A model generated the notes under the pieces. That model was not told the origin of the DNA, did not search any database, and was given only the letters and a program-made list of their open reading frames with translations. The position numbers and the translations under genes were made by a program. From Flavivirga amylovorans (GTDB lineage: Bacteria; Bacteroidota; Bacteroidia; Flavobacteriales; Flavobacteriaceae): a stretch of 64,000 nucleotides of DNA. Location of the stretch: positions 930,001 through 994,000 of the forward strand of contig NZ_JAUOEM010000001.1 of the NCBI RefSeq assembly GCF_030540875.1, read 5' to 3'. Of this stretch, positions 1 through 64,000 are shown one piece after another. Positions within the stretch are counted from its first letter, which is position 1. Every line of letters starts with the position of its first letter.

Positions 1-457
1 GGTTAAAGACGAATGAAAAAAACTCTAGGTATACATATATACCTCTTTGAAAATGAGATACAATTTTATTTATACTATCATTTGAATATACTAATAGTAT
101 GTAGATAATATGAACAAGTAAGATTATAAAAAAAGGTAATACAAGTAATGATTTAATTTTAAAGTTAAGTTTTTTACGGCCAATAAATTTATGTACATAT
201 AAATAGAACATAGGTAGAATTAACCAATGCCAAGGAACAAATATATAGCTTAAAAATTTATATTTGTTCGCGATCTCTGTGTCAATTAACCAATATTGAA
301 AATTACTTAATGATAAAAAAAGTACAGTAAGTCCTAAATAAATAGTATTATTCGTTATGTATTTTTTTTGACCGAGAATAATTAAGCTGAAAATAATACC
401 ATGTACTACACCAGAAATAATTATTAAATTATAAATATTAAAACTTAGGGCATTCAT
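1..457 (-). CDS. Membrane-anchored AraC-type regulator, N-terminal part (cut by window edge)
   Basis: The first 152 codons of a minus-strand gene start at an ATG at 457-455 and run open off the left edge. The residues are very hydrophobic, with about four predicted membrane helices separated by short polar loops (for example the stretch around WLILPMFYLYVHKF). This is the layout of the membrane sensor half of flavobacterial proteins that end in an AraC-type helix-turn-helix. The DNA-binding part would lie outside the window, so the regulator call is inference from topology only; a histidine kinase of the LytS type with a similar helix bundle is the main alternative. Confidence 0.5.
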   Translation of the reverse strand, partial: MNALSFNIYNLIIISGVVHGIIFSLIILGQKKYITNNTIYLGLTVLFLSLSNFQYWLIDTEIANKYKFLSYIFVPWHWLILPMFYLYVHKFIGRKKLNFKIKSLLVLPFFIILLVHIIYILLVYSNDSINKIVSHFQRGIYVYLEFFSFVFN

Positions 458-471
458 AAAGCAAATGTAGG

Positions 472-500
472 AAAAAATACCACTTTACGAGTGGTGTTTG
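472..500. terminator. Small hairpin with T-rich flanks on both sides
   Basis: A six-base-pair stem (accact / agtggt, 479-484 with 490-495) has a T-rich stretch after it on the plus strand and a run of A before it, which reads as T on the minus strand. It lies between the purA terminator and the AraC-type gene and could stop read-through in either direction. The stem is short, so confidence is limited. Confidence 0.35.
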
Positions 501-613
501 TTTTTAACTTTTGAGTTTTTTTCAAAGGAGAAACTTTCTTTTAAAAATTGTTGCCCTCAAAGAATGTGGTTTTATCTATTAGATGGTTTTTATGATGTAG
601 AATAGAATAAAAC

Positions 614-645
614 AAAACCGCTCCAAAATATTTTGGAGCGGTTTT
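614..645. terminator. Perfect 32-nt palindromic terminator after purA
   Basis: Positions 614-645 form a perfect inverted repeat: aaaaccgctccaaaat followed by its exact reverse complement, 16 bp per arm with almost no loop. It has a GC-rich core flanked by A and T runs. It lies 23 bases past the purA stop on the minus strand and has the form of a bidirectional intrinsic terminator. Confidence 0.85.
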
Positions 646-667
646 ATATAAATAAGTATTATATGTT

Positions 668-1954
668 TTAGTGAACCAACTGTTCTCTAAAAATAGTCTG
701 TTTTCTATCTGGCCCTACAGAAACAATAGTAATAGGAATTTCTAGTTCTTTTTCTAAAAATTCAATATAGTCGTTTAAAGCTTGTGGTAATTGAGAAGCT
801 TCAGACATTTCTGTTAAATCTTCTTCCCAACCATTAAACTCTGTATAAATAGGTTCTACGTTTTCTGGTTCAATATTATAAGGGAAATGTTCAATCACGT
901 CCCCTTTATATTTGTAAGCGGTACATACTTTTAAGGTTTTAAAACCAGAAAGTACATCGCCTTTCATCATCATTAATTGTGTAACACCGTTAACCTGGCA
1001 TGCATATTTTAAAGCAATTAAATCTAACCAACCGCAACGTCTTGGACGCCCTGTAGTAGCTCCAAATTCATTACCAATGCGTGCCATATCTTCTCCATCT
1101 TTATCGAAAAGCTCCGTTGGGAAAGGACCAGAGCCTACTCGTGTCGTATAAGCTTTAAAAATACCAAAAACATCACCAATTTGGTTTGGTGATACGCCTA
1201 ATCCTGTACAAGCACCGGCTGCAGTTGTATTGCTGGATGTTACAAAAGGATAGGTCCCAAAATCAATATCTAATAACGATCCTTGAGCACCTTCAGCAAG
1301 AATCGTTTGCCCAGATTTCTGTGCTTGATAAATATATTCTTCAGAATCGATAAACTTTAAAGATTTTAAAACGTCTATAGCTTTAAAAAACTCAACTTCA
1401 AGCTCTGCTAAATCATATTCTATATCTACATTGTAAAAAGAGATCATAGATTCATGCTTATCTGCTAATGCTCTATAACGTTCTTTCCAGTCACTTAATT
1501 CTAAATCACCTATACGTATACCATTTCTTCCAGTTTTGTCCATATAAGTTGGACCAATACCTTTAAGCGTAGAGCCTATCTTGGCCTTTCCTTTGGACGC
1601 TTCACTTGCAGCATCTAATAAGCGATGCGTAGGCAAAATGATATGTGCTTTACGGGAAATAACTAAGGATTTTCTATAATCTACATGTTGTTCTTCTAAC
1701 TTGTCTAGTTCTCCTTTAAAAATAACAGGGTCTATAACAACACCATTGCCTACTAAATTTGTAGCATCGTCATGGAATATACCAGAAGGAATGGTATGTA
1801 ACACATGTTTTCTGCCATTAAATACCAAAGTATGCCCTGCATTGGGACCACCTTGAAAACGTGCAATAATATTATAGTTAGAGGTTAGTACGTCAACAAT
1901 TTTTCCTTTGCCCTCGTCTCCCCATTGTAATCCTAGTAGTAAATCTACTGCCAT
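668..1954 (-). CDS. purA: Adenylosuccinate synthetase
   Basis: This enzyme joins IMP and aspartate using GTP to make adenylosuccinate, the first committed step to AMP. The 428-residue length is normal for the family. The N-terminal GTP-binding motif GDEGKGK is at residues 12-18 with the catalytic Asp13, and His41 lies in the NAGHT motif. Further family motifs are visible: GSTLKGIGPTY, the AEGAQGSLLDIDFGTYPFVTSS block, and TTGRPRRCGWLD near residue 305. It lies 13 bases downstream of the Fur-family gene on the same strand, so the two probably share the promoter at 2431-2438. The perfect palindrome just downstream ends the unit. Confidence 0.97.
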   Translation of the reverse strand: MAVDLLLGLQWGDEGKGKIVDVLTSNYNIIARFQGGPNAGHTLVFNGRKHVLHTIPSGIFHDDATNLVGNGVVIDPVIFKGELDKLEEQHVDYRKSLVISRKAHIILPTHRLLDAASEASKGKAKIGSTLKGIGPTYMDKTGRNGIRIGDLELSDWKERYRALADKHESMISFYNVDIEYDLAELEVEFFKAIDVLKSLKFIDSEEYIYQAQKSGQTILAEGAQGSLLDIDFGTYPFVTSSNTTAAGACTGLGVSPNQIGDVFGIFKAYTTRVGSGPFPTELFDKDGEDMARIGNEFGATTGRPRRCGWLDLIALKYACQVNGVTQLMMMKGDVLSGFKTLKVCTAYKYKGDVIEHFPYNIEPENVEPIYTEFNGWEEDLTEMSEASQLPQALNDYIEFLEKELEIPITIVSVGPDRKQTIFREQLVH

Positions 1955-1967
1955 TGTAAAAAATTAG

Positions 1968-2420
1968 TTAAGTGTTTGATTTTCTATTTCCGTAAAAATA
2001 GAGTGAATGGTTATTAATTTCTATATCGAAGATTTCTTCGATTGTTTTTTTGATAGATTGAATTCTAGGGTCGCAAAACTCTATAACTTCCCCAGTATCG
2101 GTTAGTATAACATGATCGTGTTGTCTATCAAAATATGATTTTTCGTAATGTGCTTGGTTCTGTCCAAACTGATGTTTTCTTACCAAACCACATTCTAGAA
2201 GTAATTCTATAGTATTGTAAAGAGTAGCACGAGACACACGATATTTCTTGTTTTTCATGCTAAGATATAAGGATTCTATATCGAAGTGTTCTGTGTTATT
2301 ATAAATTTCTTGCAGTATAGCGTAACGTTCGGGAGTTTTTCGGTGCCCGTTATTTTCTAAAAAGCTAGTAAATACGCCTTTTACTATGTCTTGATTTTTT
2401 GTATCTGCCTTTGCATTCAT
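1968..2420 (-). CDS. Fur-family transcriptional regulator
   Basis: A 150-residue Fur-type repressor: an N-terminal winged helix ([14 protein letters not shown] at about 27-40, recognition helix region [19 protein letters not shown] at about 62-80), then a metal-sensing dimerisation part with His45, His91 and the HDH triad at 101-103. The CxxC pairs that hold structural zinc in many Fur/PerR proteins are missing; LTDTG stands where ICxxCG is usual, and only Cys76 and Cys116 are present. Whether it senses iron, peroxide or another metal cannot be decided from sequence. It sits between the (p)ppGpp enzyme gene and purA, all on the minus strand. Confidence 0.88.
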
Positions 2421-2430
2421 AATTTCGTCG

Positions 2431-2438
2431 CAAATTTA
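2431..2438 (-). promoter_or_regulatory. Bacteroidetes -7 box upstream of the Fur-family gene
   Basis: Read on the minus strand, the eight bases are TAAATTTG, an exact match to the Bacteroidetes -7 consensus TAnnTTTG. It is 10 bases upstream of the Fur-family ATG, so the leader would be very short. It would let fur-purA be transcribed independently of the (p)ppGpp synthetase gene upstream. I see no clear -33 TTTG. Confidence 0.5.
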
Positions 2439-2446
2439 CACTTTTT

Positions 2447-4666
2447 TTAAACTCTAGTAACCTTATCTATACCATTAATTTTTTTTAATTTTTCTAAAAG
2501 CTTTTTTATTATGGTATTATTTTTTACAACAACATTGATTTTTCCAGAAAATAAGCCGTCATCACTTTCAAAACTTAAGCTCTTCATATTCACGTGCATA
2601 TTGTCTGAAATGATGGAAGTTATATCGCTAACTAATCCTATGTGATCTATTCCTGTAACTTTAATTTTGGCTAAAAATTCTTGTTGCGAAGAATCAATCC
2701 ACTTTGCTTGCATAATTCTGTAGGCATAATTAGATTGTAAACTAAGTGCATTTGGACAATTCTTTTTATGAATTTTAATACCTTCATTAACGGTTAGAAA
2801 ACCAAAAACTTCATCACCAGGAATTGGATTGCAACAATTAGATATTTTATAGTCTAGTTTCTCTTCTTCTTTTCCAAAAACTAAAGAATCGTATTTAGCA
2901 GTAACTTCTTCTTTTTCTAAGTCTTCCTTTTTTATAGTTGCTTTTCGTGTAATTTTATTTTTAATAAAACTCATTAAAGCATTACTTCTGGAAGCTGCGT
3001 AGCTTTTAATCATGGTATTGTCAATAGTACCAATACCAACCCTGTAAAATAAATCTAAACTTGTTTTAAGTTTAAAATAGTTAACTAGTTCGTTTGTAGA
3101 AGCTTCATTTAGGGTGATTTTTAGCTGTTTTAATTTTCTTCTAAGAATTTCTTTACCATCTTCACCAATACGTTTTTTATCTTCTTTTAAGGCTGATTTT
3201 ATTTTACCTCTAGCTCTAGCTGTGGTAGCATAATCTAACCAGTTTGCATTAGGTTTTGCTGTTTCAGACGTTAAAATATCTACTTGATCTCCACTTTGTA
3301 ATTCGTGACTTAATGGTACTAATTTACCATTTACTTTAGCGCCTCTGGTTCTCATACCTACCTCGGTGTGAATACTAAACGCAAAGTCTAATGATGTGGC
3401 GCCTTTGGGTAATGATTTTAATTCTCCAGTAGGTGTGAATACAAAGATTTCCTGAGAATAAAGGTTAAGTTTAAATTGCTCAACAAAATCTACTGCATTT
3501 GTGTCTGGGTTTTCTAAAGCTTCCTGAAGTTTATTAATCCAATTTTCTAAGTTGTCTTCTTTCTCGGTATCTTGTTTGTACTTGTAGTGAGCCGCATAGC
3601 CTTTTTCAGCGATTTCATTCATACGTTCACTTCGTATCTGAACTTCTACCCAACGACCTTTAGGTCCCATAACAGTAATATGCAAAGCTTCATAGCCAGT
3701 AGATTTAGGAGAAGAAATCCAATCACGGAGGCGTATGGGGTTAGGTCTAAAGTGATCTGTTACTACGGAGTATATTTTCCAAGCATAAAACTTTTCATTA
3801 ATCTCATCGCTTCTATAAATAATTCTTACTGCAAACTTATCGTATACTTCATCAAAAGACACACCTTGTTTAAGCATTTTTTTTCTAATAGAAAAAATAG
3901 ACTTAGGTCGTCCTTTTATAGTATAATCAAAATTTTCTTTATTTAATGAATTCCTTATTACCTCACTAAATTCTTCAATATATTTATCTTGTTCCTCTTT
4001 GCTTTCTTTTATTTTATCAAAAAGATCATTGTAAACATCAGGTTCAGTATATTTTAAGCCTAAATCTTCAAGTTCGGTTTTAATGTTATATAAACCAATT
4101 CTGTGTGCTAACGGGGCATAAATATATAATGTCTCCGATGCTATTTTTTCCTGTTTATCAGGACGCATAGAGGCCATGGTCTGCATGTTATGGAGCCTGT
4201 CTGCAATTTTGATAATAATAACACGAACATCATCATTAAGCGTAAGCAGCATTTTACGGAAGTTTTCAGCTTGTAAAGACACATTCATGTCTTTTTCTTT
4301 ACTTAATGAAGATATTTTTGTGAGCCCATCTACAATGGTAGCTATCGTTTTTCCGAATAACTTTTCAATGTCTTTTATGGTGTAGTCTGGACTATCTTCA
4401 ACAACATCATGGAGTAGGGCAGCAGCAATAGACGTGCCGTCTAATCCAATCTCTTGAGCTACTATTTTAGCCACAGCTAAAGGATGAAAAATATAAGCTT
4501 CTCCAGATTTTCTACGTTGGTCCTTATGGCCATCTATAGCAACGTCAAAAGCTTTACGGATTAGTTTTTTATCATCGTCAGATAGCGTCGTGTAGCTAAC
4601 TTTTAATAATTCTTTGTAGGCTTTAGTAATTGCTGCATTTTCTTTTTCAATATCTTCCTCTGTCAT
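2447..4666 (-). CDS. Bifunctional (p)ppGpp synthetase/hydrolase, RelA/SpoT family
   Basis: A cytoplasmic stringent-response enzyme that makes and breaks (p)ppGpp. The 739 residues show the full long-RSH order: HD hydrolase domain (His61, catalytic His86-Asp87 in LLHDVVEDS), synthetase domain (GRPKSIFSIRKKM near 257, then VYDKFAVRII), TGS domain (EIFVFTPTGELKSLPKGATS near 405), a zinc-finger-like CCNPIPGDEV region near 620, and a C-terminal ACT domain (IKVTGIDHIGLVSDITSIIS). The intact HD motif suggests active hydrolysis, so it is probably the single Rel/SpoT-type enzyme typical of Bacteroidetes. The start is the ATG at 4666. Confidence 0.96.
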   Translation of the reverse strand: MTEEDIEKENAAITKAYKELLKVSYTTLSDDDKKLIRKAFDVAIDGHKDQRRKSGEAYIFHPLAVAKIVAQEIGLDGTSIAAALLHDVVEDSPDYTIKDIEKLFGKTIATIVDGLTKISSLSKEKDMNVSLQAENFRKMLLTLNDDVRVIIIKIADRLHNMQTMASMRPDKQEKIASETLYIYAPLAHRIGLYNIKTELEDLGLKYTEPDVYNDLFDKIKESKEEQDKYIEEFSEVIRNSLNKENFDYTIKGRPKSIFSIRKKMLKQGVSFDEVYDKFAVRIIYRSDEINEKFYAWKIYSVVTDHFRPNPIRLRDWISSPKSTGYEALHITVMGPKGRWVEVQIRSERMNEIAEKGYAAHYKYKQDTEKEDNLENWINKLQEALENPDTNAVDFVEQFKLNLYSQEIFVFTPTGELKSLPKGATSLDFAFSIHTEVGMRTRGAKVNGKLVPLSHELQSGDQVDILTSETAKPNANWLDYATTARARGKIKSALKEDKKRIGEDGKEILRRKLKQLKITLNEASTNELVNYFKLKTSLDLFYRVGIGTIDNTMIKSYAASRSNALMSFIKNKITRKATIKKEDLEKEEVTAKYDSLVFGKEEEKLDYKISNCCNPIPGDEVFGFLTVNEGIKIHKKNCPNALSLQSNYAYRIMQAKWIDSSQQEFLAKIKVTGIDHIGLVSDITSIISDNMHVNMKSLSFESDDGLFSGKINVVVKNNTIIKKLLEKLKKINGIDKVTRV

Positions 4667-4738
4667 GGATTAAAAGTAACATAAAGAATATTAACAACCA
4701 ACATGATTTTTGGTTTTTTATACCTGATTTTTTAAGAG

Positions 4739-5311
4739 TTAGGAATTTAAAAAATCGACTAATTGAAGAACAGCTTTCCCTCTATGACCAATGTTGTTTT
4801 TAAGAGCCAGGTCCATCTCTGCAAATGTTTGCTGAAACCCTTTTGGTTTGAAAATAGGATCATAACCAAAACCAAGTTTACCATTTTCAGTATACGTTAT
4901 GTCTCCTTCGCATATACCTGTAAAGGTGTGTTGTTTATTGTTAAGTTGTAATGTAATAACTGTTTTAAACTGTGCAGCTCTGTTGTCTTTATCTTCTAGC
5001 TCAGAAAGTAGCTTATTCATATTATCATTAGCATCGCGTTGTTCACCAGCATAGCGAGCAGAATAAACCCCAGGTGCTCCATTTAATGCTTGTACTTCCA
5101 AGCCTGTGTCATCGGCAAAACAATCATATCCATAATGAGTTTTTACATATGTGGCTTTCTGGATGCTATTGCCCTCAATCGTATTTTGAGTTTCAGGAAT
5201 ATCTTCAAAGCAACCAATATCATTAAGGCTTAATAATTTAATATGATTAGGAATTAAAGCCTGTACCTCTTTTATTTTATTAAGATTATTGGTAGCGAAA
5301 ACGAGTTGCAT
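4739..5311 (-). CDS. rdgB: dITP/XTP pyrophosphatase (HAM1 family)
   Basis: House-cleaning nucleotidase that removes ITP, dITP and XTP from the nucleotide pool. Family motifs are FATNNLNKIKEV at the N-terminus, the FADDTGLEVQALNGAPGVYSAR region, and C-terminal GFGYDPIF and HRGKAV. I chose the ATG at 5311 (MQLVFATNN) because homologues begin right at this beta strand; an in-frame ATG at 5320 would add only three residues. A TATTTTTG -7 box at 5335-5342 on the same strand fits either start. It is transcribed away from hpf. Confidence 0.95.
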   Translation of the reverse strand: MQLVFATNNLNKIKEVQALIPNHIKLLSLNDIGCFEDIPETQNTIEGNSIQKATYVKTHYGYDCFADDTGLEVQALNGAPGVYSARYAGEQRDANDNMNKLLSELEDKDNRAAQFKTVITLQLNNKQHTFTGICEGDITYTENGKLGFGYDPIFKPKGFQQTFAEMDLALKNNIGHRGKAVLQLVDFLNS

Positions 5312-5334
5312 AAATAACATGGGTTTTAAGGAAT

Positions 5335-5342
5335 CAAAAATA
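5335..5342 (-). promoter_or_regulatory. -7 box for rdgB
   Basis: On the minus strand the bases read TATTTTTG, matching TAnnTTTG. They lie about 24 bases upstream of the favoured rdgB ATG, a normal leader distance. No convincing -33 element is visible. Confidence 0.5.
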
Positions 5343-5462
5343 CGACTATATGGATTTATAAATAGAAATATTTTATAACTTTTTTATGATTTTTGTTACT
5401 ATGAATTATTTGAAAAACGAGTATCTTAGATCAAAATTCTAACATAAAAAATAGAAATAATT

Positions 5463-5762
5463 ATGACAGTAAATATTCAGTATGTAGGTGTAGATGTAAG
5501 TGAAACACTTTCGGCTTTCACAGAAGAAAAATTAAAAAAAATATTTAATAGATATGAGTTTTTAATAAGTGCTAGTGTGCACTTTAAACAAGATGAAAAA
5601 GAACATAATATTGGTAAAATTTGTAATATAGAATTAAGTTTACCGGGACCTCGAATTTTTGCTACATCTAATGAACGAAATTTTGAAGTATCTGTTAGAG
5701 AGACTATTAAAGATTTAGAGCGTCAATTAGAAAAAAGAAAAGAAGTTTTTAAAACGCATTAA
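5463..5762 (+). CDS. hpf: Ribosome hibernation promotion factor, short HPF/RaiA type
   Basis: A 99-residue protein with the beta-alpha-beta-beta-beta-alpha pattern of HPF/RaiA. It begins VNIQYVGVDVSETLSAFTEEKL and has a lysine/arginine-rich C-terminal helix (LERQLEKRKEVFK). Such proteins bind the decoding centre of the 30S subunit and silence ribosomes in stationary phase. The length matches the short form without the dimerisation tail. It lies 21 bases ahead of the YjbR-type gene on the same strand. Confidence 0.9.
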   Translation: MTVNIQYVGVDVSETLSAFTEEKLKKIFNRYEFLISASVHFKQDEKEHNIGKICNIELSLPGPRIFATSNERNFEVSVRETIKDLERQLEKRKEVFKTH

Positions 5763-5783
5763 TACGATATAATATTCTAAAAG

Positions 5784-6143
5784 GTGAATATTGAAGCATA
5801 TAGATTGTATTGTTTATCTAAAAAGGGAGTAACCGAATCTATTCCATTTTCTAAATTACCCCATGTTCTGGTCTTTAAAGTAAAAGGTAAAATGTTTACG
5901 GCCACCGATATAAATACCTTTGATAGTTTTAGTATTAAATGTGAGCCAGAAACAATAGAAGAACTTCGTATACAATACGATGCTTTAGAAGAACCTTCAT
6001 ATTTTAGTAAGAAACATTGGAGTAGAGTAGTGATTGATGGTTCAATTTCTGATAAAGTGTTATATGAATGGTTAGATATTTCTTATCGTTTAGTAGTCGC
6101 TAAACTTACTAAGAAAGAGCGATTGGAATTAGAGCATCTATAA
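5784..6143 (+). CDS. MmcQ/YjbR family protein
   Basis: A 119-residue protein with the CyaY-like fold typical of MmcQ/YjbR proteins. It starts with an alpha helix and LSKKGVTESIPFS, has the VLVFKVKGKMFTATDIN strands, and contains the HWSRVVIDG...LYEWLDISYRLVVAKL segment that marks the family. The only start in a sensible place is GTG at 5784; no in-frame ATG lies nearby. Members are called DNA-binding by annotation pipelines, but the cellular role is unproven. It probably shares a transcript with hpf. Confidence 0.85.
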   Translation: MNIEAYRLYCLSKKGVTESIPFSKLPHVLVFKVKGKMFTATDINTFDSFSIKCEPETIEELRIQYDALEEPSYFSKKHWSRVVIDGSISDKVLYEWLDISYRLVVAKLTKKERLELEHL

Positions 6144-6467
6144 TGAATACGAATGCCCCCTTAAAGCACACCCTATAATTTATTTTTATAGCACTCAAAT
6201 TTTACAAGTGAATAAATCTGTGATAGGGCTTCATGTTATAATATAATGCAATTTTGTTGTCATTTAAGGAATGACAAAACAATTTTGGGTTTATAGAAAT
6301 AGTTACCCCCGAGGCTTTGTCTCTGGGGTAACTATTTTTAAGAAATCCTTTATTTTTTAGGAAAAACTTTAATTATATTAGCAGGTTTATTGAAGACGTA
6401 TTTTTTATTCCTCCCCAAAGACACAGAAAAAGGGTATATCTCTAAGAACCTTTTCTAAAACGAATAA
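6144..6467. other. Intergenic stretch with two inverted repeats
   Basis: No gene is visible. An imperfect inverted repeat at about 6250-6285 pairs ttgtcatt with aatgaca, the same core that occurs in the palindromes at 15302-15353 and 29532-29653. The terminator at 6297-6339 follows. The last 30 bases before the sigma gene (aagaacctttt, then a short spacer and cgaata) are repeated in front of the second sigma gene. Confidence 0.6.
6297..6339 (+). terminator. Strong intrinsic terminator after hpf-yjbR
   Basis: A perfect 13-bp stem (aaatagttacccc at 6297-6309 with its complement at 6325-6337) encloses a 15-base loop and ends in a run of T. It lies 154 bases past the YjbR-type stop codon. Confidence 0.8.
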
Positions 6468-6998
6468 ATGGATCAAAACAAGACACGTCAGTTAACTTTG
6501 AAGGAGTTTGAAAATATTTTCAATCGCCTATATGATTCATTATGTCTTTTTGCTTATAAGTATGTTAACGATTTAGACCTTTCTGAAGATATCGTTCAGA
6601 ATGTCTTTATAAAAGTATGGGAGGACAAGGTTTCTTTTCGAGATCAAGATAAGGTAGTGGGTTTTTTTTATACTGCTGTAAAAAATAGAGCTCTCGATTT
6701 TTTAAGAAGTAAATATGCTAAAGATGTCAAGGCATACCCTTCACAGGATATAGAAACTCTACAAACGGAACATTACTTTTTATCGGAAGCTATTGTATTA
6801 GAAACATCAGATGTTATTGAAAGAACAATCCAATTGCTACCTAATAAATGCGCTGAGGTCATTAGATTGAGTCTTGAAGGTTTTACAAACAAAGAAATAG
6901 CCGAAGAAATGAACATATCTATTTATACGGTCAAGGAGTATAAAAAAAATGCCTATCAAAAATTCCGAGAAACTTTAAGTTATTTAAGAATTAAATAA
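6468..6998 (+). CDS. ECF RNA polymerase sigma factor, copy 1
   Basis: A 176-residue sigma-70 family protein of the Bacteroidetes expansion type. Region 2 contains YKYVNDLDLSEDIVQNVFIKVW (about 36-57) and FFYTAVKNRALDFLRSKY; region 4 has LPNKCAEVIRLSLEGFTNKEIAEEMNIS with a helix-turn-helix. Its partner anti-sigma gene should follow, but only a broken remnant does (7099-7285). About 119 of 176 residues match copy 2 at 7670-8200, with no length difference, so the pair arose by tandem duplication. Without its own FecR partner, copy 1 may be unregulated, use the remaining FecR, or be on the way to loss. Confidence 0.93.
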   Translation: MDQNKTRQLTLKEFENIFNRLYDSLCLFAYKYVNDLDLSEDIVQNVFIKVWEDKVSFRDQDKVVGFFYTAVKNRALDFLRSKYAKDVKAYPSQDIETLQTEHYFLSEAIVLETSDVIERTIQLLPNKCAEVIRLSLEGFTNKEIAEEMNISIYTVKEYKKNAYQKFRETLSYLRIK

Positions 6999-7098
6999 AA
7001 CTTTTTTAATTTTTTACCCCCTCTCTTTGTTTTCCTTTACGTTATAATTGTATACAGTTGTAAGTAGTTGTGTACAGCTGTTGTTGTTTTTTCTATTT

Positions 7099-7285
7099 AT
7101 GGACAGTTTAGATAAAATTAAATCACTTTCATAAGATTGCAGCTTCGTTATTAAAACGTGGAATCTAGTTGATTTAAAAACATTTAATACGCTTACCATA
7201 GATGATAAAATATATGCTTTTTGGTATGACTGATAGAAGTAAAAGAGAAGAGCGTTTACAACTTATAAATAAATTAAATAAGTAG
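7099..7285 (+). pseudogene. Remnant of a FecR anti-sigma gene
   Basis: Starting at the ATG at 7099, the DNA lines up base by base with the first part of the intact fecR at 8290: atggacagtttagataaaat against atggacaattcggataaaat, then near-identical blocks around acatttaatacgcttacc and aaaagagaagagcgttta. A TAA stop falls at codon 12 (7132-7134), small indels shift the frame later, and similarity fades after the TAG at 7283-7285. Only about 62 of roughly 395 codons remain. The T-rich DNA before it (ttttttaattttttacccc) also matches the DNA before the intact gene, so the whole sigma-fecR unit was duplicated and this copy decayed. Confidence 0.85.
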
Positions 7286-7669
7286 AAAACCAATATTATT
7301 ATCATAGTAATAAAAAGTAAAGATATGCTAAATAAAAAATGATGTTATCAACACACTCTAACTTTAGTTGATAGCTTTATTAAAGTCTTATCTTTTAAGT
7401 TCAAGGCTCTGTTACAGAATTTTTTGTGTTTTGACCCAAAAGGTTAAAACCTGTGCTCAATTTGATTGGGTATAAAACCAGTGAAATATCTCTATGGCTA
7501 TGCTTAAGCTTCGAGAATAGTTGGTTTCAGTAAATTCTTTATTATTCTAGAAACACTGTATAATTGTATTATCCAGCTTCTGGAAGATATATTTTAATAT
7601 CCCTAAAAATATAGTGACCGTTCTTATTTAAAATGGATGCCCCTTTTAAGAACCTTTTTTAACGAATAG
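7286..7669. other. Intergenic stretch between the fecR remnant and sigma copy 2
   Basis: I find no open reading frame or clear hairpin. The stretch ends with aagaacctttt and cgaata just before the second sigma ATG, matching the DNA in front of the first sigma gene. It is probably promoter DNA plus what is left of the deleted end of the duplicate. Confidence 0.5.
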
Positions 7670-8200
7670 ATGGATCAAAACAAGACACACGAGTTAACTA
7701 TGAAGGAGTTTGAAAATATTTTTAATCGTCTCTATGAATCATTATGTCTTATTGCTAATAAGTATGTTAATGATTTAGACCTCTCTGAAGACATCGTTCA
7801 AGATGTTTTTATAAAAGCATGGGAGAATAAGGTGCCATTTAAAAATAAAAACAAAATTGAAGGATTCTTTTATACAGCAGTAAAGAATAAGTCTCTTGAT
7901 TTTTTGAGAAGTAAATATGCTAAAGATGTAGAAACGTATTCTTCGGAGGGTTTAGAAACCCTACAAACGGAACGTTATTTTTTAAGGGAATCTGTTATAA
8001 TAGAAACATCAAGTCTTGTTGAAAGAGCATTGGAATTGTTACCTGATAAATGTGCTGAGGCTATGAGGTTAAGCATTGAAAGTTATACAAACAAAGAAAT
8101 AGCTGATGAAATGGACATATCCGTTAATACGGTCAAGGATCATAAGAAAGTGGCCTATAAAAAGCTCCGAAAAATGTCAGGTTACTTAGGAATTACTTAA
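7670..8200 (+). CDS. ECF RNA polymerase sigma factor, copy 2
   Basis: A 176-residue Bacteroidetes-type ECF sigma factor. Region 2 shows NKYVNDLDLSEDIVQDVFIKAW and FFYTAVKNKSLDFLRSKY; region 4 shows LPDKCAEAMRLSIESYTNKEIADEMDIS and TVKDHKKVAYKKLR. It is followed after 89 bases by an intact FecR-type anti-sigma gene and then an STN-domain SusC receptor. That is the standard trans-envelope signalling arrangement, in which substrate binding at the receptor relieves FecR and frees the sigma factor to transcribe susCD. Confidence 0.94.
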   Translation: MDQNKTHELTMKEFENIFNRLYESLCLIANKYVNDLDLSEDIVQDVFIKAWENKVPFKNKNKIEGFFYTAVKNKSLDFLRSKYAKDVETYSSEGLETLQTERYFLRESVIIETSSLVERALELLPDKCAEAMRLSIESYTNKEIADEMDISVNTVKDHKKVAYKKLRKMSGYLGIT

Positions 8201-8289
8201 GAAGTAAATGATTTTTTTTAATCTTTTACCCCTCCCTTTCTTTTTCTTTACGTCATTAATATACACAGTGACTATTAATTCTTTAATTT

Positions 8290-9477
8290 ATGGACAATTC
8301 GGATAAAATTAAACCACTTTCGGAGAAGATTGTTACTTCGCTATTAAAAGATGAAACCTCCATCGATTTAGATACATTTAATACACTTACCGAAGATGAT
8401 AAGAAACATATCCTTTTTAGTGTTACTAATAAAAATAAAAGAGAAGAACGTTTACAGCTTAAAAATAAATTAAATAAGCAAAAAGCTTGGAAGGCGATAA
8501 TCGATAGCGAAAAACAAAGTAATACTAAACGAAAAATGATTTACTGGTATAGTGGGATAGCGGCATCCATAATCCTTTTACTTAGTATCACATTTTTTTC
8601 AAATAAAAACGATGAATTAATTAATACAGCAATTGTAGCAAAGAACAATATCGAAATAGGCACGGACAAAGCTATTTTAACATTAGAAGATGGTTCTGAA
8701 GTGCGTTTAGAAAAAGGCCAGATTTATCAAGCAAACAATATCACTAGCAATGGCGAAGAAATAATATATCTACTTACAGAACAGGCAGATCATACAGAAG
8801 CAATAACAAATGAAATTGCTTATAATACACTAACGGTTCCTCGAGGGGGACAATTTCAACTAAAATTATCAGATGGTACTAAAGTTTGGCTAAATTCTGA
8901 ATCCCAACTAAAATATCCAGTAGAATTTAATGGTTTAGAAGCTAGGAAAGTAGAACTTGTTTATGGCGAAGCCTATTTTGATGTGTCATCAAGTACATTA
9001 CATAATGGCATGAAGTTTAAGGTGTATAATCAATCTCAGGAAATTGAAGTTTTAGGAACTGAGTTTAATATCAAAGCTTATAAAGATGAGACAAACATTT
9101 ATACAACTTTAGTAGAAGGTAAGGTAGTTGTTAACTACCAGGATAAAAAACAATCCCTTGAGCCTAACCAACAATTAAATCTAAATATCCAAAATAATAA
9201 CATAAGCATAATAACCAAAATTGACAATACGTATAAAGAAGTTTCCTGGAAAAAAGGCGAGTTTAATTTCAAAAACAAGACCTTAAAGGGTATCATGAAA
9301 ACGCTTTCCCGTTGGTACGACATGGAAGTGATATTTGAAAATAAAGATGTGGAAGACAAAATATTTACGATCTCATTCCAAAAAAGCTTTTCAATAGAAG
9401 AGATTCTGTCATCAATTAAATATGCAAATAGTATCAATGACTATTATATAAACGGTAAGACATTAACCATCAAGTAG
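8290..9477 (+). CDS. FecR-family anti-sigma factor
   Basis: A 395-residue inner-membrane anti-sigma factor. The cytoplasmic N-terminal part (1-83) would bind the sigma factor, one membrane helix lies at about 84-103 (MIYWYSGIAASIILLLSITF), and the periplasmic FecR domain follows (YNTLTVPRGGQFQLKLSDGT, WLNSESQLKYP, VELVYGEAYFDV, EVLGTEFNIKAY). The C-terminal DUF4974-type domain (FNFKNKTLKGIMKTLSRWYD...ILSSIKYANSIN) resembles an STN fold and would contact the receptor. It pairs with sigma copy 2 just upstream and SusC at 10561. Confidence 0.94.
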   Translation: MDNSDKIKPLSEKIVTSLLKDETSIDLDTFNTLTEDDKKHILFSVTNKNKREERLQLKNKLNKQKAWKAIIDSEKQSNTKRKMIYWYSGIAASIILLLSITFFSNKNDELINTAIVAKNNIEIGTDKAILTLEDGSEVRLEKGQIYQANNITSNGEEIIYLLTEQADHTEAITNEIAYNTLTVPRGGQFQLKLSDGTKVWLNSESQLKYPVEFNGLEARKVELVYGEAYFDVSSSTLHNGMKFKVYNQSQEIEVLGTEFNIKAYKDETNIYTTLVEGKVVVNYQDKKQSLEPNQQLNLNIQNNNISIITKIDNTYKEVSWKKGEFNFKNKTLKGIMKTLSRWYDMEVIFENKDVEDKIFTISFQKSFSIEEILSSIKYANSINDYYINGKTLTIK

Positions 9478-9574
9478 AATACGGCATGTAAAAGTAACCT
9501 GCAGCACTATTTTAAATAATAAGCTAATGGTGGTATGCATACTAAATAAAGTTAAGAATTAAATAGCCCTAGCC

Positions 9575-10021
9575 ATGAAAGCAAATATAATTTTATTCAC
9601 ACTATTCGATTTTGATCAGAATACTAATAACAACAGGGATAATATCACAAAAATAATAGATGATATTACCGTAACCTTATCAGGTTGTTCTAGACTTGAA
9701 TTATCCCCAGGTTCAATAAGAGGTGAAGCCCCAAATCTCACCTCTGTTGGCCTAAATGGTATTAATGCTATGTCCTTTACAGTGAAGGAATCTGCGATTG
9801 AATATGATGATTTGTCAGTCAATTCTTTTCAAACATGGTCTAATGATAATGATTCAAATTCGGTAGCGTATATGTTGCATATAAAAGATGTCTCGGGTTT
9901 AAAGTTTATACGGGTATATAATGATTTAAGGCAAAAGGTGCTACAGATTAAAGGCATCGATGCAAGCCATCTAACAAAAGGTTTGTATTTTTTCAAAAAT
10001 CTACGATTCAGCAGATTATAG
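9575..10021 (+). CDS. Unrecognised 148-residue protein, possibly a gene remnant
   Basis: An open frame with no signal peptide and a low-complexity acidic start (DFDQNTNNNRDN). Its last 50 residues (LKFIRVYNDLRQKVLQIKGI then LTKGLYFFKN) resemble the end of a T9SS sorting domain, where IYNxLGQ...L..GIYF is usual. The middle (FTVKESAIEYDDLSVNSFQTW) does not match anything I know. A free-standing sorting-domain-like tail without secretion signal suggests the surviving end of a larger exported protein, broken during the same rearrangements that left the fecR remnant. A real small gene cannot be excluded. Confidence 0.4.
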   Translation: MKANIILFTLFDFDQNTNNNRDNITKIIDDITVTLSGCSRLELSPGSIRGEAPNLTSVGLNGINAMSFTVKESAIEYDDLSVNSFQTWSNDNDSNSVAYMLHIKDVSGLKFIRVYNDLRQKVLQIKGIDASHLTKGLYFFKNLRFSRL

Positions 10022-10560
10022 AAACTAAAAAATATAAAGACGACGAACCAGTTAATGCGATAATATAAAAGCACATGAAGAACAAATAAAATAAGACAGC
10101 AATTTCAAAAAGGGAACGGGAATGGTTTATGATTTATTACGGGAGAGATTAATAAATCTGGACTGTTTTCGCCCTTTTAGATTAGGGACAGTGTATAAAA
10201 AGTTTAGAGAAAACTAAACCTAGAGCTTAATGAGTCATTTGGAAGTAGTCAAGGAGTAAGAAAAAGATGAAGAATAATATAAATTAAAGGTAAAATAGGT
10301 TTATCTTTAGTTTGATAAAAAACAAAAGCTAACCTTATGAAAAAGATATAACTATTTTAGAATATTAAAATTGAACAAGTAAAAATGAACATAAAATAAA
10401 GCAGGCTCAAATACATAAAGGAGGAACGTAACTTATACATAAATAGTATGAGGCTACATTCCTCTTTTTTAATGTTAATCACTTAATTAAAAAGTTAACT
10501 AAAAAAACAATCAAACTAACCCATGTTTTTTATTTAAAAAACACGCTCTCAAAACATATT
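10022..10560. other. Long leader region before susC
   Basis: About 540 bases without a supported gene. It holds a terminator-like hairpin at 10419-10470 and then 90 bases of AT-rich DNA in front of the susC ATG, where the sigma-dependent promoter is expected. No motif for this sigma factor can be named from one site. Confidence 0.5.
10419..10470 (+). terminator. Hairpin with T tract upstream of susC
   Basis: Arms aggaggaacgta (10419-10430) and tacattcctctt (10455-10466) pair over 11 of 12 positions, counting one G-U pair, and end in a run of six T. It would end transcripts from the fecR side, so susC needs its own promoter between about 10470 and 10560. Confidence 0.65.
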
Positions 10561-13500
10561 ATGCGTAAATTTATATTGTTGATGTGTATCACATTGTTCA
10601 GTTTTATACCAAAGCATACATTCTCTCAAAATAATAAGGTTGTCATAGGTTCACCCATGGAGGTAACCGTTTATGAAGTATTCGATATTATTTATGCACA
10701 AACGGATTATTCATTCATTTATGAAGACATTTGGTTTAAAGACCTTCCTAAAATAACACTTAAAAAAGGAGCCGTTCGCGTTAAAAAGTTATTAAAAATG
10801 AGTCTTCCAATGGAAGATTTCAATTTTGCCGTCATGGAGAATAATATCATTTTAATTAAGAAGAAAATGAGTGATAACAAGCCTCGGCAGCGAAGACTTT
10901 CTGGTATCGTTTTAGATGAAGCAGGTCTTTCTATACCGGGCGTCACTGTTTTATTAAAAGGCTCCGTAAAAGGAACCATCACCAATTTGGACGGTCAGTT
11001 TAGCATCACTGCTGCCCACTCGGAAACTGTTTTAGTATTCTCATCATTAGGGTATAAAACGCAGGAGGTCACCATTGATGATCAAAATAGTATTAATGTA
11101 ACCCTTAAGGAAGACATTTATAAATTAGAGACTGTAGAAATTGTGGGATACTATTACAAAAGATCTCAACGAGAGAATCCAGGGAACGTTTATAAGATAG
11201 ATGCTAAAACCATAGAAAAGCAACCTGTATCAAACCCATTGGCAGCTATGAATGGTTATATTCCAGGCGTCAATATTGTTCAAAACACGGGACTTCCCGG
11301 TAGCGGTTTTAAGATAGAGATACGTGGTAAAAACTTTATAAATGCAGGTACTGAGCCGCTATATATAGTAGATGGTGTCCCTTATAGTTCCGAATCATTA
11401 TCATTCCCTCTTGTTAATCCTATTTTACCAGAAGAAAGTCCGCTGAGTTTGATCAATCCTTTTGATATTGAAAGTATTGAGGTGTTAAAGGATGCAGATG
11501 CCACGGCTATTTATGGGTCTCGTGGAGCAAACGGTGTAGTTCTTATCACGACCAAAAAAGGCAAAGCAGGAAAAACCCAAGTTAAAGTTAATGTTACTAC
11601 GGGGTTGGCAAGTGTGCCGCACTTTATAAATTTATTAAATACAGAGCAATATTTAGAGATGCGATTGGAAGCGCTTACCAACGATGGTTTCACGCTTCAA
11701 ACAGCGCCTTCTCATATACAAGGTGCTATGCCGGACTTGTTTGAATGGGATCAAAACCGTGATACAGATTGGCAGGAGGTGCTTATAGGTGGTACAGCTT
11801 ACCGAAACACGGGTCAGCTGTCTTTTTCAGGAGGTAATAAACAGACGCAGTTTCTATTTAGTGGCAGCTATCAACATGAGACGACAGTATTTCCAGGAGA
11901 TTCAAAATATAGGAAGGCTTCTGTACAAAATAATATCAACCACCAATCATTAAATAAGCGTTTCCAGATAAATGTTTTAACGAACTATGTTGTTGACGAC
12001 AACCGCCTCCCTCTTGGTGAACTTACAGGAGAAGCCTATAACTTGGCACCAAATGCTCCGGCACTCTATAATGATGCTGGTGATTTAAATTGGGATGGGT
12101 GGACTCCAACCTTGGTTGATAATCCGTTGAGGATGTTAGAAGGAGAATATCGTGCCAAGAGTAAAAACCTTCTATTAAGTTCGGTGATTTCTTATTATCC
12201 TATACCAACTCTGGAATTTAGAGCTAATTTAGGTTATACAGATTACCGTAGGGAGGAGTATAAAGCTTCTTTACATACAAGGTTTAATCCTGCTTTTGGA
12301 TTCACAAGTGCTACAGGGTCATCAATTTTTACTAATAGAGTGTCACGGCAATCTTGGAATGTGGAGCCACAGATTAAATGGGAGAAAAACTTGGGTAAGG
12401 CGAACCTTAATATTCTGATTGGCACTACATTCCAACAACGCTTAACAAGTCAGGTGAGTATCTCTGGAGAAGGTTTTCAAAATAACAATCAAATCCTGGA
12501 TGTTTTTGCAGCCAATAACATCACAGATGGGGTAGATCAAGAATCCAAATATAATTACCATGCGGTATTTGGGAGACTAAATTTTAAATGGGCAGGAAAA
12601 TATATTATGAATCTCACAGGGCGGCGAGATGGCTCCAGTAGGTTTGGACCAGGTAAACAATTTGGCGATTTTGGTGCAGTAGGTACCGCTTGGATTTTTT
12701 CTAAAGAAACTTTCTTAGAGAATCATAAGCTTTTAAGCTATGGGAAGCTTCGTACTAGTTATGGTGTTACTGGTAGTGATAATATAGGAAATTATGGCTT
12801 TTATAATACCTACGAAACTCCGAGTGATGCAAACTATAACGGACCGATAGTACTTCCAAACAAGTTATTCAATCCAACTTTTGGATGGGAAGAAAATAGA
12901 AAGTTTGAAGTTGGTCTTGAATTGGGCTTTTTAGACGATCGCGTACTGCTTACAACAGCATGGTACAGCAACCGCTCTTCAAACCAATTGTTGGGGATTC
13001 CTTTACCTAGAACCACAGGTTTTAATTCTGTAAATGCCAATTTTGATGCTACGGTAGAAAATACAGGTCTTGAAATAGACTTTAGGTCTGTAAATATTAA
13101 AAGCAACCATTTTAAATGGACCACAACTTTTAATATGTCGCTACCCAAAAATAAACTGGTAAGGTTTGATGGATTGGAACATACTACTTTTGCAAATCAA
13201 TATGTAGTAGGACAGCCTTTAAATATTCAAAAGCTGTATCATATGACTGGTGTTGATACGGAAACAGGTGTGTATCAGTTCGAAGATTATAATAAAGATG
13301 GTGTTATAGATCCTAGTGTTCTTTCTGAAGATCGTCAATGGATCGAGGATACAGCTCCAAAGTTTCATGGAGGTCTGAATAATATTTTTAATTACAAAAC
13401 CTTGAGTTTGGAGATTTTTTTCCAGTTTAAGAAACAAAGAGGAGTTGATGTTTTCTATAATTCAAGAAACCCTGGTGGTTTTTCTAATCAACACGGGTTT

Positions 13501-13836
13501 GTATTAAATCGTTGGCAGGGAGATGGAGATGAAGCTTCGGTGCAGCGTTATACCATAGGTAGAAGTAGTGAAGGTGCCGAGGCAGTCACTGCTTATTTTA
13601 ATTATCGTAATAGCAGTGCGCGGTATACGAATACATCTTTTATCCGACTTAGAAATATTTCTTTAAGTTATGCCATCCCAAAAGAGTCTATTTCTGGACT
13701 GGATGCTAGTATTTATCTTCAAGGACAGAACCTCTTAACAATTACAAAATCCTTAAAGGTAGATCCAGAACACTCAAGAATGACTGCGCTTCCTATATTA
13801 CGACACGTAACTCTAGGATTAGAATTAAGCTTTTAA
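10561..13836 (+). CDS. SusC-type TonB-dependent receptor with STN signalling domain
   Basis: A 1091-residue outer-membrane transporter. Order: signal peptide (1-22), STN domain (about 40-100, VYEVFDIIYAQTDYSFIYED), carboxypeptidase-D-like domain (LSGIVLDEAGLSIPGVTVLL, about 114-190), plug with the SusC signature (LYIVDGVPYSS; IESIEVLKDADATAIYGSRG), then a 22-strand barrel ending in the typical aromatic LGLELSF. SusC proteins import oligosaccharides with TonB energy through a SusD lid. The STN domain marks it as signalling, which fits the sigma/FecR genes upstream. The susD gene follows 20 bases later. No enzyme gene is nearby to show the substrate. Confidence 0.95.
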   Translation: MRKFILLMCITLFSFIPKHTFSQNNKVVIGSPMEVTVYEVFDIIYAQTDYSFIYEDIWFKDLPKITLKKGAVRVKKLLKMSLPMEDFNFAVMENNIILIKKKMSDNKPRQRRLSGIVLDEAGLSIPGVTVLLKGSVKGTITNLDGQFSITAAHSETVLVFSSLGYKTQEVTIDDQNSINVTLKEDIYKLETVEIVGYYYKRSQRENPGNVYKIDAKTIEKQPVSNPLAAMNGYIPGVNIVQNTGLPGSGFKIEIRGKNFINAGTEPLYIVDGVPYSSESLSFPLVNPILPEESPLSLINPFDIESIEVLKDADATAIYGSRGANGVVLITTKKGKAGKTQVKVNVTTGLASVPHFINLLNTEQYLEMRLEALTNDGFTLQTAPSHIQGAMPDLFEWDQNRDTDWQEVLIGGTAYRNTGQLSFSGGNKQTQFLFSGSYQHETTVFPGDSKYRKASVQNNINHQSLNKRFQINVLTNYVVDDNRLPLGELTGEAYNLAPNAPALYNDAGDLNWDGWTPTLVDNPLRMLEGEYRAKSKNLLLSSVISYYPIPTLEFRANLGYTDYRREEYKASLHTRFNPAFGFTSATGSSIFTNRVSRQSWNVEPQIKWEKNLGKANLNILIGTTFQQRLTSQVSISGEGFQNNNQILDVFAANNITDGVDQESKYNYHAVFGRLNFKWAGKYIMNLTGRRDGSSRFGPGKQFGDFGAVGTAWIFSKETFLENHKLLSYGKLRTSYGVTGSDNIGNYGFYNTYETPSDANYNGPIVLPNKLFNPTFGWEENRKFEVGLELGFLDDRVLLTTAWYSNRSSNQLLGIPLPRTTGFNSVNANFDATVENTGLEIDFRSVNIKSNHFKWTTTFNMSLPKNKLVRFDGLEHTTFANQYVVGQPLNIQKLYHMTGVDTETGVYQFEDYNKDGVIDPSVLSEDRQWIEDTAPKFHGGLNNIFNYKTLSLEIFFQFKKQRGVDVFYNSRNPGGFSNQHGFVLNRWQGDGDEASVQRYTIGRSSEGAEAVTAYFNYRNSSARYTNTSFIRLRNISLSYAIPKESISGLDASIYLQGQNLLTITKSLKVDPEHSRMTALPILRHVTLGLELSF

Positions 13837-13856
13837 CATGAAAAAATTAGACGTTT

Positions 13857-15284
13857 ATGAGATTTAAATACAGGGATACAGCACTATATCAATGTTTTTT
13901 TATATTAACTTTCCGAAGATGCAATCTATTATATCTAACTATTTTAATTGGATGTTTAACGGCCTGTACAGATTTTGTAGAAATAGATCTACCAAAAAAC
14001 CAATTATCAGGAGAGTCCATTTTTGAGGATGCATTAGAGACTGAATCTGCGATCCATGGTGTCTACTATCAAATGCGTACCAGTGGATTAGTCTCTGGTG
14101 ATGATTTGAATGTTGCTATGGGTGTATATACCGATGAGTTGGATTTTTATAAGCTCGATCAAGGAGAAGCATTGGAGAATTACCAAAATCATACGGTAGA
14201 ATCAAACGATCTTATTGTAACAAATTTATGGAACAGTGCTTACACCCAAATTTATACGGTCAATGCGATTATAGCCGGTGTTGAGAGTTCGACAGGTCTG
14301 ACTACGGAAGATAAAGGTAAGTTTACAGGAGAAGCCTTGTTTGTAAGATCCTATCTACATCTATTGCTTGTAGAGCTTTTTGGAGATATTCCTTATATTA
14401 CTGGGATAGATTATGTAGACAATAAAGATGTAACACGTATGCCTAGAGCTTTGGTCTATAATTATATTATAGCAGATCTAAATTTGGCTGTAGACTTATT
14501 GTCTGATGAGGATATGAGCGGAGAGCGTGTACGTCCCTACGCTGCAGTGGCAGAAGCAGTGCTTGCCCGAGCCTATTTATATACTCAACAATGGGGCTTG
14601 GCAGAAGCAATGGCAGGTCGGGTCATTACAAAGTTTGGAGCTTTAGAACCAGATTTAAACAAGGTCTTTTTAAAAGAGGCCTCAGGTACGATCTGGCAAT
14701 TTAAACCCAATGCCGATGGGAAGAATACCAACGAAGGAACAAGGTTTATATTCACCACTGGATCTCCATTTGATATAGCCATGAGTAGCCTTTTATTTGA
14801 TGCATTTGAACCTGGTGATCTTCGTCAATCTTCTTGGTTAAAAAACGTTAGTAATACTGCAAATACACAAACTTGGTACCATGCTTTTAAATATAAAGAA
14901 CATAGCAATACAGATAGTTCTGTAGAGTATTCGGTGCAGTTACGTTTAGCAGAACAATATTTAATCCGTGCCGAATCGAGAGCACATCTGGGGAATACCT
15001 CTGGAGCACAAGCCGATATAAATGCAGTTAGAAACCGGGCAGGCTTAAACAATACAACTGCTATTACCTTAAATGAATTATTGGATGCTATTTTGCAAGA
15101 ACGTCGTGTTGAATTGTTTACAGAACAAGGACACCGTTGGTTTGATTTAAAGCGTATGGGAAAAGCTGCTGAAGTATTAGGACCTATCAAACCCAATTGG
15201 AAAGATACCCATATATTGTTACCCATTCCAGATACGGAATTAACACTTAATCCAAATTTATTACCGCAAAATGATGGTTACTAA
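13857..15284 (+). CDS. SusD/RagB-type nutrient-binding lipoprotein
   Basis: A 475-residue surface lipoprotein that forms the lid of the SusC transporter just upstream. The lipobox is LTAC near residue 37, after an unusually long and basic N-terminal stretch. No better internal ATG exists, so either the signal peptide is long or the start uses a non-ATG codon. SusD-type helical repeats are visible: GEALFVRSYLHLLLVELFGDIPY (about 160-182), AYLYTQQWGLAEAMAGRVI and the C-terminal QERRVELFTEQGHRWFDLKRMGK, the strongest family mark. It ends in the usual LLPIPDTELTLNPNLLPQNDGY. Confidence 0.95.
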   Translation: MRFKYRDTALYQCFFILTFRRCNLLYLTILIGCLTACTDFVEIDLPKNQLSGESIFEDALETESAIHGVYYQMRTSGLVSGDDLNVAMGVYTDELDFYKLDQGEALENYQNHTVESNDLIVTNLWNSAYTQIYTVNAIIAGVESSTGLTTEDKGKFTGEALFVRSYLHLLLVELFGDIPYITGIDYVDNKDVTRMPRALVYNYIIADLNLAVDLLSDEDMSGERVRPYAAVAEAVLARAYLYTQQWGLAEAMAGRVITKFGALEPDLNKVFLKEASGTIWQFKPNADGKNTNEGTRFIFTTGSPFDIAMSSLLFDAFEPGDLRQSSWLKNVSNTANTQTWYHAFKYKEHSNTDSSVEYSVQLRLAEQYLIRAESRAHLGNTSGAQADINAVRNRAGLNNTTAITLNELLDAILQERRVELFTEQGHRWFDLKRMGKAAEVLGPIKPNWKDTHILLPIPDTELTLNPNLLPQNDGY

Positions 15285-15301
15285 GGGACTAGCTAAAAAG
15301 T

Positions 15302-15353
15302 AAGTTTGTCATTCCTGCGAAGGCAGAAGTCGAAAGTCAAGAATGACAAACTT
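15302..15353. repeat. REP-like double palindrome after susD
   Basis: A perfect 13-bp outer stem (aagtttgtcattc at 15302-15314 with its complement at 15341-15353) encloses ctgcgaaggcag, itself a small palindrome. The core attcctgcgaaggcag is the same kind of sequence as at 18144-18156, 29673-29690 and 29725-29742. It lies between convergent genes and may also act as a terminator for susCD. Confidence 0.75.
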
Positions 15354-15415
15354 TCGTCATCTTATCATTCGACAGCTAAAAAAATTAATGCAGGTCTCAA
15401 CCTGATAACTCAAAT

Positions 15416-16525
15416 CTAAATTTTGGAATCTGCATCCTCTTTTGAATTGGTTAATAGATTCTTAAACAGACTTGTGTCGAGTTGGTAAGTTACTATATGG
15501 TTACCAATAAGCCCGATAAATTTATCATGAAGCACCCGAAATGATTTTAGTTTGTCTTTTTTAATGCCATAAATATAAAAACTAAATTCATAAGTGTTTT
15601 CTACAAGATTATATACATCAATAATTGAAGCCCGTTCCCATATATGAATCGGCTCGTATTTACCTATCAATTTAGAGTTTACAAAAAGATAATTACCATA
15701 GGTTGCAGTGTTTTTATTTACTGTTAGCGGAGGCGCTGCCATTTTTTGTTGATTTTTAGATGCGATGGTTCCCACTTTTATTTGAGCATGGCTTATGGTA
15801 TCTATGGTTTTTCCTAGGTGGTTTAATTGGAGGTTGGTATCGGCGACAATAAATTGGTTACGATAATAGTAGGTATAGACTAACTTTTGTAACTGGTGAT
15901 TGTATTGAAGGGTGCCATCGGTATCAAAAATACCGTCAATTTGTTTTTGTAGTAGGTCGTGAGAAAGGCTAACCTTACCTGTTCCTGAAAGGTTTATTTT
16001 ACCCAGAACGTTTTCTCTGGTCTTGCCACTTACACCTCTAATAAACAAATTAGCAGAATCTATGGGCTCAACCTGTGAAAAATACGGAGGGATATTCATG
16101 ATAGACCGGGCTTTCCAGTCGGTTGTCTTACCTTTAAAAATATAAGGCATAGCACCATCCATAAGGAAAAAGTAGGGTGGGATGACCCGAAGTTGTATCG
16201 ATTTATATGGGAGACTGTCCTGATTTATAGTCAAACGAATGGTTTCTTTGTTCTGAAGTGCTGTATCTAGAGTGATCAGATGAAATGGCGCGATACTATT
16301 TCCTAAATAGATCTTTCCTTGGTCGGCTCCGGCAATATAATAGGAGTTGTAAGTCAAATTCAATTGTTTGGCTTTTATTGCGGGATGGCCGGCAAATCGA
16401 CGTGTAAAACTATTGTCTCGGTGAAGTTTATGTTCTGAAAGAGAGAACAATAAAAACATACCTCCTATACCACATACCGTGCAGATAAAAAGGGATATAT
16501 ATGTTTTTTTATGTGTCATATGCAT
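15416..16525 (-). CDS. Unrecognised membrane-anchored 369-residue protein of the peptide/MauE unit
   Basis: The protein starts with a short basic segment and one hydrophobic helix (YISLFICTVCGIGGMFLLFS, about 9-28), so it is exported or anchored in the inner membrane. The remainder is a string of short beta-rich blocks with recurring pairs such as YYIAGADQGKIYLGN, GIFDTDGTLQYNHQLQKLVY and KVGTIASKNQQKMAAPP, which suggests a beta-propeller; I cannot name a family. The gene overlaps the 3' end of the MauE-like gene by 10 bases, a strong sign of translational coupling. A role in handling or sensing the small cysteine-containing peptide upstream is inference. Confidence 0.8.
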   Translation of the reverse strand: MHMTHKKTYISLFICTVCGIGGMFLLFSLSEHKLHRDNSFTRRFAGHPAIKAKQLNLTYNSYYIAGADQGKIYLGNSIAPFHLITLDTALQNKETIRLTINQDSLPYKSIQLRVIPPYFFLMDGAMPYIFKGKTTDWKARSIMNIPPYFSQVEPIDSANLFIRGVSGKTRENVLGKINLSGTGKVSLSHDLLQKQIDGIFDTDGTLQYNHQLQKLVYTYYYRNQFIVADTNLQLNHLGKTIDTISHAQIKVGTIASKNQQKMAAPPLTVNKNTATYGNYLFVNSKLIGKYEPIHIWERASIIDVYNLVENTYEFSFYIYGIKKDKLKSFRVLHDKFIGLIGNHIVTYQLDTSLFKNLLTNSKEDADSKI

Positions 16526-16971
16526 ATTTTGAAAGCATTGTTGTTTTTTTGTGTGCTTAATATGAGAACCCCGATAAAGGCAAGAATAACAAAGAAGGTG
16601 TTAAATATTAAATGCTCGGTCCAGCTCAATTTTTCTAAAACACCTCCACAGGAACAGGGAATAAAATCACTAAAATTCAAAATGATAAAAATATAAGACG
16701 TAAACATGATCATAATTGTAAAGGCAGCATACAAAGCTAGTAACCTAAATCGAGGAATGACCAGCATTAATGAAATTAGGATTTCAATAACAGGGACTCC
16801 CCAGGCAAACCAGATAGCATAGGAAGTAAGCACAGGTGATTGCGCTATTTGAATTTTGAACTCGTCAAAAACTAAAAACTTACTTACTGCTGCATATACA
16901 AATAACAGTATAAACAGCATACAAATAAATTCTAACAACCTATTTTTATGCTTTCTGTAGTTTTTTTTCAT
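16516..16971 (-). CDS. MauE/DoxX-like membrane protein
   Basis: A 151-residue protein with four predicted membrane helices (about 12-32, 50-72, 78-98, 120-142). Between helices 3 and 4 lies SDFIPCSCGGVLEKLSWTEH with Cys106 and Cys108, the CSCGG motif characteristic of Bacteroidetes MauE-like proteins. MauE and its DoxX/VKOR-like relatives are linked to cysteine oxidation or disulfide formation in periplasmic partners; direct evidence for this subgroup is thin. It overlaps the 369-residue protein gene downstream and follows the peptide gene, whose product carries four cysteines and is the obvious candidate client. Confidence 0.85.
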   Translation of the reverse strand: MKKNYRKHKNRLLEFICMLFILLFVYAAVSKFLVFDEFKIQIAQSPVLTSYAIWFAWGVPVIEILISLMLVIPRFRLLALYAAFTIMIMFTSYIFIILNFSDFIPCSCGGVLEKLSWTEHLIFNTFFVILAFIGVLILSTQKNNNAFKICI

Positions 16972-17187
16972 GAGGTATACAAAGAAAATAATTTATTTAA
17001 ACCACAAAATATTGGTGTGAAGTTTATTTTGTATATTGTTGCATTAGAGTATGTTGTTGGAAGTCGGTTTTATGTAGTGTCATAGGTCTCCAATTTTATA
17101 AAATAATCCTTAAATTTTATAAAAGATACAACTATGTATTTATCTTATCTGATAAAGGAGTTCAATAGAAAACAATATACATATAAA

Positions 17188-17220
17188 TGTAAAAGAGGTC
17201 GCTTTTTCAACAACCTCTTT
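17188..17220 (-). terminator. Hairpin just after the small peptide gene
   Basis: An 8-bp stem (aaagaggt / acctcttt, 17192-17199 with 17213-17220) starts 10 bases past the peptide stop codon on the minus strand and ends in a short T run. It could end most peptide transcripts and let fewer through into the MauE-like gene, so the peptide would be made in excess. Confidence 0.55.
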
Positions 17221-17230
17221 ATGATTAATT

Positions 17231-17515
17231 TTATAAAGGTTCTCTTAATTCATCTAAACATAAAAGTCCCCAGGCTCTAGAATACGCGGGATGATATATT
17301 CCTAGTTCATAATAGGTGCATTGCTGTCCCCAATTGTTAATTGAACAATGAGTCAGTAATGACGTAAATATTTGGTCGCATTCAGTGGGGTTAACTCTTT
17401 GGATAAATACATCATTAAATACATCATTTGGAGCAGGCTTAAAAGCGAAAGAGGCTACAATGGCCAGTACAAAAACAAAGGCAGGCAACACTTTTTTTAA
17501 AGATTGGCGTTTCAT
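17231..17515 (-). CDS. Small secreted four-cysteine peptide, DUF6520-like
   Basis: A 94-residue protein with a clear signal peptide: MKRQSLKKV, a hydrophobic core LPAFVFVLAIVASFAF (10-25), and KPAPN after it. The mature part has four cysteines (46, 57, 66, 86) and many aromatic residues, with no repeated pattern. The leader LPAFVFVLAI-AFA resembles the small Bacteroidetes proteins filed as DUF6520, which often sit beside MauE-like genes. Function is unknown; a secreted disulfide-stabilised peptide is the simplest reading. It is the first gene of the three-gene minus-strand unit, with the MauE-like gene 259 bases downstream. Confidence 0.8.
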   Translation of the reverse strand: MKRQSLKKVLPAFVFVLAIVASFAFKPAPNDVFNDVFIQRVNPTECDQIFTSLLTHCSINNWGQQCTYYELGIYHPAYSRAWGLLCLDELREPL

Positions 17516-18208
17516 AAAATAAATATTTAAAAATTAATGACCTACTCGTTTTTACAGGTTTTCGGTCTTACCCCTGATTGTACAGTATATCTTTGTCTCG
17601 AAATTTATTTTTCGTGAGTCCAATTCAGGCGTAGTTTTGAAGGGTATAATGATTTTTAAAACAATTTCAGTTTATATTGAAAACAATAAATCTTAATAAT
17701 TTATCTTGAGTGCTTGAGCAATTTTGGCTTTTTCTATACTTGGGCACTAACGTTAAATAACTTATTTTGATAGTATAAATTCCAATGAAGGTTACAGTTT
17801 TGATAGTAGAACAGTCTGGTTAGCTTGTCTATTTTAGTATGTTTACCCCAAAGGTTTATTTATATTATTTCAAACAAACCTAGAGCAAAAAACTTACCTT
17901 AAAAGGATGAAAACTTGTCTGAGAGGGATTAATGTATTTGAAAGGAGGCTGTTTTTGGATGATAAATAGGCTTAAAAGCATAGTATATTTATAGCAAGCC
18001 TAACAACCACGGCCTTAGCTTGGTAAACCGTAAGAAAGGAGTTTTTTGTTTTGTAAATGAATTTCGAAATTAGGAGTTCAGGAGGGGGTTAATCGAAAAG
18101 AATTCCTCGAGGCTTTCTGTTGAACTTGTTATTTTCGTGAACCTGACTGTCTGAAGGCAGGAATGGAAATTTTATTTAATTTTGTTATAAACGAAAGCGT
18201 AATTAGTA
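17516..18208. other. Long non-coding stretch between the peptide gene and rlmH
   Basis: Nearly 700 bases with no supported gene on either strand. The left part must hold the promoter of the peptide gene, but no TAnnTTTG box is evident. Near 18130-18160 lies a degenerate REP-like piece (gaaggcaggaatgg). Stretches such as gcaagcctaacaacc are more GC-rich than usual here and may be remnants of lost genes. Confidence 0.5.
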
Positions 18209-18682
18209 TTATCTATGATGATAAGGTTCATTCTTTAAGATTGTAAACCCTCTATACAATTGTTCGATAATAAATAAACGTACCATTTGATGGGAAAATG
18301 TCATTTTAGATAATGATATTTTTCCATTTGATTTATTATAAACATCTTGTGAGAACCCGTAAGGACCACCTATTGCAAAAACCAACTGTTTAATACCTGA
18401 GTTCATATGCTTTTGTAAGTAACTGGAAAAACCAACAGAATCTAATTGTTTTCCGTTTTCATCTAGTAAAATTAAACAATCAGTGGGGCTAAGTTTACTT
18501 ATAATAAGGTCTCCCTCTTTTTGCTTTTGTTGTTCTTCACTTAAATTTTTAACGTTTTTAATGTCTGGAATAATTTCTAGCGAAAACTTAATATAAAAAC
18601 CTAAACGTCTTGTATATTCATTAATTAACGACTGAAGTTCCTTATTATCAGTCTTGCCAATGGCGAGAAGTTTTATAGTCAT
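18209..18682 (-). CDS. rlmH: 23S rRNA (pseudouridine1915-N3)-methyltransferase
   Basis: A 157-residue SPOUT methyltransferase that methylates pseudouridine 1915 in helix 69 of 23S rRNA. Family motifs: the start MTIKLLAIGKTDNKELQ, LILLDENGKQLDS, the SAM-binding knot LVFAIGGPYGFSQDVY, the SLSKMTFSHQMVRLFIIEQLYRG block and the C-terminal PYHHR. Length is normal. It is transcribed divergently from nadC; a TAATTTTG -7-like box lies only five bases upstream of the ATG, which would give a nearly leaderless transcript. Confidence 0.97.
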   Translation of the reverse strand: MTIKLLAIGKTDNKELQSLINEYTRRLGFYIKFSLEIIPDIKNVKNLSEEQQKQKEGDLIISKLSPTDCLILLDENGKQLDSVGFSSYLQKHMNSGIKQLVFAIGGPYGFSQDVYNKSNGKISLSKMTFSHQMVRLFIIEQLYRGFTILKNEPYHHR

Positions 18683-18783
18683 AAAAGCAAAATTACTATT
18701 TAGTATTTATGAAAAATACATTTAAAGATGAAAAAAAATAAAAATTTCATAAATGTAAAATTTAATTTAGTAAATCAATTTCT

Positions 18784-18791
18784 TATTTTTG
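18784..18791 (+). promoter_or_regulatory. -7 box for nadC
   Basis: TATTTTTG matches TAnnTTTG exactly and lies 23 bases before the ATG at 18815. It falls inside the longer open frame that begins at 18728, which argues that the earlier ATG is not used. Confidence 0.5.
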
Positions 18792-18814
18792 TTGCAAACG
18801 GACTAATATTAAAT

Positions 18815-19675
18815 ATGATAACACAAGAGCAATTCGATACGGAAGTCAAAATGATAATTTCAAACGCTATAAGGGAAGATGTGGGAGATGGTGATCATAG
18901 TTCTTTAGCCTGTATTCCAGATAATGCTAAGGGTAGAGCAAAGATTTTAGTTAAAGATAAAGGCGTTATCGGTGGTGTTAATTTTGCTAAAAAAGTATTT
19001 GCTTACGTTGACAAGAACTTAAAGTTAGATGTAAGAATTGAAGATGGTACAGAAGTTACCTATGGAGATGTGGTGATGTTTATTGAAGGGTCTTCTCAAT
19101 CTATTTTAAAAGCAGAACGAACGGTACTAAACGCTATGCAACGTATGAGTGCGATAGCTACAAAAACAAGAATGTTTGTTAACTTATTAAAAGGGACTAA
19201 CACTAAAATTTTAGACACTCGTAAAACAACACCGGGAATCCGTGTATTGGAAAAATGGGCAGTCGTTATTGGAGGTGGAGAAAATCACAGATTTGCATTG
19301 TATGATATGATCATGCTTAAAGATAATCATATTGATTTTGCAGGTGGTATTACAAAAGCCATTGAAATGACTAAGGTGTATTTAAGGGAAACCAACAAAG
19401 ATTTAAAAATTATGGTGGAAGCCAGAAATTTATTCGAGGTTGAAGAAATATTAAAAATCGATGGTATTTATAGAATTTTGCTTGATAACTTTGACTATGA
19501 GGATACAAGAAAAGCTGTAAAAATGATTGGTAATAAATGTCTTACGGAGTCTTCTGGTAACATAAATGAAACCACGATTAGGCACTATGCAGAATGTGGC
19601 GTAAATTATATTTCGTGTGGTGCTTTAACACACTCTGTTCATAATATGGATTTAAGTTTAAAAGCTGTAAATTAG
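18815..19675 (+). CDS. nadC: Nicotinate-nucleotide pyrophosphorylase (carboxylating)
   Basis: Converts quinolinate and PRPP to nicotinate mononucleotide in de novo NAD synthesis. Visible motifs: EDVGDGDHSS near the start, AERTVLNAMQRMSAIATKT, TRKTTPGIRVLEKWAVVIGGGENHR (the core of the active site) and MLKDNHIDFAGG. I start at the ATG at 18815 (MITQEQFD), not 18728, because the family begins at this helix, the extra 29 residues look like translated AT-rich DNA, and a -7 promoter box lies inside the extension. This gives 286 residues, a normal length. Confidence 0.96.
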   Translation: MITQEQFDTEVKMIISNAIREDVGDGDHSSLACIPDNAKGRAKILVKDKGVIGGVNFAKKVFAYVDKNLKLDVRIEDGTEVTYGDVVMFIEGSSQSILKAERTVLNAMQRMSAIATKTRMFVNLLKGTNTKILDTRKTTPGIRVLEKWAVVIGGGENHRFALYDMIMLKDNHIDFAGGITKAIEMTKVYLRETNKDLKIMVEARNLFEVEEILKIDGIYRILLDNFDYEDTRKAVKMIGNKCLTESSGNINETTIRHYAECGVNYISCGALTHSVHNMDLSLKAVN

Positions 19676-19746
19676 TTTTTATTACTTTCAAATTAGTTTA
19701 GGGTTTGTGCTTTAAGCAATAAACTTTAAACCTGTAAACTAAATGA

Positions 19747-20688
19747 ATGAGCAAGCCCATTGAAGACAAACTTGATAAGATTCCAGTAATAAATGTCTTG
19801 GTTCGAGTTTTCAAAAAACTAAAATTACCTGGTCTTGAAGGGTTGTCGTTTTACGATTTATTAGAACTTTATATTACAGGTATTGTACGTGGTGCTTTAA
19901 CTACCCGTGCAAGTGCGATTGCTTTTAGTTTCTTTATGGCACTGTTTCCTTTTTTATTATTCGTATTAATTATTATTCCATATGTACCTATTGATGATTT
20001 TAAAATCGAGTTTTTAACCTTTTTGGAATCTTTTTTACCACCAAATACGTCCGAATTTTTCTTTGAAAACATCTTTGAAAACATAGACCAATCGCAACGA
20101 GGTGGGCTATTGTCATCGGTTTTTGTATTATCGATTGCTTTGATGGCTAATGGCGTGAATGCTGTGTTTTCTGGTTTTGAAAATTCATACCACCAGCAAT
20201 TAAATCGTAATTTTTTTAAGCAATACTTGTATGCACTAAGCATCGCATTAATACTAGCGTTTTTACTTATTGTTACCATAGCAGTTTTAGGATATTTTCA
20301 AATATATGTGGTACAGGAGTTATTTTCTGTTTTAGAAAATAAAGGCTATCAGGTCCAAAGCCAAAATGTATTGTGGACAGATATTGCTAAATATGCATTC
20401 TTTGTACTTATGGTATATCTAGCCACAGCTACTTTATATTATTTTGGTACTCAAGAAGGAAGGCATTCTAAATTCTTTTCTATAGGCGCATTATTTACAA
20501 CCTTGCTCATTATTTTATCGTCCTATTTATTTGGGCTTTATATTGAGAATTTTGGACAGTACAATAAGCTATACGGTTCCATTGGAGCCTTATTAATTTT
20601 GTTATTTTATTTGTGGCTTAATGCCAATATTTTATTGCTAGGCTACGAATTAAATGCCTCTCTGAATAAATTACGTAAACAATGTTGA
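19747..20688 (+). CDS. YihY/BrkB-family inner-membrane protein
   Basis: A 313-residue protein with about six membrane helices and the YihY family pattern: TTRASAIAFSFFMALFPFLLF near 55-75, a central NGVNAVFSGFENSYHQ segment, and the final YGSIGALLILLFYLWLNANILLLGYELNA. Older annotations call this family ribonuclease BN, which is wrong; the role is unknown, with some members linked to transport. It overlaps the DUF2147 gene by seven bases, so they are co-transcribed. Confidence 0.92.
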   Translation: MSKPIEDKLDKIPVINVLVRVFKKLKLPGLEGLSFYDLLELYITGIVRGALTTRASAIAFSFFMALFPFLLFVLIIIPYVPIDDFKIEFLTFLESFLPPNTSEFFFENIFENIDQSQRGGLLSSVFVLSIALMANGVNAVFSGFENSYHQQLNRNFFKQYLYALSIALILAFLLIVTIAVLGYFQIYVVQELFSVLENKGYQVQSQNVLWTDIAKYAFFVLMVYLATATLYYFGTQEGRHSKFFSIGALFTTLLIILSSYLFGLYIENFGQYNKLYGSIGALLILLFYLWLNANILLLGYELNASLNKLRKQC

Positions 20689-21113
20689 TGTTAAAAAGAG
20701 GAGTTCTATTTTTTTGCTGTTTTGTTAGTGTGTGTGGATTTTCACAAGATATTTTTGGGAAATGGAAAACCATAGATGATAAAACTGAAGCAGCAAAGTC
20801 TGTAGTAGAGATTTATAAGGAAAATGGTAAAGTTTTTGGTAAAATAGTAGATATCTTAAATCCAGATAAAAAAGATGCTTTATGTACAAAATGTGTAGAT
20901 GAAGAAAAGAATACACCTATTTTAGGACTGGTTTTAATTAAGAATATGAAACCTGATGGGGAATACTATAAAAACGGAACCATATTTGATCCAGAGAAAG
21001 GAAAGAAATATGACTGTAGTCTAAAACTAACTAATAACCCTAATATATTGCAGGTAAGAGGGTATATTGCCTTTTTTTACGCAACTCAATATTGGGAGCG
21101 CGTTAATGAATAA
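20682..21113 (+). CDS. DUF2147 secreted protein
   Basis: A 143-residue protein with a signal peptide (MLMLKRGVLFFCCFVSVCGFSQ) followed by the DUF2147 pattern IFGKWKTIDDKT, VVEIYKENGKVFGKIV, CTKCVDEEKNTPILGLVLIKNM and LQVRGYIAFFYATQYWERV. The family is a lipocalin-like periplasmic fold of unknown function. The start at 20682 overlaps the yihY-type stop; an ATG two codons later is equally possible. Confidence 0.9.
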   Translation: MLMLKRGVLFFCCFVSVCGFSQDIFGKWKTIDDKTEAAKSVVEIYKENGKVFGKIVDILNPDKKDALCTKCVDEEKNTPILGLVLIKNMKPDGEYYKNGTIFDPEKGKKYDCSLKLTNNPNILQVRGYIAFFYATQYWERVNE

Positions 21114-21132
21114 CTAAAAAAGATACATTTCT

Positions 21133-23586
21133 TTGAACTTTTTTATAGATGTTATAATTCCTGTGCCGCTTAAAAAGTTATTTACTTATAGCGTAACAGC
21201 ATCTGAAGCTGATTTTTTAAAAGTTGGTATGCGAGTGGCTGTGCCTTTTGGGAAATCTAAAATTTATACAGGAATAGTTTATAAAATACATCAAGAAGCA
21301 CCCACAGCTTACGAAGCAAAAGACATTCAACAAATTTTAGATGATTCTCCTATTGTAAATGAAAAGCAATTAAAATTGTGGCAATGGATTTCTAATTATT
21401 ATATGTGTACCTTGGGAGATGCCATGCGAGCTGCTTTGCCTAGTGCGTTTATTTTAGAAAGTGAAACGGTTATCTTAAAAAACAATACGAAGAATATTGA
21501 TGAAGGTATATTGAAAGATGATGAGTTTTTGGTTTACGAGGCATTACACCATCAATCATCTTTAAAAATTCATGATATTTCTAATATCCTGGATAAAAAG
21601 AATGTCTTACCAGTTATTAAGCGATTAATTGAAAAGGACGCTATTTCTGTTGAAGAAGAAGTCTATGAAAAATATAAACCTAAATTGGTTCGTTATGTAA
21701 AATTGCATACAAGTTTTTCTTCAGAAACGGCGCTTCAAAAATTATTAGAAGATTTAAATAGAGCTCCAAAGCAGCATCAAGTCATTTTAACCTTATTTTC
21801 TATTTCGGCGACAACAAAAAAGCCTGTAAAAGTTTCAGATTTATCTACAGAAAGTGGGGCATCGACTGCCATCATAAAGTCATTGATAAATAAAGGTGTT
21901 TTAGAAGAGTATTATATTCAAACAGATCGCGTTCAGTATTCTGGAGATGAAAATGAGGCTACTAAACATCTTAATGAGTATCAAGAAACTGCTCTTAAAG
22001 AAATAAAGGATTCGTTTACCAAACATGCGGTTACATTACTACATGGTGTAACGTCTTCTGGTAAAACCGAAGTATATGTTAAGTTAATTGAAGACGTTTT
22101 AAACCAAGGGAAACAAGTACTCTATTTATTACCGGAAATAGCATTAACAACCCAATTAATTACACGATTACAGAATTATTTTGGAGAACAGGTAGCAGTT
22201 TTTCATTCTAAATATTCATCTCACGAACGTGTTGAGGTGTGGAATCATGTTTTAAATCATTCCGTAAAAGCGAAAATAGTATTAGGAGCACGATCTTCTA
22301 TCTTTTTACCATTTGATAATTTAGGACTCATAGTTGTTGATGAAGAGCATGAGCAATCTTTTAAGCAATTTGATCCAGCACCACGCTATCATGCACGAGA
22401 TACAGCTGTTGTATTAGCGAATATGCATGAAGCAAAAATACTTTTAGGCTCTGCGACGCCCAGTTTAGAAAGTTATTTTAATGCCAAACAAAATAAGTAT
22501 GGTTTTGTAGAAATAACCAAGCGATACAATGATGTTTTAATGCCAGATATAGAGCTGGTTGATATTAAGGATAAGTTCAAGAAAAAGTTAATGAAAGGGC
22601 ATTTTAGCGATCGACTTATCGAAGAAATGACCGAAACTTTAAATGAAGGACATCAAATCATATTATTTCAAAACCGACGTGGATTTTCTCCCATTGTAGA
22701 GTGTAATACTTGTGGTAATTCGCCTCAATGCCCTAATTGTGATGTGAGTTTAACCTATCACCAATATAGAAATCAATTACGTTGTCATTATTGTGGCTAT
22801 AATTCAGTGATGATTAAAGATTGCATGGCTTGTGGTAGTTCCGAATTAGATAATAAGGGCTTTGGTACCGAGCAAATTGAAGAAGAAGTAAAACTGCTAT
22901 TCCCAGATTATAAGGTGGCAAGAATGGACTTAGATACTACACGGGGAAAATACGGTTATGAAAAGATAATTACAGCTTTAGAGCAACAAGAAATAGATAT
23001 TTTAGTAGGAACACAAATGTTAACCAAAGGCTTAGATTTTAGAAATGTGAAGTTAGTAGGTATCATGAACGCTGATAATATGCTTAATTTTCCAGATTTT
23101 AGAGCCCATGAGCGTAGCTTTCAACTCATGCTACAAGTGTCGGGTAGGGCAGGACGTACAGATGAAAGAGGTAAGGTGTTAATACAAACATACAATCCAT
23201 ATCATAATATTTTACAACAAGTATCTACCAATAATTATATCGAGATGTTTAATGAGCAAATGAACGATCGTTATAATTATAAATACCCGCCTATTTACAA
23301 ACAAATAAAAATTACTTTAAAACATAAAGATTATAATAGGGTCGATTCGGCTTCTATTTGGTTGGCAAAGTCTTTAAAGCAGTTTTTTAAAGATCATGTC
23401 TTAGGCCCGGAATCACCGCCAATTTCTAGAATAAGAAATCAGTTTCATAAAAACATTCTCATTAAGATTCCAAAAGAACATTCGTTATCAAAAACAAAAA
23501 AAGCTATCATTAAAGTAAATAATAGCTTTTCAAGTATAAAAGATTTTCGGTCGGTTAAAATAATTTTAAATGTCGATAACTTTTAA
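21133..23586 (+). CDS. priA: Primosomal replication helicase PriA
   Basis: An 817-residue 3'-5' helicase that reloads the replisome at stalled forks. N-terminal DNA-binding part, Walker A GVTSSGKTE near 300, DEEH box in LIVVDEEHEQSF, the LGSATPSLES motif, eight zinc-binding cysteines in the stretch beginning CNTCGNSPQCPNCD and ending CMACGS, and helicase motifs V-VI (GTQMLTKGLDFRNV; QVSGRAGRTDERGKV). The start codon appears to be TTG at 21133, which places the protein at its normal start, FFIDVIIPVPL. Confidence 0.96.
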   Translation: MNFFIDVIIPVPLKKLFTYSVTASEADFLKVGMRVAVPFGKSKIYTGIVYKIHQEAPTAYEAKDIQQILDDSPIVNEKQLKLWQWISNYYMCTLGDAMRAALPSAFILESETVILKNNTKNIDEGILKDDEFLVYEALHHQSSLKIHDISNILDKKNVLPVIKRLIEKDAISVEEEVYEKYKPKLVRYVKLHTSFSSETALQKLLEDLNRAPKQHQVILTLFSISATTKKPVKVSDLSTESGASTAIIKSLINKGVLEEYYIQTDRVQYSGDENEATKHLNEYQETALKEIKDSFTKHAVTLLHGVTSSGKTEVYVKLIEDVLNQGKQVLYLLPEIALTTQLITRLQNYFGEQVAVFHSKYSSHERVEVWNHVLNHSVKAKIVLGARSSIFLPFDNLGLIVVDEEHEQSFKQFDPAPRYHARDTAVVLANMHEAKILLGSATPSLESYFNAKQNKYGFVEITKRYNDVLMPDIELVDIKDKFKKKLMKGHFSDRLIEEMTETLNEGHQIILFQNRRGFSPIVECNTCGNSPQCPNCDVSLTYHQYRNQLRCHYCGYNSVMIKDCMACGSSELDNKGFGTEQIEEEVKLLFPDYKVARMDLDTTRGKYGYEKIITALEQQEIDILVGTQMLTKGLDFRNVKLVGIMNADNMLNFPDFRAHERSFQLMLQVSGRAGRTDERGKVLIQTYNPYHNILQQVSTNNYIEMFNEQMNDRYNYKYPPIYKQIKITLKHKDYNRVDSASIWLAKSLKQFFKDHVLGPESPPISRIRNQFHKNILIKIPKEHSLSKTKKAIIKVNNSFSSIKDFRSVKIILNVDNF

Positions 23587-23621
23587 TTAATTCGGTTTGT
23601 GGTTAGGTTAGTTAGTAGGTC

Positions 23622-24317
23622 TTAAATATTATTTAAAGCGTCAACTAACTGAGTTTTTTTATTTCTACTTAAAGGAATTTCATAAGCCCCAACTTCAACA
23701 TTTTTACTGTTAAATCTGTCAATTTTATCAAGATTAACAATGTATGATTTGTGGATTCTTAAAAATTTACCTTCAGGCAATTCAGCTTCGAAAGATTTCA
23801 TAGTAGATAATACTACTAAGCTGGTTTCTTCTGTAACTAGTTTTACATAATCACCAAGAGCTTCAATCCATTTAATATCTTTAATGTAAACTTTACGTTT
23901 TTTAAGATTACTCTTTACAAAAATATGTTCACCTTCTTCTTCATTGAAGTCTAAGGTCAATCTGTGTTGCTCTAAAGCTTTATCTACAGAGGTGTTAAAA
24001 CGTTCTCTTGTAATTGGTTTATGTAAATAATCGGTAGCATCGTAATTAAACGCTTTAAAAGCATATTCGGTTTTACCGGTTACAAAAATAATTTGAGGTT
24101 TGTTGTTTAATACGTCTAAAAGTTCAAATCCATTTAACACTGGCATTTCAATGTCTAAAAAAATTAAATCTACTTGATGCGTATTTAAACCATTTTTAGT
24201 TTCTAAGGCACTACTATACTCCGCTATTAAATTAAGTGATGGATGATTTTCTACCAACTTAACAATAGACAGGCGTTGTATTGCCGAATCGTCTACTACT
24301 ACACAGTTTAATGTCAT
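23622..24317 (-). CDS. LytTR-family response regulator
   Basis: A 231-residue two-component regulator: receiver domain with Asp9-Asp10 and the phosphoacceptor Asp55 (LIFLDIEMPVLNGFELL), conserved FVTGKTEYAFKAFNYDATDYLHKP, then a LytTR DNA-binding domain (IFVKSNLKKRKVYIKDIKWI, GDYVKLVT, FLRIHKSYIVNLDKID). It is transcribed away from the ribosomal protein genes. Its partner histidine kinase is not in the window, which is common for this class in flavobacteria. Confidence 0.95.
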   Translation of the reverse strand: MTLNCVVVDDSAIQRLSIVKLVENHPSLNLIAEYSSALETKNGLNTHQVDLIFLDIEMPVLNGFELLDVLNNKPQIIFVTGKTEYAFKAFNYDATDYLHKPITRERFNTSVDKALEQHRLTLDFNEEEGEHIFVKSNLKKRKVYIKDIKWIEALGDYVKLVTEETSLVVLSTMKSFEAELPEGKFLRIHKSYIVNLDKIDRFNSKNVEVGAYEIPLSRNKKTQLVDALNNI

Positions 24318-24452
24318 AACATTTTATATTATTTCGGTTAAGATATCGACAATAGTACAAAAAATTCGGCTAAAAACCAAAAATCATCGTTAAAGCGTTC
24401 ATTTTAACATAATTTTAACAATATTATGTTAAGATATATTATGATGGAATTA

Positions 24453-24486
24453 TTGTTGTTTTATATGTATATATTAACTATTTTTG
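24453..24486 (+). promoter_or_regulatory. Promoter of the rpsF-rpsR-rplI operon
   Basis: A TAttTTTG -7 box at 24479-24486 follows a TTGTTG element at 24453-24458 with a 20-base spacer, close to the Bacteroidetes consensus. It lies 32 bases upstream of the rpsF ATG. Confidence 0.65.
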
Positions 24487-24518
24487 CACCCAATTTTTAA
24501 CAATAAAAATAGATTTTT

Positions 24519-24857
24519 ATGAATCATTATGAAACTGTTTTCATCTTAAATCCCGTTTTATCTGAAGATCAGATAAAGGAAACAGTAAAGAAATACGAAG
24601 ATTTTCTTGTTTCTAACGGCGCTAAGATGATAGCTAAAGAAGATTGGGGGCTTAAAAAATTAGCTTACCCAATTCAAAACAAGAAAAGTGGTTTCTATCA
24701 CTTATTTGAGTACACTGTACCAGGAGAGGTTATTAATCCTTTAGAAGTAGAGTTTAGACGTGACGAGCGTTTTATGCGTTACTTAACAGTAGCATTAGAC
24801 AAACATGCTATTTCATGGGCAGAGAGAAGAAGAGTTAAACTTAAACAAAAAGCTTAA
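24519..24857 (+). CDS. rpsF: 30S ribosomal protein S6
   Basis: A 112-residue ribosomal protein with the S6 pattern [39 protein letters not shown] and the end strand [15 protein letters not shown]6 binds S18 in the 30S platform, and its gene is followed two bases later by rpsR. Length is normal for Bacteroidetes. Confidence 0.98.
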
Positions 24858-24859
24858 TT

Positions 24860-25156
24860 ATGTCATCGATAGAACAACAATCAAAAGGAAAAAAAGACGG
24901 AGAAATTAGATATTTAACGCCGTTAAATATTGAGACAAACAAACAAAAGAAATACTGTCGTTTCAAAAAATCTGGTATTAAATACATAGATTATAAAGAT
25001 CCTGATTTCTTATTAAAGTTTGTAAACGAGCAAGGTAAAATTTTACCAAGACGTTTAACTGGAACTTCGTTAAAATATCAAAGAAAAGTATCTGTAGCTG
25101 TAAAAAGAGCACGTCACTTAGCTTTAATGCCATACGTAGCAGATTTATTAAAATAA
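24860..25156 (+). CDS. rpsR: 30S ribosomal protein S18
   Basis: A 98-residue protein with the S18 core [36 protein letters not shown] and [27 protein letters not shown]. It is the middle gene of the S6-S18-L9 operon. Confidence 0.98.
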
Positions 25157-25172
25157 AATACCGATAACAACA

Positions 25173-25619
25173 ATGGAACTTATATTAAAACAAGACGTTG
25201 AAAATTTAGGATTTAAAGACGATGTTGTAACAGTTAAGAACGGTTATGGTAGAAATTTTTTAATTCCTCAAGGACAAGCTATACTTGCGACTTCTTCTGC
25301 TAAAAAAGTGTTAGCAGAAAACTTAAAGCAAAGAGCTTTTAAAGAGAAGAAAATAGTTGACGATGCGAATAAAATTGCTGAAGCTTTAAAAGCATTAGAG
25401 ATTAAAATAGCTGCAAAAGTTGGTACTGGAGACAAATTATTTGGTTCTGTGAATAATATTAATGTCGCTGAAGCGCTTGAAAAAGAAGGTCAGACTATTG
25501 ATAAAAAATTCATAACAGTAACAACTATTAAACGTACAGGAAAATACAATGCTACTATACGTTTACACAGAGAAGTATCTGTAGATTTAGCTTTTGAAGT
25601 TATTGCACAAGCAAAATAA
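25173..25619 (+). CDS. rplI: 50S ribosomal protein L9
   Basis: A 148-residue protein. The N-terminal domain carries MELILKQDVENLGFKDDVVTVKNGYGRNFLIPQG, the L9 signature, followed by a connecting helix and the C-terminal rRNA-binding domain (GDKLFGSVNNINVAEALEKEG). Last gene of its operon, followed by a terminator at 25658-25688. Confidence 0.98.
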   Translation: MELILKQDVENLGFKDDVVTVKNGYGRNFLIPQGQAILATSSAKKVLAENLKQRAFKEKKIVDDANKIAEALKALEIKIAAKVGTGDKLFGSVNNINVAEALEKEGQTIDKKFITVTTIKRTGKYNATIRLHREVSVDLAFEVIAQAK

Positions 25620-25657
25620 ACTATTAACAATTAGTTAATAAAGCTTTAAAATATTGT

Positions 25658-25688
25658 AAAGCCATTCAAAATGAATGGCTTTTTTTTG
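25658..25688 (+). terminator. Terminator of the ribosomal protein operon
   Basis: Stem aaagccattc / gaatggcttt with a five-base loop, followed by eight T. A canonical intrinsic terminator 38 bases past the rplI stop. Confidence 0.9.
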
Positions 25689-25690
25689 TT

Positions 25691-25698
25691 TATTTTTG
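25691..25698 (+). promoter_or_regulatory. -7 box upstream of the Oar-like receptor gene
   Basis: TATTTTTG matches TAnnTTTG and lies 50 bases before the receptor ATG, directly behind the terminator T tract. No -33 element at the right distance is clear. Confidence 0.4.
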
Positions 25699-25748
25699 TC
25701 AGAATAAATACTATGCATGCATAGTTGACTAACTTAAAATAAACTCAA

Positions 25749-28700
25749 ATGAAAAAAACAACCCTCACAACTTTTTTCTTGTTTTTTGGGCTTCTTGCAT
25801 TTTCGCAGGTTACAACATCAAACATTAAAGGTCTAATTTTAGATAAAAATTCTGACCCTCTCCCTGGAGCGAATATCGTCGCGATTCATACACCAACAGG
25901 TACTAAGTATGGAGCAGCAACAAATTTTGATGGTCGATTTAACTTATTAAATCTAAGAGTAGGAGGTCCTTACTCAATTACTATAAGTTTTGTTGGTTTT
26001 CAAGATCAAACATATAATGATATCTTTCTAAGTTTGGGTAAAACTCAAAATCTGGATGCTGTTTTGACAGAAGACAATGAACAGTTAGATGCAGTAATTG
26101 TTCAAGGAACTGGAGGAACAGGAACATTTGGTAGTGATCGTACAGGCGCACAAACAAGTGTAGGACGTCGTGAATTAACACGTTTACCTACTATTTCTAG
26201 ATCAGCTTCAGATTTTACTAGATTAGAGCCATCTGCAAGTGGAAATTCTTTTGGAGGTAGAAACGATCAGTACAATAACTTCTCTCTTGATGGTGCTATT
26301 TTTAACAACCCTTTTGGTTTAGATTCGCCGACTCCTGGAGGGCAAACGGGAGCACAGCCTATTTCATTAGATGCAATAGATCAAATATCAGTATCTACAG
26401 CACCGTACGATGTGACGCAATCAGGATTTACTGGCGCTTCAGTGAATGCGGTTACTAAAAGTGGAACTAATGAGTTTCATGGTACGGTTTATGGTTTCTT
26501 CAGAAATCAGGATTTAACAGGAGGAAAGATAAAAGGAGAAGATGTAACGAAACCAGATTTAGAACAAGTGCAATATGGGGTTAGTATTGGCGGACCTATT
26601 ATTAAAAATAAATTGTTCTTTTTTGCCAATTTCGAAAAAGATGACAGAACAGATTTAGGAACTAATGGATGGATTCCTAATACAGGCTCTGGTGCTGTTA
26701 ATGAATCTAGAGTAAGTGCAAGTGACCTAATGAGTGTGTCAAATGCTTTGGCAACATTAGGCTATGATACAGGAGCTTACGAAGGCTTTACCTATGGATC
26801 TGAATCGACCAAAGGAATTTTTAAACTAGATTGGAATATCAATGATAATAATCGTTTAGCGATTATTTATAACTTTTTAAACGCATCAAAAGAAAAGCCA
26901 GCACATCCTACAGCTTTGGGAGTTAGAGGCCCAAGCTTTACAACGCTTCAGTTTGAAAATTCAGGATATGAAATAAATAATGGAATAAAATCTGTACAAT
27001 TAGAGTTAAATTCAACATTATCTGGTGAAATGACTAATAAATTGCAGATAGGTTATACTCATTTTGATGATTTTAGAACGCCATTATCTGCACCAGCACC
27101 GGCTATTACTATTCAAGATGGAAGTGGGTCTAATTATATTATTGCTGGTCATGAACCATTTTCTATTAATAATAGATTAGATCAAAAGGTGATTCAACTT
27201 ACTAATAATTTAAATGTAGTTAAAGGGAATCACACATTTACAATTGGATTTTCTTTTGAAAAATTTCAATTTGATAACTCTTTTAATTTAGGAGCTTTTG
27301 GTTATGATGAAGATGGTGATTTTAATCAAGAAGTTGGAGCATTTGCAGCGTATCCAAACTTAAATGCTTTTCTTACTGATGTAAATGATGGTACATTAGC
27401 TGCTGCATTAGCTAATGCTGATAATATTTTTAACGCTAATAATGCTTTGGCCGCTGGCGACGGGTGGTCTTTAGCAGAAACGAATGTTGGACAATTAGCA
27501 TTTTATGTACAGGACGAATGGAATGTAAACGATAATTTTAAATTAACTTACGGTATTAGATTCGATAAACCATTATATTTTGATACCAGAGATAAAATTG
27601 ATGAAAACATAGCAAGAAAACCTTTTACTTTCGATCCTACGATTCCTTATTTTAACCCTAACACAAATCAGGAAACTTTAATAGATTCAAGGAAATTACC
27701 AAATAATAAATTTCTTATTTCTCCGCGTTTAGGCTTTAACTGGGATGTTAATGGAGAAAATAAAACACAAATACGAGGCGGTACAGGGATATTTACTGGT
27801 CGTTTTCCGTTTGTATGGTTAGGAAACCAAGTACAAGGATTAGACTTTTTCTTTTATCAAGTAGTAGATCCAGAATTTAAATGGCCACAAGTATGGAGAA
27901 CCAATGTAGGAGCCGATCATAAATTTGAAAATGGTATTGTTTTAACAGGAGATGTATCTTACACAAAGGATATTAATGGTGCTCATGTACAAAACTGGGG
28001 ATTAAGAAACCCATCAGGGACACTTAATGCGCCTGGAGATAACAGACCAACTTATTTACCTGCTGATAGAGGTAATAATGCCTATGTATTTACAAATTCA
28101 GATAAAGGACGTATTTGGAATGCCAGTTTAAAAGCACAAAAGACTTTTGATAATGGTATATATGCAAGTGTCGCTTATAACTATTTAAATGCTAAAGATG
28201 TAAACTCCATAGAAGCTGAAATTACAGGTGATGCATTCGATTTTAACCCAAATTTAGGGAACGCGAATAATGATGTGTTGTCTTACTCTAAATATGGAGA
28301 TACACATCGCTTTATAGGTTTGGCTAGTAAAAAATGGTCGTATGCAAGTGATAAAATGGCCACAACAGTTTCTGCCTTTTGTGAATATGCGCAAGGCGGG
28401 CGTTTTAATTATACATATGCAGGTAATATAAATGGAGATAGTTCTTTTCAAAACAACGACCTTATTTATATCCCTACTGCTAGTGAAGTACAGCAGATGC
28501 AGTTTTCTGGAGCTGGACAAGCGGAAGCTTTTGAAAGATTCATTCAGCAAGATGATTATTTAAGTGACAACAGAGGACGTTATTTTGATAGATACGGTGC
28601 GTTATCACCATGGAGAAGTCGCTGGGATGTTAAGATCTTACAGGATTTTAAGTTTAACGTAAGTAGTGACAAAACAAATACACTTCAGTTAAGTATTGAT

Positions 28701-28898
28701 ATTCTTAATTTTGGAAACTTAATTAATTCCGATTGGGGCGTAGTTGAGCAACCAAATAATATGTCTCCAATAGGAGTTGATACTTCTGGAGCGACTCCTG
28801 TTTATACTTTTGATGACACGTTAACGGATTCATTTGGGTTTGATTCTAGTTTAGCTTCTAGATGGCAAATGCAATTCGGTTTACGTTATATATTCTAA
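25749..28898 (+). CDS. Oar-like TonB-dependent outer-membrane receptor
   Basis: A 1049-residue outer-membrane protein: signal peptide (1-20), carboxypeptidase-like regulatory domain (IKGLILDKNSDPLPGANIVA to about 110), plug domain (RSASDFTRLEPSASGNSFGG, NNFSLDGAIFNNPFGLD, YDVTQSGFTGASVNAVTKSG) and a long barrel ending in SRWQMQFGLRYIF. The plug wording is that of Oar-type receptors, which are abundant in Bacteroidetes outer membranes and lack a SusD partner. Substrate unknown. Transcribed alone, with its own terminator at 28926-28957. Confidence 0.93.
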   Translation: MKKTTLTTFFLFFGLLAFSQVTTSNIKGLILDKNSDPLPGANIVAIHTPTGTKYGAATNFDGRFNLLNLRVGGPYSITISFVGFQDQTYNDIFLSLGKTQNLDAVLTEDNEQLDAVIVQGTGGTGTFGSDRTGAQTSVGRRELTRLPTISRSASDFTRLEPSASGNSFGGRNDQYNNFSLDGAIFNNPFGLDSPTPGGQTGAQPISLDAIDQISVSTAPYDVTQSGFTGASVNAVTKSGTNEFHGTVYGFFRNQDLTGGKIKGEDVTKPDLEQVQYGVSIGGPIIKNKLFFFANFEKDDRTDLGTNGWIPNTGSGAVNESRVSASDLMSVSNALATLGYDTGAYEGFTYGSESTKGIFKLDWNINDNNRLAIIYNFLNASKEKPAHPTALGVRGPSFTTLQFENSGYEINNGIKSVQLELNSTLSGEMTNKLQIGYTHFDDFRTPLSAPAPAITIQDGSGSNYIIAGHEPFSINNRLDQKVIQLTNNLNVVKGNHTFTIGFSFEKFQFDNSFNLGAFGYDEDGDFNQEVGAFAAYPNLNAFLTDVNDGTLAAALANADNIFNANNALAAGDGWSLAETNVGQLAFYVQDEWNVNDNFKLTYGIRFDKPLYFDTRDKIDENIARKPFTFDPTIPYFNPNTNQETLIDSRKLPNNKFLISPRLGFNWDVNGENKTQIRGGTGIFTGRFPFVWLGNQVQGLDFFFYQVVDPEFKWPQVWRTNVGADHKFENGIVLTGDVSYTKDINGAHVQNWGLRNPSGTLNAPGDNRPTYLPADRGNNAYVFTNSDKGRIWNASLKAQKTFDNGIYASVAYNYLNAKDVNSIEAEITGDAFDFNPNLGNANNDVLSYSKYGDTHRFIGLASKKWSYASDKMATTVSAFCEYAQGGRFNYTYAGNINGDSSFQNNDLIYIPTASEVQQMQFSGAGQAEAFERFIQQDDYLSDNRGRYFDRYGALSPWRSRWDVKILQDFKFNVSSDKTNTLQLSIDILNFGNLINSDWGVVEQPNNMSPIGVDTSGATPVYTFDDTLTDSFGFDSSLASRWQMQFGLRYIF

Positions 28899-28925
28899 AA
28901 ATAATAACATATATATTCTTAAATT

Positions 28926-28957
28926 TGCGCTCTTAATATAGGAGCGCATTTTTTTAG
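28926..28957 (+). terminator. Terminator of the Oar-like receptor gene
   Basis: Stem tgcgctc / gagcgca with an eight-base loop, followed by a run of seven T, 28 bases past the stop codon. Confidence 0.9.
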
Positions 28958-29065
28958 TGAGATTCAATTTTGAAAAGTCGATCAGACACATTCAAAATTG
29001 TAAATCGAACTAATTCCGCTGAAGAGCGGGATCATAAAGCTACCTTGCAATTGATTTTTATTTAA

Positions 29066-29533
29066 ATGAAATATTCAAGACTTACAAAAGAGCAATTTGA
29101 AGAATTACATCAAGAGTTTATAAACTTTTTAGCAACGCAGTCTATCACTGCAGATGAGTGGGCTAACCTTAAAGCCAATAAACCAGAATTGGCTGAGATG
29201 GAATTAGATGTGTTTAGCGATCTAATCTGGGAAGGCGTTTTAAATAAAGCTGAATACTTAGAGCACATATCTCCACAGCATATGTATTTATTTCGTTTGG
29301 CTGAAGATAAAATGTATGTTATAGCACTTACCTTAAAAAATGATGTCGATATTACCACAAAAGAGGGATATAATTGGTTGCGTGAAAATTTAATGGACGA
29401 ACATGTTGAATTTTTACAAGCTGATAAAGATTATACCGACGATAAAAATTTGGATAAATTTAAAATGATTGAACAAGGTGCTGTTATTACAAAAGGTGAT
29501 TTGTTTAAGTATTTTGATAAGTTGATAAATTAA
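29066..29533 (+). CDS. Conserved flavobacterial protein, DUF6495-like
   Basis: A 155-residue cytoplasmic protein without signal peptide or membrane helix. It starts YSRLTKEQFEELHQEFINFLATQSI and continues with MELDVFSDLIWEGVLNKAEYLEH, which I associate with a small family restricted to flavobacteria (filed, to my memory, as DUF6495). It is rich in acidic and aromatic residues. No function is known. It lies alone between a terminator and the repeat at 29532-29653. Confidence 0.8.
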   Translation: MKYSRLTKEQFEELHQEFINFLATQSITADEWANLKANKPELAEMELDVFSDLIWEGVLNKAEYLEHISPQHMYLFRLAEDKMYVIALTLKNDVDITTKEGYNWLRENLMDEHVEFLQADKDYTDDKNLDKFKMIEQGAVITKGDLFKYFDKLIN

Positions 29534-29653
29534 TTGTCATTGCGAGGAGGCACGACGTGGCAATCTGTTAATCGTTTAGCTCTTTTTTTAATTTAGTTCT
29601 AATTTAAAAGATTGCCACGCTTTTTTCTACTAAAAAAGCTCGCAATGACAATT
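29532..29653. repeat. Long interrupted inverted repeat between two genes
   Basis: Two nested pairs of arms: aattgtcattgcgag (29532-29546) with its exact complement at 29639-29653, and cgtggcaatct (29556-29566) with agattgccacg (29609-29619). The wording gtcattgcgaggaggcacgacg is that of a dispersed intergenic repeat found in many flavobacterial genomes. It ends at the stop codon of the preceding gene, so it may also stabilise or end that mRNA. Confidence 0.8.
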
Positions 29654-29661
29654 TCATTATA

Positions 29662-29669
29662 TATTTTTG
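29662..29669 (+). promoter_or_regulatory. -7 box for hisS
   Basis: TATTTTTG, an exact TAnnTTTG match, between the two repeat elements and 80 bases before the hisS ATG. The leader would contain both small palindromes (29673-29690 and 29725-29742). Confidence 0.4.
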
Positions 29670-29672
29670 TTG

Positions 29673-29742
29673 TTCCTGCGGAGTCAGGAATCTATTTTAA
29701 AAAATTAATAATCATTAAATGAGATACCTGCCTTCGCAGGTA
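29673..29742. repeat. Two small REP-like palindromes in the hisS leader
   Basis: ttcctg-cggagt-caggaa (29673-29690) and tacctgc-cttc-gcaggta (29725-29742). The second lies seven bases before the hisS ATG, where a ribosome would land, and creates a false upstream open frame. Both share the cctgc...gcagg core with the element at 15302-15353. Confidence 0.7.
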
Positions 29743-29748
29743 CTAGAT

Positions 29749-31119
29749 ATGGCTCAAAAACCAAGCATACCAAAAGGCACCAGAGATTTTAACCCAGAAC
29801 ATGTAGCAAAACGTCATTATATTTTTAATGCAATTCGTAGTGCTTTTGAAACGTTCGGATTTCAACCCATTGAAACACCCAGTTTTGAAAATTCTGATAC
29901 CTTAATGGGGAAATATGGAGAAGAGGGAGATCGTTTGATTTTTAAGATTTTAAATTCTGGAGATTATTTATCTAAAGCTAATCATGATGCTTACGATACA
30001 AAAAACTCAAATAAATTAACATCAAGTATATCGGAAAAGGCCCTTCGTTACGACCTTACCGTGCCTTTTGCTCGTTATGTCGTTCAACACCAGAACGAGA
30101 TTGAATTTCCGTTTAAACGTTATCAAATCCAGCCAGTTTGGAGGGCAGATAGACCTCAAAAGGGACGCTTTAGAGAGTTTTTTCAATGTGATGCCGATGT
30201 AGTTGGTTCCAAATCCTTGTGGCAGGAAGTGGAGTTTATTCAATTATATGATACTGTTTTTTCAGCTTTAAAGCTCAAAGATGTAACGATTAAAATAAAC
30301 AATAGAAAAATACTTTCAGGAATCGCTGAAGTTATTGGTGCTTCTGATAAACTAATAGATTTTACAGTTGCGCTTGATAAATTAGATAAAATAGGTGAGG
30401 ATAAGGTAAAAGAAGAAATGGTAAGTAAAGGGATTTCTGAAGAAGGTATTAGCAGACTACAACCGTTATTTTCTTTATCTGGATCTTTCGAGTCTCAAAT
30501 TGAAAGTTTAAAAGGTATTCTTAGTGCTTCTGAAGAAGGACAAAAAGGTATAGAAGAATTATTTTTTATAAATACAGCAATTTCTGAATTAGGATTGTCG
30601 ACTGCAACGTTACAATTGGATGTAACCCTTGCTCGTGGATTAAACTATTATACAGGTGCTATTTTTGAAGTATCTGCACCGAAAGATGTGAAAATGGGAT
30701 CGATTGGAGGCGGTGGTCGCTATGATGATTTAACCGGCATTTTTGGAATGAAAGATGTAAGTGGTGTAGGGATTAGTTTTGGTTTAGATCGAATCTATTT
30801 AGTTCTAGAAGAATTAAACCTATTTCCAGAAACAGTTAATAAAAATGTAGAAGTACTTTTTATAAATTTCGGAGATAAAGAGGCTTTATTTAGCTTAAAA
30901 GCTATTAATAAATTACGATCACAAGGCATAAATTCTGAATTGTACCCAGATGCGGCTAAAATGAAGAAACAAATGAACCACGCTAATAAGCGTGCCATTC
31001 CGTTTGTCGTTTTAGTTGGTGATGAAGAAATCATTTCTAACACATATACATTAAAAGATATGGTTTCTGGGGAGCAGCATAAAGTATCTTTGGAAGCGTT
31101 AATAGACCTTATAAAATAA
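29749..31119 (+). CDS. hisS: Histidyl-tRNA synthetase
   Basis: A class II aminoacyl-tRNA synthetase that charges tRNA-His. Motifs: [15 protein letters not shown] at the start, class II motif 2 ([41 protein letters not shown]), histidine motifs ([43 protein letters not shown]), and a C-terminal anticodon-binding domain. I chose the ATG at 29749 ([11 protein letters not shown]). An earlier in-frame ATG at 29719 would only translate the REP-like palindrome. Confidence 0.97.
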
Positions 31120-31120
31120 A

Positions 31121-31148
31121 AAAAGTCCTGAACGTCAGTTCAGGACTT
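31121..31148. terminator. Terminator between hisS and the first giant protein gene
   Basis: A perfect 11-bp stem (aagtcctgaac / gttcaggactt, 31123-31133 with 31138-31148) and a four-base loop. The A run before it reads as a T run on the minus strand, so it fits best as the terminator of the minus-strand gene at 31218, and it is also just past the hisS stop. Confidence 0.8.
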
Positions 31149-31217
31149 GAAATATAGCTAAGTAAAAGAATAGGTTTATGGTTTAAGTGACTAACTCAAA
31201 TAACAAACTCAACTATA

Positions 31218-34200
31218 TTATTTAATCAACACTTTTTTAGAAATAGTTCCATATTCGGTTTGTATTTTCAAGATATAATTTCCCGTTTTAATTTGACTTG
31301 CACTATATAATAGATGCTTTTCAGTGGTATTTGTTTGAAACTTAAACAATGATTGCCCTAGTATATTGAGCATTTCAACAGACTCTATTAATTTAGATAC
31401 TGGGTTATTAATTATAATACTGTTCTTCTCATTAGAAAAGTAAACTTCTATCGAGCTTTTATTAATATCATTATCTCCTAAGGTTTTTTGAGATTTAGAG
31501 AATGTAATTTCAAAACGATTTAAATATTCTCCTGCATCTAAGTAGGTTTCATAATGACCTTGTTTTAAATTTTGGTATGTATTCGATTCTTTATCATGTA
31601 AATAAATTTCTAAATTATCAGGCATATTTTCTAATTCATCAATGGTAATGCTATTAAATCCGTCACTCTTAGTATGGATTCCTAAAGGGATAATGGTTTG
31701 CTCATCAATGTTATCAATACCTTGAATGGTAAATTTTTCATTATTGATTAACCAATACATATCATCTATTTGAGTATCTATATATTTAGAATCGTAGCCC
31801 CAATCGTAATTAGCTGATGCATTTTCATCAACAGTAATTAATAGTTGCCTATGAATTTTATTTATAGAATTAAAACCAATCCTTAGTTTCATCCTAGTAT
31901 CTCCAGTATTGGTTTTGTTACTGGAATTTGCTTTACTTTTTTTAGTATTCGATGATTTTACAAATAATGAGTTGCTGCCATCTTCAATTTGAAATACACG
32001 CTGACCGTTGTTAAATTTAACAGTACCAGCTGCTTCGGCAGTAACAAAGAAACCTTGAGCTACCGGGATATACCTGCCCGGTGTTTTGGTAGGAATACCT
32101 CCAGTCGCTACATCTGGATCGTTAGTTCCTTTTGATGCTGCTGGTACACCTCCTGAGAGTGAGTACGTGGCATAGCCACCTTGATATTCACGAAGAATAT
32201 GAGAACCACCTCCCCAATGTTCCCAGAAATATAAGGTTCCAGTTGTAGAACCTGCACCAGCAATGGTAGGGCCATTATCTAATATAAATTGCACAGCATC
32301 TATGGCAGATGGATATGGATTACCAACCAAATAGTCATTTCCAGAACTTATATTTAAAGTAATGTCTCCATTATTAGGTTTTCCTTTTAATACATAATTT
32401 TGGGGTGTACTGATTGTACCAGTTCCAGGACCTTTCATAGTAAAACCTTCACCAGCAAGTAAAGATCCAGTACTACGTACATGCTGCCATTTGGAATAAT
32501 TATCACTTTGTTGATTGCTAAATTTCCAAACCCAATAATCTGCAATTCCTACAGGAGATGCGGTGCCATTATATCCAGACGTTAAGAAGTTGACATTAGT
32601 GAAAATATCTGGTAATTTATAATTGTTATTATTAGTAGTATTATTGGGTAATCCCATTGGAGATGACCAATAATTGTACGTAAAAGTATCTGCAGTTCCT
32701 TGTTGATCTTTTTCTAGTGTTCCTGAACTGGAAGCATCTAGTGTACTATCATCGGTTTGAATTAATTGTGATTCTCCTTCTAAATCGATGTCTCCATTTA
32801 ATCTTAAATACCATGAGTTGAATAACCCAGAATCTCCATTTACTTCTAATTTGCTTCCACTATCCAGAATTAAGCCTACAGTATGACGATCTATGCTTGT
32901 TTGCATATTTCCTTTTATTTGAATAATAGCACAATCTGGTGTCGAACTACTAATACCCCATACATTACCATGTTCCCAATTACTAGGATCTGTCCAATCA
33001 CCACTACATGATGACGTGGTAACATATGGTAGTGGCGCTGTTCTTTCTTGATAGGTCCGCATATTGTTTAGCTTACCATCTACATTTGCACTTGAATCAT
33101 CTGGAGTGTATCCCGTATCTATAATATCCATTTTATAGTACAGTTCTAAATCACTCCATAATAAGCCTTCTATATCTTTAGGGATTATAGTCCCTCTAAC
33201 ATTTCCAGCATTATTTTCAATTTCTTGATTTATTTGTCTGTGTAATTGATCTATAGTGAGTGCTTTATTGTAAACTCGAGTTTCGTATATAGAACCTTCA
33301 AAATAATTGTTATCTAGTTGGGTATTTCTGCCTATTTCAAAATCGTGATCAGCATTCCAACTAGCATTATTGTCTATAGTAGTTCCTAGTAGAGAAGCAT
33401 CAGTTAAGCTCCAAATAACCTCTCCATTTATATACAGTTCAAAAACTCCAGAAATCCCATTGTATGTACAAGTAGTATGATACCAAAGGTTATCGCTTAA
33501 TAATGCGCTGCTAACATCTGTAGAATAAATATTTAAACCAGTATTAGTTCTTAGGAAAGCTCTCAATTTTTTATCAGAATCCACATATAATCTTAAATTA
33601 CGTTGCCCCATGATGTCCCCTCCATCAGATCCATTATCTAATTTTATCCATGTCATCATCGTGGTTTCGGATTTTCCTCCTAAAAAAGCAGATCGATTTA
33701 TATAATCATTAACACCATCGAAATCTAGAGTTTGAGGTATACAAAAGCTAAAGTTTCCTAATCCAGATCCATGAACAACATTTGGTGAACATGTAGAGCA
33801 ATTTTGCCATAAAAAAGTAACGCTGGTAATATAGTCATCATCTAAAAAATTCACACCTACAATAGCATCAGTTCCACTTGTGGATGACGCATTTGCATCA
33901 ATAACACCAGTTGCATTGTTCGTGGTATAAGATGGATTAGCTGAATCTGTAAATGTTGGATATATAGTAGAACCACTAGTAGTTGTGGCAGTAATTGTAT
34001 ACATATCTCCATTTGTTCCGTTGGAGTTAACATGAGATAAATCGAATGATAATGCATAAATAGGAGTACTAAATGTCATTGTACATGTTATACCTGTTGA
34101 TGAGAATCCAGTAGTAATTAAGTCTAAGTTTTCAACTGTAGAATTACTTGAAGACGTTCCAACTACAGGTGTTTGTCCACTTCCCCATGTTCCTAAAGAA

Positions 34201-34442
34201 GATGTTTCTCCAGTAAACACAACAGAAATGTCAATACCTGAATTGTTTACATTATTAAATGTATTAGATAAATTTCCAGCAGCTAGCCAATTATACTCAT
34301 TACTAGTTAATGGAGAGGAAGACCAATCTAGCGTATAATTTTCACCACATGTAGGAGGTGAATGTAATTGTGCTTTCGAGCTTATCGAAATAAGAAAGGA
34401 ACATAAAAACATTACTTTATATAAAAGTATTATCTTTTTCAT
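31218..34442 (-). CDS. Giant secreted T9SS protein with LamG domain (paralogue A)
   Basis: A 1074-residue secreted protein: signal peptide (1-24), a beta-rich N-terminal domain to about 235, a LamG/concanavalin-like domain at about 240-415 (FDGVNDYINRSAFLGGKS, MTWIKLDNGSDGGD, HDFEIGRNTQLDNNYFEGSI), then a long module at about 430-960 shared with the genes at 34713 and 48108 (LEGESQLIQTDDS, YNYWSSP, HVRSTG, GNDYLVGNPYPSAIDA, PVAQGFFVTA, HRQLLITVD), and a T9SS type A sorting tail ending TISKKVLIK. Function is unknown; surface adhesion or glycan binding is inference from LamG and from the sulfatases nearby. Confidence 0.88.
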   Translation of the reverse strand: MKKIILLYKVMFLCSFLISISSKAQLHSPPTCGENYTLDWSSSPLTSNEYNWLAAGNLSNTFNNVNNSGIDISVVFTGETSSLGTWGSGQTPVVGTSSSNSTVENLDLITTGFSSTGITCTMTFSTPIYALSFDLSHVNSNGTNGDMYTITATTTSGSTIYPTFTDSANPSYTTNNATGVIDANASSTSGTDAIVGVNFLDDDYITSVTFLWQNCSTCSPNVVHGSGLGNFSFCIPQTLDFDGVNDYINRSAFLGGKSETTMMTWIKLDNGSDGGDIMGQRNLRLYVDSDKKLRAFLRTNTGLNIYSTDVSSALLSDNLWYHTTCTYNGISGVFELYINGEVIWSLTDASLLGTTIDNNASWNADHDFEIGRNTQLDNNYFEGSIYETRVYNKALTIDQLHRQINQEIENNAGNVRGTIIPKDIEGLLWSDLELYYKMDIIDTGYTPDDSSANVDGKLNNMRTYQERTAPLPYVTTSSCSGDWTDPSNWEHGNVWGISSSTPDCAIIQIKGNMQTSIDRHTVGLILDSGSKLEVNGDSGLFNSWYLRLNGDIDLEGESQLIQTDDSTLDASSSGTLEKDQQGTADTFTYNYWSSPMGLPNNTTNNNNYKLPDIFTNVNFLTSGYNGTASPVGIADYWVWKFSNQQSDNYSKWQHVRSTGSLLAGEGFTMKGPGTGTISTPQNYVLKGKPNNGDITLNISSGNDYLVGNPYPSAIDAVQFILDNGPTIAGAGSTTGTLYFWEHWGGGSHILREYQGGYATYSLSGGVPAASKGTNDPDVATGGIPTKTPGRYIPVAQGFFVTAEAAGTVKFNNGQRVFQIEDGSNSLFVKSSNTKKSKANSSNKTNTGDTRMKLRIGFNSINKIHRQLLITVDENASANYDWGYDSKYIDTQIDDMYWLINNEKFTIQGIDNIDEQTIIPLGIHTKSDGFNSITIDELENMPDNLEIYLHDKESNTYQNLKQGHYETYLDAGEYLNRFEITFSKSQKTLGDNDINKSSIEVYFSNEKNSIIINNPVSKLIESVEMLNILGQSLFKFQTNTTEKHLLYSASQIKTGNYILKIQTEYGTISKKVLIK

Positions 34443-34457
34443 AAGGCTGGTTAAGTA

Positions 34458-34480
34458 TTTAGTTTGGGGCTAAATATTTG
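34458..34480 (-). promoter_or_regulatory. Conserved leader block of paralogue A
   Basis: The 23 bases tttagtttggggctaaatat plus ttg agree with 34458-34480's counterpart at 39895-39917 at 22 of 23 positions. Both lie just upstream of the start codon of a giant T9SS gene on the minus strand. Confidence 0.55.
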
Positions 34481-34518
34481 TTTATCTAGTCAATTCTTTT
34501 GACTAACTCGTTATTGGG

Positions 34519-34586
34519 CAAATATACATTTTATTTTAATAAATACACGATAAAATGTATAAAAAATACGATGAAATACATTTTTT
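34519..34586 (-). promoter_or_regulatory. Promoter region of paralogue A
   Basis: On the minus strand 34519-34526 reads TATATTTG, an exact TAnnTTTG box. Upstream of it, at 34561-34586, aaaaaatacgatgaaataca and the following T run closely match the block at 53231-53256 in front of paralogue C, pointing to shared control. Confidence 0.5.
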
Positions 34587-34643
34587 ATGTATCATTATCA
34601 TGTTTAAATGAAGAAATGTGATAGGAAAGTTATGTATTAATCT

Positions 34644-34703
34644 GTTCTGTATTTGGAATAAAATTCTACTCACTATCAACGAATTTTATTCCAAATACAG
34701 AAC
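34644..34703. terminator. Perfect 23-bp inverted repeat after paralogue B
   Basis: Arms gttctgtatttggaataaaa ttc (34644-34666) and their exact complement (34681-34703), with a 14-base loop. It starts 10 bases past the paralogue B stop codon on the minus strand. The stem is longer than a usual terminator and lacks a strong T tract; it may be a terminator with mRNA-stabilising role or the remains of a mobile palindrome. Confidence 0.7.
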
Positions 34704-34712
34704 AACTAACTA

Positions 34713-37700
34713 TTATTTGATTAATACTTTTTTAGAGGTTTTTTCTTTTTCAGTTTCTATTTTTAATATATAGCTACCAGTTTTCATTTCGGTTACTTTA
34801 TATTCTAAATAGTCATTATTTGTGTTAGGTTCTAATTGTAATAAAGTTTGACCTAGCATATTTAACATTTCAATAGATTGTATATTTTTTAATGTTGGAT
34901 TATGAATAACGATACTTTCTTTTTCGTTAGAAAAATACACATGAAACTTAATGTCTTCAATATCGTCAGTATCTAACGCTGTTGATGCATCATTGAATAC
35001 AATTTCAAAACGATCTAAATGCGTTTCTGCTGTTAGGTATACTTTATAATTACTAGCTCTTAAATTGTGATATACATTTAATTCTTTATCGTTTAAATAA
35101 ATATCTAAATCATTATTTATATTTTCTAAATAATCAATTTTAATAGTCGTAATGCCTTCTTTGTTAATTTTAACACCTAGTGGTAATTTTTGTTCTAAAT
35201 CAAAGTTATTTACAGCTTGGATAACATATTCCCCGTCTGAAAAAGTCCAGAACATATCTTCTTTATTATCTTTAAGCAATGGCGCATCATAGCCAATGTC
35301 AAATCCATTAGAAGCATTGTTATCAACTCCAACTAATAATTGACGATGATAGCCTTCAGGAGAATCAAACATTAATTTAATTTTTTGCCTGCCATTAACT
35401 TCCGTTTTTTGAGTTTGGCTTCTTTTCTTTTTTGTATCCCCGGTTTTAAGGAAAGAAGATGATGCTGTTACTTCTGTTACGAAAGTTCGTTGACTATTTT
35501 TAAATGTTATGGTGCCTCCGGTATCTGCAACAACGAAAAAACCTTGACCTATTGGGATATATTGACCTGGGGTTTTGGTTCCAGATATGTTAGTGTTATT
35601 AATTCTGGTATCATTAGATATGGCAACGGTGCTACCCATTAGTGTGTATGTAGCATAGCCACCTTGATAGTCGACTAAAATATGTGAACCAGAAGCGAAA
35701 TGATCCCAAAAGTATAAAGTGCCATTAATAATATTGCTTGCTGCTCTACCAAGACCATCACTAGTATTATCAAGTATAAATTCATCAGCATCAATAGCAG
35801 AAGGGTATGGGTTTCCTATTAAGTAATCATTCCCAGCGGTTAAGCTTAAAGTAATGTCTCCATTATTTGGTTTACCATTAAATGCATAGTTTTGAGTCTG
35901 GGTTATAGCACCGCCAGTATCTGCAACTCCTTTCATAGAGAAACCTTCGCCAATATTAAGTAATCCAGTACTTCTAACATGTTGCCAAGAAGGATAATTA
36001 TCACTTGGTCTATTTGCATATTTCCAAATCCAGTAATCAGCAATTCCAATGGGTGTCGTTCCCGATGTACCCGGCGTACCATTATATCCAGATGTTAAAA
36101 AGTTAATAGTAAGAGGTGCAGTAGGATCTAAACCATCATTAAGCACTTCTGGAAGTGTATAGTTAACATTATTACTTGAAATATTGGTTCTTCCAACTGG
36201 TGAAGACCAGTAATTATATGTATATAAATCTAGTGTACCTTGTTGGTCTCGTTCTAATGATCCTGAACTACTGGTGTCTAAATCACTATCGGTAGTTTGT
36301 ATTAATTGTGATTCTCCTTCTAAATCAATAGTTCCGTCAAGTTTTAAATAATGAGAAACTGTTAACCCATAACCTGTGCTAGAGGCATTACTACCATTTA
36401 CCTGTAAATCACCACTAGCATTAACAATTAAACCTAAAACAGTTCTGTTACCATTTCTAGAAGCAGGAATAAGTGTTGCATTAGAGTTGTCCATAGTTAT
36501 ATTATGGTCAATTTGGACAATATTATAATCAATAGTTTCCAATGCATCCAAATATGAATCGACTCCAGGTAAATATTGTACATCTCCATTTTCCCATGTT
36601 GCAGAAGTATCCCAATCTCCGTTTTGTGTTGTTTTGTATGGTAAAGGTGCTGTTTGTTCATCAATATCATCATATCTTATCATGGAGGCATCATTGCCAC
36701 TATTAGATTCATCCTTAACACTACCAAAAACTAAAGTGTTCATTTTGTAATAAGCAATTAAGTTACTCCATGGAATAGGAACTATTTCATTTTTAGTAGT
36801 CATACTAGGTAAAATGACCCCATCAGCAAAACTTGAATTGTTTTCAATTTCCTGATTCATGATATAGCGTATTTGATCACTAGAAAGTGCTACATCCCAA
36901 ACACGTACTTCATCCACACTACCTCTCATTTTTTGTTGCCTTTTAATATGGTGTGCTGCACCTATTAAGAAATGAGAATCGGATGGTGTATTGATAGGGT
37001 CTAAAGTATCATCACTGTCTTCTAAATAACCATCAATGTATAGGCTCGTCATATTTGTACCAGAATCGTATGTTGCTGCTATATGGTGCCATTCATTTTC
37101 TGGAATGGTAGCTGAGGTCTGCATAACATTGTTGGAACTATCATTAGGATCTCTCCATACCATTCTGAATTGACTAGTTGAATTTATTCTAAAAGCATAA
37201 CCATGTGTATAAGTTTCGGTTGGCGATCCTGGTGCCTCATGGAAGTAATTTCTTTTAGAAACGATGTCGAATTTATTTTCTCCTACATCACGTTTTACCC
37301 AGGCACTTATAGTGAAATCTGTATTATCCAGATCGTTCACATCTCCAGCATCTAAATAGCTGTCTGTTGTTGTATAATTACCAAAATAAGCTGAACGAGA
37401 ATCTAATACAACTTCTGGCGTAGAACCGAATGTGATGTATTTAGTCCCTTCGAAATAGAAATCAACTTCTAATTCGGTACCAACATCTTCCATAGTGGCT
37501 GAGGTCACATTGGTTGTGAATAAAGCATCATCTGCTACAATCATAACATATTCTTCACTACCAGCATTAGTCCCAGAAACCATAGATTCTGGAATAGAAA
37601 GCTTAATGGTTGGAATAGAATCTGTAACAACCATTTTCCATTTTCTGGTAATTGGTGTAACACTCACGTTACTTGTTACGCCTGTACTAGCACTATAATC

Positions 37701-39881
37701 TTTAGTAATATCTGTAGTTGAAGATGTAGAACCATTATCATGACCCCACATTAAAAATGTTTTATCGGCAAAAAAGGTATTTAAATTTGTACTGTTTGTT
37801 GCGGCTATATCTTTTATACCAACAGTGATATCGTCAGCCGTATTAATTGTTTTAGATTGCTTTTGGTTTAATCCAGAAACATTGTCTTGACCAATACCAG
37901 AAACATTATAATTATATCCGATATTATCAGATTGATCCCAGATAACGCGTCCATCTGAATCTACATAATCCTGAGAAGTACCATTGGTACCTAATGTAAC
38001 GCCATATTTAATAGCTAAATAAGACTCTATCTTGTCCCTTTCAGGATTAGTTATTGAACCAGTATATACAATAACTTCAGCTATACCACCATCCCATCTT
38101 TTTAATGCATTAGAAGGATGTCCTCCTATATTAGCAATTGGACTAGTTGGAGCATATGTGTTTGTAGCATCTGTTCCAACAGAAGAACCATTAATAAAGA
38201 GCTCCGAATTAGTACCTGAATATACATTGTAATTAGCAATAACATTTGTCCCAACAGTAACAGCAGTAGTAGTTTGTATTTCCCCAGTATTCACTCCGTC
38301 ATACATTCTTGCTCTAAATGTTGGGGTCGCATCTTCAAATTCTATAATAATATTATCACCACCATTTAAGTTTAATATTTGTTTTTGGACACCACTTTGC
38401 CCTTCTGCAACAGTAAATATTGTCATATCAGAATTAGTGGATATTGCTGGAGTTTGTAAAAGGTCATCGCCATCAAAATCTATTATAGGATTGAAATTAA
38501 TAGCGTCTTCAACAAAGACAGGCTGATTACCAACTATAGCTTGTGTGGCATCATTGTTATTATCACTATTGTCTAGCCAGTTTAATACGGGGTCTGTATC
38601 TTCTGCGCTATCATTGGCCAATTCTTCTACACCGGCATCAGCTTTGAGCCATAACTCAATGTTATTAGTCATACCTCCAGGGCCCTGTATGAAATCAAAA
38701 TTGACAATTTGCATATTGGTACCTACTGTAGAAGCCCCACTCCCTGCACGATGTACCCAGTGTTCGGCTTCTATTAAAGAGTTTAACTTATAATTTCTCC
38801 ATCCTCTACCATAACCAGCACCTGTACCACTATGGAATGTTGAACCAACAACCATGGCTTGGCTTAAATCTGTTAGCCCTGCTGAAGTTATGTCTATGGT
38901 GACAGAACCAGCGGTTGAAGAATCGCTATATCTTGTAACGACTACTTCAGGATTATTTAGCACATGTACAAAATGACGGTTGGTACCGTTTGAGTCGTGA
39001 GAACCATCAAATGTCCAATCAACGCTTCTGGTATCGCTTCCAGGATCCATCATGGGCCAGTTATCTGAGTTTGCATCGTTAGTGCCTGCAATAGCAGTAT
39101 CTCCTCGGTGATGACTAAATATAATCGCATTGGACCAATTACTTACATCAGTAGTTGTGCCAGTACTACCATCAGACCTATCTTTAAGTGTGATAGAGCC
39201 TGTGTCGTTAGCCGTAGCTCCAGAATCTCCATGCAATACGGTCCAGTTAGAACCTGTAAATTCAACTAGAGTAATATATACTCTAACATTGGGTGCATTA
39301 GTACCTCCTTTTTCTACTCTTAAGTTGGTGCCATTTGTTAAGTAGGCTATTGCTGTGGCTGAATCAGCATCATCTGTACCAGAATCATTCGTGATTCCTG
39401 TAATGAATGGGATACACTTATCTTTGTTAGTAATTCCCGATATGGTTTGATCTGCTGTGTAATTACCTCCGTTAAGGTCTACGGCATATCGTCCTCTAAC
39501 TATAAATTCGTTAGAACCACTTGGTGTACCCGTATACTCCCATATGGATGTATTAAACCTTGTGTTTTCACTTTGTGAACCAGATTCTCTGTAATATGTA
39601 AGTGTCCCTGTTGCTGTTAAAACACGACCTCCGGCCATATCGTCACCCTCTCTGGCTCCACTAACACCATCGGATCCACCATGTGTTTTTCTATTATTGT
39701 TAGCTAGAGCTACAGCGTTATTTAATGAAGAAACGGCTGTAAAGCTTGTATTACTGCCTCCGCCATTACCTATATCATCTTGAATATGTTGTATTTTGAA
39801 ATCTTGAGCTGATGTGTTAAAACAGAAGCATAAAAGCACCCCTATGAGGGTAAACTTAGAAAGAGGTAGAGTCTTTTTCAT
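34713..39881 (-). CDS. Giant secreted T9SS protein (paralogue B)
   Basis: A 1722-residue secreted protein. Order: signal peptide (1-25); beta-rich N-terminal part to about 400; a second block starting IELWLKADAGVEELAND (about 407), containing a concanavalin-like region and YLAIKYGVTLGTNGTSQDY, SGIGQDNVSGLNQKQSK and WGHDNGS, wording seen in other flavobacterial T9SS cargo; a LamG domain at about 835-1010 (TISAWVKRDVGENK, IDGYLEDSDDT, GSVDEVRVWDVAL); then the shared C-terminal module (LEGESQLIQTTDS, YNYWSSPVG, GNPYPSAIDADEF, PIGQGFFVVA, HRQLLVGVD) and a type A sorting tail ending TSKKVLIK. No catalytic motif is visible; a structural or binding role is likely. Confidence 0.9.
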   Translation of the reverse strand: MKKTLPLSKFTLIGVLLCFCFNTSAQDFKIQHIQDDIGNGGGSNTSFTAVSSLNNAVALANNNRKTHGGSDGVSGAREGDDMAGGRVLTATGTLTYYRESGSQSENTRFNTSIWEYTGTPSGSNEFIVRGRYAVDLNGGNYTADQTISGITNKDKCIPFITGITNDSGTDDADSATAIAYLTNGTNLRVEKGGTNAPNVRVYITLVEFTGSNWTVLHGDSGATANDTGSITLKDRSDGSTGTTTDVSNWSNAIIFSHHRGDTAIAGTNDANSDNWPMMDPGSDTRSVDWTFDGSHDSNGTNRHFVHVLNNPEVVVTRYSDSSTAGSVTIDITSAGLTDLSQAMVVGSTFHSGTGAGYGRGWRNYKLNSLIEAEHWVHRAGSGASTVGTNMQIVNFDFIQGPGGMTNNIELWLKADAGVEELANDSAEDTDPVLNWLDNSDNNNDATQAIVGNQPVFVEDAINFNPIIDFDGDDLLQTPAISTNSDMTIFTVAEGQSGVQKQILNLNGGDNIIIEFEDATPTFRARMYDGVNTGEIQTTTAVTVGTNVIANYNVYSGTNSELFINGSSVGTDATNTYAPTSPIANIGGHPSNALKRWDGGIAEVIVYTGSITNPERDKIESYLAIKYGVTLGTNGTSQDYVDSDGRVIWDQSDNIGYNYNVSGIGQDNVSGLNQKQSKTINTADDITVGIKDIAATNSTNLNTFFADKTFLMWGHDNGSTSSTTDITKDYSASTGVTSNVSVTPITRKWKMVVTDSIPTIKLSIPESMVSGTNAGSEEYVMIVADDALFTTNVTSATMEDVGTELEVDFYFEGTKYITFGSTPEVVLDSRSAYFGNYTTTDSYLDAGDVNDLDNTDFTISAWVKRDVGENKFDIVSKRNYFHEAPGSPTETYTHGYAFRINSTSQFRMVWRDPNDSSNNVMQTSATIPENEWHHIAATYDSGTNMTSLYIDGYLEDSDDTLDPINTPSDSHFLIGAAHHIKRQQKMRGSVDEVRVWDVALSSDQIRYIMNQEIENNSSFADGVILPSMTTKNEIVPIPWSNLIAYYKMNTLVFGSVKDESNSGNDASMIRYDDIDEQTAPLPYKTTQNGDWDTSATWENGDVQYLPGVDSYLDALETIDYNIVQIDHNITMDNSNATLIPASRNGNRTVLGLIVNASGDLQVNGSNASSTGYGLTVSHYLKLDGTIDLEGESQLIQTTDSDLDTSSSGSLERDQQGTLDLYTYNYWSSPVGRTNISSNNVNYTLPEVLNDGLDPTAPLTINFLTSGYNGTPGTSGTTPIGIADYWIWKYANRPSDNYPSWQHVRSTGLLNIGEGFSMKGVADTGGAITQTQNYAFNGKPNNGDITLSLTAGNDYLIGNPYPSAIDADEFILDNTSDGLGRAASNIINGTLYFWDHFASGSHILVDYQGGYATYTLMGSTVAISNDTRINNTNISGTKTPGQYIPIGQGFFVVADTGGTITFKNSQRTFVTEVTASSSFLKTGDTKKKRSQTQKTEVNGRQKIKLMFDSPEGYHRQLLVGVDNNASNGFDIGYDAPLLKDNKEDMFWTFSDGEYVIQAVNNFDLEQKLPLGVKINKEGITTIKIDYLENINNDLDIYLNDKELNVYHNLRASNYKVYLTAETHLDRFEIVFNDASTALDTDDIEDIKFHVYFSNEKESIVIHNPTLKNIQSIEMLNMLGQTLLQLEPNTNNDYLEYKVTEMKTGSYILKIETEKEKTSKKVLIK

Positions 39882-40425
39882 AAGTAGTAAGAATTTTAGT
39901 TTGGGACTAAATATTTGAGGTAAACATACTACAAAATTCTGTGAAATGCAAAAAATACCGACGAATTACATGTGTTAAGGATTACAAATTTTGCTTTTAA
40001 TTTATCTAAGTTGTTGTTTATTAATGTTTTAGGCGTTCATTGTTTTTTGTAATATTTATATTATAGATAGTAGTATTTGATGGTCTTTTTTAAGTATTTT
40101 TTTAGAATTTATTGTCTAATTTTCATAAAATGAATGTTTTATGCATTAGGGTAATTGTAGGATTTTTAGTTGTTTTGAAATCTGTTATTTGGTGTTTTAT
40201 CGATTTATTTGATGATTTGCTTCATCTTAGTTTAACAATGTGAACACGTCTGTATGGTTTTATTTTTTAACACTATATTTTAATATGTTGAAAATCCGTC
40301 ATTTATAATATGAAAATAACCCATTTATATTAAAAAAGTAAGATAAGGTTTATAATTAATTGTTGTAAATTCGTCTTTGCATCGAAAAAAACATTAACTT
40401 GTTTGAACTAACCAATTTTTTAAAC
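39882..40425. other. Divergent intergenic region between paralogue B and sulfatase 1
   Basis: About 540 bases. The left end carries the conserved leader block (39895-39917, 22 of 23 bases as at 34458-34480) and a 44-base block at 39931-39974 similar to 53212-53256. The centre is very T-rich and shows no gene. The right end should hold the sulfatase promoter; no exact TAnnTTTG box is present there. Confidence 0.6.
39931..39974 (-). promoter_or_regulatory. Conserved upstream block of paralogue B
   Basis: acaaaattctgtgaaatgca and the following aaaaataccgacgaattaca line up with the DNA at 53212-53256 upstream of paralogue C with about 30 of 43 identical bases and at most one gap. The conserved part ends in a row of A followed by tacg/taccg. 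Confidence 0.5.
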
Positions 40426-43400
40426 ATGAAAACAATTAAAAGTTTATGTTTATTGCTATTTATTTTATTTTTTAATTATCTCTCTTCTCAATCTCCTAAT
40501 GTAATTGTCATTATTGCTGACGATATGGGTTGGTCTCAAGTTAGTACTGGATTAACAAACTTGAACAACCCAAGCGATTTTTACGAAACGCCAACTTTGG
40601 AAACATTAGCGTCTCAAGGCATTGCATTTCCGTATGCCTACGTGAATGGCGCTAACTGTGCACCTACACGAGCTGCATTATTAAGTGGGCAATATGCGGC
40701 GAGGCCTACTAATAATATCTTTAATGTCTATGACTTAAACAGAGGGAATACTAATTCTAATTCGACTTTAATTGGTCCGGATATGGGATTGGCATCTAAT
40801 AATAATATAGATGAAATACCTTCAAGCGCTATAACGATTGCCGAAACAATGAAAACCGCAGGATATGTTACAGCGCATCTAGGCAAGTTCCATGTAGGAG
40901 AAAATGAATCTTCCAATACGTCTAATAATGCACCGACAGATCAAGGATTTGACTATAACTATGGTGGTGGTACATCAGGAGCGCCAGGAAGTTATTTTGC
41001 ATCGAGTAGTGCTCCGTATACTTTTAGTGGTAATATTGGACCTGAATTAGATGTTTACGCAAGTCCTTATACCGCTGCAGAATCTTTAATGTTAGCTGGG
41101 GACAATTCATTAGAAGGAACTCCTAAGCATGTAACGGATGCTATGGCAGATGCAGCGATAGATTTTATGGAAGCGGAAAAAAACAATCCTTTTTTTATGC
41201 ACTTTAGCAATTATGCTATTCACGGACCATTTAATCAGGCAAATGCCAGGCCCGATTTATATGCCAAGTATGATACCAAAACACCTAGTCAAATGGGGCA
41301 TAATAATAAAGGTCAAGCGGCTATTGCAGAAGGGATGGATCAAACCATTGGAAGATTAATAGACTACTTAAAAACGACTACAGACCCTAGAAATCCAGGT
41401 AGTATGCTTTCAGAAAACACTTTGGTATATTTTATTTCAGATAATGGAGGTGCTATAAGTAGTGATGACGCTGGTCCTTTACGTGGTATGAAAGGTGAAT
41501 ATTATGAAGGAGGTATACGATCGGTAACCATAGCATGGTCTGAAGCTACATGGCTAGCTAATAAAGGAACGGTTAACACCACTCCAATTATAGCATTCGA
41601 TTTATATCCTACTTTGGTAGAAATGGCAGGAGGAACACTTCCTGGAGGCGGATATGAAATTGATGGTGCCAGTCAATGGCAAATGCTAACAAATGGAACC
41701 GCTATGACCAGAGCATCTATTTTCTGGCATTTTCCTGGATATCTTCTCGATTCGAAACGAGATCAAAGACCTGTTTCTGTTATAAGGAAAGGAGATTATA
41801 AACTAATCTATAGCTATGAAACGGAATCGTATGAGTTATACAACCTTATAAATGATATTAGTGAGACCACCAACTTATTATCTGGTACTCCAGATCAGGC
41901 TACTTTAATAATAGGTAATGATATGAGTACCGATTTACGTAATCACCTAATAGATACTTCTGCTCCTTTACCAACATATAGAAGTGATGGTACTACAGTA
42001 GATTTGCCTTATATAATAAGTACTACAGGTGGTGTTCCTAATTCAACAGACGGATGTCAGGCAATTAACGGATATGATGCTTATTGGGATTTTGATGTGG
42101 CTAGCAATGCTAATGACGCTTCAGGAAATGGTAATGATCCAAACCCTGTAAACGGTACTTTAACTTATGATACTGTAGATTTTAAAGAAGGTGATCAATC
42201 TGTGGTTTTTGATGGTACTGTAGATATTAATTATAGCTCCGCTACTTTCATATCGCCCGCAACATCGGCAAGAACTGTTACAGCTTGGGTTAAACCGACA
42301 AACTTAAGTGGTATTCAAGAAATTTTTGATGAAGGAGGAAATACTGTTGGAATAGGAATTCGATTAAATGGTTCGAATTTAGAATCTATAATAAGAGATT
42401 CGTTAACAACGGCAGATAGCTTAACGGCTGTATTTCCAAGTGATAACGAGTGGCATCATGTGGCACTTGTTTATGATGGCTCCAATACCAGTCACAAATT
42501 ATTTATAGACGGTGTAGAAGTAGCATCCAGTAATTCGGCTCCAGCTTCTATAGCTTCTCATAATGCTACAGGAGGAGGTATTGGAGGTGTTATTGGAAGC
42601 TGGGATAGTTTTGTAAATGCAGCCGATAGTTATTTTACGGGTAAGATGGATGCCTTTGCAGTCTATAATTCTGTATTGAGTGACACTCAAATAAATGATG
42701 CGGCATGTGTCGTGATTGGAAACTCTACAGCTGGTTGCCAACCTACTAGTGGTTTTGAAGCCTTTTGGGATTTTGATTTTGCAAATGCGAGTATTGGAGA
42801 AGACGCCTCAGGTAATTTGCACAATCCAATAGCAACAGTAGGAACCATTACTGCAGATACTTCTGATTTTAAAGAAGGAGATCAAGCCGCAGTATTTGAT
42901 GGAAGTTCAAGTATTCAATATTCTCCAGGATCTCCAGGAGGTTTTATGGAAAGTGCCCATAATGCAAGAACAGTGATGGCATGGGTAAAACCAACAAATT
43001 TATCTGGATTGCAAAATATATTTGATGAAGGTGGAGGTACTATAGGAGTAGCTATGAGGTTAAATGGTAATAATTTAGAATCTGTAGTTAGAGATACTGG
43101 AACGACTTCTATTCAAATAAGCACAGTATTCCCTAATGATGGTGATTGGCATCACGTAGCTTTAATTTATGATGGTATCAACTCTAATCAAAAACTTTAT
43201 ATTGATGGTGTAGAGGTAGCTTCTGGTGCCGCAGCTTCTTCTATTGGTACACATACAGGCAAAGGCGGAATAGGAGGTAAAATTAGTGGTAACGATAGCT
43301 TTAAAAATTCAGCAGATGCTTTCTTTACAGGAAAAATGGATGCTTTTGCAGTTTACAACACTGTTTTAAGTACAACGGAAATTAATAATTCAGCTTGTAT

Positions 43401-44619
43401 ATCGTCATCCGCAGTAGTAGCAAATGCTGGGGCAGATGTTACAATTTGTGAAGGTAGTTCAACAACATTAACAGCTTCTGGTGGGACAACTTATTTATGG
43501 AATACAGGTGAGACGACTGCTAGCATTAATATGAGTCCAATAGTAACAACAACCTATACAGTAACAGTTTCAGATGGAGTAACATCTGATAATGATGATG
43601 TCATAGTTACAGTAAATCCATTGCCAGCAGCAGATGCTGGGCTGGATATTACCATAAATGAAGGAGCTACTACGACGTTAACAGCAACTGGAAGTGGTAC
43701 ATATTTATGGAGTACTGGAGCGACTACAGCGAATATTAATGTAAGTCCAATAGTAACCACTACTTATACTGTAACGGTTACACAAAATGGATGTAGTTCA
43801 AATGATGATGTTATAGTAACTGTAAATTCTGTAGGCGGTTGTACATATTCTGTGATAAACTCTGAAGGGTTTGAATCTGGTTGGGGGATATGGAATGATG
43901 GCGGCTCTGATTCTTTTAGAGATTCAAACGCTGCTTATGCCACAACAGGAACTTATAGTATGCGACTACGAGATAATACTTCTAGTTCTGTGGGAACTAC
44001 AGATAATTTGGATTTAACAGCATATGAAGAAATTACGGTTGATTTTGGTTATTATTGTAGAAGTATGGATAATAGTAATGAAGATTTTTGGTTACAGATT
44101 TCTACGAATGGAGGAACAAGCTTTACTACCGTTGAGGAGTGGAATAGAGATGATGAATTTGTGAACAATCAATTTTATACAGACCAAGTTTTAATTTCTG
44201 GGCCGTTCACTTCTAACACACAATTGAGATTTAGAGCTGATGCATCCGGAAACTCAGATTGGGTTTACATAGATGATATTGTTATTAATGGCTGTAGTTC
44301 TGGCGGGACTTCAAAAATTAATTCTAAAAAGGAAGATGCTATAGCTGCAAAAGAAGAAAGTGAAACGGTTGATTTATCTGAAATTGAAGTTAAACTTTAC
44401 CCTAATCCGTTTAATGAGGAACTGACTATTAAAATTCAGGCTGATTATGATCAATCAAATATTCAGATATTTAATATACTTGGCCAATTGATTATTGAAA
44501 AGAACTATTTTAAAGAAAGATTAATTAAGATCCCAGCTAATAAATTAGAAAGTGGTCAATATTTAATAACTATAAATGTTGACGGAGATATAGTTCGTAG
44601 GCGAGTTATAAAGCATTAA
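40426..44619 (+). CDS. Secreted arylsulfatase fused to LamG and Ig-like domains (sulfatase 1)
   Basis: A 1397-residue exported sulfatase. Signal peptide (1-20), S1-type sulfatase domain (about 23-525): metal-binding Asp32-Asp33 in VIIADDMGWSQ, Cys78 in CAPTR (the site converted to formylglycine), LGKFHVGE, FFMHFSNYAIHGPF, YFISDNGGA and GMKGEYYEGGIR. Two LamG domains follow (about 543-765, 768-991), two Ig/PKD-like repeats (about 1001-1135, VTICEGSSTTLTASGGT), a jelly-roll domain (1138-1293) and a T9SS type A tail (LYPNPFNEELTIKI). I start at ATG 40426; the open frame reaches upstream only to a TTG. Substrate sulfate ester unknown. Confidence 0.93.
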   Translation: MKTIKSLCLLLFILFFNYLSSQSPNVIVIIADDMGWSQVSTGLTNLNNPSDFYETPTLETLASQGIAFPYAYVNGANCAPTRAALLSGQYAARPTNNIFNVYDLNRGNTNSNSTLIGPDMGLASNNNIDEIPSSAITIAETMKTAGYVTAHLGKFHVGENESSNTSNNAPTDQGFDYNYGGGTSGAPGSYFASSSAPYTFSGNIGPELDVYASPYTAAESLMLAGDNSLEGTPKHVTDAMADAAIDFMEAEKNNPFFMHFSNYAIHGPFNQANARPDLYAKYDTKTPSQMGHNNKGQAAIAEGMDQTIGRLIDYLKTTTDPRNPGSMLSENTLVYFISDNGGAISSDDAGPLRGMKGEYYEGGIRSVTIAWSEATWLANKGTVNTTPIIAFDLYPTLVEMAGGTLPGGGYEIDGASQWQMLTNGTAMTRASIFWHFPGYLLDSKRDQRPVSVIRKGDYKLIYSYETESYELYNLINDISETTNLLSGTPDQATLIIGNDMSTDLRNHLIDTSAPLPTYRSDGTTVDLPYIISTTGGVPNSTDGCQAINGYDAYWDFDVASNANDASGNGNDPNPVNGTLTYDTVDFKEGDQSVVFDGTVDINYSSATFISPATSARTVTAWVKPTNLSGIQEIFDEGGNTVGIGIRLNGSNLESIIRDSLTTADSLTAVFPSDNEWHHVALVYDGSNTSHKLFIDGVEVASSNSAPASIASHNATGGGIGGVIGSWDSFVNAADSYFTGKMDAFAVYNSVLSDTQINDAACVVIGNSTAGCQPTSGFEAFWDFDFANASIGEDASGNLHNPIATVGTITADTSDFKEGDQAAVFDGSSSIQYSPGSPGGFMESAHNARTVMAWVKPTNLSGLQNIFDEGGGTIGVAMRLNGNNLESVVRDTGTTSIQISTVFPNDGDWHHVALIYDGINSNQKLYIDGVEVASGAAASSIGTHTGKGGIGGKISGNDSFKNSADAFFTGKMDAFAVYNTVLSTTEINNSACISSSAVVANAGADVTICEGSSTTLTASGGTTYLWNTGETTASINMSPIVTTTYTVTVSDGVTSDNDDVIVTVNPLPAADAGLDITINEGATTTLTATGSGTYLWSTGATTANINVSPIVTTTYTVTVTQNGCSSNDDVIVTVNSVGGCTYSVINSEGFESGWGIWNDGGSDSFRDSNAAYATTGTYSMRLRDNTSSSVGTTDNLDLTAYEEITVDFGYYCRSMDNSNEDFWLQISTNGGTSFTTVEEWNRDDEFVNNQFYTDQVLISGPFTSNTQLRFRADASGNSDWVYIDDIVINGCSSGGTSKINSKKEDAIAAKEESETVDLSEIEVKLYPNPFNEELTIKIQADYDQSNIQIFNILGQLIIEKNYFKERLIKIPANKLESGQYLITINVDGDIVRRRVIKH

Positions 44620-44650
44620 AATAAAGAAAAACTATAGTTTTTTAATACTA

Positions 44651-44679
44651 AAAGAGAAGGTTTATTCCTTCTCTTTTTT
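44651..44679 (+). terminator. Terminator after sulfatase 1
   Basis: Stem aaagagaagg / ccttctcttt with a six-base loop and a T tract, 32 bases past the stop codon. The two sulfatase genes are therefore probably separate transcripts. Confidence 0.85.
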
Positions 44680-44801
44680 ATTTTTTTAATCTATTTCTTT
44701 CTTTAAAAAGTTGAATTTTAGTAAAAAAATCGACAAAACGATTTATTTTAACGATTAAATGTAGTATTTTTATCAAGATTAAAATTACTAACTCTAAATC
44801 T

Positions 44802-47800
44802 ATGAAATCAATAAAAACTTATTTATTGCTATTATTTTTTATTGTAGTTAATAAAGCTTATCCCCAATCTCCAAACGTTATTGTTATTATTGCTGACGAT
44901 ATGGGGTGGTCTCAAGTTAGTACAGGTTTAACAAACCTTAACAACCCTAGCGACTTTTATGAAACACCAAATCTAGCAACGTTAGCCAGTGAAGGGATCG
45001 CTTTTCCATATGGTTATGTTAATGGTTCAAATTGTGCACCAACCAGAGCGGCACTTTTAAGTGGCCAATATGCATCGCGACCAACGAATAATATTTTTGC
45101 CGTAGATAACTTAAATAGGGGAGGCAACTCAACTCTTTTAGTTGGTCCAGATAATGGATTGCCAAGTGGTGTGGACGAATTGCCCAAGGAGGCAATTACC
45201 TTAGCGGAAACTATGAAGACGGCAGGTTATGCTACGGTGCATTTAGGGAAGTACCATGTAGGTGAAAATGAAGCAACAAATTTTTCTGATAATGCCGCAA
45301 CAGATCAAGGGTTTGATGTTAATTATGGAGGTGGAACTAAAGGAAACCCTGGCAATTATTTTGCTTCTAATAGTGGCGCTCCGTACACGTTTGGAAGTAG
45401 TATTGGTCCAGAATTAGATTCTTATGCAGACCCTTACACTGCTGCCGAATCTTTAATGCTGGCTGGAGATAATTCTTTAACAGGAACAGCAAAACATGTA
45501 ACCGATGCTATGGCAGATGCTGCTATGGATTTTATTGATACCAATATTAATAGTCCATTTTTTATGCATTTTAGCAATTATGCTATTCACGGTCCATTTA
45601 ATCCAAGTGATGCACGACCAGATTTAAGAGCTAAATATGGCGCTAAAGCCATTAGTAACCCCAGTTCCATGGGGCATGATAGAAAACCAGGACAGGCTGC
45701 ACTGGCTGAAGGTATGGATCAAACTATAGGAAGGTTGATAAATTATTTAAAAACAACTGCAGATCCCAGAAACCCAGGGAATATGCTATCTGAAAATACA
45801 TTAGTCTATTTTATATCAGATAATGGAGGTGCTATTCATAGTGATGACGCTGGACCATTAAAGGGTATGAAAGGGGAGTGGTATGAAGGAGGAATAAGAT
45901 CCGTTAGTATCGTATGGTCTGAAGCATCTTGGTTGGTAAATAAAGGAACAATTAACACAACGCCTATTGTAGGATTTGATATTTATCCAACATTTGTAGA
46001 AGCGGCAGGAGGCACTTTGCCAGGAAGTTATGATATAGATGGCATGAGTCATTGGCAAATGTTAACTAACGGTACGGCTTTGAATAGAGATGCCTTATAT
46101 TGGCATTATCCGGGATATCTTATTGATTCAAATCGTGATGCTAGGCCTGTTTCTATTATTAGAAAAGGAGATTATAAATTAATTTATAACTATGAAACAG
46201 AATCTTATGAGCTATATGATTTAATAAACGATATAAGTGAAACTACCAATTTACTAGCAGGAAGTCCAGATTCAGCTACATTAATTATTGGGAATGATAT
46301 GAGTACTGATTTACGAAATCATTTAATAAACATATCGGCTCCTTTACCAACTTACAGAAGTAATGGACAAACGGTTTCTTTACCATACATAATAAGTACG
46401 ACAGGAGGTGGGGTAAACTCAACAGATGGTTGCCAGGCAGTTAGTGGCTATGAAGCTTACTGGGATTTCGATTCAGTAAGTGATGCTAATGATGCTTCAG
46501 GAAATGGGCATGACCCTAACCCTGTAAATGGGACATTAACTTATGATGCTGTCGATTTTAAAGAGGGTGATCAATCCGTTGTATTTGACGGAACAGTAGA
46601 TATAAATTATAGTAGTGCGACATTTATTTCGCAAATAACCACAGCTCGAACAGTTTCAGCATGGATTAAACCTACTGGGGTATCTGGGGTGCAAGAAATA
46701 TTTGATGAAGGAGGAAATACTGTAGGGATTGCCATGCGATTAAACGGTTCCAATTTAGAATCTATTGTGAGACAATCTTCTGTAGTTACAGATGCTTTAA
46801 GTGCCGGGTTTCCTAATGATGGTGATTGGCATCATGTGGCACTAGTTTACGACGGAGGTAACACAAGCCATAAATTATATTTAGATGGTCTTGAAGTTGC
46901 TGCTAGTAATTTAGCACCAAGTTCTATTGGTACTCACAATATCACTGGAGGCGGAATTGGAGGTGTTATTGGTAGTTGGGATAGCTTTGCTGTTTCAGCA
47001 GATAGTTATTTTACAGGAAAAATAGATGCGTTTTCTGTTTATAATACAGCTTTATCTGCTTCGGGGATCAAAGATGCTGCGTGCCTAGCAATTGTTAATT
47101 CTATGGCAGGTTGCCAACCTGCAAATGGTTATGAAGCTTTTTGGGATTTTGACCTTGCAAGTAATGCTAATGACGCCTCAGGGAATAATCATAACCCTAC
47201 CGTAGCACTTTCAGGAGCTATCACTTATGATGATGTAGACTTTAAAGAGGGGGATCAATCAGTAATTTTTAATGGCACCGAAGCCATTCAGTATGCTACA
47301 AATTCTACGTCGCCAGATAGTTTTTTAAATATAATAACAAATTCCAGAAGTATTATGGCATGGATTAAGCCATCTTCTTTAACTGGTATACAAAATATAT
47401 TTGATGAAGGGGGACAAAATAGAGGAATAGCTATTAGATTAAATAATTCTAATTTGGAAGCTATAGTAAGAGAGACCTCTAGTGTGGCAGATCAAATAAG
47501 TGCTCCATTCCCTAACGATGGTGATTGGCATCATATAGCATTCATATATAGCGAAATAAACACACTTCAAAAATTATATATTGATGGTGTTGAGGTGGCT
47601 ACTAGTAGTAGCGCTCCAGCATCTATAACAAGTCATTACAGTTATGGTGGTATTGGTGGTAAGTTAAGTGGAAATGATAGTTTCCAAAATGCATCAGATG
47701 CCTTTTTTACAGGAAAGATGGATGCTTTTGTAGTTTACAATGATGTTGTTTTAACACCTGCGCAAATATCGGACTCTGTTTGTTTAGGTACTTTGAGTAC

Positions 47801-48050
47801 TCAAGAATTACTGACTGGTTTTAATACTGTATTTCCAAATCCGTTTGGAGATCAATTACAAATTAATATTATAGAAACTACCAATCATGTGAAGATCACA
47901 TTATTCGATATTTTTGGAAAGATAATTTTAATTCAAACCCAAACGAGGCAATCATTTAGTATCCCGTTAGAAAACCTAGATAAGGGGATTTATTTATTGC
48001 AAATAGAATCGAATGGTAAATTAACTACCAAAAAGGTTATAAAAAAATAA
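44802..48050 (+). CDS. Secreted arylsulfatase fused to two LamG domains (sulfatase 2)
   Basis: A 1082-residue paralogue of the sulfatase upstream, collinear with it through the first 990 residues. Signal peptide (1-21), sulfatase domain with Asp32-Asp33, Cys78 in CAPTR, HLGKYHVGE, FSNYAIHGPF, YFISDNGGA. Two LamG domains (about 542-763 and 769-996), then directly the T9SS type A tail (VFPNPFGDQLQINI...KGIYLLQIESNGKLTTKKVIKK). It lacks the Ig-like and jelly-roll domains of its sister. Both carry cysteine, not serine, at the formylglycine site and so depend on an FGE/anaerobic maturase encoded elsewhere. Confidence 0.94.
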   Translation: MKSIKTYLLLLFFIVVNKAYPQSPNVIVIIADDMGWSQVSTGLTNLNNPSDFYETPNLATLASEGIAFPYGYVNGSNCAPTRAALLSGQYASRPTNNIFAVDNLNRGGNSTLLVGPDNGLPSGVDELPKEAITLAETMKTAGYATVHLGKYHVGENEATNFSDNAATDQGFDVNYGGGTKGNPGNYFASNSGAPYTFGSSIGPELDSYADPYTAAESLMLAGDNSLTGTAKHVTDAMADAAMDFIDTNINSPFFMHFSNYAIHGPFNPSDARPDLRAKYGAKAISNPSSMGHDRKPGQAALAEGMDQTIGRLINYLKTTADPRNPGNMLSENTLVYFISDNGGAIHSDDAGPLKGMKGEWYEGGIRSVSIVWSEASWLVNKGTINTTPIVGFDIYPTFVEAAGGTLPGSYDIDGMSHWQMLTNGTALNRDALYWHYPGYLIDSNRDARPVSIIRKGDYKLIYNYETESYELYDLINDISETTNLLAGSPDSATLIIGNDMSTDLRNHLINISAPLPTYRSNGQTVSLPYIISTTGGGVNSTDGCQAVSGYEAYWDFDSVSDANDASGNGHDPNPVNGTLTYDAVDFKEGDQSVVFDGTVDINYSSATFISQITTARTVSAWIKPTGVSGVQEIFDEGGNTVGIAMRLNGSNLESIVRQSSVVTDALSAGFPNDGDWHHVALVYDGGNTSHKLYLDGLEVAASNLAPSSIGTHNITGGGIGGVIGSWDSFAVSADSYFTGKIDAFSVYNTALSASGIKDAACLAIVNSMAGCQPANGYEAFWDFDLASNANDASGNNHNPTVALSGAITYDDVDFKEGDQSVIFNGTEAIQYATNSTSPDSFLNIITNSRSIMAWIKPSSLTGIQNIFDEGGQNRGIAIRLNNSNLEAIVRETSSVADQISAPFPNDGDWHHIAFIYSEINTLQKLYIDGVEVATSSSAPASITSHYSYGGIGGKLSGNDSFQNASDAFFTGKMDAFVVYNDVVLTPAQISDSVCLGTLSTQELLTGFNTVFPNPFGDQLQINIIETTNHVKITLFDIFGKIILIQTQTRQSFSIPLENLDKGIYLLQIESNGKLTTKKVIKK

Positions 48051-48107
48051 GAGATAATTTTATTTATTGCAATTAAGAAACGAGCGTGAGAGTGTTATGA
48101 ATAATTA

Positions 48108-51100
48108 TTATTTGATTAATACTTTTTTAGAAGTTTTTCCATCTTCTGTTTCTATTTGCAATATATAACTTCCAGTTTTAAATTGGTTTGAGGTGTATTC
48201 CATGTAATCGTTGTTAGTTTTTGGTTCGAATTTTAATAATGATTGTCCTAAAAAATTAGATATTTCAACTGAGTTTATATATTTTAATGTTGGATTGTGA
48301 ATAATAATACTTCTTTTTTCATTAGAAAAATATGCCTGTATTGTTTTATTTGTTAGATCTTCGGTTTCTAATGATTCTAATTCAGAAGTGTTTACAAATG
48401 TAATTTCAAAACGGTTTTCATGGACTCCTGCGGTTAAATAAGTTTTAAAATTGTTTTGTTTTAGATTATGATAGATGTCTAATTCTATATCATGTATAAA
48501 AATATTAATACGATCATCTACATTTTCAAGGGCATCAATTTTTATTTCAGTTAATCCTTCTTTATCAATTTTAATGCCTAATGGTAACCTTAGATTTTCA
48601 TCAAAACTATTAATAGCTTGAATGATTAGTTTGGAATTTTTTAAATTCCAATACATGTCTTCCTTATTGGATTCAATTAAAATGGCTTCATATCCAAGGT
48701 CGAATTCTTTCGTGGCATTAGCGTCTGCACTTAAAAGTAATTGACGGTGATATCCGTTAGGAGAATCAAGCATTAGCCTGATTTTTTGTTTAAGATTGGT
48801 ATTGGTTTTAGCTACAGCAGACTTATTTTTTGTGTTTGATGATTTTAAAAATGTAGATGGGCCTGAAGCCTCTGTTCTAAAAACGCGTTGACTATTTTTA
48901 AACAGGATATCTCCGCCATCTATAGCTAAAGTAAGACCATCGTCTGCAGGTAATGGTATACCTGAATCTAGTATTGCAGATACAAAAAAGCCTTGACCTA
49001 CAGGGATGTATTGCTCTGGAATCTTACTGCCTGTTGCTCCTGTTGCATTAATTCTTGAATCATTCGAAATTGCTGGAACCGCACCTGCTAATGTATAAAT
49101 AGCATACCCGCCTTCATATTGACTTAATCCATGCGTATTATTTGAGAAATGATCCCAAAAGTATAGAGCTCCATTAATAATATTACCATTTATATTTCTC
49201 CCTTGTGATTCTGAACTGCTAATATTGTCTTTAATAAATTCATCGGCATCGATCGCAGACGGATAAGGATTACCAATTAAATAATCGTTGCCTGCGGTAA
49301 TTGTTAGCGTTACATCTCCATTATTCGGCTTTCCTAAAAACTCATAGTTTTGGTTAGGAGTGGGGGTGCCAGGGCCTTTCATTGTAAACCCTTCGCCGGT
49401 TAACATGGTTCCTGTGCTTCTTACATGTTGCCATTGCGAATAATCATCAGTGGTATTATTGGCATATTTCCAAATCCAGTAATCGGCGTTTTGAACAGAT
49501 GGCGTTGCAGTTCCATTATACCCAGAAGCTAAGAAGCCTACATTGTTTATTACGTCAATCAATGTATAATCGTTATTATTTGTGGTGTTATTTATTTGAC
49601 CAACCGGTGATGACCAATAATTATAAGTATAAGTATTCGAAGATCCTTGCTGATCTCTTTCTAAAGATCCTGAACTAGTAGGCTCTAAGTTACTGTTTTC
49701 AGTTTGTATTAATTGTGATTCTCCTTCTAAATCAAGAAGTCCATTTAATTCCAAATACCAACTATTATAGAGTCCTTTATCCGCTTCAATCGTGAATTCT
49801 TGCGAACTATCTACAATAAGTCCAACCATTCCCTGAGTGTCGTATGTTCCATTTAAGTTTATATTGTTTTGAATATGGACAATAGAAGCACCGTCAGGGT
49901 TATTTTGCTTAGACATGATGTCCCATTCACTTCCATTTAACCAATTTGTTGGATTTGTCCAATCTCCATCAGATACAGTTTCATAGGGTAATGGAGCTCT
50001 TTGAAAATAAATATCCTTAAAATTATACATTTTAGCCCCTGTTACATCTAAAGCCACTGTTTTTTTGTCATCAAGAATATCATCTTGATACCCATCCATT
50101 TTATAGTATTTTACTAGGTTACTTCCTATAGTGGCAGAAATATCTGTTGGAATAATTTTACCGCTATTAAAATTATTGGCTTCATCAAGTTCTTGATATA
50201 CCATTCTTTTTACTTCATTGGCAGTTAAAGCTTCATTAAAAATTCTAACTTCATCTATTTCGCCTTTAAAAAAGTTATTGTTTATTGACGATCTACCTAT
50301 ATTAAAATTTGATGCATCTGTAATTCCTCCTGAATTATCTCTTGCTTCTTCAACACCATTTATATATAAAATGGTTTCTCCTCCAGATGCTAAGGTTGTT
50401 GTAACAGTTATATGAGCCCAAATGCCATCGGTTAATGCTGTTGTTGATGAAATGGTTGTGCCTTCTACCACAGCGCTAACTATATTGGTAGCATCATTAA
50501 CGATAATATATAAATCGTCTTGACCAGCAACTATTTGATTATTACTATTTGTATTAGTGCCATCCGTTTTAACAAACGCCATTAATGTAGCATCGCCAGT
50601 TGCTATGAGGTTATTGTCTTCAACATAATCATTTCGACCATCAAAATACAGACTATAACTATTGTCTAAATTTCTTGGAGTTCCAATAACGGTATCGTCA
50701 CCATCCCTTGAAGCCATGATTCCATCACCATCTGCATCTATTGTGCTATCTAAAACACCTGCTGTATTTGGTAATCCTGCATAAATTTCAATAGTATCAA
50801 TATCATAAATAGCAGTAGAATTGTTATACGGATCTCTATAATCAGGGATACCATCACTATCGGAATCTAGCGTATATAAAGGTCCAGTACCTTGGCTATT
50901 ATTACCATAGGAATTGGCAAATGTTGTGTTGCCTTCATGAAAATCATAAATATCTAAAATACCATCTCCAAAGCCTTCTAAAATACCATCACCATCGGAA
51001 TCCTTTTCCCTAAAAGTTTCTGTATCTGGACCGTTTCCTATGCCGTTTCCTGAAATATCTCCATCACCATTCTGAAATGTAGTATCATTGGTATTTATAG

Positions 51101-53159
51101 CCCCAGATTCATCTACATCCAATATGCCATCATTGTCACTATCAAGATCTAAATAATCAGGGATAAGATCACCATCTGTATCTATAATGGTTATTCCTTC
51201 AAGACTATCATGCATCCCATTGTTATTAACATCTAACCAGGTTGTAGCATTGGTTAAATTACCTCTACCTTCACTTAGACTTGCGGCAGTAGGATTTGCT
51301 TCAACTACATCGGGAATTCCATCATCATCACTGTCTAAATCAAATACATTAGCCACCAGGTCATCGTCTATATCACAAAGTGTTTGCCTTATTTCTATAT
51401 CGTCTATTGCCAAATCATTTCCTAGGCCTCCAGCAGCATTATTAACAAACTCTACTATAAACGACGTTTCAGGTGTTGTGAATTGCTGTGAAAATTGTTG
51501 CCATACTGAAGTTGTACATGTATTATAAGAAGCATCTGCTGCATGTGGGTAAGTGCCCGTATGATCTCCAGGGGTAAATGTATCGCCGCACCTGGTAATA
51601 TCTCCGGTATCAAAAGTTGCAATTAAAGTGCTTTTGTCTGATGTCCAAAAATTTACTGTTACATTGGGCAATAGTCTATGAGTAAAAAGACTAGCATTTC
51701 CACCATGTTCCCGATCAATAAAGTTTTGATCTGGTTCGTCAATATTTATAACCCAAAAACTATAGTTGATAGGTACATTTGCAAGTGTGCCAGTTATTTC
51801 GGTTTCGTAAAAAACACCTGGAACATTATCTGCGTTAAAAATAGCCATTCTGCCATTAGTATCTCCAGGGGTATGATCTTCAATTGGAGCCCAGGCATAC
51901 CATGCCCAAGCAGCTATTGCGTTGATTGGTCCAACAGTTTCTCCATTTATACCAGTCGTAATTTGACTAGAAACAGTATATTCTCCATCATTTAAGCCTT
52001 CATAGGTATCACATTCGTCAGGTAATGTTGTTGAATTATTTCCATCTTCAATACAATAGGTCGTAGTCGCTGTGTATAAGGTACTAATAGCTGTACTCCT
52101 TGTAGTACCAGTGCCAAAAGTTTCGTTTAAAAATTTATAGTCTGCTTGAGAAGCACCACTTGATAATCTACACGTATTTTCTTCATCAGAATCAGGTATA
52201 CCATCATTGTCATCATCAATGTCTACATCATCGTAAACACCATCACCATCACTATCAAAGAATACCTTATCTGCATCAGCAGTTAAATTTATCTGATAAG
52301 AAGCTTCATTGGCATCATCAGATGCAATATTTAAGACATCGGTTTGAATACCTACAGTCGGTGTTGTAAATGATACAACAATGTCTGCCGTTCCTCCAGC
52401 TGCAATTACTGTTCCTGATATTGGTGCGCTATCTATAGTGAAATCTGAAGGTCCAGTTAACGATATAGCTCCAAGTGTTAAACCCCCAGTTCCAGTATTG
52501 TTGATAACAAATGTTTTTGTAACTGTTTCCGATACTATTTGTGCGGTACCATAATCTGTATTATTTGATACCATTGGTGTATTTGTACCATCACCTATAA
52601 TTGAAACACCAAGACCTGTAACATCTATTTCGGGAGTAGAAGGAACTATAATATTTACGATATAATCTTCAACTTCTCCATAATTAAAAGATTCACAAGA
52701 AGTAGGCATGTCATTATATTTCATAGAAACTCTCATTCTAGTATTGCCTGCCATTGCAGTAGCAGGGATTGTAAAAGATCCAGATACACTAGAGGCTGTA
52801 GTAGCTGCTAAAGACCATACTTGTTCTCCTGTATCGTTAAAGTCATCATCTTGATTATAATCTATCCAAACAGAATAGCCTTCAGAATATACAGTACCCG
52901 TCCAGGTAGGAGTAATGGTTATAGTATAACCAGTACTTGTATTTAAATTAGTTGATGGTACAGCTGTAAAATCTGTATATCCAGTTCCAGGCACAGCTGC
53001 AGAGTTGTTGTCTATTGTATTCAATTGTACTCTTCCAATGTATTCATCTGCAGTACTACTTCCGCTAGATGAACAATATTGAGAGAAAGAGAGATTTGTT
53101 GATAATAGCAAGAGAGAGAATATAACAAGCTTACTTTTTGAAAAAGTAACATTTTTCAT
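48108..53159 (-). CDS. Giant secreted T9SS protein with GEVED, TSP3 and LamG domains (paralogue C)
   Basis: A 1683-residue secreted protein. Signal peptide (1-26); GEVED domain (about 95-170, YSVWIDYNQDDDFNDTGEQV, FNYGEVEDYIVNI); a HYDIN-like/choice-of-anchor D domain (about 175-295, FVINNTGTGGLTLGAISLTG); thrombospondin type 3 calcium repeats (DSDGDGVYDDVDIDDDNDGI at about 305 and more at about 595-800); between them a jelly-roll region with an internal FIVEFVNNAAGGLGNDLAID; LamG (about 835-985); then the C-terminal module shared with paralogues A and B (LEGESQLIQTENS, YNYWSSPVG, GNPYPSAIDADEF, PVGQGFFVSA, HRQLLLSAD) and a type A tail ending TSKKVLIK. Non-enzymatic surface or binding role is inferred. 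Confidence 0.92.
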   Translation of the reverse strand: MKNVTFSKSKLVIFSLLLLSTNLSFSQYCSSSGSSTADEYIGRVQLNTIDNNSAAVPGTGYTDFTAVPSTNLNTSTGYTITITPTWTGTVYSEGYSVWIDYNQDDDFNDTGEQVWSLAATTASSVSGSFTIPATAMAGNTRMRVSMKYNDMPTSCESFNYGEVEDYIVNIIVPSTPEIDVTGLGVSIIGDGTNTPMVSNNTDYGTAQIVSETVTKTFVINNTGTGGLTLGAISLTGPSDFTIDSAPISGTVIAAGGTADIVVSFTTPTVGIQTDVLNIASDDANEASYQINLTADADKVFFDSDGDGVYDDVDIDDDNDGIPDSDEENTCRLSSGASQADYKFLNETFGTGTTRSTAISTLYTATTTYCIEDGNNSTTLPDECDTYEGLNDGEYTVSSQITTGINGETVGPINAIAAWAWYAWAPIEDHTPGDTNGRMAIFNADNVPGVFYETEITGTLANVPINYSFWVINIDEPDQNFIDREHGGNASLFTHRLLPNVTVNFWTSDKSTLIATFDTGDITRCGDTFTPGDHTGTYPHAADASYNTCTTSVWQQFSQQFTTPETSFIVEFVNNAAGGLGNDLAIDDIEIRQTLCDIDDDLVANVFDLDSDDDGIPDVVEANPTAASLSEGRGNLTNATTWLDVNNNGMHDSLEGITIIDTDGDLIPDYLDLDSDNDGILDVDESGAINTNDTTFQNGDGDISGNGIGNGPDTETFREKDSDGDGILEGFGDGILDIYDFHEGNTTFANSYGNNSQGTGPLYTLDSDSDGIPDYRDPYNNSTAIYDIDTIEIYAGLPNTAGVLDSTIDADGDGIMASRDGDDTVIGTPRNLDNSYSLYFDGRNDYVEDNNLIATGDATLMAFVKTDGTNTNSNNQIVAGQDDLYIIVNDATNIVSAVVEGTTISSTTALTDGIWAHITVTTTLASGGETILYINGVEEARDNSGGITDASNFNIGRSSINNNFFKGEIDEVRIFNEALTANEVKRMVYQELDEANNFNSGKIIPTDISATIGSNLVKYYKMDGYQDDILDDKKTVALDVTGAKMYNFKDIYFQRAPLPYETVSDGDWTNPTNWLNGSEWDIMSKQNNPDGASIVHIQNNINLNGTYDTQGMVGLIVDSSQEFTIEADKGLYNSWYLELNGLLDLEGESQLIQTENSNLEPTSSGSLERDQQGSSNTYTYNYWSSPVGQINNTTNNNDYTLIDVINNVGFLASGYNGTATPSVQNADYWIWKYANNTTDDYSQWQHVRSTGTMLTGEGFTMKGPGTPTPNQNYEFLGKPNNGDVTLTITAGNDYLIGNPYPSAIDADEFIKDNISSSESQGRNINGNIINGALYFWDHFSNNTHGLSQYEGGYAIYTLAGAVPAISNDSRINATGATGSKIPEQYIPVGQGFFVSAILDSGIPLPADDGLTLAIDGGDILFKNSQRVFRTEASGPSTFLKSSNTKNKSAVAKTNTNLKQKIRLMLDSPNGYHRQLLLSADANATKEFDLGYEAILIESNKEDMYWNLKNSKLIIQAINSFDENLRLPLGIKIDKEGLTEIKIDALENVDDRINIFIHDIELDIYHNLKQNNFKTYLTAGVHENRFEITFVNTSELESLETEDLTNKTIQAYFSNEKRSIIIHNPTLKYINSVEISNFLGQSLLKFEPKTNNDYMEYTSNQFKTGSYILQIETEDGKTSKKVLIK

Positions 53160-53571
53160 GAGAGGTTAATTTTTAGCTTTGGGGGCTGTAATTTTGGTAA
53201 TCAAATGTATATCAAAACTCTATGAAACGCAAAAAAATACGATAAAATGCATTTTTAATGTAAGTTATTGGTTTTCAGGTGCTTATTGGTGTTTTTTTTG
53301 TAATAGAAACACTAATTGTAAGTGTATATTTATGTGCTTGTAGGTTTATTATTATTGAATAATGTCAGGTAAACCTATTTATGGAACTTTAACCTATAAT
53401 TTATCGTTAGATAAGCTATTTGTTATAAGATCCTTGACATTGAGTCTAAAAGAATAGAAGCATAAAAAATGTTTATTAATTAAGGATAAACTTTTTATCA
53501 TAATTAAAATTTGCATAAATAGTATATTATTATAATATTTGTTCAAAATTTATTTAAATTAATTTTATACC
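53160..53571. other. Divergent intergenic region between paralogue C and the GH31 gene
   Basis: About 410 bases. The left side holds the block at 53212-53256 shared with the regions before paralogues A and B. The right side is AT-rich; TTTG at about 53510 and ataatatttg at about 53535 could be part of the GH31 promoter but do not match the consensus exactly. No gene is seen. Confidence 0.5.
53212..53256 (-). promoter_or_regulatory. Conserved upstream block of paralogue C
   Basis: tcaaaactctatgaaacgca, then an A run and tacgataaaatgcattttt. The second half matches 34561-34586 and the whole matches 39931-39974, each in front of a giant T9SS gene in the same orientation. Confidence 0.55.
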
Positions 53572-56500
53572 ATGAATTTATTTAGCAAAAAAACTATAGC
53601 TCTATTGTTTTTTATAGGATTTACTTTTCAGTCTTACACTCAGAATAGGTTACTAAAAGTAATGTCTTACGAAAGAAAGGATAATTCCGTATTATTTCAT
53701 TGTGAAGATAATGAGTCTGTAAAATTAAGTATAGTAACTGACGATATTATTCGTGTTCAGGTATCTTCAAAAGGGAAATTTAATGAATCGACAATGATAA
53801 AATATGGGTTTGTTAAGGATGATTTTTCTACGGTAGATTTTCAAGTGAAGGAAGGTAAAGATGATTACCAAATACTAACTTCTTCGGTTACCGTTTTAGT
53901 ATCGAAAGCTAACTTTGGACTAAAAGTATTAGATAAAAAAGGAAATCTTATAGTTAGAAATAACGAAAAATCAGGTATACAGTATGGAGAAGAAAATGTC
54001 TTAAATTTTGATATGCCATCCGATGAGCATTTTTTCGGATTTGGCTTTATGCGTGAAACGTTAGATGCTCGCGGAAAAAAACTAACTTTTAAAAGGGCTT
54101 ATAGATGGAATGGGGCTACAGTGCCATTTTTTTTAAGTACCCGAGGGTATGCTTTTTATTCTAATAGTGTATTTAATCATGACTTCGATTTTACAAATAA
54201 AACTAATGGAGAAGCAGCAGATTATTATAGTATTACCACTAAAGGCGGTAGTATTGATTTTTACCTAATCTATGGGCCGTCTTTTCCTCAGATTTTAGAT
54301 AAGTATACAAATCTTACTGGTAAAACTATGATGGTGCCTCGTTGGGCTTTTGGATTACAATACCGTCTTAGGTACCATGGAACACAAGAGGATTTGCTTG
54401 GAGTCGCTAAAGGGTTTAGAGAAAAAGAAATTCCATGTGATATAATGGCTTTAGAACCAGGGTGGGAAGAGGTGTCTTATGCTATGGATTGGAAATGGAG
54501 TCCTACGCGTTTCCCTACACCTAAGAAAATGATTGATGAGTTGAGCAGTATGGGATATAAAATGGATTTATGGGAGTCTGGTATTGCGCCTTATGTAAAC
54601 ATGACCGATCCAAAAGTAAGAAAGAAATGGTATGCGAAGCGAAAGCATATCGTTGATATGGGGGTACGTATGTTTAAGCAAGATGATCCATACCCCAGAA
54701 GTATTGTGAGTACGCAATTGCATGATCCTGAATTTACTAGATCTGAATTTAAGGATAAGTTGATGACTCCTGAAGAACTTAATAATGTATCTAATTCATT
54801 GTATACACAAACGCTGTTTAAAGAATTCAGAAAACAAACAAAAGAAAGAGCTATTGTAATGTTTCATGCATATAATGCCTCAGTGGCTTCGCATAGATGG
54901 CCGTTTCAATGGGCTGGAGATTTTCAGGCAGCAAATGGTCTTATAAATGCTAGTCTCTCTGGTCATGCAATGGTTAGTTACGATATTCGTAATCCACATC
55001 CAGCTGGTTGGCATCAAGGGTTTTTTACACCTTTTACTGTTGTTGATAGTTGGGCGTATTATAGAGAACCATGGTTGTATTCTGAAGCTATGGAGGAAAG
55101 CCATCGCTTATATGCCTGCTTACGTTCTAGGTTAGTGCCCTATTTCTATTCGTCTCTTTGGCAGTCGCATACTACGGCATTACCAATCGAGCGCCCTATG
55201 GTTCTTAATTATTCAGATGATCCAAATACCTATCAAATGAAATCTCAGTTTATGGTAGGGGATTGGTTTTTAGTTGGATTATCAGATGCGGATGATGCTC
55301 CTGCAAATGAAAAGGTTGATTTTTGGACTGGTGTTCAAAAAGGTAATGACGGAAAGGTATACCTTCCAAAAGGAAGATGGGTTGATTATTGGAATAGCAA
55401 TGTCATAGATATTGAAAAAGCACAATGGGTAGATGCAAGTTGGCCAGAATATATGGGAGGTTCTTTATATGTTAAAGGCGGCGCTATTATTCCAATGGGG
55501 CAAGTGAAAAATTATATAGGAGAGACCAAAGATGAAATAGTTGTTTGGGACATATACCCGCATAATTCGTCATCTTATCAATTATATGAAGATGATGGTA
55601 TTTCATATGATTATGAAAAAAGTAAATATGCGCTTACTGATATTGAATGTCATGAAAATGATAGTCAGGTAAAAATTAATATTTCTAAAAGAAAAGGGTT
55701 CTATAAGGGAATGCCTGAAAAGAGAAGTTTCTTGTTGAAAATACACACCCTATCAAAACCAAAAACAATTATTGTTGATGGAGAGGAATTAGCATATTTC
55801 GATAATGGAAATGATTTAATTTATAATATGGCTAAAAAAGGGTGGTATTATGATATTAAAGCCAAAAAAGTAATGGTTAAATTAGATACTGGGTGGAAGT
55901 ATAGTTTAAAAAGTAAAGATGCCTTACAATTAGCCACAATCCCTGGTACACCTAAGTATGACATAATTGAATGGAATGCAACCCCAGAGGAAAAAGATAG
56001 AGAAGTCATAATGCAATTTTATGAAAAAGCAATGCCTATATTCTCATCAAATCAAGAAGGGTTGTTTGCCGATGGATTTAGTCAAGCTAAGTGTGAAATT
56101 AAATTTGCAGATACATCAGAATCAATTGGAAAGATAGATGTAGAATTAGAAGGTCCAGTTTTGTTTTCAAATAGAAAAACAAAAAACACTTTTGAAGTTC
56201 AGAAAGAAGAGGTTCGATTTAACTTAATTGCTAGAAATAATTCTGGAATAGCTAAAGTAAAAGTTTCAGGAGAGAACATTGAGACTAGATCTTTTGATTT
56301 CCCGATTTACGGAAAACCTGTTGAGTTAAAAGTAGAAAAAGAAGAATCTCTATGGATGGCAGATAGTCTTTCTACTATTAATGTTGTAGCTAAACTTCTA
56401 GATAAACATGGAAGCAGAGTACTTAATATCTTTACGCCTTTAACGGTTGAGCTGAAAGGAAAAGGATTGTTTGAGAACGGTATGAAAAAAGATACTATAG

Positions 56501-56931
56501 ATTTTGTAGAAGGTAGGGCTGCGTATTCAATTCAATCTACTTTCGATTCAGGAAAAGTTGAAATTAAATCATCATATCCTAACATCCCTCATAAAACAAT
56601 AACAGATAGTTCGGAGAAAGGAACGATGCAAGTGAAAATGAATCCGCCAACAATGCCTGCAAAATGGGTTCTTAATCAAGTGAGTGTATTTGTAGATTTT
56701 AAGATAGGTAATGAAGTGATTCGATCTGCAACAAATGAGGTAACATTAAATGTATACCATAAAAAAGGAAAACTTTTAGATACATATATTCAAAATGCTA
56801 AAAATGGTGGCGCAGTTTTTAAAGATATAAGTTTTTACAAGCGTCCAGCCGAATGTGTATTTGAAATTAAATGCAAAGGGTTTGAAACAGTAAAGCTTAA
56901 TGTATTTGATAAACAGGAACCTAGTTATTAA
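53572..56931 (+). CDS. Secreted glycoside hydrolase family 31 enzyme
   Basis: A 1119-residue exported alpha-glycosidase. Signal peptide (1-24), N-terminal beta-sandwich (about 28-240, ending FFGFGFMRETLDARGK), TIM barrel (about 252-590) and distal beta domains. GH31 marks: PRWAFGLQYRLRYHG, Asp371 in FKQDDPYP as likely nucleophile (KxD as in alpha-xylosidase YicI) and Asp450 in WAGDFQAANGL as likely acid/base. The DFGE that usually surrounds the nucleophile is replaced by DDPYP, so substrate specificity is unusual. The last 330 residues form extra Ig-like domains. First gene of a run reaching to 64 kb; specificity unknown. Confidence 0.9.
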   Translation: MNLFSKKTIALLFFIGFTFQSYTQNRLLKVMSYERKDNSVLFHCEDNESVKLSIVTDDIIRVQVSSKGKFNESTMIKYGFVKDDFSTVDFQVKEGKDDYQILTSSVTVLVSKANFGLKVLDKKGNLIVRNNEKSGIQYGEENVLNFDMPSDEHFFGFGFMRETLDARGKKLTFKRAYRWNGATVPFFLSTRGYAFYSNSVFNHDFDFTNKTNGEAADYYSITTKGGSIDFYLIYGPSFPQILDKYTNLTGKTMMVPRWAFGLQYRLRYHGTQEDLLGVAKGFREKEIPCDIMALEPGWEEVSYAMDWKWSPTRFPTPKKMIDELSSMGYKMDLWESGIAPYVNMTDPKVRKKWYAKRKHIVDMGVRMFKQDDPYPRSIVSTQLHDPEFTRSEFKDKLMTPEELNNVSNSLYTQTLFKEFRKQTKERAIVMFHAYNASVASHRWPFQWAGDFQAANGLINASLSGHAMVSYDIRNPHPAGWHQGFFTPFTVVDSWAYYREPWLYSEAMEESHRLYACLRSRLVPYFYSSLWQSHTTALPIERPMVLNYSDDPNTYQMKSQFMVGDWFLVGLSDADDAPANEKVDFWTGVQKGNDGKVYLPKGRWVDYWNSNVIDIEKAQWVDASWPEYMGGSLYVKGGAIIPMGQVKNYIGETKDEIVVWDIYPHNSSSYQLYEDDGISYDYEKSKYALTDIECHENDSQVKINISKRKGFYKGMPEKRSFLLKIHTLSKPKTIIVDGEELAYFDNGNDLIYNMAKKGWYYDIKAKKVMVKLDTGWKYSLKSKDALQLATIPGTPKYDIIEWNATPEEKDREVIMQFYEKAMPIFSSNQEGLFADGFSQAKCEIKFADTSESIGKIDVELEGPVLFSNRKTKNTFEVQKEEVRFNLIARNNSGIAKVKVSGENIETRSFDFPIYGKPVELKVEKEESLWMADSLSTINVVAKLLDKHGSRVLNIFTPLTVELKGKGLFENGMKKDTIDFVEGRAAYSIQSTFDSGKVEIKSSYPNIPHKTITDSSEKGTMQVKMNPPTMPAKWVLNQVSVFVDFKIGNEVIRSATNEVTLNVYHKKGKLLDTYIQNAKNGGAVFKDISFYKRPAECVFEIKCKGFETVKLNVFDKQEPSY

Positions 56932-56952
56932 AAGTGGAAAAATAATTAACGA

Positions 56953-57723
56953 ATGAAAAAAGCATCAGAGCATAAAGTGCCATTGTATCATAAGGTATAT
57001 GATTATTTGTTGGAGAAAATTAAAAATGAATACATTGCTGGTGATTTTTTGCCAACACAATCAGAAATTGCCATACAGACAGAGACGAGTCTTATTACGG
57101 TAAAAAGAGCTATAAAGGAACTGGAAGCTATAGGCTACCTTGAATCAAAAGCTGGAAAAGGCACTATTGTAAGGAAACCATCTGTTGTAGATAGTCATGT
57201 GGGGGTATCTAGCTGGACAGATTCTATTTCTGGATTGGGAAGTGTGCCTAGCACAGGTTGGATAAAAGTAAAAAAGAGGGTGCCAACCTCTTCTACGGCT
57301 GATAAACTAAAACTTAAGGCACGTGAAAGAACGGTACGTATAAAACGCTTAAGACTTATAGATGATAACCCTATTTGTTTGATGAATAACGAAATACCTT
57401 TGAGTTTGGTGCCTGGTATTCATGCTAAAGTTATAGATAAAGAATCCTTGTATAATTATTTAAAAGATGAATATGGGCTCATAGCCATAAGGGCAGAGGA
57501 AGAGGTGAGAGCAAGGGAAGCGACTGAATATGAAATCGAGATACTTCAATTAAAAACACCTATTGTTTTGGTAGTTAGAAGATTATCTTTTTTGTCTGAT
57601 GATGTGCCTTTCGAACTATCTTCAATTATAGCTCCAGCTGAGTCCTATATTTATAAATCTCAACAAATAAACAGAACATTGGATCCTAAAGATTTAAATA
57701 AACTATTAACGAAGGTTAGTTAA
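56953..57723 (+). CDS. GntR-family repressor with UTRA ligand domain
   Basis: A 256-residue cytoplasmic regulator. Winged-helix DNA-binding domain (about 10-75: PLYHKVYDYLLEKIKNEYIA, LPTQSEIAIQTETSLITVKR) and a UTRA sensor domain (about 90-245: RTVRIKRLRLIDDNPICLMN, SLYNYLKDEYGL, FELSSIIAPAESY). HutC/GntR proteins of this type sense a sugar phosphate or related intermediate and repress the neighbouring catabolic genes. It lies 22 bases after the GH31 gene and 23 before the SIS gene, and is thus likely to control this run. Confidence 0.93.
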   Translation: MKKASEHKVPLYHKVYDYLLEKIKNEYIAGDFLPTQSEIAIQTETSLITVKRAIKELEAIGYLESKAGKGTIVRKPSVVDSHVGVSSWTDSISGLGSVPSTGWIKVKKRVPTSSTADKLKLKARERTVRIKRLRLIDDNPICLMNNEIPLSLVPGIHAKVIDKESLYNYLKDEYGLIAIRAEEEVRAREATEYEIEILQLKTPIVLVVRRLSFLSDDVPFELSSIIAPAESYIYKSQQINRTLDPKDLNKLLTKVS

Positions 57724-57745
57724 CCAACTTATTAAAAATACTTTT

Positions 57746-58555
57746 ATGAACTTAGAATTCCCAGATCAACTGGACAAAATTAAAGAAGGATTAAGAAACC
57801 AAGAACCATTATTGAAAGAAGTAGCAAGTATCTATGCAGATGCTATAGCTTCGGGTGGTATGGTGCATGTTTATGCTAATGGGCATTCAAGACAATCTGT
57901 AGAAGAAACAGTAATTAGAATGGGAGCCTTAACAGGGTTTAACCCAATTTTAACAGATGCGATTATTACATTCAATGACGTTACGGGCCCAAATGGTATT
58001 CGTGTAGATCAATTCTATGAAAAAGTAGAAGGTATAGGGAAAGTGTTGTTAAAAGAAGTACAATTTGGAGCTAAAGATGTATTGGTTGTTGTCACAGCAA
58101 CGGGTACTACAGCAGCAGCAGTAGATATGGCTTTAGAATTTAGCAAACAATATCCAGATTTGAAAATTGTTGGCATAGCATCCAAAGTACAATCTGCAGG
58201 TGCTGCTGTAAAACATAGCTCTGGAAAAAATTTGATTCATGTTATAGAAGAGAACCCTAATGGTTATTTTATTGATAATTCCATGCCTTATGGTGATTTG
58301 TCAGTGAAAATAGAAGGGAAGATGGCAGACTATCATGTTTGTCCTTTATCCACAGTAGGGGCAATTTCAGTAGCACAATGTTTGAATGAATTAACGGTTA
58401 GAGAATTGGATAGTAGAGGGATCAAGCATCACGTATTGCGTAATATGCATATTGCAGATACTACCGATAATTATGATGAATGGTTAGACGATCAAAGAAA
58501 GCGTTATGCCTTAGGAACATACAATCCAAATAGAGTAGAGCCAATAACTGAGTAA
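57746..58555 (+). CDS. SIS-domain sugar-phosphate protein
   Basis: A 269-residue protein of the SIS (sugar isomerase) fold. The phosphosugar loop is VHVYANGHSRQSVEET (about 41-56) and a second loop is VVVTATGTTAAAVDMALEFS (about 112-131). The C-terminal half (STVGAISVAQCLNELTVREL) closes the dimer. SIS_2-type proteins isomerise or bind phosphosugars, or remove side groups as in N-acetylmuramate 6-phosphate etherase; the reaction here cannot be told. It lies inside the operon one base before the SDR gene. Confidence 0.88.
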   Translation: MNLEFPDQLDKIKEGLRNQEPLLKEVASIYADAIASGGMVHVYANGHSRQSVEETVIRMGALTGFNPILTDAIITFNDVTGPNGIRVDQFYEKVEGIGKVLLKEVQFGAKDVLVVVTATGTTAAAVDMALEFSKQYPDLKIVGIASKVQSAGAAVKHSSGKNLIHVIEENPNGYFIDNSMPYGDLSVKIEGKMADYHVCPLSTVGAISVAQCLNELTVRELDSRGIKHHVLRNMHIADTTDNYDEWLDDQRKRYALGTYNPNRVEPITE

Positions 58556-58556
58556 T

Positions 58557-59342
58557 ATGAAAAATAAAGTTTTCATCATCACAGGGGCTTCAGGTATTGC
58601 TGCCGAAACTATTAAAATGGTTTTAGAGCAAGGTGCTAAGGTCTTTTATATAGGTAGAGATGCTGAACGTTGTAAAGTATTTCAAGATGATTTGAAAAAG
58701 GAAGGGTTACATGCTGATTTTATTGCAGGTGATTTAGTAGATCCCGAAACGGCTCCTAAATTAGTTAGTGCCTGTATTGAAAAATACGGACGTATTGATG
58801 GTTTGTACAACGTCGCGGGTATTAGTGGGCGTCGATTTGGAGATGGCCCTATACATGAGTGTACAGAAGAAGGCTGGGAGGTAACCATGACCACAAATGT
58901 GACAACACAATATCGCATGTGTAGAGAGGTCGTAAAGCAAATGTTAAAACAAGAATGCGATGAAGATGGTTTGCGTGGTACGATTCTAAACATGTCCAGT
59001 ATTTTAGGGATTTCACCAGAACCGAAATTCTTTAGTACCATCGGTTATGCTGCTGCTAAAGGTGCCATTATAAGTATGAGTACGTCTATGGCATCAAAAT
59101 ATGCGTTGGACAAAATCAGAGTAAATGTTATTGCCCCTGGTTTGGCATTAACGCGTATGAGTGCAAGAGCATCAAAAAATGATGACATTGTAAATTTCAT
59201 GAAAGTAAAACAACCATTAATCGAAGGTGTTATGGACGCTAAAGACGTTGCAGAATCTTCGGTTTTTCTATTAAGCAATAAAAGTAAATCCATTACAGGA
59301 GAAGTCTTGAAAATTGACGCTGGGTGGAGTATTTCAAGTTAA
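58557..59342 (+). CDS. Short-chain dehydrogenase/reductase
   Basis: A 261-residue Rossmann-fold oxidoreductase. Cofactor motif TGASGIAAE (about 9-17), NVAG at 85-88, catalytic Ser147 or Ser148 with Tyr164 and Lys168 (YAAAK), then the usual IRVNVIAPGLALTRM. The glycine motif lacks the final glycine of TGxxxGxG; alanine stands there. Such enzymes oxidise a hydroxyl of a sugar or sugar acid with NAD(P). Placement between SIS and FAD genes suggests a step in the same pathway. Confidence 0.92.
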   Translation: MKNKVFIITGASGIAAETIKMVLEQGAKVFYIGRDAERCKVFQDDLKKEGLHADFIAGDLVDPETAPKLVSACIEKYGRIDGLYNVAGISGRRFGDGPIHECTEEGWEVTMTTNVTTQYRMCREVVKQMLKQECDEDGLRGTILNMSSILGISPEPKFFSTIGYAAAKGAIISMSTSMASKYALDKIRVNVIAPGLALTRMSARASKNDDIVNFMKVKQPLIEGVMDAKDVAESSVFLLSNKSKSITGEVLKIDAGWSISS

Positions 59343-59349
59343 AAAATAA

Positions 59350-60696
59350 ATGAGTATGCAAACATATAGTAAAACATTAAACGTTGCAGATAGTTATGAT
59401 ATTGTTGTTGTAGGAGCAGGTTCCGCTGGCGCTACAGCAGCTATTGCAGCAGGTAGAACAGGGGCAAAAACACTTCTTTTAGAGCGCTTAGGATTTCTTG
59501 GAGGAACAAGTACTGCGGTATTGGATACGTTTTATGGGTATTATACTCCAGGCGAAAGATCTACCAGAGTCGTTGGAGGTATTGCTGATGATGTTGTAAA
59601 AGGATTAGGAACTTACAACGCATATTTAGAGCGTCCAAATTCTTTTGGAGCGGGTACGGGAGTAACCTATCACCCAGAATATTTAAAAGTCGTTTGGGAG
59701 CAATTGGTTAAAGGTGCTGGTTGTGATATTTTATTAAACGCTTGGGTTCAAGATACCGTTATCGAAGGAACTAAAATCACAGGATTGGTTGTGGCAACGA
59801 AAAGTGGATTACAATTCATTAAATGTAAACAAGTGATTGATGCTTCTGGTGATGCAGATATTTGTCATCAAGCAGGAATCCCATACGAATTAGCAGGTTT
59901 GGTAGATCCGGCACAAACATTAACAACGACTTTTAAAATGGTTAATGTTGATATGGCGAAGCGTAAAACAATTACAAAGCCAGAGATTAATGCATTGATG
60001 GAGAAAGCTGCTGCAACCGGAAACTTTAATTTGCCCCGTAAAGAAGGAAGTGATCATATTACTCCGGTTGACCATATGACAGCTACAATTATGACACGAT
60101 TAACATCGTTCAGTAAAGATAAATATGGAAACGTTATAAACGCTGCAGATCCAAAATTATGGAGTGACGCTGAAATGAAAGGAAGGTTACAAGCGATAGA
60201 ATATATCCGATTTTTAAAAGCATACGTTCCAGGTTATGAGAAATCTGAATTATCAACTTTTGGAGTACAAATCGGTGTTCGTGAAACCCGTCGCGTAGAG
60301 GGTCATTATAGATTAACGGCAGATGATGTTTTAGGAGCTAAAAAATTTGACGATCAAATCGGATTGTGTGGTGCACCCATGGAAGATCATCATGATGGAG
60401 AAGGTGTAAAATGGCAATACATTCCTAATAGTGAAGTGGTCGGGATTCCGTATAGAACTTTAGTACCTCAGGAAAGTAGTAACCTTTTAGTTGCAGGGCG
60501 TTGTTTCTCTGCAAATCACGTGGCACATAGTAGTGTACGATCTATGGCACAATGTATGACCATGGGAGAAGCCGCTGGTGTTGCAGCCTCTATGTCAATT
60601 AAAAATAATTGCGCTCCAATTGATATCGATACAGATGAGTTGAGAGGGATACTGAAAAATCAAGGCGCTATGGTAGATTCACCTTACGATAACTAA
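59350..60696 (+). CDS. FAD-dependent oxidoreductase (FAD_oxidored family)
   Basis: A 448-residue flavoprotein. FAD-binding motif VGAGSAGATAAIAAGRTGAK with Gly22-x-Gly24-xx-Gly27, then GFLGGTSTAVLDTFYGYYTP, a middle VIDASGDADICHQAGIPYEL and a C-terminal NLLVAGRCFSANHVAHSSVR with MGEAAGVAA. This matches the FAD_oxidored family (Pfam PF12831 by memory), whose characterised members are few. No signal peptide, so it works in the cytoplasm. Reaction inferred as oxidation of a sugar-derived hydroxyl. Confidence 0.9.
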   Translation: MSMQTYSKTLNVADSYDIVVVGAGSAGATAAIAAGRTGAKTLLLERLGFLGGTSTAVLDTFYGYYTPGERSTRVVGGIADDVVKGLGTYNAYLERPNSFGAGTGVTYHPEYLKVVWEQLVKGAGCDILLNAWVQDTVIEGTKITGLVVATKSGLQFIKCKQVIDASGDADICHQAGIPYELAGLVDPAQTLTTTFKMVNVDMAKRKTITKPEINALMEKAAATGNFNLPRKEGSDHITPVDHMTATIMTRLTSFSKDKYGNVINAADPKLWSDAEMKGRLQAIEYIRFLKAYVPGYEKSELSTFGVQIGVRETRRVEGHYRLTADDVLGAKKFDDQIGLCGAPMEDHHDGEGVKWQYIPNSEVVGIPYRTLVPQESSNLLVAGRCFSANHVAHSSVRSMAQCMTMGEAAGVAASMSIKNNCAPIDIDTDELRGILKNQGAMVDSPYDN

Positions 60697-60710
60697 AAAG
60701 ACATGATATT

Positions 60711-61688
60711 ATGAACGATTATATCATAGCATGCGATGTCGGGGGAACTCGAATCAAAGCAGGAATCATAGACGCTGATGGAAATTTATCACACTCAGAA
60801 GAGGTCGATTCTCAAGCGCACCTTGGAACTGATGCATTACTCGAAGCGTTAAAAACACTGATCAAAAAACGTTTGCCTGTTTCAATAGGAAAAGGTAATT
60901 GTTTGGGGATAGGTTTAGGGCTTACGGGGCCAGTAGATTCAAATTTAGGCGTTATTTTATTACCTGGTAAGTTTGACGGATTGGAAGGTTTCCCTATTGT
61001 ACCATTACTTAGAGAAGAATTCAAGCTTCCGGTTTTTGCTGAAAATGATGGCCGTTTGGCTGCTTATGCTGCAAAGTATTATGGAAATGCAAAAGATGTA
61101 GATTGGGCTGTAGTAATTACTTTGGGAACAGGTGTAGGCTCAGGAGTTATAATAAATGGTGAAATTCTTGTAGACCCTCATTTTAATTTCGGGATTCAAA
61201 TAGGGCATTTAGTAATGGATGCGTCTAATAATAAGTTTTGTTTAACAGGAAACTATGGTACAGCAGAAACATTATGTTCTGCCACAGCATTAGTAAACCA
61301 AGTACGAACAGCCATCCAAAGGGGGATTCCTTCTTCGCTTTCAGAATTATATTTTCAAGACCCTTTAAAAATAGGATTTAAAGAAATTGCCGAGGCGTGC
61401 AGAGAAGGCGATGAATTGTGTTTGCGTGAATTGGAGATGTGGAAAGAACATTTAACGGTACTTTTAATAAATGCAACACATGCGTACGGACCTCAAAAAA
61501 TCATATTAAGTGGAGGAGCTTCCTTGGCTTCTGATATTTTTCTGGATGATGTGCAAGAACGTGTTAATAAGCGTGTATTCAGGTTTCCGAAAAATGAAGG
61601 CGTACCAATAGAAATATCGATTATTCAAGAATATGCAGGGGTATATGGTGCTGCAGCAATGTTACATGAAAAACTAAAAAAACAATAG
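60711..61688 (+). CDS. ROK-family sugar kinase with altered zinc motif
   Basis: A 325-residue kinase of the ROK type: ATP-binding CDVGGTRIKAGIID (8-21), catalytic Asp113 in AENDGRLAAYA, GTGVGSGVIINGEI at about 140-152, His166 in QIGHLVMD. The cysteine-rich zinc motif of most ROK proteins (CxCGxxGCxE) is missing; CLTGNYGTAETLC stands in its place, keeping the GTAE ending. It should phosphorylate the sugar or sugar acid made by the preceding enzymes, ahead of aldol cleavage. Confidence 0.9.
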   Translation: MNDYIIACDVGGTRIKAGIIDADGNLSHSEEVDSQAHLGTDALLEALKTLIKKRLPVSIGKGNCLGIGLGLTGPVDSNLGVILLPGKFDGLEGFPIVPLLREEFKLPVFAENDGRLAAYAAKYYGNAKDVDWAVVITLGTGVGSGVIINGEILVDPHFNFGIQIGHLVMDASNNKFCLTGNYGTAETLCSATALVNQVRTAIQRGIPSSLSELYFQDPLKIGFKEIAEACREGDELCLRELEMWKEHLTVLLINATHAYGPQKIILSGGASLASDIFLDDVQERVNKRVFRFPKNEGVPIEISIIQEYAGVYGAAAMLHEKLKKQ

Positions 61689-61690
61689 TG

Positions 61691-62374
61691 ATGAAAGAAT
61701 GGATTAAATTGACTTCCACAGAAATAAATGAACTAGACAGAAATATTCCTGTAATCGTTCCTGTAGGTTTGGTGGAAGCTCATGGACCACATTTAGCCGT
61801 AAGTGTAGATATAGATACAGCAGAATATTTTAGTAAAAAAGTAGCAGAAAATACTGGAGCTATACTGGCGCCTTGTATCCCTTATGGTTTTGCAGATGAA
61901 ATGAGAGAATACCCAGGAACTTTAGGATTGACAGTGGAAACGTTTATGGCAACCATTCAAGATTTATGTCATTTATTTTGCAAACAAGGTTTTAAAAAAA
62001 TCATTTTTATTACTGGTCATGGTGCAAATAAAACGGCTTGCGAATTAGCCTTCTTCAAAATATGGGAAAAACATCCAGATTTTAAAGGCATTTGTTGGAA
62101 CTGGTGGAGCGATTGTGGTATCACAGGAATTCATCATGCAGATAAAGGCGAAACTGAAGTTGCTATAGCCGTTGGGACACCATCAAAAATGGATCGTGCC
62201 AAAGACTTTAAAGTAGAAAAACCTTGGTATAAAATCCGTTCGCGTTATGAATTAGATGCCGAATCGGGAGGTATTAATGGATACCCAACAGAAGCCGATA
62301 TTGAAAATGGAAAACAAATACGAGATAAAGCTGTGGTAGAATTGACAAAGAAGGTTCAAAAAGCATTCGATTAA
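61691..62374 (+). CDS. Creatininase-family amidohydrolase
   Basis: A 227-residue metal-dependent hydrolase. Metal ligands are visible as Glu29 and His31 (VEAHGPH), Asp40/Asp42 (SVDIDTA), His110 (ITGHGANK) and Glu154 (KGETEVA). The family opens amide or lactam rings (creatinine, formamides), but members in sugar operons have no established substrate. I use the ATG at 61691; a GTG one codon earlier overlaps the ROK stop. A lactone- or amide-opening step in the pathway is inference. Confidence 0.88.
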   Translation: MKEWIKLTSTEINELDRNIPVIVPVGLVEAHGPHLAVSVDIDTAEYFSKKVAENTGAILAPCIPYGFADEMREYPGTLGLTVETFMATIQDLCHLFCKQGFKKIIFITGHGANKTACELAFFKIWEKHPDFKGICWNWWSDCGITGIHHADKGETEVAIAVGTPSKMDRAKDFKVEKPWYKIRSRYELDAESGGINGYPTEADIENGKQIRDKAVVELTKKVQKAFD

Positions 62375-62380
62375 AAAATT

Positions 62381-63004
62381 ATGAAACATTTTTTCGAACA
62401 TAAAATACTACCTGCTATCACTATTGAAGATGAAACTAAAGCAGTAAAAATTGCTGAAGCTGTTATCGCTGGTGGTCTAAATATCATGGAAGTTCCTTTT
62501 CGAACTGAAGCTGCTGCTAGATGCATTAGAAAGATTGTTGATGCTTTTCCAAACTTACATGTTGGAGCAGGAACTTTATTAACACCAGAACAAGTAGTTT
62601 TAGCTAAGGAAAGTGGTTCAGCATTTGGGTTGGCTCCTGGATTTAATAAAGCAGTAGTACAGCAAGCTATAGATCTCAATTTCCCTTTTATTCCTGGAGT
62701 CATGACGCCTTCAGAGGTAGAATTAGCGTTAGAAATGGAATGTAAAGTGCAAAAGTTGTTTCCGGCTTCTCAAGTAGGAGGCATTAATATGTTAAAAGCT
62801 TTAGCAGGCCCTTACGGGCATACAGGTGTTGCTTTTATTCCTATGGGAGGTGTATCTCTTAAAAATATGGATGAATTTTTAGCCATGCAAAATGTCATTG
62901 CTATAGGCGGCTCTTGGTTGGCTACCAAACAGTTAATTGCAGATGGAGATTATAGTACAATTACAAAAAATATTAGTAAAGCAATAGGGGTTGCAGTGCA
63001 TTAA
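62381..63004 (+). CDS. KDPG/KHG-type class I aldolase
   Basis: A 207-residue aldolase of the Eda family. Glu37 (MEVPFRT) and Arg41, the GAGTLLTPEQV strand, PGVMTPSEV, and Schiff-base Lys125 in QKLFPASQVGG; then PMGGVSLKNMDEFL and the GGSWLA end. Family members cleave 2-keto-3-deoxy-6-phosphogluconate, its galacto form, or related 4-hydroxy-2-oxo acids to pyruvate plus an aldehyde. As the last enzyme of the run before the next secreted gene, it probably supplies the final cleavage of the pathway. Confidence 0.93.
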   Translation: MKHFFEHKILPAITIEDETKAVKIAEAVIAGGLNIMEVPFRTEAAARCIRKIVDAFPNLHVGAGTLLTPEQVVLAKESGSAFGLAPGFNKAVVQQAIDLNFPFIPGVMTPSEVELALEMECKVQKLFPASQVGGINMLKALAGPYGHTGVAFIPMGGVSLKNMDEFLAMQNVIAIGGSWLATKQLIADGDYSTITKNISKAIGVAVH

Positions 63005-63084
63005 GGTATATAGTAGTAGGGGCACCCTGTTATTTAGAATATTTAAGATAAATTATAACGCTTTTTATTATCAATAAAGTTAGA

Positions 63085-64000
63085 ATGAACAGACCAAAAT
63101 TAGCAATTTTATGGATTGTCGTAATATTTGTGCAATATGGCCATGCTCAAAATTCTAAAGTATTAGGTAATGCTAGTTTCCAATTTTCAGACAATACAAT
63201 TACAGTGTCTACAGGTAAAGTTGAACGAAAATGGCGTTGGACAGGAGCTGGATTTTTGACTACCAGTTATAAAAACCTGTTATCAGGAAAAGAGTGGGCT
63301 ACTTTAAAAAAATCAGATGCTAAATATGAGAGCCAGCCAATTAATATAAACAGTCGTAAAACATGGACTCAATCTGATCGAGTTCATAATAGCGATTGGG
63401 ATCTTCCTACGAAGATTGACTCAAATTCCGAGGCTAAACTTCTTTCGTTGAATTGTCTAGAAACAGATGATGAACACTTTACTTCTAATCATTTATTGGT
63501 TACTGCTCATATGGTTTACGATAGTGGTTTAGAACTTAAATACTTGATTCGAGTGTATCCAAACGCCACAGGGATTTGGACTGCTATCGAGGTAAAGGCT
63601 TTAGATTCTTTTTCATCAGATGGTATACCAGAAGACATAAATACCAGAAAGTATTATGGTTCTAGACAGCCAATTAAAATTGCTAGGACTGAATATATAC
63701 CTGTTGATTTTTCTTTGCCCAACCAAAGACGATATTGGGGCCTTTATAACGATCCTGGAAACCGTGTTAATACCAAAGATATGGTAAAGGAAAAGGTCGT
63801 ACAAGGTTGGCCTATTTTTCAAGATGAACAAAATACCTGGGCTAATGGAGTATCTATTGAATCGGATGGAGAAGGCCTGATTTTGGTTAAAGAATCTAAT
63901 AAGACAGTTAATAAATATGGGCATCAAACTGGATCTTTTTTCTGTACACCAATAGGTGTGGAAGTTACAGGATGGGGTTTGAAACCTAGTGAGATTACCT
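63085..64000 (+). CDS. Secreted carbohydrate-active protein, N-terminal part (cut by window edge)
   Basis: An open frame from the ATG at 63085 to the window end, 305 codons so far. Signal peptide MNRPKLAILWIVVIFVQYGH then AQ. The visible part is a beta-sandwich typical of glycosidases before the catalytic barrel: FSDNTITVSTGKVERKWRWT, TGIWTAIEVKA, PVDFSLPNQRRYWGLYNDPG, GLILVKESNKTVNKYG, then FFCTPIGVEVTGWGLKPSEI. The end suggests a GH36/GH-D-like N-terminal domain, but no catalytic residues lie in the window, so the family is a guess. It follows the aldolase gene by 80 bases. Confidence 0.75.
   Translation, partial: MNRPKLAILWIVVIFVQYGHAQNSKVLGNASFQFSDNTITVSTGKVERKWRWTGAGFLTTSYKNLLSGKEWATLKKSDAKYESQPININSRKTWTQSDRVHNSDWDLPTKIDSNSEAKLLSLNCLETDDEHFTSNHLLVTAHMVYDSGLELKYLIRVYPNATGIWTAIEVKALDSFSSDGIPEDINTRKYYGSRQPIKIARTEYIPVDFSLPNQRRYWGLYNDPGNRVNTKDMVKEKVVQGWPIFQDEQNTWANGVSIESDGEGLILVKESNKTVNKYGHQTGSFFCTPIGVEVTGWGLKPSEIT

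Follow-up and report, generated by a model that had tools for sequence, protein, structure and literature searches.

An operon of the marine bacterium Flavivirga amylovorans as a putative version of an undescribed sugar-breaking pathway in many unrelated bacteria

Among described systems close to the locus analysed here, NagS of Streptomyces is reported in PMC12680351 to be limited to Streptomycetaceae and to form part of a toxicity pathway rather than of a catabolic operon. According to the same report, alanine mutants of its residues H53, R64, E94, and D179 are dead, and its distant homologues (26-36% identity) are inactive or nearly so on GlcNAc-6-phosphate. The reference enzymes of the phospho-furanose lactonase model NF045706, as described in PMC10971088, hydrolyse pentonolactone 5-phosphates.

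Here, we analysed a window of 64,000 nucleotides from F. amylovorans, which carries an eight-gene operon comprising GH31, GntR/UTRA, SIS, SDR, FAD_oxidored, ROK, creatininase, and Eda genes. The initial annotation had seen no obvious known pathway in this set, and our search of the full text of openly licensed PMC papers likewise found no published route that it matches; the gene set is real and, within that literature, undescribed. Judged from sequence comparisons, this sugar-breaking cluster turns out to be, in all likelihood, one version of an undescribed pathway in many unrelated bacteria.

The operon and its relatives

The operon and its immediate setting comprise the following features.

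53510..53541, + strand: putative operator/promoter element of 32 bp, 5' of the operon (genome scan and related loci)
53572..56931, + strand: GH31 glycoside hydrolase, 1119 aa (Pfam GH31 domains), with predicted export (N-terminus by eye)
56953..57723, + strand: GntR/UTRA regulator (Pfam GntR and UTRA)
57746..58555, + strand: SIS_2 (UPF0309-type) phosphosugar enzyme, candidate dehydratase (Pfam SIS_2; NF002805)
58557..59342, + strand: short-chain dehydrogenase/reductase, SDR (Pfam adh_short and adh_short_C2)
59350..60696, + strand: FAD_oxidored flavoprotein (PF12831, 5e-109)
60711..61688, + strand: ROK-family sugar kinase (Pfam ROK)
61688..62374, + strand: creatininase-superfamily hydrolase, proposed sugar(-phosphate) lactonase (PF02633, 2.5e-44)
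62381..63004, + strand: Eda-family aldolase (Aldolase PF01081, 6e-59; TIGR01182)
63085..64000, + strand: 5' part of a gene for a 716-aa protein, ending at 65235 (predicted export, N-terminus by eye)

Pfam matches place all eight same-strand genes between 53572 and 63004 in the families first assigned to them. The intergenic gaps, given as 1-23 bases in the initial annotation, are 21, 22, 1, 7, 14, -1, and 6 bases in operon order, so that the range holds for all of them except at the ROK and creatininase genes, which overlap by one base; the creatininase gene has a GTG start, with an ATG 3 bases further on. The reading of the eight genes as one unit is supported: a single operator-like site stands upstream, and neighbourhood counts among related loci place the arrangement beyond chance. 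This 32-bp site before GH31, a putative operator/promoter, is the sole copy in the 4.86-Mb genome when up to 3 mismatches are allowed, and it is kept in eight related loci. In seven of these (L024-L028, L046, and L104), it precedes the cassette where the flanks are unrelated, and in the eighth, L121 from a same-genus genome, 32/32 bases are identical. The window holds no transporter, as was first noted, but a Sugar_tr/MFS protein is encoded 1.5 kb beyond it, at the equivalent of 65510-66898 (L002:5510-6898). The further secreted gene stands as a gene from 63085 (716 aa when whole), its export being a by-eye reading of the N-terminus. Its product matches nothing in Pfam or NCBIfam at E 0.001, resembles alpha-galactosidase 4fnr weakly (E 0.27), and has homologues in 8 of 80 related loci (L024-L028, L031, L035, and L046), with a fragment in L029.

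These 80 loci, whose labels span at least eight phyla, were obtained with the FAD protein as scan query, and 49 of them have at least 6 kb on either side. Among the latter, SIS and SDR genes occur in 44 loci each, a kinase (ROK or FGGY) in 41 (the other 8 have no recognisable kinase), and a creatininase-type (CRN) or phosphotriesterase-family (PTE) hydrolase in 48, whereas an Eda- or DeoC-type gene lies nearby in 18 and neither type in 31. The common core, from these counts, is SIS, SDR, and FAD, and it recurs across these eight or more labelled phyla. All six enzymes occur in the compact cassettes of L072, L104, and L105; the divergent Flavobacteriaceae loci L109 (SDR-ROK-SIS) and L113 (SDR-SIS) have a partial core, and their 18-20 kb of visible sequence shows neither FAD nor PTE. 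In a quick tree built from 88 FAD proteins, the kinase slot changes between ROK and FGGY at least five times, and by this comparison it is interchangeable between the two families. The gene set is specific neither to GH31 nor to Bacteroidota: a close GH31 was found in 7/80 loci, and L121 carries the cassette in different surroundings.

The SIS protein and the hydrolase slot

The SIS protein passes the cut-off of NF002805 (145.9 bits; cut-off 135), and of its two solved relatives, one is a sugar-phosphate dehydratase. Its similarity to NagS is distant (phmmer E 5.5e-14), but in an alignment to 9eol the essential NagS residues H53, R64, E94, and D179 correspond to its H47, R58, E92, and D184, which are kept in 62, 62, 61, and 62, respectively, of 62 SIS proteins (at least 240 aa; the window and 61 of 63 SIS-bearing loci). 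The same four residues are also present in non-cassette SIS proteins (L017 and L018), and the substrate-contacting S91 and N228 of NagS are Q89 and H235 in the window protein. In the genome, which is 99.99% complete, the search yielded no Edd; the sole ILVD_EDD protein found is IlvD, which passes the ilvD model and scores 249 bits against a cut-off of 708 with the edd model. The initial report of no dehydratase probably overlooked the SIS protein, which is a candidate for the missing dehydratase.

In the hydrolase slot, 14 of the 49 full-flank loci have CRN only, 33 PTE only, one both, and one neither. This mutual exclusion has a Fisher p of 3e-10, although the loci are mutually related and the tree, with at least three changes among the 88 FAD proteins, weighs more. 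Neither hydrolase is visible in 4/80 loci, in three of which (L038, L044, and L081, not L069) the FAD gene lies ~1.7 kb or less from the record end. Further, the window's creatininase-family protein is the only such protein found in its genome, and at E 1e-50 CRN occurs in 2/395 genomes sampled from the phylum, both times within the cassette. By these sequence data, the two families are interchangeable in one slot.

The window protein falls short of the models for creatininase (TIGR04448, 84.4 bits; cut-off 235), IolN (NF041098, 48.2 bits; cut-off 245), and MftE (TIGR03964, 79.4 bits; cut-off 172). Creatininase residues E34, H36, D45, and H120, which together with E122 we take to be its ligand set, correspond to E30, H32, D41, and H111, whereas the E122 position is A113 (A or G in 19/19 aligned sequences, namely the window and 18 loci); E30, H32, D41, H111, H150, and E155 are present in 19/19. 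Of the PTE proteins, three (L050, L102, and L083) were compared with NCBIfam and scored 220.1, 163.5, and 106.9 bits, respectively, with NF045706 (cut-off 630), which is the best-scoring model for L050 but is outscored by a 'phosphotriesterase-related protein' model for L102 (217.1 bits) and L083 (147.7 bits). Because interchangeable PTE proteins match the phospho-furanose lactonase model, albeit below its cut-off, we propose that the creatininase-type protein is a sugar(-phosphate) lactonase.

Routes that the cassette may encode

We tentatively favour, at somewhat short of an even chance, an intracellular route of six enzymes (kinase, SIS, SDR, FAD, hydrolase, and aldolase) from a monosaccharide to pyruvate and triose phosphate. 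In this route, GH31 would free the monosaccharide outside the cell, the neighbouring MFS carrier would import it, and ROK would phosphorylate its terminal hydroxyl, giving a phosphosugar that the GntR/UTRA protein may sense. The SIS protein would then dehydrate the open-chain sugar phosphate across C2-C3, in a NagS-like manner, to a 3-deoxy-2-keto sugar phosphate; SDR would oxidise C1 of the ring form to a lactone; the creatininase-type protein would hydrolyse that lactone; and Eda would cleave the resulting 2-keto-3-deoxy-6-phosphoaldonate. The route put forward initially, with creatininase opening, ROK phosphorylation, and cleavage, is partly supported: all three steps are plausible, and the lactonase role and the SIS dehydration are now added. 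From a hexose to pyruvate and glyceraldehyde phosphate requires one net two-electron oxidation, and the presence of two oxidoreductases therefore points to either (i) a more reduced substrate, at the level of a hexitol should each of the six enzymes act once, or (ii) an oxidise-then-reduce pair altering a stereocentre. It is possible, though doubtful, that bacteria from eight or more phyla share an Entner-Doudoroff-like route with SIS-fold dehydration of a phosphorylated sugar before C1 oxidation and a creatininase-fold lactonase; if true, both Edd and the lactonase would have been replaced non-homologously.

The best solved relative of GH31 is 6jr6, with ALEPGW in place of the YQDIGW of 6jr6. 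SDR reached no NCBIfam cut-off among the best 25 of 219 matches, the FAD protein model (pLDDT 92.5) has a TM-score of at most 0.53 among the 50 solved structures listed, and ROK scores 168.5 bits with TIGR00744, under the cut-off of 260. The aldolase exceeds the cut-off of TIGR01182 (217 against 156 bits), has a KDPG-like P in beta-1, and belongs to an alignment of 13 aldolases, including E. coli Eda and DgoA, in which the catalytic E45 and K133 positions of E. coli Eda are invariant. PMC4915726 describes the T161 (KDPG)/V154 (KDPGal) aldolase site as influencing stereochemistry; the T161 position is M in the window, V in L034 and L105, and T in L083 and L090, and hence the sugar may differ between cassettes. 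With the Eda- or DeoC-type gene inconstant, pyruvate can be counted on as the final product only where the locus resembles that of the window.

SIS proteins are often isomerases, and in an alternative that we consider unlikely the aldonate is made first: SDR would form an aldonolactone, the creatininase-type protein would open it, the FAD protein would yield a keto-aldonate, and the kinase and an isomerising SIS protein would follow, with a dehydratase encoded elsewhere. Under this scheme the FAD protein would act oxidatively, and the scheme is consistent with glucose-6-phosphate and phosphoheptose isomerases being named as SIS examples in PMC12680351, as well as with the Verrucomicrobial L-glucose/L-galactose route described in PMC12632266, with its two oxidations, reduction, dehydratase, and KDPG aldolase. 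However, Edd was not found (the search covered the ILVD_EDD family), compact cassettes such as L072 (by eye) and L105 have no recognised dehydratase, and two net hexose oxidations overshoot pyruvate and glyceraldehyde phosphate unless something is reduced.

An N-acetylhexosamine route, in which SIS would dehydrate HexNAc-6-phosphate, the ring would be oxidised, and the hydrolase, whether creatininase-type or PTE-type, would cut an amide or a lactone ahead of the aldolase, is improbable. It accords with the characterised SIS relative being a GlcNAc-6-phosphate dehydratase, whose product is the NagA substrate (PMC12680351), with the alpha-GalNAcase 7f7r among the solved GH31 relatives, and with an Erysipelotrichaceae order of SIS-SDR-FAD-PTE-EDA, after which comes a NagA-type deacetylase (281 bits against a cut-off of 225.65). 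Nevertheless, a NagA-type gene occurs in just 7/80 loci (at a loose tblastn cut-off), the substrate-touching S91 and N228 are replaced, and distant NagS homologues hardly act on GlcNAc-6-phosphate, as noted above.

We regard it as very unlikely that the core is not self-contained and handles the oxidised sugar of 3-keto-glycoside systems in Actinomycetota and divergent Flavobacteriaceae. Gfo/Idh proteins do adjoin divergent cassettes, L108 adding a GMC oxidoreductase and a TIM-barrel protein; an actinobacterial Gfo/Idh has levoglucosan dehydrogenase as its nearest match (161 bits against a cut-off of 650); and the formula of 3-keto-glucose is that of the Eda substrate minus phosphate. Yet the sugar donor here is a hydrolase (GH31), and the seeds used, two Gfo/Idh and one TIM, were not found near CRN-type cassettes barring L024 and L026, whose Gfo/Idh matches are weak (24-26% identity).

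IolN in the Thermotoga inositol pathway cleaves a 1,3-diketone hydrolytically, and GH31 enzymes release a sugar and are not known to free a cyclitol. A cyclitol oxidised twice by FAD and SDR to a 1,3-diketone for IolN-like cleavage by the creatininase-type protein is the least probable reading, as weak matches to IolN (3-dehydro-scyllo-inosose hydrolase; 48 bits, over residues 8-114 of 228, against a cut-off of 245), to IolG (an accessory Gfo/Idh in some loci; 122 bits, cut-off 355), and to IolO/IolE (TIM-barrel proteins in some loci; 35 and 33 bits) stand against a PTE-family substitution that is easier to reconcile with a lactone than with a carbon-carbon bond and a product that exceeds the Eda substrate in oxidation by two electrons.

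For the favoured six-enzyme route, a dehydrating SIS protein would explain how Eda is supplied in a genome without Edd. Annotation of the cassette proteins (FAD_oxidored, UPF0309/SIS, creatininase-family, and PTE-family) is currently generic or misleading, the record names being 'FAD-dependent oxidoreductase', 'sugar isomerase domain-containing protein', 'creatininase family protein', and 'aryldialkylphosphatase', and one shared pathway with two mutually replacing hydrolase families would give all four families testable functions. The substrate should be findable, given a single operon with a single operator-like site and the presence of relatives among named strains, namely Zobellia uliginosa DSM 2061, Chitinophaga polysaccharea 1209, and Flavivirga algicola Y03.

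Comparison with known systems

The lguABCDEF cluster of Luteolibacter, as described in PMC12632266, has two oxidations, a KDPG aldolase, and an annotated fructokinase gene, all within a single sugar cluster of a Verrucomicrobium, but it proceeds by tagaturonate reduction and an altronate dehydratase, unlike the route proposed here; the main text of that paper mentions none of the terms FAD, creatininase, sugar isomerase, or ROK. IolN, creatininase, MftE, and ArfB belong to the same superfamily as the window hydrolase, which keeps the core metal-binding positions of creatininase but lacks its E122 and falls far under all four NCBIfam equivalog cut-offs. The phospho-furanose lactonase (MS0025/MAG_6390; NF045706, described in PMC10971088) has relatives in the PTE proteins of sister cassettes, three of which lie under the equivalog cut-off; these PTE proteins are proposed to catalyse the same reaction as the creatininase-type protein, which belongs to another family. 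NagS (SCO4393), the GlcNAc-6-phosphate dehydratase, is a related SIS protein with four shared essential residues, but the similarity is only distant and S91 and N228 differ. The Entner-Doudoroff pathway (Zwf, Pgl, Edd, and Eda) ends with an aldolase of the same Eda family, and its steps have counterparts in the oxidation, lactone opening, and dehydration proposed here, while the operon encodes no glucose-6-phosphate dehydrogenase or 6-phosphogluconolactonase of the usual families and differs by a proposed SIS-fold dehydratase, in a genome where Edd was not found, and a proposed creatininase-fold lactonase, as well as by an additional flavoprotein and a dedicated kinase.

The operon and its surroundings

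A same-strand run of eight genes occupies the end of the window (53572-63004, plus strand; the window spans positions 930001-994000 of contig 1 in a 4.86-Mb genome) and encodes, in order, a GH31 protein, a GntR/UTRA regulator, a SIS protein, an SDR, a FAD_oxidored protein (FAD protein), a ROK kinase, a creatininase-type hydrolase, and an Eda-type aldolase. The initial annotation, which described eight same-strand genes with gaps of 1-23 bases, was right about the genes and the strand; the gaps are 21, 22, 1, 7, 14, -1, and 6 bases, the negative one lying between ROK and creatininase. By their arrangement, the eight genes are predicted to form one transcription unit. Two features flank the run, the second extending past the window edge (its whole span is given in L002 coordinates):

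53510-53541: putative operator element, 32 bp, ending 30 bases 5' of the GH31 start codon
63085-64000 and L002:3085-5235: 716-aa protein, beginning 80 bases after Eda

The 716-aa protein has no Pfam or NCBIfam match, and eight of the 80 loci have a homologue beside the cassette, with a fragment in a further locus, L029. It weakly resembles alpha-galactosidase 4fnr (E 0.27), the predicted structure of the homologue in L024 is poor (pLDDT 52.9), and the protein possibly represents a new glycosidase family.

The operon is set in a large polysaccharide locus. Past the window edge, Pfam identified a sugar-porter MFS protein, a DUF5107/TPR protein, a GH95-type N-terminal domain, a PhoD-like protein, two GH29 proteins, a beta-helix protein, and GH88-like and heparinase II/III-like proteins; an AraC regulator, sigma/anti-sigma factors, SusC/SusD-like proteins, and a sulfatase were judged by eye. 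The DUF5107/TPR protein (∼1090 aa, L002:8285-11560) is 52% identical to one in a Chloroflexi cassette (L099:12803-16075), where it adjoins the creatininase-type gene. Within the window, two similar sulfatase-like proteins in tandem (40399-44619 and 44802-48050) have laminin-G-type repeats and a T9SS tail (by Pfam for the second one), and by the look of it arose by duplication. Three very large secreted-looking proteins on the minus strand (31218-34442, 34713-39881, and 48108-53159) have C-terminal parts that are alike by eye, and two closely similar ECF-type sigma factors (6468-6998 and 7670-8200) lie close together ahead of a FecR-like protein at 8290, also by eye. An Rfam search of the window gave no match reaching the gathering score.

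Distribution, mobility, and variants of the cassette

A search of 249 family members gave a match to the SIS protein (E 0.001) in 21, counting the window's own genome. Genes were read in ten SIS loci (L005-L009, L013, L014, and L016-L018), and cassette members lie beside SIS in all except L017 and L018. A genome-contig scan queried with seven aligned FAD proteins returned 487 relatives, and the best 80 define loci L024-L103; because these loci were selected by their FAD protein, its presence is not countable among them. By FAD identity, the closest named relatives among these best 80 are an uncultured Flavobacteriaceae bacterium at 89%, Flavivirga algicola at 88%, and Zobellia at 84%. By record titles, with many loci being metagenome bins, the best 80 of 487 are labelled Bacteroidota, Planctomycetota, Verrucomicrobiota, Pseudomonadota, Acidobacteriota, Chloroflexota, Actinomycetota, and Bacillota, plus one Minisyncoccota bin.

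Neighbouring genes were scored by tblastn (E 1e-6) anywhere in a locus (up to 10 kb per side), which is looser than one operon, with seeds partly from the same loci, such that some matches are self-matches. Among the 49 loci that extend 6 kb or more to each side of FAD, SDR was present in 44, ROK in 32, FGGY kinases in 12 (both kinases in 3), EDA in 16, and DeoC aldolases in 5 (EDA and DeoC together in 3). SIS was found in 44 of the 49, the creatininase type in 15, and a phosphotriesterase-family (PTE) hydrolase in 34. The core genes very probably act in one pathway.

Five plasmid records also matched, and gene sets were taken from four of them, the weakest (34% identity) being left out. The order is GntR-SIS-SDR-FAD-ROK-creatininase-eda on the Persicobacter plasmid and FGGY-SDR-FAD-(PTE)-eda-SIS on that of Deinococcus aetherius, while Haliscomenobacter and Spirosoma plasmids have an 'aryldialkylphosphatase' 3' of FAD.

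With three or fewer mismatches allowed, the 32-bp element has a single genome-wide occurrence (reversed control, 0 matches), and a 24-base segment has a single match in the window at the same tolerance (0 in 100 shuffles). Similar elements with unrelated flanks precede the cassette in the Flavobacteriaceae and Agaribacillus loci L024-L028 and L046, and in L104 from Persicobacter, a member of a different order. They lie directly 5' of GntR in L024, L026, and L104 and 5' of GH31 in L028 and L046; in the Zobellia loci L025 and L027, a sigma-factor-like gene intervenes between element and GntR. The element resembles an operator containing a palindrome that overlies a Bacteroidota-type promoter (TTTG motifs), and would presumably be bound by the operon-encoded GntR protein. 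In the same-genus locus L121, the element is identical at 32 of 32 bases and lies directly 5' of GntR; GntR-SIS-SDR-FAD-ROK-creatininase-EDA is retained in different surroundings, with a GH31-like protein (26% identity) ∼7 kb away. This retention of cassette and element argues that the cassette moves as one unit.

Several variants were observed. Erysipelotrichaceae cassettes (L083:8464-15731, and also L079, L080, and L085) have a NagA-type deacetylase and, except in L080, a DeoC-type aldolase, followed in L083 by a ManA-like protein; neither ROK nor FGGY was found nearby by tblastn. In divergent Flavobacteriaceae loci taken at 18-20 kb, SDR, ROK, SIS, FAD, and PTE are all present in L108, L110, L111, and L112, where SDR-ROK-SIS-FAD-PTE adjoins a Gfo/Idh protein, and just SDR, ROK, and SIS in L109 and SDR and SIS in L113. 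L108 also has a GMC oxidoreductase and a TIM-barrel protein, with comparable genes in L110 and L111 judged by eye, and these neighbours resemble 3-keto-glycoside systems. A ∼730-aa family with sub-threshold GH127/GH76 matches is common to Chloroflexi, Deinococcus, and Chitinophaga cassettes, and DUF4432 is also present in the Chloroflexi and Deinococcus ones:

L087:7608-9794: ∼730-aa family member
L105:2644-4818: ∼730-aa family member
L029:18069-20312: ∼730-aa family member
L030:18123-20381: ∼730-aa family member
L031:3-2075: ∼730-aa family member
L035:3-2162: ∼730-aa family member

Near several cassettes, a cobalamin-independent methionine-synthase-like protein adjoins a metallo-beta-lactamase (families tested for L049 and the L102 lactamase, the remaining loci by eye); the L102 lactamase is weakly similar to ascorbate-6-phosphate lactonase:

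L049:8717-10611: methionine-synthase-like/lactamase pair
L102:16128-18993: the same pair
L109:18311-20000: the same pair
L110:4921-6797: the same pair
L112:4352-6222: the same pair

Interchangeable hydrolases and kinases, and the dehydratase question

The 49 full-flank loci contain the creatininase type alone in 14, PTE alone in 33, both in one (L043, with a creatininase match just 28% identical), and neither in one (L069), which gives a Fisher p of 3.2e-10, the loci being related and not independent; over all 80 loci (best of 487), the counts are 17, 58, 1, and 4. Since the loci are not independent, more weight falls on repeated label changes in a tree of 88 FAD proteins built by a quick method, where the hydrolase label switches no fewer than three times and the kinase label no fewer than five (support is poor for 22 of 85 inner branches, and rows without a single label are uncounted). 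This tree omits one of the 80 loci (a short FAD fragment) and adds L104-L108 and L110-L112, with L109 and L113 absent as they are without FAD; L043 was set to PTE by hand because of its low creatininase identity.

Against a phospho-furanose lactonase model (cut-off 630 bits), the PTE proteins of L083, L102, and L050 scored 107, 164, and 220 bits, and the first two scored higher (148 and 217 bits) on a phosphotriesterase-related model without a stated reaction. The reference lactonases hydrolyze xylono- and arabinono-1,4-lactone 5-phosphates, according to the review PMC10971088. Because it shares a slot with PTE proteins that match the lactonase model below its cut-off, the creatininase-type protein is most simply read as a putative lactonase for the same intermediate. 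Compared with creatininase, it retains E34, H36, D45, and H120, but not E122, and residues E30, H32, D41, H111, H150, and E155 are present in 19 of 19 sequences. At E 1e-50 it matched 2 of 395 phylum genomes sampled (the window's and one other), in a cassette both times; G248, which has a creatininase-type gene in a cassette, is absent from these matches and evidently lay outside that draw.

An ordinary Entner-Doudoroff branch was rejected because Edd was not found in the genome: its sole ILVD_EDD protein scores 738 bits with the IlvD model, above the cut-off of 618, and 249 bits with edd, short of the 708 required. A second Eda-type gene, on contig 13, adjoins a KDG-kinase-like gene. The SIS protein has two solved relatives, 3cvj and NagS (9eol), the latter a GlcNAc-6-phosphate dehydratase in which, according to PMC12680351, H53A, R64A, E94A, and D179A are dead, 6-phosphogluconate binds as an inhibitor, and distant homologues are inactive or nearly so on GlcNAc-6-phosphate. 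These four residues align with H47, R58, E92, and D184 of the window protein, which are retained in 62, 62, 61, and 62 of 62 SIS proteins, whereas the sugar-contacting S91 and N228 are replaced by Q and H; across the alignment, S is absent at the first position and N is not one of the most frequent residues at the second. Taken together, these observations suggest that the SIS protein may keep dehydratase chemistry and that its substrate differs from that of NagS. The essential residues also occur in the non-cassette SIS proteins of L017 and L018, and therefore mark a wider SIS family rather than this pathway.

Substrate, proposed route, and known systems

The nearest solved relative of the GH31 protein is 6jr6 (256 bits), a Flavobacterium johnsoniae dextranase. 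The YQDIGW motif of 6jr6, in the glycone-binding region, is replaced by ALEPGW in the window protein, such that glucose is not assured as the sugar released. Fucosidase families lie near several creatininase-type cassettes (the window locus and, by eye, L032, L041, and L046). Despite this fucosidase-rich neighbouring locus, L-fucose was rejected, as this 6-deoxy sugar has no C6 hydroxyl for phosphorylation and a search directed at the isomerase route found no fucose isomerase; D-galactose was rejected as the sole reason for the cassette, since the genome has a GalT-family protein. Many actinobacterial cassettes contain RbsA-type ABC transporters. At the Eda site influencing stereochemistry, located from PMC4915726, a comparison that included E. 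coli Eda/DgoA showed M in the window, V in L034 and L105, and T in L083 and L090, and by this variation the sugar may differ between hosts.

In the proposed route, (i) the kinase would phosphorylate the sugar, (ii) SIS would dehydrate it, (iii) the SDR would oxidize C1 to a lactone, (iv) the lactonase would open it, and (v) Eda would follow; this mechanism as a whole is tentative, and we lean slightly against its being correct in every step. Pyruvate and glyceraldehyde sum to C6H10O6, so a hexose (C6H12O6) needs one net two-electron oxidation, and two oxidoreductases imply either a more reduced substrate or an oxidize-and-reduce pair. In the former case, with each of the six enzymes acting once, SIS taking away one water and the hydrolase adding one, the substrate would be C6H14O6. 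The predicted structure of the FAD protein (pLDDT 92.5) reaches a TM-score of at most 0.53 among the 50 PDB matches listed, a general flavoprotein level, and so has no informative solved relative.

In the full texts of openly licensed PMC papers, no description of the enzyme set was found, in agreement with the earlier claim that it matches no known route. The cassette would encode a pyruvate-aldolase sugar pathway, a kind already known, with an enzyme set new within the scope searched. Nearest in outline is the Luteolibacter L-glucose/L-galactose route (PMC12632266), but it uses other enzymes.
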